49,016 bases of DNA, taken from positions 1 to 49,016 of the forward strand of contig CAIMCT010000217.1 in NCBI GenBank assembly GCA_903839535.1, read 5' to 3'. The position numbers and the translations under genes were made by a program. This DNA is from an uncultured Desulfobacteraceae bacterium. GTDB lineage: Bacteria > Desulfobacterota > Desulfobacteria > Desulfobacterales > Desulfatirhabdiaceae. Positions 1 to 49,016 of the stretch are shown in pieces (position 1 is the stretch's first letter; the number at the start of each line of letters is the position of its first letter). Under the pieces are notes generated by a model. That model was not told where the DNA came from. It searched no databases and saw only the letters and a program-made list of their open reading frames with translations.

Positions 1-1
1 A

Positions 2-1405
2 TATCGATACCAAATTGCTGAAAAAAAAGATCACACCCGTGAGGCATATAGTGAAATTAGATCCATCATAGAAAACCTTAAGTTGAAACCTGCCCTCCAT
101 GTTGAAATACTTCCCATCAACCCGGTCGCCCTTGTTGTGGGCGGGGGGATCGCAGGCATGCATGCCGCTTTCTGTCTTGCCCAAAGAGGGGTAGAGGTTC
201 ATATAGTTGAAAAGACGGACAAACTGGGGGGATATGCCGGAACACGGATCGAACACACAATTGATGGGCTTACGCCTGTATCCATGGCAAAAGACCTGAC
301 CATTAAAATCCTTGAACATAAAAACATCACGCTTCATAAAAATTCTGAAGTGGTCGGCTCGCAAGGATCATTAGGCGCCTTTGAAACAAAGATCAGGGAT
401 TTATCCAAAGAAGAAAACTTTTATTTGCGACATGGCGCCGCCATCATTGCAACCGGTGGGCATGAGGGTGAAACAACTGAATATGAATACGGTAATTCAG
501 ATCAGATTCTTACCCAGGCTGAACTTGAAGACGGACTTGCTACGGGAGAAATTGATGTCAGTGATGCTGAAACGATTGTCATGATCCAGTGTGTGGGTTC
601 CAGGGAAAAACAGGGAAGGGAATACTGCAGCCGTATCTGTTGTGTCGGTGCCATTGCCAATGCATTGACCGTCAAGGAAAAAAATCCGGAAGCCCGGATT
701 TTTATTCTGTACCGGGATGTGATGACATACGGGTTTACCGAACAATATTATACAAAGGCGCGGTTGGCCGGCATTGTTTTTGTGAGCTACAGCCTTGATA
801 ACAAACCCAGGGTTGAACTTGCCGACGGAAACCCGGTAATAAAGTTTATAGAACCAGTCCTGAATTCTGAAATTCAACTTTCACCTGATTATCTCATTCT
901 CTCCACCGGCGTTGATCCTGAAGCTTCCAATCGGGATGTCGGTAATGCTTTTGGCCTCCCTGTAAATAAAGATGGCTTCTTTGTTGAAGCTGACTCAAAA
1001 TGGCGTCCCGTTGAATTCCTGAAGGTGGGCCTATATGTTGCCGGTGTCGCCCATTCCCCCATGACCCTGAAAGATGCAATCCTTCAGGCTGAAGCCGCAG
1101 CGCAAAAAACCTATGCATATTTGTCCGGACGAAAAATCCACACGGCCCATACGATTTCAAGGGTGCATGATGCCATTTGTGTGAGGTGTCAGCGATGCGT
1201 TGATATCTGCCCCTATGGTGCCCGTTCATACGATGAGGTTCTTGACAGAATCATAGTAGATGGGGCCACATGTCAGGCATGCGGAATGTGTGGAGTCGCC
1301 TGTCAGAATAACGCTGCAGAAATCATGGGTTTCAGTGACAAACAGATCATGGCGGTCATTGATGCCAAATTGTCCAAAGCCCCGATGTTTACAACTGCAG
1401 AATAG
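2..1405 (+). CDS. hdrA: HdrA-like FAD/iron-sulfur subunit, 5' partial
   Basis: This is the flavin-containing electron-transfer subunit of a heterodisulfide-reductase-like complex. The reading frame is open from the first bases of the window, so the gene begins outside it; a TTG at 83 is in frame but lies inside the conserved region and is not a convincing start. About 467 residues are visible. The dinucleotide-binding motif GGGIAG lies near bases 140-157. A Cys-rich HdrA signature (CVGSREKQGREYCSRICC) follows near 590-645. Two [4Fe-4S] ferredoxin motifs (CVRCQRCVDICP and CQACGMCGVACQ) lie at the C-terminus. HdrA normally takes electrons from a hydrogenase or dehydrogenase partner and can bifurcate them through its FAD. 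The stop is followed after 12 bases by hdrC and then hdrB, giving a compact hdrACB operon. The family call is firm; the physiological electron acceptor is unknown. Confidence 0.9.
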   Translation, partial: YRYQIAEKKDHTREAYSEIRSIIENLKLKPALHVEILPINPVALVVGGGIAGMHAAFCLAQRGVEVHIVEKTDKLGGYAGTRIEHTIDGLTPVSMAKDLTIKILEHKNITLHKNSEVVGSQGSLGAFETKIRDLSKEENFYLRHGAAIIATGGHEGETTEYEYGNSDQILTQAELEDGLATGEIDVSDAETIVMIQCVGSREKQGREYCSRICCVGAIANALTVKEKNPEARIFILYRDVMTYGFTEQYYTKARLAGIVFVSYSLDNKPRVELADGNPVIKFIEPVLNSEIQLSPDYLILSTGVDPEASNRDVGNAFGLPVNKDGFFVEADSKWRPVEFLKVGLYVAGVAHSPMTLKDAILQAEAAAQKTYAYLSGRKIHTAHTISRVHDAICVRCQRCVDICPYGARSYDEVLDRIIVDGATCQACGMCGVACQNNAAEIMGFSDKQIMAVIDAKLSKAPMFTTAE

Positions 1406-1417
1406 GAGACATGGATT

Positions 1418-1921
1418 ATGGATTTCAGTACATCGGATAAGGATTTGTGGAAACAGATATACAACACCAAGGATCTGTTACATTGTTTTAACTGCAGTAC
1501 CTGTCTATCGGGCTGCCCCGCATCCCATGGCGACCCTCCGCTTCTTGTGAGAAATCTTGCCCGTATGGTGGTCTTTGGATTGGAGGAAGATCTCCTGAAC
1601 GATGATACCCCATGGGCCTGTGTATCCTGTTCCAGGTGCGAAGAAATGTGCCCCATGGATGTAAAGCCATTTGAAATGATCCTTGCCATACGAAAGTGGC
1701 AAACTTCCAATGACGAGACTCGCGTTCCCACAGCCATTGTCGAGATATACAAAAGAGGATACACCCAGGCGGTCGGCGCCAACACGGAGTTGAGAACATC
1801 CCTGGGCCTGCCCGAGCTTCAAACCATAACAAAGATGCCTGAAATGCTGAAACTTTATCAGGAAATGCTTATGAAAACACCTGTGGTCAGCGAAAACGAC
1901 TATATGTTTAATGAGGAATAA
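1418..1921 (+). CDS. hdrC: HdrC-like iron-sulfur subunit
   Basis: This is the small ferredoxin-type subunit of a heterodisulfide-reductase-like complex, which passes electrons between HdrA and HdrB. It has 167 residues and two classical [4Fe-4S] motifs: C23, C26, C29, C33 (CFNCSTCLSGCP) and C68, C71, C74, C78 (CVSCSRCEEMCP). No membrane segment is visible, so it is the soluble HdrC type and not the membrane-bound HdrE/DsrM type. The ATG at 1418 follows a GGAG ribosome site that overlaps the hdrA stop codon. The gene ends five bases before hdrB. Coupling to both neighbours supports one transcription unit. Confidence 0.9.
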   Translation: MDFSTSDKDLWKQIYNTKDLLHCFNCSTCLSGCPASHGDPPLLVRNLARMVVFGLEEDLLNDDTPWACVSCSRCEEMCPMDVKPFEMILAIRKWQTSNDETRVPTAIVEIYKRGYTQAVGANTELRTSLGLPELQTITKMPEMLKLYQEMLMKTPVVSENDYMFNEE

Positions 1922-1926
1922 AAGAA

Positions 1927-2820
1927 ATGGAATTATGTCTTTTCCTAGGTTGTAATACTCCGGCCATAAGACCGGATGTTGAGAGGGCCATCAGGGCGAC
2001 CATGCCGGAACTGGGTGTGGACATAGCCGATGTGGAGGGATATGTCTGCTGCCCGGCTTTTGGTTCATTTCCTTCAACTGATGATGATTCCTATCTTGCA
2101 TCTTCAGGGTGGAATCTTTCCATTGCAGAAGCCAAAGGTCTGGATATCATGGTTCAATGCGGCTCGTGCTATAGTTCCCTGCGGATGGGACGCGATCACC
2201 TTGCCCATGATGAAGTAAAGCTTGCAAGGGTGAATGAACTGATAGAGCTGACCGGCCGAAAGCTTGAATGCAAGACAAGGGTCCGTCATATATCTGAAAT
2301 ACTCTATAACGAAGTTGGAGCCGAAAAGATTTTCAAGACCATAAAAAAAAGTCTTAACGGTCTTCATGGCGTGATACAATATCCCTGCCATACCCTTTTC
2401 CCCAGTGAAATAGTTGGGTTTGAAGAATCGCCGAGAGAGCCCAAAGCTTTGCGACTGCTGACCGAAGCATTAGGAGCAACGGTTGACCACTACAGTCGAG
2501 AACTTCAGTGCTGCGGCGGGGCCGGAGGTTTTTCAAAGAGCTCTCCTGCCGAAGCCACCGAATTCGCAAAATCCAAACTGGATGCCATTATTGAGGAAAC
2601 AAAAGCCGACTTCATTGTTGTGTCCTGCATCACCTGTCTCATGTATCTGGATAATATTCAGAAAAAGCTCAACGAGGCGGAAGGCGCTGGTAAATACAAA
2701 ATACCGGTTTTTGACTACAATCAGTTGTTGGCTCTTTGCATGGGATTTGATCCGAAGCAGGTCGCATCCATTTGTACTGTCCCGCGCACTTCAGTGATAG
2801 ACAAGATTATAGCAGGGTGA
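1927..2820 (+). CDS. hdrB: HdrB-like subunit with two cysteine-rich (CCG) domains
   Basis: This is the catalytic-type subunit of heterodisulfide-reductase-like complexes. It has 297 residues and two CCG domains. The first has C9, C41-C42, C78 and C81, exactly the CX31CCX35CX2C spacing that binds a noncubane [4Fe-4S] cluster in characterised HdrB. The second has C154, C195-C196, C234 and C237, with slightly longer spacing but all five cysteines. Both sites therefore look functional. Sulfate reducers lack the methanogen substrate CoM-S-S-CoB, so the disulfide or other acceptor used here cannot be told from sequence. It is the last gene of the hdrACB unit and is followed by a palindromic repeat. 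Confidence 0.9.
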   Translation: MELCLFLGCNTPAIRPDVERAIRATMPELGVDIADVEGYVCCPAFGSFPSTDDDSYLASSGWNLSIAEAKGLDIMVQCGSCYSSLRMGRDHLAHDEVKLARVNELIELTGRKLECKTRVRHISEILYNEVGAEKIFKTIKKSLNGLHGVIQYPCHTLFPSEIVGFEESPREPKALRLLTEALGATVDHYSRELQCCGGAGGFSKSSPAEATEFAKSKLDAIIEETKADFIVVSCITCLMYLDNIQKKLNEAEGAGKYKIPVFDYNQLLALCMGFDPKQVASICTVPRTSVIDKIIAG

Positions 2821-2858
2821 TTACAAGGCCTGCAAGAATGGTGTGGATGACTCAGTAA

Positions 2859-2876
2859 GGCGACCGGCCGGTCGCC
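2859..2876. repeat. perfect 18-bp palindrome between hdrB and the Usp gene
   Basis: GGCGACCGGCCGGTCGCC is a perfect inverted repeat, flanked by GTAA on the left and CCTAC on the right. A degenerate relative with the same layout lies at 43516-43540. No T-run follows, so a dispersed repeat is more likely than a terminator. Confidence 0.6.
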
Positions 2877-2932
2877 CCTACAAAAAACCATGTACGGATT
2901 TTTTTTACAATCAGATTGCATAGAGGGTAGAT

Positions 2933-3802
2933 ATGTTTAAAAAGATACTATTTACAACATCCATAACAAGCGCCTGTGACCCGGCCGCCAGGGTTGCTTT
3001 TAATATCAACAACCTTTACAAGGCGCATATAACCATTTTCCATGTCATAGAGGGAAAAGACATGGATGGCTCCGAGGCCAGTGGTTATGAAAAATCTATC
3101 CAGGGGATCAAAGAAAAAATAGAAACCTATTATGCAGATCACCTGTCAAAATCCAAAAACCATAACATGGTAACAGTCCCAGGTGATCCATGCAAGGAGA
3201 TTTTGGAGGAAATCCGCAAGAATAAACCCGACCTTCTGGTGATGGGTGTCAGCACCGGGGGCGAGGCTACTCTTGAAAATGCGATTGAAAATGCCGGATC
3301 AACCTTTCAAAAAGTCGTAAAAACATCGGCATGTCCGGTATTGATTGTTAACCGTGCGGCCGCATCTTTCTGGGGCGCAATTTCAAATGTGATTTTCGCC
3401 ACTGACTTTTCAAAAACATCTGATAAGGCCTTTGAGTTTGCATGTAACCTCGCAAAGAACACAGGGTGTGAACTCCATATCTTTCACGCTCAGAATACGA
3501 GTCTTACCCCCAACTCACAGGTTTTTGATCAGAATGCCATCGAAAAGCGCATCCGTGAAAAACTTCGTTTTTCAAGAAAAAAATACGCTTCAAAAATGGA
3601 AGGAATTGAAAATTATTCAATTGAGGTCTGGGAAGGGAACCCCTATATTGAAATTGTAAAATATGCCAGGGAGAAATATGCAGACTTGATTATCATGGCC
3701 CAGGACTCGAAAAACCCCGGCTCGGAAACCGATGAATTAGGGAGTACGATTAAACAGGTGATTCTTCGCGCCGGTTGCCCTGTCCTCTGTATTAATAAGT
3801 AA
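2933..3802 (+). CDS. tandem universal stress protein (two UspA domains)
   Basis: The protein has 289 residues and consists of two UspA-like alpha/beta domains, about residues 1-140 and 145-289. Each ends in the usual hydrophobic strand (CPVLIV and CPVLCI). Glycine-rich stretches before the strands (for example MGVSTGGEA) resemble the ATP-binding loop of the Usp fold, but I cannot confirm that both sites bind ATP. Such proteins are cytosolic stress or persistence factors. The start follows GAGGGTAG. A single-domain response regulator begins 28 bases after the stop on the same strand, so the two are probably cotranscribed. Confidence 0.85.
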   Translation: MFKKILFTTSITSACDPAARVAFNINNLYKAHITIFHVIEGKDMDGSEASGYEKSIQGIKEKIETYYADHLSKSKNHNMVTVPGDPCKEILEEIRKNKPDLLVMGVSTGGEATLENAIENAGSTFQKVVKTSACPVLIVNRAAASFWGAISNVIFATDFSKTSDKAFEFACNLAKNTGCELHIFHAQNTSLTPNSQVFDQNAIEKRIREKLRFSRKKYASKMEGIENYSIEVWEGNPYIEIVKYAREKYADLIIMAQDSKNPGSETDELGSTIKQVILRAGCPVLCINK

Positions 3803-3829
3803 GAGAGTTCTCGATAGATGGAGGAGAAA

Positions 3830-4180
3830 ATGAAAAAAATTCTCATAATTGATGATGATCCCTTGATCCGGAAGTATCTGTCCAATTTACTAAATGATAA
3901 CGGGTATGAGACCGCTACGGCGGAAAATGCAAAGGATGCACTGGACCTTGTCGGTTTGGAGTCTTTTGATTTGATCACCCTGGACCTGGAAATGCCGGGA
4001 GAATGGGGAACACGTTTTTTCAGCAAACTGGCTCAAGACAAGCAGAAGAAAAATATTCCGGTTATTGTCATCAGCGGGATGTCCGGTAATCAATATGCGA
4101 TCCCCAAGGCGGTCGCCAGCCTCACAAAACCCTTTGACCAGAAAGAATTGTTAAAAATCGTGCGCGATGTTTTACAATAA
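3830..4180 (+). CDS. single-domain response regulator (CheY-like)
   Basis: This is a stand-alone receiver domain of 116 residues. The acidic pocket is D8-D10, the phosphoacceptor is D52 (TLDLEMPG), the switch residue is S82 and the conserved lysine is K100 (TKPF). No output domain is present, so it must act by protein interaction or in a phosphorelay. An upstream in-frame ATG at 3818 exists, but GGAGGA sits just before the ATG at 3830, so I chose the latter. Its kinase cannot be assigned from position; the nearest kinase is at 6281. Confidence 0.88.
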   Translation: MKKILIIDDDPLIRKYLSNLLNDNGYETATAENAKDALDLVGLESFDLITLDLEMPGEWGTRFFSKLAQDKQKKNIPVIVISGMSGNQYAIPKAVASLTKPFDQKELLKIVRDVLQ

Positions 4181-4390
4181 TGGTTCAAGGAGGACCCATG
4201 ATCATAAAGATAATAGCAATCTTGTGATCCAGAGCAATGAAATCGGAAAATTATCCTTTAAGCAACTGAATCAGAAATGCACCAATTGTACGGTTGAAAG
4301 AAGATGGACAGTCCCATTTCGGCCAAGAATCCTGGATCGAAAGCTACGGCAAGGGCCAACACCGCGGTTGATGCTCGCAAAGGAGTAGAA

Positions 4391-4951
4391 ATGCAGGTCT
4401 TTCCCGGTGAGGGCATGATACATAAAATGAATGAGATCGTAGCCAAAATCACCGAAGCAGACAACGCACTCAACAGCTACCTTTTCAAATTTCGCAGCCC
4501 ATGGCTGGCAACCACCAGCAGGATCATCACCCGGACGGGATCCTCGCCATTTTTGATCCTGCTTTGTGTAATCATTCTTCTTTTTCAAAGACGAGACTGC
4601 TTGTTGCTCACTTATTTTTTAATAGCCGAAATCGTAGAGTTGATGGTCATCATCCCGCTTCGGTACTTTGTAAAGCGGAAAAGACCACATCCGGCGAATT
4701 TATATCGGTATCTGCCATCGTGGAACAAATATTCGTTTCCTTCCCAGCATGCCTCAAGAATGTTCGCTCTGACCATGATTTTATGGTTCAACTATCCAGA
4801 ATCAATTTATTACATGACTCCCGCCGCCATACTTGTCTGTTTCACCCGCCTTGCTCTGGAGAAACATTATTTGTCCGATATTCTGGTCGGGGCGGCTGTT
4901 GGCTTATTGGCCGGAGTTGTCGCGGTGCAGGGTATGCGCTGCCTGGCATAA
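4391..4951 (+). CDS. PAP2-family membrane phosphatase
   Basis: This is a polytopic inner-membrane protein of 186 residues in the PAP2 lipid phosphatase superfamily, which removes phosphate from lipid phosphates such as phosphatidate, phosphatidylglycerophosphate or undecaprenyl pyrophosphate. The three signature motifs are present: R91-X6-R98-P99, P117-S-Q-H120, and R153-X5-H159-X3-D163. The first motif has Arg where Lys is usual. Hydrophobic segments lie around residues 54-66, 70-90, 123-134, 143-152 and 164-180. In-frame ATG codons exist further upstream (4304), but AAAGGAG directly before 4391 decides this start. The exact substrate is not predictable. Confidence 0.8.
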   Translation: MQVFPGEGMIHKMNEIVAKITEADNALNSYLFKFRSPWLATTSRIITRTGSSPFLILLCVIILLFQRRDCLLLTYFLIAEIVELMVIIPLRYFVKRKRPHPANLYRYLPSWNKYSFPSQHASRMFALTMILWFNYPESIYYMTPAAILVCFTRLALEKHYLSDILVGAAVGLLAGVVAVQGMRCLA

Positions 4952-5098
4952 TACCTTCACGATGCAAATTTAAATTGCAGTATTGCAACCCATTGCAATC
5001 ATAAAGTCGCATTATTGCAACTTTAGCCTGTCGTGCCATCATTGGGCATAATGATATAACTATTTGAAAATATAAGTTATAGTAAATTCTATAAACGA

Positions 5099-5113
5099 TG
5101 GCCTGATTTTTGC
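5099..5113 (+). promoter_or_regulatory. candidate sigma-54 promoter
   Basis: TGGCCTGATTTTTGC has GG (5100-5101) and GC (5112-5113) separated by exactly ten bases, the invariant spacing of RpoN -24/-12 promoters, and shares TGGC and TTGC with the consensus. The ATTGCAA-type repeats 80-130 bases upstream lie where an enhancer-binding protein would bind. The assignment rests on one motif match and is tentative. Confidence 0.45.
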
Positions 5114-5210
5114 TTATAGAATAGTCACAGATAACAAAAGAATTAACATGGATGAACAGGGTAGACAGGATAAAAAAGTTAGGCTTCAGATTTTTGTCTT
5201 TTATCCTGTT

Positions 5211-5275
5211 TATACTGCGAACGAGCATAATCTTCACTTTCATTTTGCTCCCTCCATCAGCGGGGGAGGGTTGAG
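5211..5275 (+). repeat. partial copy of MITE-like element (left half)
   Basis: It starts with TATACTGCGAAC and GCATAATCT and includes the CCCTCC...CAGCGGGGGAGGG core seen in the full copies at 23901-24007 and 24049-24134. The right terminal repeat is missing. Confidence 0.7.
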
Positions 5276-5298
5276 AACAACCAACGACAGGAGTCGCC

Positions 5299-6141
5299 AT
5301 GGGAGGCATGAAAGACTTGACTACGAAAATCCTGCCGAAAATGGCATTGGCTTTTATCACTACTGCGGTGGCGAATCTGCTGTCCAGAGATTCGATAAAA
5401 TCCGCCATTAGGGGGCTTGTGAGAAAATTAGTCAGCGGCAGCGCGGAAAAGCCTTACGAAGATGTTCAAACTGTTGAAGGATATGCTGACAAGGTGATGA
5501 CGGTGTTGTATCAAAACAGAATATTTCCGCAAAGTATCGGTATCGACGGCCCTCCGGGGAGCGGAAAAAGCACCCTGGGCAGAAGCCTTGCCAAACGGAC
5601 TGGACTCGAATGGCGAACGCTGTATTTAAAAGAGATGAATAAACCATACCCCTTTAAAACCGGGTACATCTACGAGAACATACGCTTGTTCAGAACCCAG
5701 AATATCGAAAATTTTGACGTGATCATTTATCTGGACTGCCAAATTGAGGAAGCCAGGTGCCGGGTGATAAAAAGAGATAGGAATGCGGCCCTCACCGACT
5801 ATGTTGATTTCAAAAAGCTGAAAAAAGTCGGTGATGCGGCTTATGACGCGGCTGATGGGGAAGACATCAATATCCCGATGATCCCTGTCAAAATGAAGAT
5901 ACGACCCCGGAACGGCTTCCGGGACATTGAGAATATCAGGATGAAACTGAAGTCAAAAGGGCTGGATGTTGAACAGCTTTCAAAGGAAGAACTGCTATTT
6001 GTCGATTGTTATGGCCAAAAGGCATTCTGGCCGCAGAGCAGCATGTTCCCCTATGTCTGCCTGGGGGCATATAATTATGAACTTCTATCAGCGGCCCAGG
6101 TAGCGCTCAGATTGGCCATGGCAAAGAAGCTGTTAAGCTAA
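5299..6141 (+). CDS. P-loop NTPase, kinase-like, function unknown
   Basis: The protein has 280 residues. A Walker A motif, GPPGSGKST, lies at residues 84-92 after a preceding beta strand (SIGIDGP). A possible Walker B or substrate-binding strand (FDVIIYLD) follows near residue 134. The arrangement recalls uridine kinase or adenylylsulfate-kinase-type small-molecule kinases. The N-terminal 80 residues, with a hydrophobic patch near residues 14-28, are not a domain I recognise. The ATG at 5299 is preceded by AGGAG. The gene stands alone behind a possible sigma-54 promoter. I do not know its substrate. Confidence 0.75.
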   Translation: MGGMKDLTTKILPKMALAFITTAVANLLSRDSIKSAIRGLVRKLVSGSAEKPYEDVQTVEGYADKVMTVLYQNRIFPQSIGIDGPPGSGKSTLGRSLAKRTGLEWRTLYLKEMNKPYPFKTGYIYENIRLFRTQNIENFDVIIYLDCQIEEARCRVIKRDRNAALTDYVDFKKLKKVGDAAYDAADGEDINIPMIPVKMKIRPRNGFRDIENIRMKLKSKGLDVEQLSKEELLFVDCYGQKAFWPQSSMFPYVCLGAYNYELLSAAQVALRLAMAKKLLS

Positions 6142-6280
6142 AAAAATGGCTGAATGCGTCATTGGCCAGGCGGTTTCCATGATTTGGTGTTGTGCTGTTC
6201 GCCTTTTCAGTGGTAGTAATCACCAATTATGCCCAGTATAACTTCAAATTGTATCTTATGAATGCATCAGGAATTCGATC

Positions 6281-7588
6281 ATGACAGAGGTAAATAACGA
6301 AATACGTCTGCAAGCAGAGGAGATAGTTCGGGTAAAAGCGGCTTTGTCACCGGAAAAACTGGATGCGATGTCACCCGAAGAAATGCGGCAGACGATCTAC
6401 GAACTGCGTGTACATCAGGTCGAGCTGGAGATACAGAACGGGGAACTTAGTACGGCGCAGGGGGAACTGAGCGCTGTGCGAGCGCTGGCCGGAGCAAACA
6501 AACTGCTTGCACAACAAATAGAAGAACGCAAGCGGATTGAGGAAGCGCTACAGGTGGAACGTAATAAGTTCAAATCCATTTTGGAGGCTATGCCAGACGG
6601 TGTTTACATTGTCAATCAGCAGTACGATATTGAGTACACGAACCCTGTGGTTGAAAAAGAATTTGGGCCAGTCAAAGGCCGCAAGTGCTACGAGTATTTG
6701 CATGACAGGATGGAAATCTGTCCCTGGTGCAAGAATCAGGAGGTGTTTTCGGGAAAAAGCGTTCAGTGGGAATGGCATTCCTCAAAAAACGACAAGACTT
6801 ATGACCGTATTGATACTCCATTATTCAATACTTGTGGGACCATTTCCAAATTACAGATTTTCTACGACATTACCAAGCGTAAACATGCCGAGAAAGAGCT
6901 TCGGGAATATGAAAAGCAACTTCGAAACCTGTCTTTTCAGCTTTTGACAGCTCAGGAAACAGAGCGGGGACGAATTGCAAGAGAACTGCATGATGAACTT
7001 GGTGGGGCGCTGGCTGTCCTGAAACTCAGAGTCAGTTTTATAGAAAAGAACCTTCAACTGGACCAGACGATGATCAGTGAGGAATGCAAACAGACACTGC
7101 AGTATATTGATCAGATCATTAACAACGTTCATCGTCTTTCCCGCGATTTAAGCCCCTCCATCCTCGAAGATATCGGCTTAACACCCTCTCTGAAATGGCA
7201 GATCGACAACTTTGTTGGACATTATGGCATCAAAGTGGTCACCAATATTGAAAATATTGATCATTTGCTTCCAAAAGATGATCAGATCATGATATATAGA
7301 ACCTTTCAGGAGGCCCTCACCAACATCGGCAAGCACGCACAGGCCAAAAATATTGCAGTTACGGTAAGAACAGGTGACGACAGGGTTTCATTCCTCGTAG
7401 AGGATGACGGCAGGGGATTCGATGTGGAGGGATTGTCCGCTAAAAAGCTATCAGAAAAGGGCATGGGGTTGGCATCCATGAAGGAACGGGCCAAGATGTT
7501 GGGAGGATCGCTTCATCTGTGGAGTGAGAAGGGAAAGGGGACGCAGATCACTTTCTCCATCCCTATAACAAAGGTGGAAAGACTCTGA
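6281..7588 (+). CDS. PAS-domain sensor histidine kinase, NarL-partner type
   Basis: This is a cytosolic sensor kinase of 435 residues without membrane segments. A short helical N-terminus (residues 30-90) is followed by a PAS domain (about 95-200) with C136, C147 and C150 in a Cx10CPWC arrangement. A HisKA_3 dimerisation domain follows with phosphoacceptor H237 (ARELHDELGG), then a HATPase domain with DDGRGFD. HisKA_3 kinases pair with NarL/FixJ regulators, and the next gene, overlapping this stop by one base, is one. The PAS cysteines might make it a redox or metal sensor; that is inference. Confidence 0.88.
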   Translation: MTEVNNEIRLQAEEIVRVKAALSPEKLDAMSPEEMRQTIYELRVHQVELEIQNGELSTAQGELSAVRALAGANKLLAQQIEERKRIEEALQVERNKFKSILEAMPDGVYIVNQQYDIEYTNPVVEKEFGPVKGRKCYEYLHDRMEICPWCKNQEVFSGKSVQWEWHSSKNDKTYDRIDTPLFNTCGTISKLQIFYDITKRKHAEKELREYEKQLRNLSFQLLTAQETERGRIARELHDELGGALAVLKLRVSFIEKNLQLDQTMISEECKQTLQYIDQIINNVHRLSRDLSPSILEDIGLTPSLKWQIDNFVGHYGIKVVTNIENIDHLLPKDDQIMIYRTFQEALTNIGKHAQAKNIAVTVRTGDDRVSFLVEDDGRGFDVEGLSAKKLSEKGMGLASMKERAKMLGGSLHLWSEKGKGTQITFSIPITKVERL

Positions 7589-8229
7589 TGGGAAATTTTC
7601 ATGTCATTTTGGCCGATGATCACACGCTGTTTCGGCAGGGGCTGAAGAGCCTTATCTTTGGTGTCGCCGATCTTGTGGTTGTGGGAGAAGCCGGCGATGG
7701 TCTCGAACTGCTCAATCTCCTGAAGTCAAAAAAAGCGCCTCCGGATATGGTGATTCTCGACATCTCCATGCCGAACCTCAGGGGTATCGAAGCCATCCCC
7801 GAAATCAGGATTATACATCCTAAGGTGAAAATATTGATCGTAACGAATCACCAGGACAAGGAATATTTGTATCAGTCTCTTGCAGCCGGAGCTGATGGAT
7901 ACTTTCTGAAACAGGATGCTGATACGGAACTGTTTGCCGCCATAGAGCTAATTCGAAAAGGGCGCATTTATGTGCCGCCCCGTCTCTCCGAGAAGTTGGA
8001 GGATGCTTGGGAAAACATCCGCAAGGGGCTATGCAGACCCGACTTGACGATCCGGGAAAGAGAAGTCTTGAAATTGATTGCGGAGGGGAAGGCGAACCAA
8101 CAAATTGCCGACGCTCTCTTTGTCAGCGTACACACCGTGGAACGCCACCGCGCCAACATTATGCAAAAATTGAATCTGAAAAAGACCGCTGACCTTGTCA
8201 GATACGCCATCCAGAAGGGCTACATCTGA
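7588..8229 (+). CDS. NarL/FixJ-family response regulator
   Basis: This is a DNA-binding regulator of 213 residues. The receiver domain has acidic residues D10-D11, phosphoacceptor D58 (ILDISMPN) and a conserved lysine in the FLKQD segment. The C-terminal LuxR-type helix-turn-helix spans about residues 150-210 (LTIREREVLKLIAEG, then VSVHTVERHRANI). Its ATG overlaps the TGA of the upstream kinase gene, so the pair is translationally coupled and forms one two-component system. No target operator is identified. Confidence 0.92.
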   Translation: MGNFHVILADDHTLFRQGLKSLIFGVADLVVVGEAGDGLELLNLLKSKKAPPDMVILDISMPNLRGIEAIPEIRIIHPKVKILIVTNHQDKEYLYQSLAAGADGYFLKQDADTELFAAIELIRKGRIYVPPRLSEKLEDAWENIRKGLCRPDLTIREREVLKLIAEGKANQQIADALFVSVHTVERHRANIMQKLNLKKTADLVRYAIQKGYI

Positions 8230-8274
8230 TCGCCTCGCTGCTTTATACGCCCTATGGGCCGCGCCTATTTCATA

Positions 8275-8375
8275 TAGTTACCCCAGAAAACTGGACAGCC
8301 TGCTAAGTTATGAGGTATAAAAGCAAGACAACCCAAAATGGAGGGAAATGATGATAAAATGCAACGCAAAAAGGG
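8275..8375 (+). mobile_element. left-end remnant of an IS3-like insertion sequence
   Basis: The segment contains an end-like sequence (CCCAGAAAACTGGACAG) followed by ATGCAACGCAAAAAG, which encodes MQRKK. This resembles the first residues of IS3-family OrfA proteins. The frame then departs from any transposase and stops at 8434-8436. No transposase body or right end is present. It is recognised by eye only. Confidence 0.4.
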
Positions 8376-8468
8376 CACCTTTCATATTACATCAAAAGTA
8401 GTCGACACTTTTTTTGATGAGCCCAAATGGCTTTGATCATCATTTCAGTCACCGCTATGGATAACGAT

Positions 8469-8572
8469 TCCCCCCTTTGAAAAGGGGGGCCAGGAGGGAT
8501 TTAGCGGTTGTTGGTAGCTTATCCCCATTTTCAAATCCACCTTAATCCCCCTTTTCTAAAGGGGGAAATCAG
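8469..8572. repeat. inverted-repeat element with CCCCCC..GGGGGG hairpins
   Basis: The left arm has CCCCCCTTTGAAAAGGGGGG followed by CCAGGAGGGATTT. The right arm has AAATCCACCTTAATCCCCC followed by CTAAAGGGGGAAA. The two arms are imperfect inverted copies, each itself a hairpin. A second element of the same build lies at 37096-37187. This is a dispersed palindromic element without coding capacity. Confidence 0.7.
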
Positions 8573-8790
8573 TCATAATGATCTGGATGGAACGACGATT
8601 GAGGCCGCCAAAATATATAAAACTGGTGGCCTGGAAATAAAGGATACACTCAGAAAGTGTCAACAAGAAAATGAAGGATGCCGATTTGTGAATCTCAAAG
8701 ATTCACAAGAGCCATTCTTTTTTTGCTGTTTTATCGCCATTTCTGTTATAATTATTCCATCAGCATGTTGACTCCAGGACGGTAAAAGAC

Positions 8791-10302
8791 ATGATATCCT
8801 ATATTGGCGCAGTGGATCAGGGAACGACCAGTACGCGTTTCAGCATTTTTGACAAGACAGGCCGGATAGTGGCTTGGGATCAGAAAGAACACCGACAGAT
8901 ATTTCCCAAACCGGGTTGGGTCGAGCATGACCCTGAGGAAATATGGCGGAACACGCAGGATGTTATTAAAGGCGCATTGGCAAAAGGCGGGATCGGTGGG
9001 GAGAATATCACCGCCATCGGCGTTACCAATCAGCGGGAAACCACGGTGGTCTGGGATAAACGAACGGGAAAGCCTTTTTGCAATGCCATCGTCTGGCAGT
9101 GTACCCGTACCCATGATATATGTCAGAAACTGATTGCAGATGGGGGAACGGACCGATTCCGGGAGATAACCGGCCTTCCCGTCGCCACTTATTTTTCAGG
9201 GCCTAAAATATCATGGATTCTGGATCATATTCCAGAAGCCCGAAAAGCGGCCCTTGAAGGAAACGCGCTTTTTGGAACCATGGATTCCTGGATCATCTGG
9301 CAACTGACAGGCGGCCTGGATGGGGGGGCTCATGTGACCGATGTCACCAATGCCAGCCGCACTCTTCTGATGGATCTGAAAAATCTGAGCTGGGACCACA
9401 GAATGCTGGCTGTGCTGAATATTCCGTATCAGATTCTGCCGAAAATCGTTCCTTCCAGTGATGAAAATTACTGGGGATTTACCGATCCTTCAGGGCCGTT
9501 GTCTGCGGCTATTCCAGTCTGTGCGGCCCTCGGAGATCAACAGGCAGCCCTGGTGGGCCAGACCTGCTTTTCACCCGGAGAAGCCAAAAGCACATTCGGT
9601 ACCGGCGCGTTTCTGCTGATGAATACCGGAGAATTTCCCATCGTATCCAGGCACGGACTCATTACCACTGTGGCCTATCAGTTGGGTTCTGAAAAGCCCT
9701 GCTACTGTCTGGAAGGCTCAATTTCCATTTCAGGAGCCCTGGTGCAGTGGATGCGTGATAATCTGGGACTGATTTCCACATCTGCGGAAATCGAAGATCT
9801 GGCAAGAACAGTTGAGGATTGCGGAGGCATCTATTTCGTGCCAGCTTTTTCCGGACTCTTTGCACCGTACTGGCGCTCTGATGCCCGTGGTGTCATTGCC
9901 GGCCTTACCCATAATGCGAATAAGGGACATTTGGCCAGAGCCGTGTTGGAGGCGACCGCCTATCAGATCAGGGATATCGTTGGGGCCATGGAAAAGGATT
10001 CCGGGGTGAGGCTTACGCAGCTCAAAGTGGATGGCGGAATGACTGCCAATGCGCTTTTGATGCAGATTCAGGCGGATATCCTGAATGTTCCTGTGATTCG
10101 GCCCGCAGTGACGGAAGCCACTGTTCTGGGGGCTGCTTATGCCGCAGGACTTGCGGCCGGATTCTGGGCCGGAAAGGATGAACTTTGTCAGTACTGGAGC
10201 GTTGACCGGATATGGAATTCAAAAATGGCGGAAAGCGAGCGGCAATCCGGGTATCTGCAATGGAAGAAAGCGGTCAGCCGGACCCTGGATTGGTTGGTTT
10301 AG
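8791..10302 (+). CDS. glpK: glycerol kinase
   Basis: This FGGY-family kinase phosphorylates glycerol to glycerol 3-phosphate with ATP. It has 503 residues, the normal length. The N-terminal phosphate-binding loop reads [11 protein letters not shown] (residues 6-16). The characteristic GVTNQRETT and WQCTRT segments follow, and the second-half ATPase motifs ([24 protein letters not shown] and [18 protein letters not shown]) are all recognisable. No glpF, glpD or regulator is adjacent, and a mobile-element remnant lies on each side, so the gene stands alone. The ribosome site is weak (GGACGG). Confidence 0.95.
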
Positions 10303-10314
10303 GAAGATATCTAT

Positions 10315-10361
10315 AGCGCTCAGATAAATTAACCCATGTATGCTCAGATAAATTGACCCAC
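10315..10361. repeat. 19-bp direct repeat, possible IS terminus
   Basis: GCTCAGATAAATTAACCCA (from 10318) and GCTCAGATAAATTGACCCA (from 10342) are two copies differing at one base. They lie exactly where a truncated kinase gene begins. Their sequence resembles insertion-sequence termini, but no transposase is present. Confidence 0.5.
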
Positions 10362-10600
10362 CAAAAGTGGATGATGAGTTATTTCGTGCGACATATCGAA
10401 AACTTGCCGATTTGTTACAAAACGATGATGGTGCGGCAGCCAAAATGTTCGAGGCAAACAACCATATTTTCAATGCTGCTTTCCCGCGGGAGTTTTCAGA
10501 TATCAAAGCGGCAATCAGCAGATTTGATTTTGAGTCAGCACAGACACAGCTTGTACACGCAATGATGGCTCATTATGAGGTTTCTGATGAACAACAATAA
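10352..10600 (+). pseudogene. C-terminal fragment of a sensor kinase (possible HPt region)
   Basis: An open frame of about 77-83 codons (GTG at 10367) encodes the end of a signalling protein. The pattern AAISRFDFESAQTQL near the C-terminus resembles the last helices of hybrid kinases that end in a histidine phosphotransfer region. No sensor, HisKA or ATPase part remains, and the frame runs upstream straight into a repeat. The stop overlaps the ATG of the next broken gene at 10587, as in an intact kinase/regulator operon. I read it as the tail of a gene cut off by an insertion. Confidence 0.5.
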
Positions 10601-10800
10601 ACAGCCCGTCATTCTGGTGGTTGACGACACACCTGATAAATGACACATTGATCAGCAGACGCGTCATCGACCAGGATTTCCGCACGAGAAAGTAGTCCAG
10701 ATGATCATTGAAGGGAGAGGAACCCACTTTGATCCGGATATCACTGATGCTTTCATCGAAATCCAGGATGAGTTTCTGGGGATAGCTGTTCAGTTGGGTT
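10587..10800 (+). pseudogene. response regulator/HD-GYP gene with large internal deletion
   Basis: The first 18 codons encode the start of a receiver domain (PVILVVDDTPDK) and then reach an in-frame TGA at 10641. In the same frame the sequence resumes as the extreme C-terminus of an HD-GYP cyclic-di-GMP phosphodiesterase (HEKVVQMIIEGRGTHFDPD). The rest of the receiver and the catalytic HD-GYP core, some 250 codons, are missing. A single deletion explains the join. It pairs with the kinase remnant immediately upstream. Confidence 0.65.
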
Positions 10801-10804
10801 CTGC

Positions 10805-10993
10805 TCATTGCAAGAGACAATGGTATGGACGGACTACCTGGTCGGGTGGTGTTGACCTTTTTGCCAGTTTTCGAAATCCCTGCAATACGCGATCCGTGTC
10901 GGCCTCTGACTCAGCAGTGTCGTCGAATGATATATTACCGATTCCGGCAAACAATTCTTCAAGACTCGCCTTACCATCAAGAAGGGTATCCAT
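10805..10993 (-). CDS. small unrecognised frame, probably a gene fragment
   Basis: A 62-codon frame lies just downstream of the first carbonic anhydrase gene on the same strand. Its first 50 codons have a protein-like acidic composition (SLEELFAGIGNISFDDTAES), but I recognise no family. The frame is also open upstream to the TAG of the carbonic anhydrase gene, without a ribosome site. It may be what is left of a gene disrupted by the duplication whose edge falls at 11033-11037. Confidence 0.25.
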   Translation of the reverse strand: MDTLLDGKASLEELFAGIGNISFDDTAESEADTDRVLQGFRKLAKRSTPPDQVVRPYHCLLQ

Positions 10994-11032
10994 ATATCGG
11001 CTGATAATCCGGGTCCGAGTTCGCTTCTTGTG

Positions 11033-11560
11033 CTAACCTCCTTCGCGAATCCGGCTGAGGGTCATGTGTTCGTGCGCCACATTCAAATAATTCAGGATGG
11101 GGTTGGCGATACTGGGAATGATCTCATGCGGAAATTCCTTTCTGAGTGTCGCAGGAGCGCCTGCAACCAGGTGAAACGGTCCGACAATCTGGCCTTCTTT
11201 CAAAAGGGAGCCAGCGGCGACCATGGATCCCTTGAGAACCTGGCAACCATTCAGCAGGAGAGACCCCATGCCGATCAAACAGTAATCCTCAATATAACAG
11301 CCATGCACTACAACATTGTGGCCTACGGTGACATGCCTTCCGATATGCGCGGGCTTTCCATAATCCGTATGCACCGTGCAATTATCCTGAATATTGGAGT
11401 CTTCCCCTACGAAAATCGGGGCCATATCCCCTCTGAGTACCGCGCCATACCAGATGCTGGCCCCGTCCTGAATTTCAACATCCCCGACAATCACCGCGGT
11501 GGGTGCAATAAAGACATTCTGGCCGATACGAGGTTTTTTCTCACCTAACTCAATTATCAT
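11033..11560 (-). CDS. gamma-class carbonic anhydrase family protein (copy 1)
   Basis: This is a left-handed beta-helix protein of 175 residues built from hexapeptide repeats. It carries the histidines expected to bind metal in gamma-carbonic anhydrases (the HTDYGKP segment and GHNVVVHG). The likely role is interconversion of CO2 and bicarbonate, which would suit the adjacent CO dehydrogenase because CO oxidation yields CO2. The ATG at 11560 was chosen because homology with copy 2 is conserved from MIIELGEKKPRIG onward. CooS is encoded about 100 bases upstream on the same strand. The gene is nearly identical to that at 15398-15925, and the homology ends abruptly after its stop codon. Confidence 0.85.
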   Translation of the reverse strand: MIIELGEKKPRIGQNVFIAPTAVIVGDVEIQDGASIWYGAVLRGDMAPIFVGEDSNIQDNCTVHTDYGKPAHIGRHVTVGHNVVVHGCYIEDYCLIGMGSLLLNGCQVLKGSMVAAGSLLKEGQIVGPFHLVAGAPATLRKEFPHEIIPSIANPILNYLNVAHEHMTLSRIREGG

Positions 11561-11657
11561 TACAATACCTATGACTATTTTTCTTGTGAAGATTTGGCAA
11601 TCAAGCATCAGCCTACTATCTGCCTAATCACTCATCAAAATGCATTTCCAGGCCATT

Positions 11658-13538
11658 CTACAGCGTATGGAAGCCCAACCCCAGGGCCTTTCTGCGCTCT
11701 TCGATATGTCTTCGAATCAGAATTGCCGACTTTTCCGGATCAGGTTCCACTGCAAACACTGCTCCGACAACATCCCTCAGACCTTCTGTTAGAAGTTTAA
11801 CCACATTCAGGCTTCCGGCAATGGGCGGCATTGGACCTAAAACCGTGTAAACCCCTGAAGCCACGAAATAAGCAGCTATGGACACAGCTTTTTCGGAATA
11901 CCATTCGGGCGCACCACCTGCGATGGGAAGATCGCTGATGTCCGCATTCAGGGCATTGGCCAGCGCGCCAGCCAACATCAGGATACGCACGTTATCCACG
12001 CAACTGCCAAGATGCAGCACCGGCGGGATGCCCAGCGCACCGCAAACATCTTTCAAACCGGGACCGGCAAATTGAATGGCGTCCGGCATCTTGAAACCGG
12101 CCTTGGCGGTGGCAATGGCTGCGCACCCGGTATCCACAACCAGTATGTCGTTTTCGATCAGGCGCCTTGCAAGGGTTACATGTCCGTAATCATGCAGTAT
12201 TTTTGGGTTGTTGCATCCGACGATACCGGCTGCGCCGCGAATTTTCCCAGCCTTGATGGCATCCAGAAGCGGAGCGACAGATCCGCCAAGAGCGCCGACA
12301 ATGGATTCAACCGAAAACCCGCCAATGGCTTTCACTGGTTCAACCGGTAGATAAATCCTGCTCCGATTGTCAAAATTTTGGATGGCCTCTTGCACCAGGG
12401 CCTTGGCCAGTTCTTCGGCATTCTCTGGATGAAATTCCCGGTGTTCCATTCCGGGGAACCTGGCCTTGTCGCTGGTACTGATCATGCGGGTGTGATAACA
12501 GGAAGCCACCTTCCCCAAAGACGGCATAATGCACTGATAATCAACTATCATCATCTCCACCGCACCGGTGGAAAGAATCAGCTCTGTCATAAGGTGATTG
12601 CCGGCCATGGGGATGCCGTGCCGCATCAAAAGCTCATTTCCGGTGCAGCAGACACCCGCAAGATTGATGCCTGTGGCACCTTTGCTTTCAGCCAGTTGAA
12701 TCAGTTCTGAAGACTGACTGGCCATCAGGATCATCTCGGAAACCACAGGATTATGGCCATGCACCACTATATTGACCTGGTCTTTTTTAAGGACGCCGGC
12801 ATTGACGTTTGTGGGCTTTGGGGAAGGCGTGCCAAATAGGATGTCGGATACCTCGCTCGCAATCAGGGAGCCGCCCCATCCATCGGAAAGGGCGTTGCGG
12901 AGCCCCTGAAGCAGCAGGCTCTGCCAGCCGTTATCCACGCCCATGTGCGTACGGTGCATCATTTCCGATGTTTCCCGGTCGATTCCACGGGGCGTTATGC
13001 CCACATTTTTCCAGATTTCCCGCCGTTTTGCAGGGGCCCTCTTCAGCAGGGTGAGTTCGGTGATTCGGGTGCCAAAATCCTCCTGCATCGCGAATGCCAA
13101 TTCACCGGCTATGACAAGAATATCTTTCCCCAGAGTTTCGACGCCGTACTCCGCTGCAACTTTTTTCAGTTTTTCCGGGTCACGAATGGCATATCCCTGG
13201 GCCTGGCCTTTGGCGACGTTAGCCAAAACCTCAACCAGATCCCGTCCATGGTCCGAATGGGAGGCGGCGCCTGCGGCAATCATACGGCAGAGATTTCGAG
13301 CCACAATAATATCGGCATCGGCTCCGCAAACTCCCTGTTGCGGGCCTTCGCCAAAGGGATCCACCCTGCATGGACCCATGATGCAGTTGCGGCAGCTAAG
13401 CCCCAGTTCACAGTATCCGCACTGGGGGAGCTGAGCCTGATGACGATCCCAAACGGTCTCGATCTGATCCGTTTGTGCTTTCTTGAGCAACAATTGTCCA
13501 TCTTCGGTAATGGTCTGTTGATGATAGGTGCAGGACAT
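11658..13538 (-). CDS. cooS: anaerobic Ni carbon monoxide dehydrogenase catalytic subunit
   Basis: This enzyme reversibly oxidises CO to CO2 at a Ni-Fe-S C-cluster. It has 626 residues, normal for the monofunctional CooS type. N-terminal cysteines C40, C43, C49, C52, C57 and C71 match the ligands of the D and B clusters (CGYCELGLSCRNCIMGPCR). Segments for the C-cluster follow (GVCCTGNELL, GCNNPK, VDTGCAA, GSCVDN). A longer frame begins at 13565, but GGAGG at 13547-13551 supports the ATG at 13538. The ferredoxin gene ends 14 bases upstream, so CooF and CooS are cotranscribed. No acetyl-CoA synthase or energy-converting hydrogenase is present in the window. With the FAD oxidoreductase, CO oxidation probably feeds ferredoxin and NAD(P). 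Confidence 0.95.
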   Translation of the reverse strand: MSCTYHQQTITEDGQLLLKKAQTDQIETVWDRHQAQLPQCGYCELGLSCRNCIMGPCRVDPFGEGPQQGVCGADADIIVARNLCRMIAAGAASHSDHGRDLVEVLANVAKGQAQGYAIRDPEKLKKVAAEYGVETLGKDILVIAGELAFAMQEDFGTRITELTLLKRAPAKRREIWKNVGITPRGIDRETSEMMHRTHMGVDNGWQSLLLQGLRNALSDGWGGSLIASEVSDILFGTPSPKPTNVNAGVLKKDQVNIVVHGHNPVVSEMILMASQSSELIQLAESKGATGINLAGVCCTGNELLMRHGIPMAGNHLMTELILSTGAVEMMIVDYQCIMPSLGKVASCYHTRMISTSDKARFPGMEHREFHPENAEELAKALVQEAIQNFDNRSRIYLPVEPVKAIGGFSVESIVGALGGSVAPLLDAIKAGKIRGAAGIVGCNNPKILHDYGHVTLARRLIENDILVVDTGCAAIATAKAGFKMPDAIQFAGPGLKDVCGALGIPPVLHLGSCVDNVRILMLAGALANALNADISDLPIAGGAPEWYSEKAVSIAAYFVASGVYTVLGPMPPIAGSLNVVKLLTEGLRDVVGAVFAVEPDPEKSAILIRRHIEERRKALGLGFHTL

Positions 13539-13551
13539 ATAAATAACCTCC

Positions 13552-14157
13552 TTATACCGCCGCATGTCTGACTGCGATTTGTGCGCGTTTGATGGTATTC
13601 AGCAAGGTAAAGCTCGGCGAGCCTTGAGGAACGTCGATACCTGCTGAAATGCTTTGGGCAACCTGATCGGTTTTTCGCTTCAATGCCTTCGAATTGTCTT
13701 CGAAGGTTAGAGCGCCAGATTTGCAGACTTCCACACAGGCAGGCACCCGTTCCTGCTGCTGTCGCTCCATGCAGTTGTCGCATTTGATGGCGACAGCCTT
13801 TTTCGGCGGTGCGGAAGCATCTTCATGGTACCGGATCACACCAAACGGGCAGGCCATTGCGCATGAAGCGCAGTTGATGCAGCGATCCGGGTCGACGTAA
13901 ACCGTTTCTGTTTGCATATCTCGGTGGATCGCACCTGGCAGACAGGCCAGCATGCATGGCGCGGGATTGCAATGTCGGCAGCGGTTGGGGAACCCTTCAG
14001 CATAAAGCCCGGTCCCCAGATGAATCCTAGACCGTGGCAAAGGGGTTTCCCGAATCGCCGAAAAAAGCTGACGGGTCCGGGAATGGGCCGTGGCGCAGGC
14101 CGCCATGCACTGCATACATCCCACACACCGTTCGGGATGAACGATAACCTGGTTCAT
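13552..14157 (-). CDS. cooF: CooF-like polyferredoxin of the CODH operon
   Basis: This iron-sulfur electron carrier of 201 residues has four cysteine clusters: CVGCMQCMAAC near the N-terminus, CRHCNPAPCMLAC, CINCASCAMACPFG, and CDNCMERQ...CVEVC. This is the pattern of the CooF/HycB/DmsB family, which binds four [4Fe-4S] clusters and takes electrons from a catalytic partner. It lies directly upstream of cooS and 12 bases downstream of the FAD oxidoreductase gene. It therefore most likely carries electrons from CODH to that flavoprotein. GAAAGGAGG before the ATG at 14157 supports the start. Confidence 0.93.
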   Translation of the reverse strand: MNQVIVHPERCVGCMQCMAACATAHSRTRQLFSAIRETPLPRSRIHLGTGLYAEGFPNRCRHCNPAPCMLACLPGAIHRDMQTETVYVDPDRCINCASCAMACPFGVIRYHEDASAPPKKAVAIKCDNCMERQQQERVPACVEVCKSGALTFEDNSKALKRKTDQVAQSISAGIDVPQGSPSFTLLNTIKRAQIAVRHAAV

Positions 14158-14169
14158 AATTGCCTCCTT

Positions 14170-15396
14170 TCAGAACATCAATGATTTGAGGGAAAGATGG
14201 GGTTCGAGTAATTTTTCCTTTGAAGCCCGGACAGGTATTTCATTCTGTATCATGGCAGTCAGAATCCCGCCGGTTTCAATCCGGTTGACAAGGGTGGCGC
14301 CGATAAGGCTGTCACCTTCAAATACCAGCCTTCGATAGGTATTAAGGCACTGGTTGTGTTCACTAAGAACCGTAAACCGCGGATCATCCGGCGCATTCAC
14401 CCATCCGACTGCAAGAATATCCAGGTCAAAAATGCGAATGACGTTCCGGCTCAGACTTCCCTTATAGACTACGGCTCGTCCTGCCATGTTCATGCCGGCG
14501 ATACGCCCCTGAGTGGCGGCCTCCGGCCAGATTGCATTCACCCAGCGTGTTTTTCTGGCGATATCCATGGATTCCACCACATCGCCGGCGGCGAAAATGC
14601 CGGGGCAAGTGGTTTCCAGGTGATTATCAACCACAATTCCCTGGTCCACCTGTATCCTGTCCCGTGGAACAAAGGAGACAGCCGGCAGAACGCCTTTTCC
14701 GATGATGACCAGATCGCAGCAAATCTCTGATCCGTCAGAGAGAAGCGCGCCGGTCACCGTATTGATCCCCTTGAAAGCCGTTACTTCCGTTCCCACCCGA
14801 ACGTTCAGCCCCCGGCGGGTCAGTTCAGATAGAATCATGCCGCCGGCTATCTCATCCACCTGAAGGGAAAGCGGATAACCGGATCGAATGAGCATTGTCA
14901 CGTCGATTCCCCGATGAAGCAGTCCGCAAGCAGCCTTGAATCCGACCAGGCCGCCACCCAGTACCAGGGCGTGTCGCGTCCGGGGAAGTGCTTCAAGCAT
15001 TTTCAGCACCTGATGCTGATTCCGCATGAAAAAAATGTTGGCAAGGTCAGCGGGTGCTTTTACGGGACGGGGATCAGCGCCGGAAGCAATGAGAAGGGTG
15101 TCAAAGGGCAGGGTTTTTCCATCAGAAAGAAACAGGATTTTTGCATCCACATCCATTCGGGCAACCCGACTGCCCAAAACAGGGGTAATATTGAGGGATT
15201 GATAAAAGCTGGAGCCGCGAATGGGCAATTTTGAAGCTGAAACCGTTCCTTCCAGAACAAGACTGATCATTGGGCGACAATAGGGCTCAACCGACTCGTT
15301 GCTGATCATGAAAATACCGCAGGAACCGTCCAGTTGACGGATGGCCTCAGCAGCGCTGACACCAGCAATGCCGTTTCCGATGATGACGTAATTCAT
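14170..15396 (-). CDS. FAD-dependent NAD(P)/ferredoxin oxidoreductase of the CODH operon
   Basis: This flavoprotein of 408 residues belongs to the pyridine nucleotide-disulfide oxidoreductase fold. The FAD-binding motif is GNGIAG at residues 7-12. The NAD(P)-binding motif is GGGLVG near residue 150. The second FAD motif (GIFAAGDVVE) lies near residue 285. No redox-active CxxC is seen, so it is not a thioredoxin-reductase-type enzyme. A CooS-CooF-flavoprotein order recurs in several bacterial CODH clusters, where the flavoprotein is thought to link CO oxidation to NAD(P) reduction. The ATG is one base after the stop of the upstream carbonic anhydrase gene, and the ribosome site GGAGG lies inside that gene. 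Confidence 0.9.
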   Translation of the reverse strand: MNYVIIGNGIAGVSAAEAIRQLDGSCGIFMISNESVEPYCRPMISLVLEGTVSASKLPIRGSSFYQSLNITPVLGSRVARMDVDAKILFLSDGKTLPFDTLLIASGADPRPVKAPADLANIFFMRNQHQVLKMLEALPRTRHALVLGGGLVGFKAACGLLHRGIDVTMLIRSGYPLSLQVDEIAGGMILSELTRRGLNVRVGTEVTAFKGINTVTGALLSDGSEICCDLVIIGKGVLPAVSFVPRDRIQVDQGIVVDNHLETTCPGIFAAGDVVESMDIARKTRWVNAIWPEAATQGRIAGMNMAGRAVVYKGSLSRNVIRIFDLDILAVGWVNAPDDPRFTVLSEHNQCLNTYRRLVFEGDSLIGATLVNRIETGGILTAMIQNEIPVRASKEKLLEPHLSLKSLMF

Positions 15397-15397
15397 G

Positions 15398-15925
15398 CTA
15401 ACCTCCTTCGCGAATCCGGCTGAGGGTCATATGTTCATGCGCCGTATTCAGATAATTCTTGATGGGGTTGGCGATGCGGGGAATGATCTCGTGGGGAAAT
15501 TCCCTTCTCAGTGTCGCCGGAGCCCCTGCAACCAAGTGAAACGGCCCGACAATCTGGCCTTCTTTCAAAAGAGAACCCGCTGCAACAAGGGATCCCTTTA
15601 GTACCTTGCAATCGTTCAGTAAAAGAGATCCCATGCCGATCAGACAGTAATCTTCAATAAAACAACCATGCACCACAACATTATGACCGATGCTGACATG
15701 CTTTCCGATATGTGTCGGCTTTCCATAATCCGTATGCACCGTGCTGTTGTCCTGGACATTGGAGTTTTCTCCAATAAAAATCGGAGCCTTATCTCCTCTG
15801 AGTACCGCACCATACCAGATGCTGACCCCATCCTGGATTTCAACATCCCCGACAATCACCGCAGTGGGTGCAATAAAGACATTCCGACCAATGCGGGGTT
15901 TTTTCTCACCTAACTCTATGATCAT
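15398..15925 (-). CDS. gamma-class carbonic anhydrase family protein (copy 2)
   Basis: This is the second copy of the hexapeptide-repeat protein, 175 residues, differing from copy 1 by scattered substitutions (for example GDKAPIFIGENSN for GDMAPIFVGEDSN) while keeping the putative metal histidines. It is the first gene of the CODH operon and is translationally adjacent to the flavoprotein gene. The first 30-35 bases upstream of the ATG also match copy 1 and then diverge at TGTGAAGATT. The two copies are therefore a duplicated block that brackets FNOR-cooF-cooS. Confidence 0.88.
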   Translation of the reverse strand: MIIELGEKKPRIGRNVFIAPTAVIVGDVEIQDGVSIWYGAVLRGDKAPIFIGENSNVQDNSTVHTDYGKPTHIGKHVSIGHNVVVHGCFIEDYCLIGMGSLLLNDCKVLKGSLVAAGSLLKEGQIVGPFHLVAGAPATLRREFPHEIIPRIANPIKNYLNTAHEHMTLSRIREGG

Positions 15926-16141
15926 TACAATGCCTTTGATGATTTTCTTTTGTGAAGATTCTATAATCAGTCTCCAGTTTAAAAACATGATTTACTCATA
16001 AAACAAAGAACTTTCAGAGTCAAAATAAATAATCAATCCACTTGCCCTTTATGGACAAACCGAAACATAAGGAGTATGATGTCAGCATAAATGGTTCTGC
16101 GGAAACGGAACTGTTCCCGCTTCACCATCAACCCTTAAAAA

Positions 16142-16942
16142 ATGATGCCCATGAAAGATTATTATCAAGTTCTGGGGGTTTCAAAAGATACCTCCTCACA
16201 GAAAATTAAGACAGCTTATCGCGAGAAGGCTTTTTTATATCACCCGGATCGCTGTAAGGACCCGTCTGGCGCGGATCAGATGAAGGCCATCAACGAGGCA
16301 TATTCTGTTCTGTCTCACCCCCAGAAACGGAAGGAATATGATTCGATGCAGCAGCGGTATGGTGATGCAGCTTATGGACATTTCCGCAAATCCTATTCGG
16401 AGCAGGATATATTCAAAGGGTCCGATTTTCAGCAGATATTTGAGGAGATGGCCAAGGGATTTGGCATCCGGGGATTTGACGCTATTTTCAAGGAATACTA
16501 TGGTCAGAACTATAAGAAATTTGAACTCAAACGGCCCGGATTGAATATCCAGGGTTTTTTTTTCAGTGGAGTCCGTCAAATGCCTTTTCTAAAAACGCAG
16601 GCTATCAAGGAAAAAATAGGAAATATCACCCAGCAATTGTTTCAGAAAGCAACCACTGGTCAGCCTCAAAAAGGCGCCGACTATCACGATGTAATTCGCA
16701 TCAATCAGTCTCTGGCTGATAATGGCGGCCCTTATGCCTACCATCTTCGGGCATATCGCAGAAAGCTTGTGGTTAAAATTTCTCCGGGAACGCGGGAAGG
16801 GCAGAAAATCCGGCTTGCGGGAATGGGGGAAGAAGGAAAAAACGGAATGCCTTCCGGAGATTTATTTCTCAAAATCACACTGGAAAAATCCCTGTTTGAA
16901 AAAATCAAGGATATGCTGCCATTAAAAAAAAGAAGTAACTAA
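16142..16942 (+). CDS. DnaJ-domain co-chaperone
   Basis: The protein has 266 residues. An N-terminal J domain (about 5-70) has the essential HPD at residues 34-36 (YHPDRCK). A middle region without the zinc-finger repeats of classical DnaJ follows. The C-terminal substrate-binding part contains VKISPGTREGQKIRLAGMG. The build resembles CbpA-like type II J proteins, shortened. It would stimulate a DnaK partner. ATG codons at 16142, 16145 and 16151 are all in frame, and no clear ribosome site separates them. An aminotransferase gene follows 16 bases later. Confidence 0.85.
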   Translation: MMPMKDYYQVLGVSKDTSSQKIKTAYREKAFLYHPDRCKDPSGADQMKAINEAYSVLSHPQKRKEYDSMQQRYGDAAYGHFRKSYSEQDIFKGSDFQQIFEEMAKGFGIRGFDAIFKEYYGQNYKKFELKRPGLNIQGFFFSGVRQMPFLKTQAIKEKIGNITQQLFQKATTGQPQKGADYHDVIRINQSLADNGGPYAYHLRAYRRKLVVKISPGTREGQKIRLAGMGEEGKNGMPSGDLFLKITLEKSLFEKIKDMLPLKKRSN

Positions 16943-16958
16943 AACAGGAGCAGAACCG

Positions 16959-17807
16959 GTGGATGTTTATTACATTGACGGCAAGTTTGTTCCGTCTGAT
17001 GAAGCGGTGATTCCCGTAACAGATCTTGCCATTCTTCGGGGTCTGGGTGCATTTGATTTCATGCGAACATATACGCGCAAGCCGTTTTGTCTTGGGGCGC
17101 ATCTTGAACGACTTGAAGCCTCCACCCGGAAGATCGGGCTTCAGTTCCCATGGACAAAGGATATGCTGGCTCATCTCGTCATGGAAACGCTCAGTCGCAA
17201 TTCCCACAAGGAATCCAATGTCCGGATTATCGTAACCGGCGGGTCCAGCCCGGATTTTATGAATCCCCAGGGTAATCCCAGGCTTATCATCATGGTTTCT
17301 CCGCTTCCCGAGATGCCGGCATGGTGGTATAGTGATGGCATTTATGTCACTACCCATGTTACCGAAAGAACTCTGACCGGGGCCAAAAGCATCAACTATA
17401 TTCAGGCGAGCATCGCCCTTGAAATCGCACGAAAACATGGCGCTCAGGAAGCGGTTTATGTGGTTCCACAGGGGTTGGTGCTTGAAGGTGCCACATCCAA
17501 TATCTTTGCGATAGCAGCCGGCAGACTGATCACTCCTGGAAGGGGAATTCTTCCCGGAATTACCCGGCAGGTCATTCTGGATCTGGCGCAAACTCATTTT
17601 TCAGTCAAAATCAGGGATCTTTTTCTTTCGGAACTGCTTGATGCCGATGAGGTTTTCATCTGTGGCACCAACAAAGGCATTGTTCCGGTTGTCAAGGTGG
17701 ATGACACCTTTATCGGAAACGGGAAACCTGGCCCTAATACCAGCCTGCTAATTCAGAGATTTTCGGATTTTGTACGCACCTACGATGCACCGCTAATCGC
17801 TTTATAG
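16959..17807 (+). CDS. class IV PLP aminotransferase
   Basis: The protein has 282 residues and belongs to the fold-type IV family, which holds branched-chain aminotransferase, D-amino acid aminotransferase and aminodeoxychorismate lyase. The PLP lysine is probably K143 (GAKSINYIQ). The phosphate-binding glutamate lies in the VLEGATSNIF segment. The N-terminus (YIDGKFVPSDEAVIPVTD) and the length fit a D-amino acid or branched-chain type; the substrate is not decidable by eye. The start is GTG at 16959 behind AGGAG. Confidence 0.88.
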   Translation: MDVYYIDGKFVPSDEAVIPVTDLAILRGLGAFDFMRTYTRKPFCLGAHLERLEASTRKIGLQFPWTKDMLAHLVMETLSRNSHKESNVRIIVTGGSSPDFMNPQGNPRLIIMVSPLPEMPAWWYSDGIYVTTHVTERTLTGAKSINYIQASIALEIARKHGAQEAVYVVPQGLVLEGATSNIFAIAAGRLITPGRGILPGITRQVILDLAQTHFSVKIRDLFLSELLDADEVFICGTNKGIVPVVKVDDTFIGNGKPGPNTSLLIQRFSDFVRTYDAPLIAL

Positions 17808-17823
17808 AACAACTCGCATCACG

Positions 17824-17853
17824 AAAGCGCAGATTATGCCCGTTCGCAGTATA
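17824..17853 (-). repeat. solo terminal end of the MITE-like element
   Basis: On the minus strand it reads TATACTGCGAAC followed by GGGCATAATCTGCGCTTT, the left end of the element at 23901-24007. The remainder is missing. Confidence 0.65.
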
Positions 17854-18021
17854 TCACCAACGTCCTGTAATTCATCTCCCTCTTGGCTGCGTACTGGAAA
17901 ATAATGCTTAGGTAGTCGAAGCCCAAAGTGAAAAAGTATGGCACCCTGAAGCTGTTCGCCGTTATCGACGACAGGGGCGCACTGCAATGAATCGTGAAGA
18001 AACAAGGGAGGAGACTTTCAG

Positions 18022-21000
18022 ATGAGTGATCAACAGACAACGCGATTTCAAGATATGAAAAACCCGCGACTGACGGCGATTCTGCTCCTGACCATTTTCG
18101 CAGCAGGAGCGCTGTTTGTCTGGTGGATGGCGGCGCAGGCCGATTGCGAGATGCGCTCAGAATTGCTCCGGCAGGCGCACCTTGTGGCGCAGCCAGTGAA
18201 TGTTCAGCGTGTCATGTCTCTATTGGGTACGGAAGCGGACATGGACAGCCCCGGCTATCGCCGGATAAAGGAACAGCTTGCCGCTGTTCGTTTGGCCAAT
18301 TCGCAATACCGTTTTATCTATATCATGGGCCGCAGATCCGATGGCTCAGTCTTCTTCTTCGCGGACAGCGAACCTGTCGGCGCGAAGGATTATTCCCCAC
18401 CCGGGCAGGTCTATGAAGAAATCCCGGAAGGTTATCGTCGCGTGTTCGACTCCAGGTCCGCCGCCGTCGAAGGCCCGGTAGCAGATCGCTGGGGCGTTTG
18501 GGTCTCGGCGCTGGTTCCGCTTACCGATCCGAAAACCGGCGCAGTGGTCGCTGTGCTGGGCGTGGATATTGACGCACACGACTGGAAACGGGATGTGGCC
18601 GTCCGGGCGGCGCTGCCAGTGGGGCTGATGTTCTTGCTACTCATCGGCATAGCCTCAGCCGTAGCTTCCGCTCGCCGCGTTGACACCTCGCCCAAGCCAG
18701 TTCTGCGGCGTATGCTGCCCTCCCTGGCGGCCATGGTGATCCTGCTAATTGTCGGCGCATGGGTGATCCTGTGGCAACAGCATCAGCAGCAACTGGCAGG
18801 GGAGATTGCAGCAAATATTTCCGAGGTCTCAAGCGATATGCGTACTGTCGTGGATCAGCAGGCCTTCGGCCTGTCTATGGCGGTGCAACCCATCGCTACC
18901 AACACCACTGTCCAAAAGGCACTGCGCGATGGCGATGTCGACCGCCTCCTGGCAGACTGGCAGCCCGTGTTCGAGACGCTGCACTGGCAGAACAAACTAA
19001 CGCACTTCTACTTTTTTGATGCCAACCGCATCTGCCTGCTAAGGGTCCACAAACCGGAGAATCGCGGCGACCTCATAGATCGTTTTACCGTCCTTGAAGC
19101 CGAACGCACTGGCAAGATCGCCTCTGGTATTGAATTGGGACCACTGAGTACATTCACGCTTAGAGTGGTGCAGCCGGTTTTCGAAGAAGGCAGGCTTGTC
19201 GGCTATGTGGAACTGGGCAAAGAGATTGAGGACATACTGCAAGCGATAGACACCCAATCCGGCAACCAACTGGCTGTGGTTATCCGCAAGGAGCATCTGA
19301 ACCGGCAGACATGGGAAGATGGCATGCGCCTGCTAGGACGGCTGTCCGACTGGGATCGCCTGCACCATAACGCGGTGATCTACGCCTCCAATGGTCGCCT
19401 GCCTGACATCTTTGCGCCATGGGCCGACCAAGCGGCGGACAAGCAAGCCAACTGCGAAACGAGCAGGGAGATTGCCTTCGATGGGAAGGACTGGCGGATA
19501 TCCGCGTCACCCCTGCAAGATGTCTCGGGCAAAAGAGTTGGCGACTTGCTGATCATGCGCGATATCACGGCCGTAAAAGTGGCTTTCGCACGCCTGATGG
19601 TTCTGGGCGGAACTGGCGCCGCGCTGCTGCTGGCGCTGCTGCTTGGATTCATCTATGTCTTGCTTCGCCGCACTGATGCAGGTATCCGCGCCCAGCAGTC
19701 GGCATTGCGGGAAAGCGAGGAATCTTACCGCAGTCAATTCGCCAACAATTCAGCAGTGATGCTGCTGATTGATCCCAAAGATGGAGCGATCATTGATGCT
19801 AATGTCGCCGCGCTGAGGTTCTACGACTATCGGCGAGAGCGGTTGCTGACCATGTGTATAACCGATATCAACACCCTGCCTGTTTCCGAAGTCATGCAGG
19901 CCATGGCATCAATTCCGCAGGAACATGGCAAGCGATTCCAGTTCCAACACCGCATGGCAGATGGTTCGCTGCGAGATGTGGAAGTGTCAGCAAGCAGTAT
20001 TCAATTTGGCGGACACTTCGTTCTGCACTCGATTATCAATGACATCACCAGACGCAAACAGGCGGAAGAGGCGTTAACCAGGAGTGAGGAGAAATTCCGC
20101 AAGGCTTTTTATACCAGTCCGGACTCCGTGAACATCAACCGTCTCGAAGATGGTATGTATATCTCAATTAATCCGGCATTTACCAGGATCATGGGATATA
20201 CGGAAGAGAACATCATCGGAAAGACTTCAATGGAATATAATATCTGGGCAAATGTCGAAGACAGGCATCAACTGGTAGCCGGGTTGAGGAAGGACGGGGA
20301 AGTAACTAACCTTGAAGCCGCTTTTCGAACAAAGGGCGGTGATATTGTATATGGGTTGATGTCATCCTCTGTGATCGATCTTGGTGGTGTACCCCATATT
20401 CTCAGCATTACCCGTGACATCACCAAACGCAAGCAGGCCGATGAGGAAAAGGCCAAACTCGAAGCCCAGCTCCGACAGGCTCAAAAAATGGAGTCCATTG
20501 GATCACTTGCCGGCGGCATTGCCCATGATCTGAACAATATTCTGTTTCCGATCAGCGGCCTTTCAGAGATGCTGCTTGATGACATTCCATCGGACACCCC
20601 TGCACATAAAAGCATTGAACAAATCCATAAATCCGCACAACGGGGCAGTGACCTTGTCAAACAGATACTATCTTTCGGCCGTCAATCCAACCCACAGAAA
20701 CTGCCCATACGGATTCAGCCTATTTTGCAGGAGGTATTGAAGCTGGCGCGGGCTACAATACCCTGGAATATTGAAATCACAAGCAATATCAAACAAGATT
20801 GCGGCATGGTCTCTGCAAATCCCACACAGGTGCACCAGATCGCAATGAACCTGATCACCAACGCATTTCATGCCGTTGAGGGAAATGGCGGTACAATTAA
20901 TGTCGAGCTGAAAGAGACGAACATAAGACATCTTGACAAGAGGGATAAATCGCCTTTAAATGAGATGTCACCGGACGGAACATCAGGATTCCCCATCCAG

Positions 21001-21696
21001 CTTTTGGCCGGCGGATACGCTTGCATTACCCTGTCCGACACCGGGACTGGAATTGATCGAACGCTGATCGATAAAATATTCGAACCCTACTTTACCACCA
21101 AAGAACTGGGAAAGGGCACGGGACTGGGGCTTTCCGTCGTACACGGCATCGTGAAGGAACACGGCGGGGATATTAGGGTCCACAGCGAGGTTGGGAAAGG
21201 AACAACGTTCAATGTGTATTTGCCCCTTCTGAAAGACGCATGGAACAGAAAGGATGCCGCTGTCATAGAGAAATATCCAACGGGCTGCGAAAGAATTCTT
21301 TTGGTCGATGATGAAGAGCAGATTGTACTACTGGAGCAAATGATGCTCAAAAAACTTGGCTATCAGACAACTGTCCGCACAAGCAGCCCTGATGCGCTGG
21401 CTGCTTTCAGAGCCAATCCGTCAAAATTCGATCTGGTAATCTGCGACAGAGGCATGCCAAATATGACCGGGGAGCAACTTGCCAGGGAATTAATTTTGAT
21501 CAAACCGGAGATTCCGATCATTATTTGCACAGGTTTCTGCGATGAAACCGATATGCAGTGCGCCATGGCCATAGGTATCAAAGGGTTTCTCACGAAGCCC
21601 GTTGCTGTAAGCAATCTTGCCAAGATGGTAAGAAAGGTGCTTGATGGCAGGGGCTTATTGGTAGCATCTGCAAATCTGCGATCTGGTCTTGAATGA
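18022..21696 (+). CDS. membrane hybrid histidine kinase with two extracytoplasmic sensor regions
   Basis: The protein has 1224 residues. In order: a membrane segment (about 17-36), a first extracytoplasmic region (about 37-190), two membrane segments (about 193-213 and 233-252), a second extracytoplasmic region (about 255-525) resembling a double-Cache fold, and a fourth membrane segment (about 530-553). Two PAS domains follow (about 565-690 and 690-810), then HisKA with H835 (GGIAHDLNNIL), HATPase with DTGTGID, and a C-terminal receiver with D1142. The receiver at the end suggests a phosphorelay or self-regulation. GGAGGAG precedes the start. No partner regulator is adjacent. Confidence 0.9.
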   Translation: MSDQQTTRFQDMKNPRLTAILLLTIFAAGALFVWWMAAQADCEMRSELLRQAHLVAQPVNVQRVMSLLGTEADMDSPGYRRIKEQLAAVRLANSQYRFIYIMGRRSDGSVFFFADSEPVGAKDYSPPGQVYEEIPEGYRRVFDSRSAAVEGPVADRWGVWVSALVPLTDPKTGAVVAVLGVDIDAHDWKRDVAVRAALPVGLMFLLLIGIASAVASARRVDTSPKPVLRRMLPSLAAMVILLIVGAWVILWQQHQQQLAGEIAANISEVSSDMRTVVDQQAFGLSMAVQPIATNTTVQKALRDGDVDRLLADWQPVFETLHWQNKLTHFYFFDANRICLLRVHKPENRGDLIDRFTVLEAERTGKIASGIELGPLSTFTLRVVQPVFEEGRLVGYVELGKEIEDILQAIDTQSGNQLAVVIRKEHLNRQTWEDGMRLLGRLSDWDRLHHNAVIYASNGRLPDIFAPWADQAADKQANCETSREIAFDGKDWRISASPLQDVSGKRVGDLLIMRDITAVKVAFARLMVLGGTGAALLLALLLGFIYVLLRRTDAGIRAQQSALRESEESYRSQFANNSAVMLLIDPKDGAIIDANVAALRFYDYRRERLLTMCITDINTLPVSEVMQAMASIPQEHGKRFQFQHRMADGSLRDVEVSASSIQFGGHFVLHSIINDITRRKQAEEALTRSEEKFRKAFYTSPDSVNINRLEDGMYISINPAFTRIMGYTEENIIGKTSMEYNIWANVEDRHQLVAGLRKDGEVTNLEAAFRTKGGDIVYGLMSSSVIDLGGVPHILSITRDITKRKQADEEKAKLEAQLRQAQKMESIGSLAGGIAHDLNNILFPISGLSEMLLDDIPSDTPAHKSIEQIHKSAQRGSDLVKQILSFGRQSNPQKLPIRIQPILQEVLKLARATIPWNIEITSNIKQDCGMVSANPTQVHQIAMNLITNAFHAVEGNGGTINVELKETNIRHLDKRDKSPLNEMSPDGTSGFPIQLLAGGYACITLSDTGTGIDRTLIDKIFEPYFTTKELGKGTGLGLSVVHGIVKEHGGDIRVHSEVGKGTTFNVYLPLLKDAWNRKDAAVIEKYPTGCERILLVDDEEQIVLLEQMMLKKLGYQTTVRTSSPDALAAFRANPSKFDLVICDRGMPNMTGEQLARELILIKPEIPIIICTGFCDETDMQCAMAIGIKGFLTKPVAVSNLAKMVRKVLDGRGLLVASANLRSGLE

Positions 21697-21721
21697 ACTA
21701 TATCAATACTCATCCCTTGTT

Positions 21722-21761
21722 CAGGAAAAGAACAGCCGGCACATCGGCCATCCTTTTCCTG
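21722..21761. terminator. possible bidirectional terminator hairpin
   Basis: Arms CAGGAAAAG (21722-21730) and CTTTTCCTG (21753-21761) enclose a loop of 22 bases between the convergent hybrid kinase and dodecin genes. A further perfect palindrome, GCTGATTAATCAGC, lies at 21771-21784. There is no long T-run, so termination is only suggested. Confidence 0.35.
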
Positions 21762-21779
21762 GCGTTATATGCTGATTAA

Positions 21780-21995
21780 TCAGCTTTCATATTTGAATGA
21801 AAGTTTGATTCGGACACGAAACGCTACGACCTTACCGTTTTCTACCTTCAGATCCTGCTGGGTAATTTCGGCAATCCGTAATTCTCTCAGGCTTTTAGAT
21901 GCAAGTTCAACGGCATTTTTTGCGGCATCTTCCCATGAGACTTCGCTGGTTCCTACAAGTTCAACGATCTTGTACACACTTTCTGCTGCTGCCAT
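21780..21995 (-). CDS. dodecin, flavin-binding protein
   Basis: This is a 71-residue protein of the dodecin family, which assembles into hollow dodecamers that store and protect flavins. Family hallmarks are the N-terminal VYKIVELVGTSEVSWEDA, the following helix (NAVELASKSLRELR), and the final strand AFRVRIKLSFKYE. The expected length is 65-75 residues. GAAAGGAGG precedes the ATG. A flavin buffer fits a neighbourhood rich in flavoproteins, although no operon link exists. Confidence 0.92.
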   Translation of the reverse strand: MAAAESVYKIVELVGTSEVSWEDAAKNAVELASKSLRELRIAEITQQDLKVENGKVVAFRVRIKLSFKYES

Positions 21996-22412
21996 AATCG
22001 CCTCCTTTCGCTATCGTTAAGGTGAGAATACTTTGCTTTCCATCCCGGAATGGTAAGGAAAACATGGCAACATTAATGAACCGCGGCAGGCAAGTCAAGC
22101 GATTTTATGGGTGGCTGATTAACTGAAGCCAATCATGGCCAAAAAAATAAAGGCAGTGGTTCTGAAACCGAACTTTTAAGGCGTTTGTCCGGCTGAATTC
22201 CTATTGACAAACACCAATTACAGTGTAAGTTACTCCGGTATGTCATTACAGATGCGACATTGAAGTTAATCATCGTTTTGTTGTACAAGAGAAGCTTCCA
22301 TTTATGTTTTGGGTTTTAGGTTTTGACAAATCCATCAAGATGGCATGGTTTTCAATAAAAAATAATAACTTGTGTAGGATTTTAATAAAAAAATAATCGA
22401 TAGGTGGATTTA
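21996..22412. other. intergenic region upstream of murA paralogue
   Basis: No gene is supported in this stretch. Base composition changes from mixed to strongly AT-rich around 22200. TTGACA at 22204-22209 and again near 22323 could be -35 elements for the murA paralogue, but neither has a convincing -10 at the right spacing. Confidence 0.4.
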
Positions 22413-23756
22413 ATGAAAAAAAATAATGAAGTGTTAAAAATTAAAGGTGGATCAAAGTTGGATGGTTCTGTATGCATTCAAGGTTCTAAAAATGCAATTC
22501 TTCCAATGTTGGCTGCATCTCTTTTGCCTGATAGTGGTTGCACTGTTATCAAGAATGTTCCACCATTAAATGATATTATAGTCGCTTTTGAAATTATGAG
22601 ACATATCGGTGCAAAGGTAACCTATTTTTCTAAAGAACAAATCGTTTCGATTGATGCAAGTAATCTGGTTAATACCTATTTACCAGATGATCTTACAAAT
22701 CTTTTGCGAGCATCTGTTCTTTTTATACCACCTGTTTTATACCGTCTGGGCCTGATTCACCTTCCAAGTGTTGGCGGTTGCCCACTGGGAAGCCGGAATT
22801 TGGACTATCACTACCGAGGTTTTTTAAGGCTGGGGGCGGAGATATCAAATGACAATGAATTTGTAATAAAAGGTGACAAATTCAAAGCAGCAAACTTATA
22901 TCTTGATTTCCCAAGCCATACCGGAACAGAAAATCTTATAATGGCGGCTTGTTTTTCAGAAGGTACATCAATTATTGAAAATGCTGGTTCTGATCCTGAG
23001 ATAACTGATTTTGCGAATTTTTTGATAAAAATGGGTGCAAAAATTCAGGGATTGGGCGGACGTACAATTCTTGTTGAAGGAATTAAGAAATTTAAGCCCA
23101 TTGAATATACGGTTATGAATGATCGTCTTGATGCCGGTCTATTCATACTGGCGGCAAGTATTACTAAAAGCAATATTTCAATAATTGGTGTTGAACCTAA
23201 TCATATACGATTATTAACTGAAAAGTTAGTGCAAATGGGAGTTATAATTGAAATTGATGGACATGTTTTACATGTCAAGTCAAACGGCGAAAAACTCAAT
23301 CCAGTTAACATATTAACATGCCCTTATCCGGGTTTTGCAACTGATTTTCAACCAGGAATAATGGCTCTTTCCTGTATTGCTGATGGTACAAGCTATATTA
23401 GAGAGAGAATTTTTGACAAAAGATTTAGTCAGGTTAATGAATTGATAAAAATGGGCGCAAACATAGAAATCAAAGATGATTCTCTTGCAATTGTAAAAGG
23501 ACCAGTAAGTTTTAAAGGGACTGAAACAGTTCCGGATAATATTAGAGCAGCCTCTTCTGTTTTATTAGCGGGATTGGTAGCTTCAGATACAACTAAAATT
23601 CATAATGTCTATCAAATTGACAGAGGACATTTCAATATTGAGTCGCGTTTAAACCAGTTAAACGCCGATATAGTCCGAATAAATAATGATACTACACATA
23701 ACTTTTCGCCATTAATGCTTCCATCGGAAATGGCTACAGGCAAGAAGGCTATATGA
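22413..23756 (+). CDS. murA: UDP-N-acetylglucosamine 1-carboxyvinyltransferase (MurA-type)
   Basis: MurA transfers enolpyruvate from phosphoenolpyruvate to UDP-GlcNAc, the first committed step of peptidoglycan synthesis, and is the fosfomycin target. The protein has 447 residues. K26-N27 match the UDP-GlcNAc-binding lysine and asparagine. C123 in GGCPLGSRN matches the catalytic, fosfomycin-reactive cysteine. GFATDFQPG and ERIFDKRFSQVNELIKMGA are further hallmarks. An in-frame GTG at 22404 lies inside the likely ribosome site AGGTGG, so ATG 22413 was chosen. The gene is much more AT-rich than its surroundings and stands alone, which suggests transfer or a specialised paralogue. The last 25 or so residues look foreign; see the overlapping acetyltransferase fragment. 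Confidence 0.9.
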   Translation: MKKNNEVLKIKGGSKLDGSVCIQGSKNAILPMLAASLLPDSGCTVIKNVPPLNDIIVAFEIMRHIGAKVTYFSKEQIVSIDASNLVNTYLPDDLTNLLRASVLFIPPVLYRLGLIHLPSVGGCPLGSRNLDYHYRGFLRLGAEISNDNEFVIKGDKFKAANLYLDFPSHTGTENLIMAACFSEGTSIIENAGSDPEITDFANFLIKMGAKIQGLGGRTILVEGIKKFKPIEYTVMNDRLDAGLFILAASITKSNISIIGVEPNHIRLLTEKLVQMGVIIEIDGHVLHVKSNGEKLNPVNILTCPYPGFATDFQPGIMALSCIADGTSYIRERIFDKRFSQVNELIKMGANIEIKDDSLAIVKGPVSFKGTETVPDNIRAASSVLLAGLVASDTTKIHNVYQIDRGHFNIESRLNQLNADIVRINNDTTHNFSPLMLPSEMATGKKAI

Positions 23757-23854
23757 CCTACAACTTGTCCACTAATCTCTGCAATCAGCGAAATAGTCAG
23801 AGCATTGGTGCCTCGCAATGCATTCATTATGAATTGTTCTGTGTTATTGGACAT
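23717..23854 (-). pseudogene. truncated GNAT acetyltransferase gene (N-terminal 46 codons)
   Basis: From a normal start (ATG at 23854, preceded by AAGGAAATG) the frame encodes IMNALRGTNALTISLIAE and GQVVGHIAFLPVAISDGS. These match the opening beta-alpha-beta elements of YhbS-like GNAT N-acetyltransferases. After about codon 46 the resemblance stops, because the frame enters the antisense of murA. The acetyl-CoA binding region is absent. The fragment overlaps the 3' end of murA by about 40 bases on the opposite strand. Confidence 0.65.
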
Positions 23855-23900
23855 TCTTCATTTCCTTGTTGACACTTTAATGCCGAAATGTCGAGATACA

Positions 23901-24007
23901 TATACTGCGAACTGGCATAATCTGCGCTTTTCATAAACTCCCTCTCCCAGCGGGGGAGGGTTGGGGTGGGGGATCAAAAACGTAAAATTATGCCGGTTCG
24001 CAGTATA
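23901..24007. repeat. MITE-like element, complete copy A
   Basis: A 107-bp element with terminal inverted repeats of about 20 bp: TATACTGCGAACTGGCATAA on the left, and TTATGCCGGTTCGCAGTATA on the right. The core contains CTCCCAGCGGGGGAGGG, a hairpin. There is no coding capacity. Confidence 0.8.
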
Positions 24008-24048
24008 TATGCTGGCATATCGGTAAAAAGTGTCAACGACTTTTGGGG

Positions 24049-24134
24049 TATACTGTGAACGGGCAGAATCTGCATTTTCCAATAGCTCCCTCTCCCAGCG
24101 GGGGAGGTTGGGGTGTATGACCGTTCACAGTATA
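24049..24134. repeat. MITE-like element, copy B
   Basis: An 86-bp element with perfect 12-bp ends TATACTGTGAAC and GTTCACAGTATA and the same CTCCCAGCGGGGGAGG core as copy A, 41 bases away. Confidence 0.8.
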
Positions 24135-24152
24135 ATATGGAGGATGCCGAAT

Positions 24153-25241
24153 CTACCCGTTTTTTAGCTCAAATGTGATCATGAAATCCGCCAGCGCCTG
24201 AGCAGATGCAAGGGTTGTTGCATTATAGATGGAGGCCCTGCATCCGCCAACCGAACGATGTCCCTTAAGTCCGCCAAAGTCATTGGCGGTGGCTTCCTGA
24301 ACAAATTGTTTTTCAAGGTCTTCCGAAGGCAGCCGGAAGGTGATATTCATCAGGGATCTGCTTGAAGGGTCCGCGGTTCCCTGATAAAAATGGCTTTTGT
24401 CCATCACATCATAAAGACATCCGGCTTTTTTCCGGTTGACGATATCCATGTTTTCCAGGCCGCCAATGGTTTCTTCCAGCCATTTCATGACGAGCTGAAT
24501 TGCATAGACCCCAAAACACGGAGGGGTATTGTACATGGAATTTTTGGATGCATGGGTGGTGTATTTCAACATCGTTGGAATGTTTTTTGGCGTGCGTTTA
24601 AGCAGATCATCCCGGATGATGACCACACAGACCCCGGCTGGACCAATGTTTTTCTGGGCTCCGGCGTAGATCAGGCCGAAAGGCTTGACATCAAAAGGTC
24701 TGCTCATAAAGTCCGAAGACATGTCGGCGACCAGCGGTGCGCCATGTACATCAGGATAGGTCAGCCACTGCGTACCTTTAATCGTATTGTTGGAAGTGAT
24801 ATGCACATAGGCAGCTTTCGGGCTGTACGCGATATTTTCCGGAATATAACAAAATCCCCGATCTTCAGAAGATGCGACAACCTTGATCTTTTTTTCCAGA
24901 AGCTGAGCTTCCTGAATGGCTTTGGTGGCCCAGGTTCCGGTATTCACATAATCGGCGGAATCCGTGTCCGCCAAACAATTCATGGGAATCATGGCAAACT
25001 GAAGGCTGGCGCCGCCCTGAAGAAACAAAACCTGGTATGAGTCATCCAGTTTCAGCAATCTGCGAATTCTGGCAATTGCGTCGTTGATTACATCATCGAA
25101 CCACTTTGACCGGTGGCTGACCTCGGTAATTGACATGCCAGAACCCTTGAAATTCAGAAATGAATCCTGAATTTCCTGCAAAACCGGAAGTGGAAGGGCC
25201 GCAGGCCCAGCGTTAAAGTTATGAATACGTTTTTCAGACAT
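24153..25241 (-). CDS. serC: phosphoserine aminotransferase
   Basis: This PLP enzyme converts 3-phosphohydroxypyruvate to phosphoserine in serine biosynthesis; in many bacteria it also serves pyridoxine synthesis. It has 362 residues, the family's usual length. The N-terminus NFNAGPAALPLPVLQ is the SerC hallmark. The PLP-lysine segment reads YAGAQKNIGPAG, and the C-terminus has GHRSVGGCRASIYNA. A longer frame reaches 25301, but GGAGG just before the ATG at 25241 decides the start. It lies downstream of a histidine kinase on the same strand with about 265 bases between, including a small palindromic repeat, so it probably has its own promoter. Confidence 0.96.
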   Translation of the reverse strand: MSEKRIHNFNAGPAALPLPVLQEIQDSFLNFKGSGMSITEVSHRSKWFDDVINDAIARIRRLLKLDDSYQVLFLQGGASLQFAMIPMNCLADTDSADYVNTGTWATKAIQEAQLLEKKIKVVASSEDRGFCYIPENIAYSPKAAYVHITSNNTIKGTQWLTYPDVHGAPLVADMSSDFMSRPFDVKPFGLIYAGAQKNIGPAGVCVVIIRDDLLKRTPKNIPTMLKYTTHASKNSMYNTPPCFGVYAIQLVMKWLEETIGGLENMDIVNRKKAGCLYDVMDKSHFYQGTADPSSRSLMNITFRLPSEDLEKQFVQEATANDFGGLKGHRSVGGCRASIYNATTLASAQALADFMITFELKNG

Positions 25242-25323
25242 GAAATTCCTCCAAAATGGATAAATGTAATGGTGTAAAGAATACAGCCCTGATTTTTGCA
25301 TCAGTACAACAGAGGAAAAGTTC

Positions 25324-25365
25324 GTAACCGTTCACTTCCCCCAGCGAGAGGGGCTGAACGATTAC
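25324..25365. repeat. small inverted-repeat element with GTAACCGTTCA ends
   Basis: Ends GTAACCGTTCA and TGAACGATTAC are near-perfect inverted copies around a CCCCCAGCGAGAGGGG hairpin. A longer relative lies at 43012-43070, and a left end at 39487-39498. Confidence 0.6.
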
Positions 25366-25505
25366 AAAAGATTCAGGTTATTATCAGAGATGTATCTGAA
25401 CGTTTGGCCGATAGATGTCAAACAGAATTTGAGGCAGCCGGCGGGATGGCAAGATTTAACGGAGTTACGACCGGGCTATTCCTAAGTAGTTTGCGTATTC
25501 GGACC

Positions 25506-27032
25506 TTACTCCGTTTGTGATTCTGCGTTCTGCGGCGAATTCTCTGCGGAAATGGGTAAAAAAACTGTGAATGTAGATCCTTGGGATGGTTCACTCTGTA
25601 TCTGAATACTTCCCCCCAGTTCATCAAGAAGCCCTTTCACTATGGGAAGGCCCAGGCCCGTACCGGTGATAAACCTGGTTTTTTCATTCTTGACCCGGTA
25701 AAAGCGTTTGAAGATATTGTCGATATCCTTGGCTTCAATACCAAAGCCGTTATCGCTGACATCTATTTGGATTTTTTCTGGCAGCAGGCTGATCCCAACC
25801 TCAATGGCCCCGCCTTCAGGCGTATAGTTGATGGCATTTGCAATCAGGTTTCCAAAAACACTTTCCAGCGCCTGGGGATCGGCTTTGATCAGGGGTATTG
25901 GTTCATCGTGAAGAACCAGCTTCAGGCGTTGATTCTTTCCGTTAGCCCTTGTTTCCATAAAATCCACAATGTTTTTCAAAAGTTCATCCAGCTTGATCGG
26001 CTTGAAGTCGATGCACACATTTCCAGCTTCGATGCGGGACAGATCCAGCAAGTCTCCGATCAGTGATATCAATCCCTGAGTTTTTTCCTTGGCCCGCGAC
26101 AGTAAATATTGGTCGCGAGTAGATTCCTTTTCCACCATATCTTTCAGAACCAGTGCCAGTTGCTCATGGATGGTGGATAGCGGTGATCGCAGCTCATGAG
26201 AGACCTTGGCGACAAATTCGGACTTCATACGGTCCAGCACCTTCATGGCCGTAATGTCCACCAGATTCACCACAGCACCCAGGCATTCACCCACATCACC
26301 AAGAACCGGCCTTCCGGTGGCTTGCAGGTATTTTTCACCGATTGTAGTAAATTCGTAAGTCTCCGAAAGTGTGTGTGCATTTCCCGCGGAAATGTCTTTG
26401 ACTAATTGACAAAAACCCTTATCCTGAATGCAGGATTCGACAGGCTCTCCTGTCGCCACGTCTTCTTCGATCCCCATCAGCCACTGAAACGCCGGGTTTA
26501 TCAGCGCCACCTGTCCCTGGACATTGGTCACCAGTATGCCATTCGGGAGCGATTCCACAATAGTTCGAATCCTGCTTTTCTCCGTGCCTAAATCCGCCAG
26601 ATTCCGCTGCCGCTCCTGAGCTAGCATTTCGGTCTCTTCGGTTAGTCGAATTCGCTCTCTTGCCCGATTGATGACCATCCGCAACTGATCGGGTTCAAAA
26701 GGTTTGGGGATAAAGTCGTAAGCCCCCCGTTTCATGGCTTCGATGGCGGTTTCAATCGTGGCGTAGCCGGTTATGATGATGACCAGAATCTCTGAATTCA
26801 ATTGCTGAATATGGGCCAGCACTTCCATGCCATCCATTCCCGGCATTTTCAAATCAAGAAGAACGATTTCAACCGGATGGCGACCAAGAATATCCAACCC
26901 CTCGCTTCCGCGTGAAGCTTTATACACCTGAAACCCCATACGCGTCAGAATGCGTTCGGATCCCTCCCGAATGCTATCTTCATCATCAACGACCAGAATG
27001 GACAAACGATTCGACGTGCTTTCCAGCTTCAA
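25506..27032 (-). CDS. histidine kinase with N-terminal receiver and PAS domain
   Basis: This is a cytosolic protein of 508 residues. An N-terminal receiver (residues 11-125) has D16-D17 and phosphoacceptor D60 (VLLDLKMPGMDG). A coiled-coil linker and a PAS domain (about 155-270) follow, then HisKA with the motif KVSHELRSPLS near residue 280 and HATPase with the motifs NAINYTPEGG, DNGFGI and GTGLGLPIV. The receiver-first layout suggests that it receives phosphate from, or is gated by, another kinase; the PAS kinase and the response regulator upstream on this strand are the obvious partners. The start is TTG at 27032 behind AGGAAGG. Confidence 0.88.
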   Translation of the reverse strand: MKLESTSNRLSILVVDDEDSIREGSERILTRMGFQVYKASRGSEGLDILGRHPVEIVLLDLKMPGMDGMEVLAHIQQLNSEILVIIITGYATIETAIEAMKRGAYDFIPKPFEPDQLRMVINRARERIRLTEETEMLAQERQRNLADLGTEKSRIRTIVESLPNGILVTNVQGQVALINPAFQWLMGIEEDVATGEPVESCIQDKGFCQLVKDISAGNAHTLSETYEFTTIGEKYLQATGRPVLGDVGECLGAVVNLVDITAMKVLDRMKSEFVAKVSHELRSPLSTIHEQLALVLKDMVEKESTRDQYLLSRAKEKTQGLISLIGDLLDLSRIEAGNVCIDFKPIKLDELLKNIVDFMETRANGKNQRLKLVLHDEPIPLIKADPQALESVFGNLIANAINYTPEGGAIEVGISLLPEKIQIDVSDNGFGIEAKDIDNIFKRFYRVKNEKTRFITGTGLGLPIVKGLLDELGGSIQIQSEPSQGSTFTVFLPISAENSPQNAESQTE

Positions 27033-27201
27033 TAGAACCTTCCTAATAGAGTACTAAGCATTAATGGTTAAACTTAAAGCAACTCACATGAAAAATCTGC
27101 CAGATCGCGGTATTTTTTCATTTACATGGATGGACAGGATATACAAGAAAAGAAGAATACTTTCCATTCCGTATTTTTCATTTTTTAAAAGAATTTGACG
27201 T

Positions 27202-28686
27202 TTATGAAGGATTGATGGGCAGCTCGATAACAAAAACAGATCCCTGATCAGGGCTGTTTTTGGCGACAATTCTCCCCTGATGGCTTTCCACAATGCCATA
27301 AGCCAAACTCAGACCCAGGCCAGTACCTTTTCCCTCTTCTTTAGTCGTATAAAATGGCTCAAAAACATGCGGCAGCACATCTTCCGAAATTCCCGGTCCG
27401 GTATCGGAGACCTCAACTATAACTTTTTCGCCGTCCGGGGAGAGGTTCGTTGAGATGATCAATTTCCCCCGGCCGTCCATTGCCTGAGCGGCGTTTAAAA
27501 TGACGTTCATAAACACATGGTTGAGCTGCTGGATATCGCCCAACACCAGAGGAATGTCCGCCGACAGCCGGGTTTCGATAAGAATATTCTGAAACAAAAC
27601 CTGTTTTTCTAGAAGAAACAGGGTTCGGGACAGGGCCTTGTTGATGTCATGCAATTGTTTTTCCTGCCGGGTTTGCCGGGAGAATACGAGCAGCTCCTTG
27701 ACGGTATCCCTGCACCGTTCGGCATCCCTTAATATCCGGCTCAAGTCATCCTTGGCCGGCTCACCCAGTTCATATTCCTCCTGGATCAGCCTGGAATAGA
27801 GCATGATGCCGCCCAGAGGGTTGTTCAACTGATGGGCTACCCCTGCTGCTAACTTGCCCAGAGAAGCCATTTTTTCATTCTGAAGGAGCTGAATTTGAGC
27901 GCTTTCCAGCTCTTTTTTCAATTGCAGCCGTATTCGCAAATCGTGAAAAAAACCAAAGGATCCGACTTCCTGGCCCCCTTCATAAATAATCGAAGCGTAC
28001 AGGCTGATGGGGATTCGCTCACCATGTTTTCCCAAGACATCCACATGGTATTCCTTCAGCTTCCCCTTGCCGCCATATTCATCGCTTCGAAGCTTTTTCA
28101 TGATGTCCCATGCGCATCGGTCTGGATATACATCCTGAATATAAAGGGTTTCTAACGCTTCTTCGATGCTGTATCCACTGACTTCCGCCGCCGATTGGTT
28201 GAAAATGAAGATTTTTCCCTTTCGGTCTGCGGCAAGTATCCCATCCACAGCGCTGTTGAGCATATTTTTTAGAAACGCATTTGACCGACGAAGCTGTTCC
28301 TCTAGTTTTCCGATTCGGGGCAGATCAAAATCCACCATCAGCAGCGCATCAATTATAGGGGCGGCCAAAGGATATTCTGACGAACTCGCCTCTTCCGAAT
28401 ATATGGGAAAACAGGAAACCCTCTCACTTTCCAGAAGACTTTTGGAAGAATGCCTCAGAATGGGTTTCCCGTTATGAAGTACGCGACAGGCGGGACAGTC
28501 GTCACATGGCGTGCTGAACTCAAAATAGATATCATAGCAGGTACTGCCAATGATATCTTTGCCCCGTTTTTTGGCAGTAAAGCGATTGGTAGCCAGGATA
28601 TGGTGATCCGGGGATACCACGATCATTTCGCGGTCCAACGCATCAATTGCACGAATCAGGTATTCTTTTTCAGCTTCTGTACGCAC
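27202..28686 (-). CDS. PAS-domain sensor histidine kinase
   Basis: This kinase has 494 residues and no membrane segments. A first PAS-like domain carries C50, C61, C64 and C67 (CDDCPAC). A second PAS domain spans about residues 135-260. HisKA (GVAHQLNNPLGG) and HATPase (DTGPGISEDV, GTGLGLSLAYG) follow. The clustered cysteines could hold a metal or a redox switch; this is inference. The start is GTG at 28686, just after GGAGGA, and 14 bases after the stop of the response regulator gene, so the two form a pair downstream of the metF operon. Confidence 0.88.
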   Translation of the reverse strand: MRTEAEKEYLIRAIDALDREMIVVSPDHHILATNRFTAKKRGKDIIGSTCYDIYFEFSTPCDDCPACRVLHNGKPILRHSSKSLLESERVSCFPIYSEEASSSEYPLAAPIIDALLMVDFDLPRIGKLEEQLRRSNAFLKNMLNSAVDGILAADRKGKIFIFNQSAAEVSGYSIEEALETLYIQDVYPDRCAWDIMKKLRSDEYGGKGKLKEYHVDVLGKHGERIPISLYASIIYEGGQEVGSFGFFHDLRIRLQLKKELESAQIQLLQNEKMASLGKLAAGVAHQLNNPLGGIMLYSRLIQEEYELGEPAKDDLSRILRDAERCRDTVKELLVFSRQTRQEKQLHDINKALSRTLFLLEKQVLFQNILIETRLSADIPLVLGDIQQLNHVFMNVILNAAQAMDGRGKLIISTNLSPDGEKVIVEVSDTGPGISEDVLPHVFEPFYTTKEEGKGTGLGLSLAYGIVESHQGRIVAKNSPDQGSVFVIELPINPS

Positions 28687-28700
28687 ATTCCTCCTGAACC

Positions 28701-29090
28701 TTACACGCCCAGTAAACGCTTGACGCTCTGCGTAATGTCATCTGCCGAAGCTGGCTTGGCCAGATAATCGTCGGCTTCAGTACTCATGCCGTCGTAGTGA
28801 GAATATTTTGTAGAAGTGACGCGATCAGCCACAGCCGTCAGCAGCACAATCGGAATATCGGCGTAAGCGCTGTCTTTTTTTAGCGCCGCGCAGAGTTCAT
28901 AGCCGTCCATCTCCGGCATCATGACATCAAGAACAATGGCATCTGGCGGGTTGGCCTTGATTTTTGCAAAGCCTTCCACGCCGTTGTAGGCCAGTTCGGT
29001 TGCAAAACCTTCTTTTTCCAGATAAGTTTGCACGATCATCGAAAAATCAGGCTCATCGTCAACGATGAGAATGCGTTTTTTTTCACTCAT
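28701..29090 (-). CDS. single-domain response regulator
   Basis: This is a receiver-only protein of 129 residues. D11-D12 form the acidic pocket, D55 is the phosphoacceptor (VLDVMMPEMDG), T85 is the switch residue (LLTAVAD) and K107 the conserved lysine (LAKPAS). There is no output domain. It lies between metF and a PAS kinase on the same strand, 116 bases after metF, and probably shares a phosphorelay with the two kinases downstream. Confidence 0.9.
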   Translation of the reverse strand: MSEKKRILIVDDEPDFSMIVQTYLEKEGFATELAYNGVEGFAKIKANPPDAIVLDVMMPEMDGYELCAALKKDSAYADIPIVLLTAVADRVTSTKYSHYDGMSTEADDYLAKPASADDITQSVKRLLGV

Positions 29091-29104
29091 GGGTTACATC
29101 CTTT

Positions 29105-29205
29105 ATAAATTATGAATTATGAATTATGAATTATGAATGAACGCAAATGGTTAATTATGAATACTTTTTCATTCATAATTAACCATTCATCACTCATCAT
29201 TTCTT
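29105..29205. repeat. tandem AATTATG repeat and inverted partner
   Basis: Four tandem copies of the heptamer AATTATG (from about 29112) are followed by a palindromic part with arms GGTTAATTATGAAT and ATTCATAATTAACC. Sequence of the same kind is found inside the hybrid kinase gene at 46345-46441. There is no coding content; it separates metF from the response regulator gene. Confidence 0.6.
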
Positions 29206-29206
29206 C

Positions 29207-30142
29207 TTAATTTCCTACCACAGGTCGTGGATATAGACCAGTCCTTTCCACGATTTCAGCCACTTTTTCTTCCCATTCGATGGCCATTATATGGAAGCCG
29301 TGTACGCCTTCCACGGACTTAAGGCGTTCAATGGTTTCCACGCAAATGTCTATTCCCTCCTGAGGCTGTTTTTCCTTGGGGATTCCTGCCATGCGTTTGA
29401 TGACATCATCCGGAACATCCATTCCTGGAACCCGATTTTTCATATACCTGGCCATACCTACGGATTTTAGCGGCGTTACTCCGGCCAGAATGTGAACTTT
29501 TTCGGTAAGACCCCTTTCTCTGGCCAGCTTTATCCAGAGTTCGAACTTATCAAGGTTGTAAATGCACTGGGTTTGAATGAATTCTACGCCAGCGGCAATT
29601 TTCTTGGCCAGACGGGGGACCCGTATTTCAAAAGGGTCGGCAAAGGGGTTTTCCGCAGCACCCACAAACATTTGGGGAGGCCGGTCAATGTCCGCGCCAC
29701 CTAAAAATTTTCCCTCATCTCTCATGCGCCTTACCGTCTGGATAAGTTGCATGGAATCAATGTCATGGACATTCTGTCCTGTGGCGCAATCCCCAAAGCT
29801 CTGGTGATCGCCTGAAAGGCAGAGGATGTTGTGGATATCAAAAGAAGCAGCCCCCAGAATGTCGCTTTGAATCGCGATCCGGTTGCGGTCCCGCGTCACC
29901 ATCTGAAGGACAGGCTCCAGGCCCATGAGTTTCAGGCGGATACATGCCGCAAGGCTGCACATACGCGTAACAGATGTCTGGTTGTCGGTAATGTTGATGG
30001 CATCGACATAGTCTTTGATCAGATGCCCTTTTTCTTCGATGTGTTTGGGGTTGCTGCCCCTGGGAGGACCGACTTCCGATGTGACTGCCAGATGTCCGGC
30101 GGCCAGAATTTGTTCCAGTTTGCTTGGCGTTTTAGTGGTCAT
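29207..30142 (-). CDS. metF: methylene-tetrahydrofolate reductase
   Basis: MetF reduces 5,10-methylene-THF to 5-methyl-THF, here probably in the methyl branch of the Wood-Ljungdahl pathway, in either direction. It has 311 residues in a TIM-barrel fold. Hallmarks are SEVGPPRGSNP at the N-terminus, the folate/FAD segment ITDNQTS, TRDRNRIAIQSD, and CLSGDHQSFGD. A frame open to 30199 exists, but the ATG at 30142 overlaps the metV stop as ATGA and is preceded by GAGGA, so translation is coupled to MetV. MetFV pairs are the acetogen-type reductase; with HdrA and MvhD next to it, a bifurcating complex is likely. Confidence 0.95.
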   Translation of the reverse strand: MTTKTPSKLEQILAAGHLAVTSEVGPPRGSNPKHIEEKGHLIKDYVDAINITDNQTSVTRMCSLAACIRLKLMGLEPVLQMVTRDRNRIAIQSDILGAASFDIHNILCLSGDHQSFGDCATGQNVHDIDSMQLIQTVRRMRDEGKFLGGADIDRPPQMFVGAAENPFADPFEIRVPRLAKKIAAGVEFIQTQCIYNLDKFELWIKLARERGLTEKVHILAGVTPLKSVGMARYMKNRVPGMDVPDDVIKRMAGIPKEKQPQEGIDICVETIERLKSVEGVHGFHIMAIEWEEKVAEIVERTGLYPRPVVGN

Positions 30143-30807
30143 ATCTGCACATCCTCCCTGACGACTTTTCGGGGTCCGCCTGCCCTGTCGGTGGACCAAT
30201 CCTTGATCGAGAAGAGCTTTTCGTAGTCATCCATTCGTCCCAGAGCCTTCAGGCGATCCACAATGAGTTGCCATGCGCAATCCAGGTCTTTGTTAATTTC
30301 GCATTTGCCCTTGCTGGAGCCGCCGCACGGACCATTTAAAATCCGCTTGGCGCAACGGGAAATCGGACAGATGCCGGCTGTGTTAGCCAGAATGCACTGG
30401 CCACAGGCCTGACATCGTTCTGTCCAGAGCCCCCGCTTATCGGTAACGCCCAGAAAACATGTGTTGACACCCGGATAGATCGGCTTGGACAGATATTTCT
30501 CCGCCATAAACTGGACACCGACACCGCAGGCCAAAGAGATCACCGCATCATACTTGTCGATTCGATCCCGGATTTCCTCAAGATACTCATGGTCGCACTG
30601 ACGTTCCAGCGTAATTTCGTCAATCCGCATGTCTTTTCCGTTGTTGATAAAATACATTCGCAGGGCCGATGCCAGAATGCCCACTTCTTTCTTTCCGCCT
30701 GCCTCACAGACGGTGACGCATTCGTTGCATCCCAGAATCAGCACATTGCGATAGGCTTCCACTTGCTGAATGATTTCTTCTATGGGTTTTTTATCGGCTA
30801 CAATCAT
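30139..30807 (-). CDS. metV: MetV, zinc/iron-sulfur subunit of methylene-THF reductase
   Basis: This is the accessory subunit of acetogen-type methylene-THF reductase, and it connects MetF to its electron donor. It has 222 residues. Cysteines occur as GCNECVTVC near the N-terminus. A dense group follows at CQACGQCILANTAGICPISRC, continuing with GPCGGSSKGKC. These match the metal-binding C-terminal domain called MTHFR_C. Its stop overlaps the metF start by four bases. In Moorella, MetFV copurifies with HdrABC-MvhD, and the same set of partners lies directly upstream here. Confidence 0.93.
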   Translation of the reverse strand: MIVADKKPIEEIIQQVEAYRNVLILGCNECVTVCEAGGKKEVGILASALRMYFINNGKDMRIDEITLERQCDHEYLEEIRDRIDKYDAVISLACGVGVQFMAEKYLSKPIYPGVNTCFLGVTDKRGLWTERCQACGQCILANTAGICPISRCAKRILNGPCGGSSKGKCEINKDLDCAWQLIVDRLKALGRMDDYEKLFSIKDWSTDRAGGPRKVVREDVQI

Positions 30808-30874
30808 GGTTTTGTGACCTCTTCTGCTTGATTAAAAATTTAACACGGACGGACGGAATGGTGAATTTTCCGTA

Positions 30875-31306
30875 TCATGCCGCCTTTTTCATTGCCATTT
30901 TGATGGGACTGGGTCCCAGATCGCGGATCCGCTGATCCATTTCCCGGGCGTATTCGGCAAACCGTGGACCATCTGCAGAAGAGAGGTTGAACATTTGCAC
31001 ACGTTCGCCTCCTACTCCGACGGTATTCAGGAGTTTTCTGGCCTGTTCCATCCGTTTTCTGGCCCGAAAGTTACCGCTGTTAAAGTGACAGTCTCCTTCC
31101 ATACATCCAACGGCGTAAACACCGTCTGCGCCTTTTTCAAAGGCGCGGAGGATGTGGAGAATATCCACCTTCCCCGTACAGGGAACGCGAATGATCTTAA
31201 TGCTGGACGGGTAGCTGAGTCGCATCGAACCTGCCAGGTCCGCAGCCGTGTACCCTCAGAAATTGCAGCAAAATGCAATGATAATCGGTTCAAACGTTTG
31301 CGTCAT
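30875..31306 (-). CDS. mvhD: MvhD-type hydrogenase/Hdr iron-sulfur subunit, selenoprotein
   Basis: MvhD-type proteins carry a [2Fe-2S] cluster and pass electrons between a dehydrogenase and HdrA. Read with the in-frame TGA at 31258-31256 as selenocysteine, the product has 143 residues and Sec17 in the motif FCCNFU-GYTAADLAG, where the family has CCNWCSYAGADLAG. Downstream conserved parts are RVPCTGKVD and GCMEGDCHFNSGN. Without readthrough only a protein lacking the cluster motif could be made. After the TGA, GGACCT and AGGTTC can pair around a GGC loop about 20 bases downstream, as in bacterial SECIS elements. The ATG at 31306 overlaps the hdrA stop, so the two are coupled. Confidence 0.88.
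31256..31258 (-). other. selenocysteine UGA codon in mvhD
   Basis: Codon 17 of mvhD is TGA in a frame that is otherwise intact on both sides and conserved on both sides. It replaces the last cysteine of the CCNxC motif. A six-base-pair hairpin begins 14 bases after it. Confidence 0.85.
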
Positions 31307-34300
31307 AACACCCCCTCCAGCAGTGCATCTATCTTGCTTAGCAGTTGATCATCTTCGTACCAGTTAAGCTCAATTGCTTTGGCTGGACATTCGGATGCGC
31401 AGATGCCGCATCCGTGGCATAGCGCAACATCAATTTCGCTGACTCCATCCGCATTGATCCGGGGCACGCCGTAGGGACAGGACCGCACACAGACCAGGCA
31501 TGACGCACACATATCAGCTTGTACCTGAGCAGTTACAGCGGACAGGGTCAGGCTGTCCTGGGACAGGAAAGTGGTTGCCCGGGAGGCTGCCGCCATGGAC
31601 TGCGCGATGGATTCCGAAAGCAACTTGGGACTGTGGGCCGTACCACAGATAAAAATTCCTTCGGTAGCCATATCTACAGGCTTAAGCTTTACATGAGCTT
31701 CCAGGTAATAACCCTCGGCATTTCGCGCCAGCTTCATGATGGAGGAAAGCTCTTCAGTTTCTCCCGCCACCATTCCAGCGCTTAAAATCAGATGATCGGC
31801 GCTGATCTGCAACTTGCGCCGGATGATCGGATCCGTAAATACGACATCAACGCCTTCCGGAGTGAATTCAACAAGCGGCATGTCTTCCGGAGTATAGCGG
31901 AAAAACAGTACGCCCAGCTTTCTGGCTTCGGTGAAATAGTCTTCCAGAAGCCCGTAGGTGCGAATGTCCCGGTACAGTACACTAATCTCTGCGTCCGGAT
32001 TCAACGCCTTGATATGAAGTGCGTTTTTAATGGCGCTCTGGCAACAGATACGGGAACAGTTGGGGTTTTCATCATTTCGGGAACCGATACACTGGATCAT
32101 TACCACCTGATTCAGATCTGCAGCGCCCGTTGTTTCCAGGCGGCTGCCCAGCTCCACCTGAGTCATGACCCTGGGGTCATGGCCATAGCCAAATTCTTTG
32201 GGCTGGTATTCTGTAGCGCCAGTCGCCAGAATCACAGCGCCATGATCAATTTTTCGCTCGTACATGCCCGGACCCACCAGAACTTCTGTGGTGAAATTGC
32301 CTTTGAATCCGGTAAATCCCACGATGAGCGACTGGGTGAGTACTTGAATGTTGGGATGAGAACTGGTTTTCTGAATCAGCTCGATCAGGTAAGACTGGAT
32401 ATCTGCGCCCTCGATGGTTTGGGTCAGACGCAAGGCCATGCCGCCAAGCTCCGTCTCTTTTTCAATCAGAACAACTTCAAATCCCTGATCGGCCAGGCCA
32501 ATGGCCGCTGTCATACCGGCTACACCGCCGCCGACCACCAGCGCCCGTTTGTTGACGGGTATCTGTTTTTCATGAAGAGCTTTTAAGGTTCTGGCGCGCG
32601 CCACCGCCATTCGCACCAGCTCATTGGCTTTCTGGGTTGCTTGCTGGGGATTGTCCGAATGAATCCAGGAATCCTGATTCCGGATATTGGCCATTTCAAA
32701 AAGATATTTGTTGAGTCCGCAGGCCTGAAGGGTATCCATGAAAATACCTTCATGGGTCTTGGGGCTGCATGAGGCCACAACCACCCGGTTCAACCGGTGT
32801 TCCCGGATCAGTTCCTTCATCAAGTCCTGAGCATCCTGAGAGCATGAGAAAAGGTTCTGTCCGGCATAAACCACATTCGGAAGAGTTGCTGAATAAGCCT
32901 GTACAGCCGGAACATCCACAACACCGGCGATATTGATACCGCAGTTGCAGACAAATACGCCAATCCTGGGTTCAAGGCCTTCAACCGCCATTTCTTCCGG
33001 AATTACTACGGTTTTGGTGCAGGAATATCTTGCCGGTGCCAGATTCGCACCCGCAGCACAGGCAGCGGCGCTGGCTTCAATTACCGAGGATGGAATGTCT
33101 TTTGGTCCCTGGAATACGCCGCCCACATAAACACCAGGACGGGAGCTTTCGACGGGCCTGAATGGATGTGTAGATGCGAACCGGTATTTCCCCATATCCA
33201 CGTGCAGACGATTGGCCAGATCCACCGAGGACTGCGGTATCTGAAGCCCCACGGAAAGCACCACCATGTCAAAGGTTTCTTTTTGGATTTCGCCGCTGTC
33301 ATTCACATAGCGAATTACCAGTTCACGAGTTTCCGGAACCTCGTCAATGGTGTGGATTCGGGATTTTATAAATCGGACACCAGAGCGATCCTTGGCTCGA
33401 AGATAATATTTTTCATAATCTTTTCCAAAGGAGCGAATATCCATATTGAATATGGCGCAATCCAGCTTGCCGCCGGAGTGTTCCTTGGCGACCATGGCTT
33501 CCTTGATGGCGTACATGCAGCAAACAGAGGAGCAGTAGCCGTTGCCGCACCGATTGACATCTCTTGAACCCACGCACTGAAGCCATGCGATTCTCCCTGG
33601 TTCGGTGTGATCTGAAAGCTTCACCAGATGCCCCATGGTTGGCCCGGATGCGCTTAGTATCCGCTCAAACTCAAGACTTGTCACCACATTTGGGTTTGTT
33701 CCATAATGGTAGAACTGCTGCAGCGGGGCAGGATCAAAAGCCTGGCTGCCCGGACACAGAATTACCGATCCGACGGCAATATCCCTGACCACCGTTTCCT
33801 GACGGTGATCTACGGCATTGGCCAGACAGGCATCCACGCACTGATAGCATTCCGAGCAAATTCCACAGGCCAGACATCTGCTCGCCTCTTTTCGGCAGGC
33901 TTCTTCTTCAAACCCAAGCTGTACCTCATTAAAATTGGCGACCCTGGTTTTTGAAGGCAGGTGAGGCATAGATTGCCTGCCTGCTTTTGGATATCCTTCC
34001 AACGGAACATCGGTTACTGCCGTCCAGTCAACTTCGCGGCCTTCCCAGAGATCCTTGCCCTGAATGAAGCGGTTGATGGAAATCGCAGCCTCTTTTCCAG
34101 CCTGAATGGCTTCAACAACGGTTTTGGGGCCGCTGACAGCATCGCCTCCAGAGAAAATATCCGGATCATTGGACTGAAGAGCAATGGGATCAACCACCAT
34201 TGTTCCCCAACCAGAAAGAGTGCAGGCGCATTCCTCGGTCAAACAGGCCCAGTCGGACTCCTGGCCGATGGCAGGAATTACGGTGTCAACCTCAATGATA

Positions 34301-35790
34301 AACTCGGAACCTTTAACCGGCACCGGCCTTCTTCTGCCGCTGGCATCCGGCTCTCCCAGGGCCATCTTAATACATTCTATCGCCTTGACCTTGCCGGCGG
34401 CATCACCGATAATCCGCACCGGATGGGTCAGGGTTTTGATCTCAATGCCTTCGTCCTCACATTCCGCGATTTCATCCTGGCTTGCCGGTATTTCATCCCG
34501 GCTGCGGCGGTAGATGATAAACGGCTTTTTGGAGCCGGTTCTAAGAGCAGTTCGAACCGAATCCATGGCCACGTTTCCGCCGCCAATAACCGCCACCCGA
34601 TCTCCGAGAAGAATCCGGTTTCCCAGGTTGACTTCCCTTAGGAACTCAACTCCCGGATAAACTCCCAAAAGGGATTCGCCTTCTATGCCCAGTCGTTTGC
34701 ACTCATGGGCTCCGATGGCCACAAAAAAGGCTTCGAATCCATTCTCCCGCAGTTGAGCAATGGTGAAGTCCTTTCCGATTTCTACGCCTGTTTTAAACTG
34801 GACACCCAGATCCTTGATCACCTGAATTTCGGAGTCAATAATATCCCGTGGAAGGCGGTAGGACGGAATTCCGACTGTCAGCATACCACCCAGAACCGGC
34901 AGCTTTTCAAAAACCGTTACCGAGTAGCCTTCAATCGCCAGATAATACGCAGCAGTAAGGCCTGCCGGGCCTGCACCAATAATGGCGACTCTCTTGTTTT
35001 TCGGCTCCTTGACCTTGGGAACATAAGGCGAGCCGCTTTTTAAATCCTGATCCGCCAGAAATCGGTGAAGGTATTGAATGCTGATCGGCTCGTCCAACTG
35101 ATTGCGCGTACAGCTCGCTTCACATGGGTGATGGCAGACTCGTCCGCAGACTCCGGGAAAAGGATGCTCCTGCTTAAAAAGCTCCAAGGCTTCTCTGTAT
35201 TTTCCAGCATTGATCAGGGCGACGAATCCCTGAACGCTGACATGGGCCGGGCATAAAGACTTGCAGGGCGCTGTACCTCGTTTGCTGATGGCGAATGCGC
35301 CGGGAATCGCCTGAGCATATTGCTTGAATGCGGCCTTCCGCGTTGCAAGGGACTTGTTGTATTCGTCCGGAACGCTGATGGGGCAGACCTTGGCGCATTC
35401 ACCGCAACTTGTACATTTGGAAAGATCAATATATCTGGGCTTCTGGCGAATCCGGGCAGTAAAGCTGCCGGGGTTTCCGCTGAGATCCAGAAGTTCGGTT
35501 TGGGTCAATAACTCAATGTTCAGATGCCGGCCGACCTCGACCAGTTTAGGTGAGATCACTCACATGGCGCAGTCGTTGGTCGGAAACGTCTTGTCAATCT
35601 GGGACATCATGCCGCCCACTGCCGCCGATTCTTCAACCAGATACACATAATATCCGGAGTTGGCCAGATCAAGTGCGGACTGCATGCCCGCTATTCCGGC
35701 GCCCACAACCATTACGGCGCCCACCACCGGCTGCGAAGCGCCATCAGCCTTTTCAGCCATTGGAAGAAGGGGACCTGCTTGTTTTTCCAT
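31303..35790 (-). CDS. hdrA: giant HdrA (HdrL-type): double HdrA with inserted GltD/NfnB-like module, selenoprotein
   Basis: With one in-frame TGA (35562-35560) read as selenocysteine, the product has 1495 residues. Residues 1-165 open a first HdrA unit: VGAGIAG FAD motif, then [10 protein letters not shown] with Sec77, then a ferredoxin motif [12 protein letters not shown]. About 170-580 is a glutamate-synthase-small-chain/NfnB-like module ([35 protein letters not shown]) expected to bind FAD and NAD(P)H. About 600-925 completes HdrA unit one ([26 protein letters not shown]). About 930-1495 is a full second HdrA unit with its N-terminal domain ([16 protein letters not shown]), GGGVAGM, CSRICC and two C-terminal ferredoxin motifs. 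The ATG follows AAAGGAAA. It probably channels electrons between NAD(P)H, ferredoxin, MvhD and MetFV. Confidence 0.9.
35560..35562 (-). other. selenocysteine UGA codon in giant hdrA
   Basis: Codon 77 is TGA inside TFPTNDCAM(U)VISPKLVE. HdrA proteins have cysteine here (NDCAMC). Fifteen bases further, CTGGTC can pair with GGCCGG around a GAGGTC loop, a loop sequence like that of known bacterial SECIS hairpins. The frame continues for more than 1400 codons. Confidence 0.88.
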
Positions 35791-35869
35791 TAGCGGTTTC
35801 CTTTAGAGATTAGGTTAACAGTGAGCCTGCCTTTTTGGATTCACGATGGCTCATTGATCGCGGTTTTTC

Positions 35870-36739
35870 TTAGATTCTTTCAAGTATGTCGGGTAGTTTA
35901 TCTTCCCACCCGATGGTTGATACTGATACGCCGCTGAATCCCTCGGATCTGAGCGCAGCAATCATTTCAGCAGCAATCTGGACGCATTCCCGCACCTTGT
36001 CTGGTGCATTCTGTATTCTGGCGATGAGGGAGTCCGGAATCACAACGTGTTCAACATTCCGGGACATATAGCGGGCCATACCCGCTGATTTCAGCAGAAG
36101 GACAGTTGGAATAACGGCGACCCTGCTGCGGTCGATACGATTGAGAAAGGGACCAAAGACGCTGAGATCAAACACCGGCGGGGTAATGAAAAATCTGGCG
36201 CCGCTGTTGCTTTTTTGATTGAGAAGTTCTATCTCAGTTTCCAGGCTCTCTCCCTTGGCCTGGGCCTGGACAGTCGATCCCACCAAAAATTGGGGGGATC
36301 CTTTCAAGTCAATGCCTGCCATGTCTTTGCCGTCCTGGAGTTTTTTCAGTGAGTCCAGCAGTTCCATCAGGGTAATGTCGTAAACCGCCTTGGCCTGATG
36401 ATGATCCCCGAAGCGGGTATCCTGGCCGGAAACCGCCATGACATTGGAAATGCCGCAGGCGGAGGCTGCCAACAAATCCGCTTGCAGTGCAAGCCGGTTG
36501 CGGTCTCTACAGCATATCTGCATGACAGTTTCCATGCCGGCCTGCTGAAGGGCGATTGCGCCGCCAAGGGCGCTCATGCGCATTACCGCGTTGCTCATTT
36601 CAGGAATCAGAAAAGCATCAACCTTCTCTTTGACACGCCTGGCGTTCTTGATCATGAAAGAGATATCGGCGCCTTTGGGAGGTTCCATCTCGGCCATGAC
36701 CACAAACTCGCCGGCCTCTATCTTGGTTTTCAGATGCAT
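35870..36739 (-). CDS. second MetF-like methylene-THF reductase paralogue
   Basis: This MetF-fold protein has 289 residues. It shares with the downstream MetF the patterns EMEPPKGAD, CRDRNRLALQAD, AVSGQD and a C-terminal SAGMARYMSRNV (MetF: SVGMARYMKNRV). It is clearly homologous yet divergent, for example with PEMSNAVMRM in place of ITDNQTSVTRM. It is the first gene of the operon, 80 bases ahead of the giant hdrA. It may be a second catalytic subunit or a structural or regulatory partner. The start at 36739 follows GGAGGA; a frame extends to 36769. Confidence 0.85.
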   Translation of the reverse strand: MHLKTKIEAGEFVVMAEMEPPKGADISFMIKNARRVKEKVDAFLIPEMSNAVMRMSALGGAIALQQAGMETVMQICCRDRNRLALQADLLAASACGISNVMAVSGQDTRFGDHHQAKAVYDITLMELLDSLKKLQDGKDMAGIDLKGSPQFLVGSTVQAQAKGESLETEIELLNQKSNSGARFFITPPVFDLSVFGPFLNRIDRSRVAVIPTVLLLKSAGMARYMSRNVEHVVIPDSLIARIQNAPDKVRECVQIAAEMIAALRSEGFSGVSVSTIGWEDKLPDILERI

Positions 36740-36896
36740 CGGGTTTCCTCCAGACTTGGGTGTGACCAAAAATTAACTGGAAATAACATAAATCCAACAA
36801 TGCTGTTTCCCATTAACTCATTTATAATATTATGGTCAAGAAAAAAATATAATCTTTTATTTAGTAAATGAACTAAAATCAGATCAAGTCCATTTT

Positions 36897-36932
36897 AGGG
36901 TCATTGCCAGGGTCATTGACAGGATCATTGCT
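36897..36932. repeat. three tandem 12-bp repeats upstream of the metF/hdrA operon
   Basis: AGGGTCATTGCC, AGGGTCATTGAC and AGGATCATTGCT follow one another without gaps. They lie about 160 bases upstream of the first gene of the selenoprotein operon. Spacing of about one helical turn makes them a candidate operator. Confidence 0.55.
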
Positions 36933-37095
36933 GGATAATCATGGACATTTTCCCGAATCGCTTATATTGAAACAGATTGGAATTCATTGTTGCCCGCCGG
37001 GGGCCGTAGGTGTATCCTGAAAGTCTCTGCTTTGCAAAGGGGAGAATTATGCGTATCTTTCTTAAATTCGATCACCCCATATATGAAAATGATAC

Positions 37096-37187
37096 TTCCC
37101 CCTTTGGAAAAGGGGGATTGAGGGGGATTTTTCAGGTGGATAGCCTCATAAATCCCCCCTGGCCCCCCTTTTTCAAAGGGGGGAATT
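37096..37187. repeat. inverted-repeat element with CCCCC..GGGGG hairpins, second copy
   Basis: The left arm is CCCCCTTTGGAAAAGGGGG with GGGGGATTT. The right arm is AAATCCCCCCTGGCCCCCC with CAAAGGGGGGAA. It has the same build as 8469-8572. Confidence 0.75.
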
Positions 37188-37269
37188 CTTTCGATTTGAG
37201 TTGTGATTAGCGGGCACAAGAGCGTTCGATGAAATTTAAGAATGATACAATTCTGCTTTAATAGGAAAC

Positions 37270-38646
37270 GTGTTGATGCAACAGAATGTATCTCGTGGTG
37301 CCACCTTGTTCGCGGTTGGTACCGCCTCCTTTCTCATGCCGTTCATGCTATCCGGCGTGGGCGTCGCCCTGCCGTCGATCGGCCGGGAACTTTCCGCCAG
37401 CGCCATTCAACTCAGCCTGGTGGAGACCGCCTATATGCTGTCGGTTTCCATTTTTATGCTGACCATGGGAAGGCTCGGTGATATTCACGGACGCAGGCGC
37501 ATCTTTCATTGGGGTATCGCCGTTTTTACGCTGATGGGTGGACTGCTGTCCCAGGCGTGGTCCATTCAGGCGATAATCGGTTTCCGATTTTTGCAGGGCA
37601 TTGGCGGTGCCATGATCGCGGCCACCGGGATGGCCATTGTCGTTTCCGTCTTTCCCCCGGAACAAAGGGGCAAGGCGTTGGGAATGATCGTTGCCTGCGT
37701 GTATGCCGGCCTTTCTTGCGGCCCTTTCATTGGCGGAGCCATGATTACCGCCCTTGGCTGGCGATCTTTATTTTATATGTGCGTACCGCTGGGGGTCAGC
37801 AGTTTTTTTCTTGTAAGCTGGAAGCTGCGCGGAGAGTGGGCGGACGCAAAAGGAGAACCGTTCGACTGGAAAGGCGCAGCAGTCTATGCCTGTGCGATTG
37901 TCCTTTTGATCTTTGGAGCCGCCAATCTTGACCATGCAAGATGGTCGTGGGGACTCATATTTGCGGGTATCGCCGGACTATGGATGTTTGTCGCCATGGA
38001 GGCGCACACAAAATATCCGGTGCTGAACGTGGGTCTTTTTCACAATAACCGAGTGTTTGCCCTCAGCAGCCTGGCGGCCCTTCTCAACTACGCCGCCACC
38101 TTCGGCGTAACGTTTTTCTTCAGTCTGTATCTGCAATTTGTCAAGGGCATGTCGCCGGAGCAGGCCGGAGCAGTTCTCATCGTCCAACCCATAGCCCAAG
38201 CCCTGTTTTCCCCGCTTTGCGGACGCCTTTCAGACCGGTATTCGGCGGCGGGGGTGGCCACGGGAGGCATGGCGCTTTGTGCGGCAGGCCTCGGTGTCAG
38301 CACCGCCATCTCCGCATCTACATCCCTGACGGTTCTTGTCGTCATCTTCTTGCTGCTGGGACTTGGCTTCGCCCTGTTTTCATCCCCCAACATGAGCGTG
38401 ATAATGGGCAGCGTGGCACCCAGGTATCTTGGCGTGGCATCCGGGCTTGTGGGCAGCATGCGCACCCTGGGCATGATGACCAGCATGACAATCATCACAG
38501 TTTTACTGTCTGTATTCATGAAAGGCCATTCGATTACTTTCGAAACGCAGACCGACTTTCTTATGACGATGCGCACCGGGCTGGCGTGTTTCTGCCTGTT
38601 GTGCGGCGGAGGCATTCTATGCTCCATAGGCAGACTGCGCCGCTGA
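37270..38646 (+). CDS. MFS drug-exporter-like permease, DHA2 type
   Basis: This polytopic inner-membrane protein of 458 residues has about 14 hydrophobic segments, typical of the EmrB/QacA drug:H+ antiporter family. Visible hallmarks are GRLGDIHGRRRIF (the loop after segment 2) and the segment GFRFLQGIGGAMIAATG (motif C-like region follows). The start is GTG at 37270 or ATG at 37276; AGGA precedes both. No regulator or membrane-fusion partner is adjacent. The substrate is unknown. Confidence 0.9.
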   Translation: MLMQQNVSRGATLFAVGTASFLMPFMLSGVGVALPSIGRELSASAIQLSLVETAYMLSVSIFMLTMGRLGDIHGRRRIFHWGIAVFTLMGGLLSQAWSIQAIIGFRFLQGIGGAMIAATGMAIVVSVFPPEQRGKALGMIVACVYAGLSCGPFIGGAMITALGWRSLFYMCVPLGVSSFFLVSWKLRGEWADAKGEPFDWKGAAVYACAIVLLIFGAANLDHARWSWGLIFAGIAGLWMFVAMEAHTKYPVLNVGLFHNNRVFALSSLAALLNYAATFGVTFFFSLYLQFVKGMSPEQAGAVLIVQPIAQALFSPLCGRLSDRYSAAGVATGGMALCAAGLGVSTAISASTSLTVLVVIFLLLGLGFALFSSPNMSVIMGSVAPRYLGVASGLVGSMRTLGMMTSMTIITVLLSVFMKGHSITFETQTDFLMTMRTGLACFCLLCGGGILCSIGRLRR

Positions 38647-38690
38647 AGATTTGGCATTGATCATCATTTCGACCAGTTGGGTTTATTTCG

Positions 38691-38747
38691 TAGGGGCGAA
38701 TCTTGTATTCGCCCTTTCGAAAGGGCGAATACAAGGATTCGTCCCTA
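38691..38747. repeat. 57-bp near-perfect palindrome after the MFS gene
   Basis: Arms TAGGGGCGAATC...GTATTCGCCCTTTC and GAAAGGGCGAATAC...GATTCGTCCCTA fold back on each other with one or two mismatches. There is no T-run. It is probably a dispersed repeat that may also stop transcription. Confidence 0.6.
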
Positions 38748-38806
38748 TTATTGCCTGATGGCAGCGATACACGGATAAATTGCCGGCCGAAACGATGATC
38801 AAGGCA

Positions 38807-38874
38807 TAAAAAAATCTGAATCAGACAATGGGGTGTTCTTTGTTGGAAATCGCCTAAGACATCTGATTCAGATT
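38807..38874 (-). terminator. terminator hairpin of the rhodanese gene
   Basis: On the minus strand the arms AATCTGAATCAGA (38874-38862) and TCTGATTCAGATT (38825-38813) are perfect complements, separated by 36 bases and followed by a T-run. The first arm overlaps the stop codon of the rhodanese gene. The long loop lowers confidence. Confidence 0.45.
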
Positions 38875-39454
38875 ATTTGGAAACATGATAAATCAAAGTG
38901 GTATCCAGATCGTAAGTCCATGGAGCCGGTGAATTTTTCCAGCCATTTTTGACGCGCTTGCCTTTTGAATAGCTTTCGTCATCGGTAACCTTATCCCCTT
39001 CAAAGCCATCCACGATATTATACACGTTGGTGAATCCGGCCTTTGCTAGCCGGTTAACGGAAACTGAACTGCGCTGTCCGGAACGGCACATTATCAGTAT
39101 CACGTCATCGACCCCGGCTTTCTGTTTCACCTGGGCCTCAAACTCTGCATTGGGCTCGAGTGCATAGTCTTTTTTTTCAGCATCCCATTTTCCCGTCCAG
39201 AGCATGGATGGAATGTTGAAGGCCATCGGCGCATGGCCAACGAATGAGTATTCCTCGGCAATCCGGCAGTCAATGATCTTGACTTTTGCCGGGTTTGCCT
39301 TCCAAATCTCGTAGGCTTCGATGGATGTCGCATATTTGCCCAAGGTGGTATGTTTTCTTTCATCCTTGGGTGCAGGCGTTTCCGCCCAGGCCACAGCGCC
39401 CAAACTGACAATCAGCAGAGCTGCAAGCACCATTTTCAATCTTTTTCGAATCAT
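38873..39454 (-). CDS. exported rhodanese-domain protein
   Basis: The protein has 193 residues. An N-terminal signal peptide (MIRKRLKMVLAALLIVSLG, then AVAWA, with cleavage likely near AWA-ET at residue 24) directs export. A single rhodanese domain follows with active-site loop MCRSGQRSS, which contains the catalytic cysteine. It may handle periplasmic sulfane sulfur or act as a sulfurtransferase; the substrate is unknown. A frame is open further upstream, but AAAAGGAGAAG and the signal peptide place the start at 39454. Confidence 0.87.
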   Translation of the reverse strand: MIRKRLKMVLAALLIVSLGAVAWAETPAPKDERKHTTLGKYATSIEAYEIWKANPAKVKIIDCRIAEEYSFVGHAPMAFNIPSMLWTGKWDAEKKDYALEPNAEFEAQVKQKAGVDDVILIMCRSGQRSSVSVNRLAKAGFTNVYNIVDGFEGDKVTDDESYSKGKRVKNGWKNSPAPWTYDLDTTLIYHVSK

Positions 39455-39520
39455 TTTTTCTTCTCCTTTTTTTGATGTGTTATGAGGTAACTGTTCATTT
39501 CCCCAAGCGAGAGCGATGAT

Positions 39521-39603
39521 GGGGACGGGCATTGATATATTGATTTAGATGGTTTTCACTCGCCTGTTATTCAACGTCAATCAATATATCAATACCCGTC
39601 CCC
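39521..39603. repeat. 83-bp element with 25-bp inverted ends (REP-like)
   Basis: The left arm GGGGACGGGCATTGATATAT plus TGATT and the right arm AATCA plus ATATATCAATACCCGTCCCC are inverted copies with one mismatch. The right end overlaps the last base of the lpdA stop codon. A solo left arm lies at 42947-42971. The build recalls REP-type elements mobilised by single-strand transposases. Confidence 0.7.
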
Positions 39604-40988
39604 TACTTTTTGGCGGCATCCATCAGGACTTCTGAAAATGAAGGATGGCTGTGAATCGTTCTGGCGATATCTTCGGAGCTTGCCCCCATTTCCATGGCCA
39701 GCACGGCTTCTGCAATCATTTCGGAAACCCGGGGACCGATCATGTGGATGCCAAGGATCCGATCCGTCCGGGCATGGGAAAGGATTTTGACGAGTCCTCC
39801 GGTTTCGCCCATGCACTGCGCCCGGCCATTTCCGGAAAACGGACAGGTACCGGCAATGTAGGGGATTTCCCGGGCCTTTACCTGCTCTTCGGTCAGGCCC
39901 ACGCTGGCCACTTCCGGCCAGGTATAAATGACGGACGGCATGGCATCGTAGTTGACTTCCGAAAAAAGTCCAGACATGGCTTCGACGGCGGCAATTCCCT
40001 CTGCGGACGCTTTATGCGCCAACATGGAACCGGGAACGACATCTCCGACTGCATAAATCGACGAAACGCTGGTCTGAAAGCTGGAATCGACGCGGATGTG
40101 GCCAGTTTTTGGATCCATTTCAACGCCGGCGGCTTCAAGACCCAGTCCCGTGGTCAGAGGCTTTCGGCCCACGGCGACCAGAACGCGGTCAAATTCCATC
40201 ATGTCCGATTTGCCGTTGGATTCAAGAGTCAGCTTCACTGCGCCTTCTGATACATCTGCATGGGTCACGGTGGTTTTCAGTCGAAATGTCATTCCCTGCT
40301 TGTCGAGTATGCGCTTTAATGATCGGCTGATCTGGCCATCCAGGCTTGCGGCAATCTGAGGCAGCATTTCGATGACCGTAACCTTTGCGCCCAGTCGTTG
40401 CCAGACAGAACCCAGTTCCAGACCGATATAGCCGCCACCGATAATCCCGAGTGTCCGTGGAACCTCGAAGAATTTCAGCGCGCCGGTTGATGTGACAATC
40501 CGGTCCTCGTCAAATTCCATGCCTGGAACCGTGACCGGAACGCTACCGGTTGCCAGCAGAATGAATTTTGCGCCAATAATGTGAACGCCGCCATCGCCTC
40601 CGACAACTTCAACACGATGCGCGTCCATGACCCTGGCCGTTCCCTGAAGGAGATTAACGCGGCTGGCTTCCAGAAGCTTTCCCAACTGTTTGGTCAGGGC
40701 CTCCACCACTTGCTCTTTTCGGGTCATCATGGTCGGCAAATCAAGTGTAGCACCCGTCACCAGAATACCGTGAGCAGACAGCCCGTTCTTTGTCATTGCA
40801 TAAAGTTCGCTGGAATCCAGAAGCGCCTTGCTGGGAATACATCCAACATTAAGGCACGCACCGCCTGGGCGCGACGCTTTTTCGACGCAGGCTACCGTCA
40901 TTCCCATTCCGGATGCTTTTACTGCAGCCGTATAGCCGCCGGGTCCGCTGCCGATGACCACCAGATCATAAATATTTTCCGCCGCCAT
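39603..40988 (-). CDS. lpdA: dihydrolipoamide dehydrogenase (E3)
   Basis: This FAD disulfide oxidoreductase reoxidises dihydrolipoamide with NAD+. It has 461 residues. The FAD motif GSGPGG lies at the N-terminus, and the redox disulfide in GGACLNVGCIPSKALL. The NAD motif GGGYIGLELGS lies mid-protein. The C-terminal dimer-interface catalytic pair is in IHSHPSFSE. The ATG at 40988 lies just after the stop of the E2 gene (ATTTGATT), with GGAG inside that gene's last codons, so the two are coupled. It serves as E3 for the E2 upstream and possibly for a glycine cleavage system. Confidence 0.95.
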   Translation of the reverse strand: MAAENIYDLVVIGSGPGGYTAAVKASGMGMTVACVEKASRPGGACLNVGCIPSKALLDSSELYAMTKNGLSAHGILVTGATLDLPTMMTRKEQVVEALTKQLGKLLEASRVNLLQGTARVMDAHRVEVVGGDGGVHIIGAKFILLATGSVPVTVPGMEFDEDRIVTSTGALKFFEVPRTLGIIGGGYIGLELGSVWQRLGAKVTVIEMLPQIAASLDGQISRSLKRILDKQGMTFRLKTTVTHADVSEGAVKLTLESNGKSDMMEFDRVLVAVGRKPLTTGLGLEAAGVEMDPKTGHIRVDSSFQTSVSSIYAVGDVVPGSMLAHKASAEGIAAVEAMSGLFSEVNYDAMPSVIYTWPEVASVGLTEEQVKAREIPYIAGTCPFSGNGRAQCMGETGGLVKILSHARTDRILGIHMIGPRVSEMIAEAVLAMEMGASSEDIARTIHSHPSFSEVLMDAAKK

Positions 40989-40990
40989 AA

Positions 40991-42403
40991 TCAAATCTCC
41001 ATCATGAGTCGTTCAGGTTCTTCTATACATTCCTTGATCCGTTTCAGGAAGGAAACTGCGCCCCTGCCATCCACAATGCGGTGATCGTAACTGAGTGCTA
41101 CATACATCATGGGCCGGATAACAATGGTGTCGTCAATTACCACTGGACGTTTTTCGATCTTGTGCATGCCAAGAATGCCGCTTTGAGGGGGATTCAAGAT
41201 GGGGGTGCTAAGAAGAGATCCATATACGCCGCCGTTACTGATGGTAAAGGTTCCACCTTCAAGATCGGACAAACCAAGTTTTCCGGAAGCGATTTTATTC
41301 ACTACCGATGCAATGGCTTTTTCCAGATCCGCAAATCCCATGCGATCCGCGTAACGAAGAATCGGAACTACCAGGCCCCGATCACTGCCGACCGCAATTC
41401 CGATATGGTAGTAATTGTGATAGACGATGTCCTTCGCGTCGATAAATGCGTTGATATCGGGAAAATCCTTTAGAGCGGCGATGCTGGCCTTGATAAAAAA
41501 CCCCATGAAACCCAGGGACACCCCGTATTTTTTCTGAAACATGTCTTTGTAACGGATTCGAATCGCCATCACACGGCTCATGTCGATTTCATTGAACGTT
41601 GTGAGCATGGCTGTCTGCTGTTTGACTTGAACAAGCCTTTCAGCAATCGTCCGACGGATCGGAGTCATGGTTTTGCGGATCGTGAGTTGATCCATGGTTT
41701 CATGCATAATCTCATTTATTGTCTCGTTCATAACCGCACTTATGGTCTCATGAAGGGGCGCATCCATGGCCGCTCGCAGGGGTGGTCCGGTTGGTGGTCC
41801 GGTTGGTAATCCGGTTGCTGATTCGGCAGGCATGGCCGGCGCTGCTTCAAGATGCAGCAAGACATCCCCCTTGGTGATCCTTCCGCCGGGTCCTGTTCCG
41901 GTAATGGCGGCGACATCGACAGGACGTTTCGTTCTGTTTTCGTGGATGAGGCGGCGGACGGAGGGAGGCAAATGGGTTGAATCATGAATGGGTAGGTGAG
42001 GTGATGTGGTGGGAGCGTCCACCGGCGGTACTGATGGATGGGCTTCGCTGGGCGGATGAAGGAATGCGGAAGGGACAGGCATCAGCGACTCTGAAGATTG
42101 AAACCCGTTTGCCAAGTGAAGCAGCGGAGAAGATATCGAGGGCGCGGGGGCGATTGTCTCGGCACCTTCCGCCACAGCAAGGGTTGCGACAACCGCACCG
42201 ATGGACGCAGTTGTTCCCGCAGGAACCTGAATATGAAGCACTCCGCTGGCTTCCGCCGCCACTTCCAGCGACACTTTGTCAGTTTCGATCAGCAGTATTG
42301 GCTCATCTTTTTTTACCGCATCTCCATCATTTCTAAGCCACTGGGCAAGAACTGCTTCCCTGATTGATTCCCCCACGCTGGGGATTCTGATTTCAATGAC
42401 CAT
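40991..42403 (-). CDS. sucB: dihydrolipoamide acyltransferase (E2, 2-oxoglutarate dehydrogenase type)
   Basis: This is the E2 core of a 2-oxoacid dehydrogenase complex, 470 residues. One N-terminal lipoyl domain has K43 in ETDKVSLEVAA. A long Ser/Pro-rich linker follows. A peripheral-subunit binding domain (PPSVRRLIHENR) comes next, then a stretch unusually rich in methionine (ISAVMNETINEIMHETMDQL) at about residues 220-240. The C-terminal catalytic domain has the active site SYDHRIVDGRGAVSFLKR. The sequence favours the succinyltransferase type. No E1 gene is adjacent: upstream lies an HNH nuclease. ATG 42403 was preferred over an in-frame GTG at 42415; neither has a strong ribosome site. Confidence 0.92.
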   Translation of the reverse strand: MVIEIRIPSVGESIREAVLAQWLRNDGDAVKKDEPILLIETDKVSLEVAAEASGVLHIQVPAGTTASIGAVVATLAVAEGAETIAPAPSISSPLLHLANGFQSSESLMPVPSAFLHPPSEAHPSVPPVDAPTTSPHLPIHDSTHLPPSVRRLIHENRTKRPVDVAAITGTGPGGRITKGDVLLHLEAAPAMPAESATGLPTGPPTGPPLRAAMDAPLHETISAVMNETINEIMHETMDQLTIRKTMTPIRRTIAERLVQVKQQTAMLTTFNEIDMSRVMAIRIRYKDMFQKKYGVSLGFMGFFIKASIAALKDFPDINAFIDAKDIVYHNYYHIGIAVGSDRGLVVPILRYADRMGFADLEKAIASVVNKIASGKLGLSDLEGGTFTISNGGVYGSLLSTPILNPPQSGILGMHKIEKRPVVIDDTIVIRPMMYVALSYDHRIVDGRGAVSFLKRIKECIEEPERLMMEI

Positions 42404-42457
42404 GCCGCCTCTCACATCTTAATAACGAAATAGAAGTTAATAATTACGAATGCATAA

Positions 42458-42856
42458 TTATTTTATTGATTTGTCTTTGCTTTTAAGCAATGCCTCAAGG
42501 GCGGCGAACGGTTTGTGTCCGGAACCAGTATCCGTCGTAACGTCGCCCGGGGTTTCAGCGCCGTACCATTCGGCATCCAGATACCGGGAGTGTTCATTTT
42601 CATGACAGTAGAGACAAAGCAGCTCCCAGTTGTTGCCGTCTGGCGGGTTGTTGTCGTGGTTGTGATCCTTATGGTGGACCGTCAGTTCCCGAAGCTTTTT
42701 CCCTTCAAATTCGCGTGCGCATCTCGCACAAACCCATGGAAACAGTTTGAGTGCGCGTTCACGGTAAGTCTTTTCCCGAAGCTCCCGACCTGCCTTGGCC
42801 TCGGCAATGATCCGATCCATACTGCCTGTTTCCGCCAATTTCTTTTTCTGTGACAT
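42458..42856 (-). CDS. yajD: YajD-family HNH nuclease
   Basis: This small HNH endonuclease-fold protein has 132 residues. The core contains CARCAREFEGKKLRELTVHH, followed by HNNPPDGNNWELLCLYCHENEH. It has two Cx2C zinc pairs and the catalytic HH of the HNH motif, as in E. coli YajD. The N-terminus (ETGSMDRIIAEAKAGRELRE) is also typical of YajD. The biological role is not known. The gene lies upstream of the E2 gene but has no evident functional link to it. Confidence 0.85.
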   Translation of the reverse strand: MSQKKKLAETGSMDRIIAEAKAGRELREKTYRERALKLFPWVCARCAREFEGKKLRELTVHHKDHNHDNNPPDGNNWELLCLYCHENEHSRYLDAEWYGAETPGDVTTDTGSGHKPFAALEALLKSKDKSIK

Positions 42857-42946
42857 ATACCTGACTTTCGGACAATGGGCTATAGGTAAACTTCCATAAT
42901 TCGATATTACTACCTATAATGTTGCACCCTTGTCAACAAGTAAGTA

Positions 42947-42971
42947 GAGGACGGGAATTGATATATTGATT
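42947..42971 (+). repeat. solo arm of the REP-like element
   Basis: GAGGACGGGAATTGATATAT plus TGATT matches the left arm at 39521-39545 with small changes. The right arm is absent. Confidence 0.6.
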
Positions 42972-43011
42972 GACACGGTTTTATTCGTTTGGAGTCCAAA
43001 CTGATTTAAAC

Positions 43012-43070
43012 GTAACCGTTCCCGCCCCCTACCAGCGGGAGGGAGTCGGGTGGAGGGGGCTGAACGATTA
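43012..43070. repeat. inverted-repeat element with GTAACCGTTC ends
   Basis: The ends GTAACCGTTC and GAACGATTA enclose a CCAGCGGGAGGG core. It is related to 25324-25365, and abuts the next element at 43071. Confidence 0.55.
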
Positions 43071-43226
43071 TATACTGCAAACAGGCATAATCTTTCGTCG
43101 TGGAGCCGGCATCTTGCCGGCTGCTGCAGCCGGCAGGATGCCGGCTCCACCTGCGCTTTCCTCCCCCAGCAGGGGATGGTTTGGGTGAGGGTTCAAAAGT
43201 TAAAATTATAACCATTGACAGTATAT
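43071..43226. repeat. MITE-like element with a second palindrome nested inside
   Basis: The outer ends TATACTGCAAAC and TTGACAGTATA, and the core CCCCCAGCAGGGGATGG, belong to the family at 23901-24007. Inside, at 43100-43150, lies a separate 51-bp palindrome with arms GTGGAGCCGGCATC and GATGCCGGCTCCAC around GCCGGCTGC and GCAGCCGGC. Confidence 0.7.
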
Positions 43227-43243
43227 CTGAAGGGTATGTAATT

Positions 43244-43318
43244 ATGAAACATGCGGAATGTAAAAACGGAATTTGCTTTTCGCTCAGGAACACTTTAAGA
43301 TTAGGCGACTGTATTTGA
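43244..43318 (+). CDS. possible 24-residue cysteine-containing peptide
   Basis: The frame MKHAECKNGICFSLRNTLRL ends with GDCI and a TGA. It has three cysteines and starts in the right flank of a repeat element, with only a weak ribosome site (GAAGGG). I do not recognise it and list it only because the stretch is otherwise empty. Confidence 0.15.
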   Translation: MKHAECKNGICFSLRNTLRLGDCI

Positions 43319-43369
43319 CAGGATGGAGAAATATGAGTTCACAGGATGGATGAGCGGCAAAGCACCTCT

Positions 43370-43598
43370 GGGACCGCCGCACCCCAGTGCGGCAGTTATG
43401 ATGTCAAAAGCGAAGTGAGCCGCTCTTGAATGGGTGGTTATGCCGAATCGTTGCCATGTATTTATTGAACTGTTTGAGGGTGTTGCTTTGGGGAAAATCG
43501 TGTTGTCATGGAATAGTAGGGGCAACCGGCTGGTCGCCCTCACTCTTCGGCGCGGTTTATAAACGAACACAAGGGCCGCACTGGGGTGCGGCGCTCCC
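43370..43598. repeat. 229-bp segment bounded by 24-bp inverted repeats
   Basis: The left end is GGGACCGCCGCACCCCAGTG plus CGGC, and the right end GCCGCACTGGGGTGCGGCGC plus TCCC; these are inverted with one mismatch. A degenerate copy of the 2859-2876 palindrome lies inside, at 43516-43540. No convincing gene lies in between. Confidence 0.6.
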
Positions 43599-43699
43599 AG
43601 GGGGGGGGCTTCCAACACCCTGTTTGGAAAACGAAATTATTTTCTATAAAACGATACAAGCACATTACCCAACACAGAAACAACCAAAGGATCAAGACA

Positions 43700-46594
43700 A
43701 TGACTAAAAAGAGCGACCTTTTAAAACCAGCGAACAATACGTTCCGGCAGCTCATGCAGCCAGTTATGACAGTCTTGCACAACATAGTTGCTATAACGCG
43801 AATTTTGTTGACTCACCTACGATGCTGCCATGTCCTTATCATGGTATTGCTTACGCCCTGTTCCAGCCTCGTGTTTGGCCTCGATGCCCCCCTGATTCAG
43901 ATGCACAGCCACATTGTCCTTAGCGAGCAGGATGCGCAATTTATCCAGTCTCTTGCTCCGCTTCGAGTGATGGTGGATGACAATTTCACTCCCCTTTCAT
44001 ACTACGATACCAATACCAGCTCCTATCAGGGGATCAGCGTTGATCTCTTCCGTTATCTTGCAGACATTATGGGGCTCAAGTATCAGTTTCTGTATGATAA
44101 AAATCTTGCATGGTCGGACAAGACGGAGCTGCTCTACAATCGGAAAATTGATCTGCTTATGCCGGCAAGTTACACGGCTGAGCGAGCCACAACAGGCATC
44201 TTCACCGCCGGCTATCATGACACCTATTATGGAGCTATTGCAAAAATTTCAAAGAAGATCAAGATCAAAGACTCACACGACCTGGCATCCTACAAGATTG
44301 GCGTTGTAAAAGCCTGCTCCATAATACCGTTTATCCAGTCATTTGTCTCTCCCCACAGGATTATCTACTATGATAACCAAACACTCCTCTATCAGGCAGT
44401 CAGGAATGGCGACATCGATATTGCACTTCAGAACATAAATGTGTTTCACGAAGATCGCTATCGTCTGGATTTTGTTGATCTGACCATGTTGCATACCATC
44501 GTGGAATCACCGCGCAGATACGCCTTTTATCTTAACGCTACAGAGCAGAACAAACGGCTTGTAGCAATCATGGATCGCTACATAGCCGAGGTTGACTGTA
44601 GCAGTTTGATCGCTTATTACGAACAGGGCGAAGATGGACTGATCCTGCGCTATACCGAACAGAAACATCAAAAGAAGCTGCTGGAGCAGGTGATTACAGG
44701 AGCAGCGGTCCTGCTGATCATGCTTGGTATTGCCTACCTCAACCACCGCAGACTTGCAGCGAAACTTTCGGCGAGCCTGGATCAGCTACAGCAACAACAG
44801 GCGGAACTTCAGAAAGTCAACTGCTATCTTGAGGATGCTACGGCTAAGGCGATCGACATGGCGGCGCAGGCGGAGGCGGCTAACGTCGCCAAGAGCGAGT
44901 TTCTGGCCAACATGAGTCACGATATCCGTACCCCGATGAACGGGGTCATCGGCATGACCGGGCTGTTGCTGGATACTGATCTAAATGATGAACAGCGACG
45001 CTATGCCGAAATTGTGCGCTCCAGCGGTGAATCTCTGCTATGGCTGATCAACGACATCCTTGATTTCTCCAAGATCGAGGCGAAAAAGCTCGATCTGGAG
45101 ACGCTGGATTTTGATTTATGGAGCTTGTTGGACGACTTCGCTGGTACGCTGGCCGTGCAAGCTCATGAGAAGGGGTTGGAGCTGCTATGCGCCGCCGATC
45201 TAAATGTGCCAATGATGCTTCGCGGCGATCCGGGCCGTTTGCGCCAGGTACTCACCAATTTGGCAGGCAATGCTATAAAGTTCACCCATGATGGCGAGGT
45301 GTCGATCCGCGTAACATTAGTAGAAGATGCGCAAGAAAGCAGTGGACAGGCTACAGGAGGCTGTATGCAGGGCGATGCGTTTGAAGTGGGGGGGGGCATG
45401 AAGAGAGAAACAGTCACGCTGCGCTTCTCCGTGCGCGACACGGGCATAGGCATTCCTGCAGCCAAGATCGGGCTGCTCTTTGGCAAGTTCAGCCAGGTGG
45501 ATTCATCAACCACGCGGCAATACGGCGGGACTGGGCTTGGTTTGGCGATTTCCAGACAACTGGCCGAGCTGATGGGCGGTGAGGCCGGTGTTAGCAGCGA
45601 AGAAGGTAAAGGCTCGGAGTTCTGGTTCACAGCGCGCTTTGAAAAACAAGCTGCTGGGGCGGATATGGAAAGTATTCCGCCAGCCGATTTGCACGGCGTT
45701 CGTGTGCTGATAGTCGATAATAACGCCACCAGCCGCGAAATTCTGACCACCAGCTTTGCCCACTGGGGCATGCGCCCGACAGAGGTAGTGGATGGTCATG
45801 GAGCCATCCAAGCCCTCTATCTGGCGCTGGATGAGAACGACCCTTTTTGCATCGCCGTGATCGATATGCAGATGCCGGGCATGGACGGTGAGGCCTTGGG
45901 CCGGTTCATCCATGCGGACAAACGCCTAGCTAATACCCGGATGATGATGATGACTTCCATGGGGACGCGGGGCGACGCCCGGAGCTTCCAGGAGATCGGT
46001 TTCTCGGCATATACAACCAAGCCGATTAAGCACCAGGAACTGAAGGCGGCTATGTCTCTGGCGCTGACAGATCAGGTTGGAACCGCGCCGAAGCTCATCG
46101 CCACTCGTCACTCGGCCCGCGAGATGCTGAACATGTTCGCAGGCAGCAAGGCGCGCATTCTGCTGGCGGAAGACAACATCACCAACCAGAAGGTGGCGCT
46201 GGGCATCCTGAAGAAACTGGGCCTGCGCGCGGATGCAGTAGCCAACGGCGTGGAAGCGCTCACCGCCCTGCAAACCCTGCCCTACGACCTGGTGCTGATG
46301 GACGTGCAGATGCCTGAAATGGACGGATTCGAGGCCACAAGGAGAATTAGGAATTATGAATTAGAAATTACGAATAAAGCGCAAACAGACGATTCTTCTT
46401 CCTCATCCTCATTTGTAATTCGTAATTCATCATTCGTAATTCCGATTATAGCAATGACCGCCAATGCCATGCAGGGCGACCGTGAACGTTGCCTGGAGGC
46501 GGGCATGAATGATTATATCACCAAGCCTGTGTCGCCAAAGGCGTTGGCGGATGTGCTGGACCTATGGCTTCCCAAAGATAACTTGAACCATTAA
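43700..46594 (+). CDS. hybrid histidine kinase with periplasmic solute-binding domain and two receivers
   Basis: The protein has about 964 residues. A hydrophobic N-terminal segment (about 36-57) is followed by a periplasmic type 3 solute-binding domain (about 75-310: [29 protein letters not shown]) and a membrane segment near 330-345. Then come a coiled coil, HisKA with H407 ([15 protein letters not shown]), HATPase with DTGIGIPA, receiver one with D722 and receiver two with D868. The layout is like BvgS/EvgS kinases without the HPt domain. A frame extends upstream to 43586 through repeat sequence, so ATG 43700 is preferred. Residues 885-914 of receiver two are an in-frame repeat insertion. 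Confidence 0.88.
46345..46441. repeat. dispersed AT-rich repeat inserted in frame in a receiver domain
   Basis: The sequence has GAATTATGAATTAGAAATTACG on one side and CGTAATTCATCATTCGTAATTC on the other as imperfect inverted arms around a serine-codon run. It adds about 30 residues (NYELEITNK to SSFVI) between ATRRIR and [11 protein letters not shown], which are normally separated by a short loop. Confidence 0.7.
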
Positions 46595-46713
46595 TGCCGA
46601 AGAACGGCTAAAGGCGAGTTTGCACTATTGCTAAATTACTTTTTTTAGTAATCCATTGCAAAAGCTATTTTGCTGAACAGACATTTGAGACAAAACGCTA
46701 TCGCAGGGCAAAA

Positions 46714-46878
46714 CTATATCCCTTCAACACCAAAGTTCCAAATTCTACCGGTTTTTGTAGTTAGCGCCCTGGAGTCCAAAACCGCATAGCGATAGGTTGA
46801 AGGCAGGTATCGACACTCATAAATTGCGGGAGGAACAGCGGGAGACCACGGCAAAACCAGTATTCTCGTAGTTGTCAT
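46714..46878 (-). CDS. possible 54-residue hypothetical protein
   Basis: A short frame (MTTTRILVLPWSPAVPPAIY at its N-terminus, WNFGVEGI at its end) lies 46 bases downstream of the membrane protein gene on the same strand. Composition is unremarkable, the ribosome site is poor, and I recognise no family. It may be noncoding. Confidence 0.25.
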   Translation of the reverse strand: MTTTRILVLPWSPAVPPAIYECRYLPSTYRYAVLDSRALTTKTGRIWNFGVEGI

Positions 46879-46924
46879 GGAGCTTGCCTGATTCCTTTGA
46901 GGCAGGGAAACTCCCGGGGGCATC

Positions 46925-48577
46925 TTAACGTATGTCCCAGCCGGACAGATATTTTGCCAAATTGTGCGGGAACACAAAAACCTTGCACCCCGCAAATGAG
47001 AGCTTTCTAATGGGTTTGCAGTTATAGAGTTCCAGCAACCCCCAGTCAACAGCTTCTTTTTCTTGTTCTTCTTGCGCTGTCAATATAAGAAATGTTTCCC
47101 CTTGCCATGCGCCAGGACGATACCATCGGTTCGAGGATAACCAGCGATCCGGTTTTGGCAAACCATGATCAATAACGATTTGACGAACGAGAAGTTTTTC
47201 GTCACTGAGAACACTGAGAACTCCTGCATTCCAAAATTTTGCATAGCCATAGTGCAACCCATTTTCCAGGAGGAAATCCTTGAGTCCATCCAGGTCATTA
47301 TGACGTTGGACACTGACGCTTCGATCAAATTTTGAACTGATTCCCATCTCCACAAATGCCGGGTACGCACTCGTCAAAAAGCAAGCCGCCACAGCCGCAA
47401 TGGAAAGTGAGACTATCGGCATCTTGGACCAATCAGGTTTTTGTGAGAGTGTTAGTATTAACGACAGCACCAGAGAAGGCACAAAATAACGAGAAATCAA
47501 AATGGGGTTATCCTTTGGCACTGTGGTAGTAATCTGCACAAAAAGTACACCGACAAGCGCCGTAAAAGCAAACGCTGCAAGAAAGGCGATGCCATTCCCC
47601 TTTTGCCGCAATGACGCATGGATTGAGTATGGTATCAAACCTAATAGAGTCAAGCCTGCCGCGAGCCTAGCTGCTTCATAGATGCCAATTTTACTCACCA
47701 CTTCTCCGTCTGCGGTTGGCAGCCCGCCAAATAAGGCGAGAAGGCTTTCAGGAATGGTGATAGCGTTTCTCAGCATGAGATTGTATGGAAGCCAGTATGC
47801 ATGAAGGGATGCAACATCGTTATTGAATCCCGCTAACGTTACGGAGTGAAGGGCGGTGCCCAGCATAACACCCGCAAAAACAATTGCAATCGAATACCAG
47901 GCAGTTTTTTTCTGTTCGGAGAACTCAGTGCGAGTCAGTCCCAGCATATACCACGCAATCGCAGCGATTATTGGAATACAAAAAAACATTACTGAACGCT
48001 GCGGGTTTGACCAAACCGCAAGACATAGAACACAAAAAAGCGCAAGTCCATAATACTTTCCTTGCTTCTGGCCCGCACGAAGAAACCTGTATGAGAAAAA
48101 AAGGATATAGCATGAAAAATAAACAAACACCCCATACGATACCTGACCGTAAAGATTCTCCGCCATAAAACCGGAGATTCCAGAAGCAACAATTGCGACG
48201 AGAAATATGCGACGAGAAATACTAACCTGTGTCAATCCTGTTAAAAACCATACCCCTGACAGGATGAGTACAGCAGAAATCAACCCCGAAATTGCATGCG
48301 ACAGATAGCCTGCAGGCATAAATGCGAGCAATGGGATTATAAATGTGTGCCCGAACAGGACAAAAAGCTCACCATTAACATAATTCCAGTCGCGCGGAAA
48401 ATACTGGCCGGTTTCTACAATTTCCCTGGCCAACAGTACCTTGGCAGCGCTATCCGAATGGAAAGCTGATTTGTAGCCAACAAAAAGATACCAACATAGC
48501 AACAAGAGATTGCATACCAGAAATAATAGCGCCAATGAAATTTTGGTTTTCTTTTGCAAATTAGCATGGACATTCAT
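46925..48577 (-). CDS. polytopic membrane protein, possible GT-C-type glycosyltransferase
   Basis: This inner-membrane protein of 550 residues starts with a signal-anchor-like segment (LALLFLVCNLLLLCWYLF) and has roughly ten to eleven further hydrophobic segments over the first 400 residues. After the first segment come FHSDSAAKVLLAREIVETGQ and the conserved-looking RDWNYVNGELFVLFGH. An acidic residue in the first extracytoplasmic loop is a feature of GT-C glycosyltransferases, which use lipid-linked sugars. The last 130 residues are soluble. The family assignment is by general architecture only. No glycan cluster is visible beside it. Confidence 0.7.
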   Translation of the reverse strand: MNVHANLQKKTKISLALLFLVCNLLLLCWYLFVGYKSAFHSDSAAKVLLAREIVETGQYFPRDWNYVNGELFVLFGHTFIIPLLAFMPAGYLSHAISGLISAVLILSGVWFLTGLTQVSISRRIFLVAIVASGISGFMAENLYGQVSYGVFVYFSCYILFFSYRFLRAGQKQGKYYGLALFCVLCLAVWSNPQRSVMFFCIPIIAAIAWYMLGLTRTEFSEQKKTAWYSIAIVFAGVMLGTALHSVTLAGFNNDVASLHAYWLPYNLMLRNAITIPESLLALFGGLPTADGEVVSKIGIYEAARLAAGLTLLGLIPYSIHASLRQKGNGIAFLAAFAFTALVGVLFVQITTTVPKDNPILISRYFVPSLVLSLILTLSQKPDWSKMPIVSLSIAAVAACFLTSAYPAFVEMGISSKFDRSVSVQRHNDLDGLKDFLLENGLHYGYAKFWNAGVLSVLSDEKLLVRQIVIDHGLPKPDRWLSSNRWYRPGAWQGETFLILTAQEEQEKEAVDWGLLELYNCKPIRKLSFAGCKVFVFPHNLAKYLSGWDIR

Positions 48578-49016
48578 AGATTCGTTATCTCACAAGCCTG
48601 AGCTACCAAGCCATTTCTATACGTTGTTGGCCCCCAGTTGATTTAAGTTAAAAAGGGCGGAAAATATTCAGAATAGGTTGACAATCATAAATGAATTATC
48701 GGATTAAATGTGTCTCTGTTTGAGGCCCATTTAATTTGAAAGAGTAAAAACAGCCAACACTTTGCAGGCAAACCTGTCTTTCCCACTGACCTGGGTTTTG
48801 GTAAAGAAACCCCTGAAAGGTGATACTCTTTGCATCGGCCAATTTGTCCAGAAAAGTTAACATAATGAGTTTATTGATACTAAGCTGATTCAATGTTATT
48901 TGGTGGATTTTGTAATTTCAGCAGGTTACAAAAAAATGAACTATGAGCATAACATGCTCATTAAGCAAGATCAAGGGAAAATGAATACAGGGCAGATGAT
49001 TTTGTTCCAACTTCAA
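48578..49016. other. AT-rich window end without a convincing gene
   Basis: The only frame of note is 65 codons on the minus strand at 48696-48893 (MNQLSINKLIMLTFLDKLAD at its start). I do not recognise it, and it lacks a clear ribosome site. The rest shows nothing beyond AT-rich sequence. Confidence 0.4.

Follow-up and report, generated by a model that had tools for sequence, protein, structure and literature searches.

Ni-CO dehydrogenase (Ni-CODH) gene clusters of the CooS-CooF-FNOR type have been described from Geobacter sulfurreducens and Desulfobacterium autotrophicum (Geelhoed et al., 2016; PMC4703632) and are also covered by Inoue et al. (2019; PMC6344411). In Geobacter, electron flow via CooF and FNOR to NAD(P)+ has been proposed (PMC4703632). 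Carbonic anhydrase (CA) is not mentioned in the main text of the CODH papers examined, and no precedent for a CA gene linked to cooS was found in the literature searched. The window, i.e., the whole stretch of 49,016 nucleotides analysed here, comes from a bacterium of sulfate-reducer type; it holds the same three genes as the known clusters and differs from them by the addition of a gamma-class CA as the first gene and of a second copy after cooS. The features are the following:

10303–11030, no strand assigned: non-conserved, decayed sequence separating copy A from glpK at the proposed rearrangement junction; no Pfam match
11033–11560, minus strand: copy A, putative gamma-class carbonic anhydrase, 175 aa; ORF with Hexapep and gamma-CA HMM matches
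11561–11594, minus strand: leader of copy A, which still aligns with that of copy B; homology boundary
11658–13538, minus strand: cooS, Ni-CO dehydrogenase catalytic subunit; TIGR01702 match of 682 bits; nearest solved structures CODH 6b6v and relatives
13552–14157, minus strand: cooF-type 4Fe-4S protein; Fer4_11 matches; position conserved in 20 clusters of other genera
14170–15396, minus strand: FNOR, FAD/NAD(P) oxidoreductase; Pyr_redox_2 match of 8e-46; FNOR-cooF-cooS order conserved
15398–15925, minus strand: copy B, putative gamma-class carbonic anhydrase, 175 aa; ORF with Hexapep and gamma-CA HMM matches
15926–15960, minus strand: leader of copy B; boundary of the homology to copy A
16142–16942, plus strand: dnaJ-like gene divergent from copy B; DnaJ domain

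Along transcription, the genes are arranged as CA copy B, FNOR, cooF, cooS and CA copy A, with copy B as the first gene of the CODH cluster and copy A at its downstream end. The FNOR-cooF-cooS order is the one found in 20 clusters from other genera of the order. That these three genes lie between the CA copies had been proposed from the sequence and is borne out by Pfam and TIGR01702 matches: cooS scores 681.7 bits against a TIGR01702 cut-off of 478, and is adjoined by a gene for a CooF-like 4Fe-4S protein and one for an FAD/NAD(P) oxidoreductase. The start of cooS is likely the ATG at 13538, which follows AAGGAGG; the longest open reading frame extends to 13565. The stop codon of copy B is 1 nt from the ATG of FNOR, and the GGAGG preceding the FNOR start sits in the last codons of copy B. 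A gap of 97 bp separates copy A from cooS, so that co-transcription of the two is not certain. A promoter scan gave matches at chance level, including one weak match in the leader of copy A (11590–11562), and no Rfam RNA elements were found in 8200–18100. Further cooS-type genes are present in the genome of the window (G000:C483, C548 and C327) and are 45–50% identical to the cooS described here; no CA of this type was found near them in the stretches examined.

Both CA proteins contain hexapeptide repeats (Hexapep matches of 7e-21 and 3e-21) and match the NCBIfam gamma carbonic anhydrase model (7e-45 and 3e-44), both under its equivalog cut-off, with 152.7 and 150.7 bits against the 250 bits set for NF050158, a model that may be narrower than the gamma-CA class. 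The motifs RGD, QDN, VHTD, GHN and VHGC are retained in both copies, and VHTD, GHN and VHGC are the three His ligand motifs, which we take to carry the expected His ligands. The proteins align near full-length to solved gamma-CAs. They share the hexapeptide repeats and His motifs with the short-type gamma-CAs of the ferripyochelin-binding-protein/CamH type (PDB 1v3w and 9rmq; plant complex I gamma-CA), from which they are set apart by the scores below the NCBIfam equivalog cut-off. From family membership and motifs, carbonic anhydrase activity is predicted for both copies. Two substitutions in copy B, M46K and C61S, affect sites that are constant in copy A and six aligned relatives, suggesting that the copies may have begun to differ.

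The original prediction was that the two CA genes bracket the CODH genes as direct repeats in the same orientation, and this arrangement is confirmed. Both open reading frames lie on the minus strand with the same boundaries, and a direct repeat was detected at a spacing of 4365. Sliding identity is 72–96% within approximately 11031–11594 and 15396–15960 and at background beyond these limits. The homology comprises ~564 bp, running from ~35 bp before each ATG to the stop codon, and its predicted limits, TGTGAAGATT upstream and GGAGGTTAGC at the stop, prove right. Counting the base differences had been proposed as a check; 72 of 528 nucleotides differ (86.4% identity, 13.6% divergence), distributed as 15 at first, 10 at second and 47 at third codon positions, and the longest perfect match between the copies is 35 bp. 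At the protein level, 19/175 amino acids differ. Since dN is 0.055 and dS is 0.60 (dN/dS ~0.09), both copies are under purifying selection and have been kept by it, and both are apparently working. A whole-genome search of the 5.66 Mb draft genome found these two members of the CA subfamily and no third.

Comparison with relatives places the two copies in a historical context. The block dat-dnaJ-CA-FNOR-cooF-cooS is 85–90% identical at the DNA level among the window, G001 and L037 (record CAIVVZ010000302.1, uncultured Desulfobacteraceae). The latter two hold a single CA each, at the position of copy B, with neither a CA nor a remnant of one downstream of cooS. Relatives sharing two equally diverged copies, which by the original prediction would have indicated old, stable paralogues, were looked for in G001 and L037 and not found. 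Because these relatives hold one CA, in the place of copy B, copy A is considered an extra, lineage-specific copy. Identity of the window to L037 and G001 breaks off no more than a few bases from the cooS stop, and what follows cooS in the window is copy A, decayed open reading frames and glpK. More widely, most of the genus retains the dnaJ/CA pair. In G003 and G004, the CA is found between dnaJ and cytochrome c-tatC-tatA, with no CODH between CA and cytochrome c, and G005 has, as far as the contig reaches, CA-cytochrome c-tatC, again with no CODH between. In G001, FNOR-cooF-cooS occupies exactly the interval from CA to cytochrome c. In the genome of the window, cytochrome c-tatC-uvrA is located on contig C69, with a GDSL esterase as its neighbour.

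This synteny suggests an ancestral order of dnaJ/CA-cytochrome c-tatC, in which CA and cytochrome c would have become separated by FNOR-cooF-cooS in the common ancestor of G001, G006, L037 and the window. The lineage of the window would subsequently have undergone a rearrangement that cut the locus directly after cooS, as judged from the cytochrome c-tatC-uvrA half now sitting on contig C69, and copy A is presently at the junction. The CODH genes have met other fates elsewhere in the genus. In G006, 16 of 17 bp of the FNOR start are kept after the CA stop (L054, G006:C10, just after the CA, below 8425, minus strand), and none of 5000 shuffles gave a match as good. Because these bases remain, the CODH genes of G006 were most likely deleted, leaving an FNOR fossil. 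G003 has a cooS on the other side of dnaJ (in the order cooS, then dnaJ/CA), G004 has FNOR-cooF-cooS on a contig other than that of dnaJ/CA, and the assembly of G005 is too fragmented to place its CODH relative to dnaJ/CA. In trees of cooS and FNOR (L056 from G003, L084 from G004, L085 from G005), G003 groups with G004 (support 100/88); the CA tree instead groups G004 with G005. This conflict hints at an exchange of CODH genes within the genus.

We favour, with a probability of about 0.72, the reading that the locus is a CooS-CooF-FNOR cluster headed by a CA gene (copy B), that the lineage of the window gained the diverged copy A after cooS by a duplication at about the time of the split from G001 and L037, and that both copies were kept by selection and do not constitute a recombination device. 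The duplicate is not young, since the dS of 0.60 between the copies equals that of FNOR, cooF and cooS between the window and L037 or G001 (0.52–0.61); taken together, dS and the trees would date the duplication to approximately this split. Copy A, copy B and the CA of the relatives are nearly equidistant (84.6–86.9% nucleotide identity). The best maximum-likelihood topology has A and B as sisters (AU 0.84), with modest support for the pair (SH-aLRT/UFBoot 86/78). Ten derived sites are common to A and B, and because six of these cluster in the 3´ quarter, some gene conversion is possible and could mimic the sister relationship. Copy A may be what remains of a tandem cluster duplication, or an ectopic copy. 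A tandem duplication followed by partial deletion, as suggested by the gene order in G003, was tried and rejected; the matching tree, with A outside B and the relatives, has an AU of 0.031. Leftovers of FNOR were sought in the stretch after copy A and none were found (P 0.15–0.28), in contrast to the clear stub in G006, and the 97 bp before copy A do not match the sequence that formerly followed cooS. Campbell-type integration at CA, which predicts CA-insert-CA, is not preferred because the relatives have CODH after a single CA and an additional loss would be needed. As a lineage-specific duplication at a rearrangement breakpoint, with single-copy relatives and the second copy at the break in synteny, the case is nothing unusual: copy A is an ordinary, long-kept, lineage-specific paralogue at the rearrangement junction of a CODH cluster of known type, and the locus a minor operon variant.

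The history of copy A could also be read in other ways. The duplication may predate the split from G001 and L037, e.g., if the entire cluster was duplicated in tandem in the shared ancestor and the relatives lost copy A. This would account for a dS between A and B equal to or slightly above that between the window and its relatives, and a topology with B outside A and the relatives is not rejected (AU 0.29). However, the topology expected from gene position, in which B joins the relatives and A falls outside, is the one with an AU of 0.031, and no CA remnant follows cooS in L037 or G001, which leaves an older duplication unlikely. Somewhat less likely again is a xenologous origin of copy A, by transfer of the lone CA gene of a congeneric species to the rearrangement junction. 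The near equidistance of A, B and the CA of the relatives would fit such a transfer, as would the hint of exchange in the conflicting cooS and CA trees of G003, G004 and G005, but A and B form the best-scoring pair and share derived sites, and copy A came without dnaJ and without FNOR. The position of copy A could finally be an assembly error, as the draft genome consists of 580 contigs and contains many dispersed repeats. This would, however, take two false joins placed precisely at both gene ends; moreover, repeats in the downstream stretch recur on other contigs of the assembly (up to 98% match) and glpK diverges from that of G001 as expected for this genome, and we regard an error as highly improbable.

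The original prediction went further and saw in the two genes direct repeats that could recombine to loop out or amplify the CODH set. The same orientation, the ~564 bp of homology and a perfect run of 35 bp, close to the minimum for RecA (PMC6382021), are compatible with this, as is the labile nature of CODH in the genus, lost in G006 and located elsewhere in G004. In B. subtilis, the minimal segment is 25–35 bp, and a divergence of ~15% reduces RecA-mediated exchange ~1000-fold (PMC6382021). By this standard, the 13.6% divergence of the copies would be expected to lower exchange by about the same factor, making recombination between A and B unlikely, though possible; a recombinogenic or amplifiable unit calls for long near-identical repeats, and 86.4% identity with a 35 bp perfect run is not that. 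In L037 and G001, CODH persists alongside a single CA. The loss in G006 left the FNOR stub and involved no second CA, whereas a crossover between two CA genes would remove the stub. Pfam searches over the main genes of the window revealed no transposase or integrase around the block, which also argues against an origin by a mobile element, and none of the loci examined showed a looped-out or amplified form. Loop-out or amplification of the CODH set thus finds no support and is very improbable, and we return to the favoured reading of an ordinary paralogue retained by selection.

The predicted biochemistry of the cluster is that CooS oxidises CO to CO2, that electrons pass from CooS via CooF and FNOR to NAD(P)+, and that the CAs interconvert CO2 and bicarbonate. 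A tie between CO2/bicarbonate conversion and CO oxidation, as originally put forward, is biochemically plausible because a single base separates the copy B stop from the FNOR start, and this part of the proposal stands. The adjacency is, however, absent from the 20 FNOR-cooF-cooS clusters of other genera, near which no CA was found within ~4 kb on each side where contigs reach; it occurs in only a few species within a single genus. If the link is functional, some anaerobes may couple CO oxidation to rapid CO2/bicarbonate exchange, pulling the reaction forward. For such coupling the present locus is weak evidence, given its restriction to few species and a duplication that is an ordinary paralogue. 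A more speculative and doubtful extension is a specialisation of the two copies: copy B, whose M46K and C61S changes lie next to the RGD and His motifs, and a conservative copy A would together make up a dedicated and hitherto undescribed CO2-removing module of CO oxidation. The locus is of clearer value as a small, well-resolved example of how a CODH cluster is gained, lost and rearranged.

Several other repeats and duplicates were observed in the window and elsewhere in its genome. A dispersed repeat of ~300 bp is found at 8368–8687, between a response regulator and glpK, with dozens of matches on other contigs of the same genome (~75–100% identity); relatives have shorter pieces of it. A long imperfect inverted repeat (8468–8502/8533–8567) lies within it. 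A repeat of ~63 bp at 5210–5273 has many copies in G006 and in the genome of the window (~77–91% identity). Scrambled pieces of a second glpK, 87–98% identical to glpK of the window, are present at 897–1581 of L150 (G000:C546) and apparently represent a broken duplicate. Finally, two genes of the MTHFR family in the same orientation (29210–30199 and 35873–36769) flank an open reading frame of 1418 aa (31306–35559).
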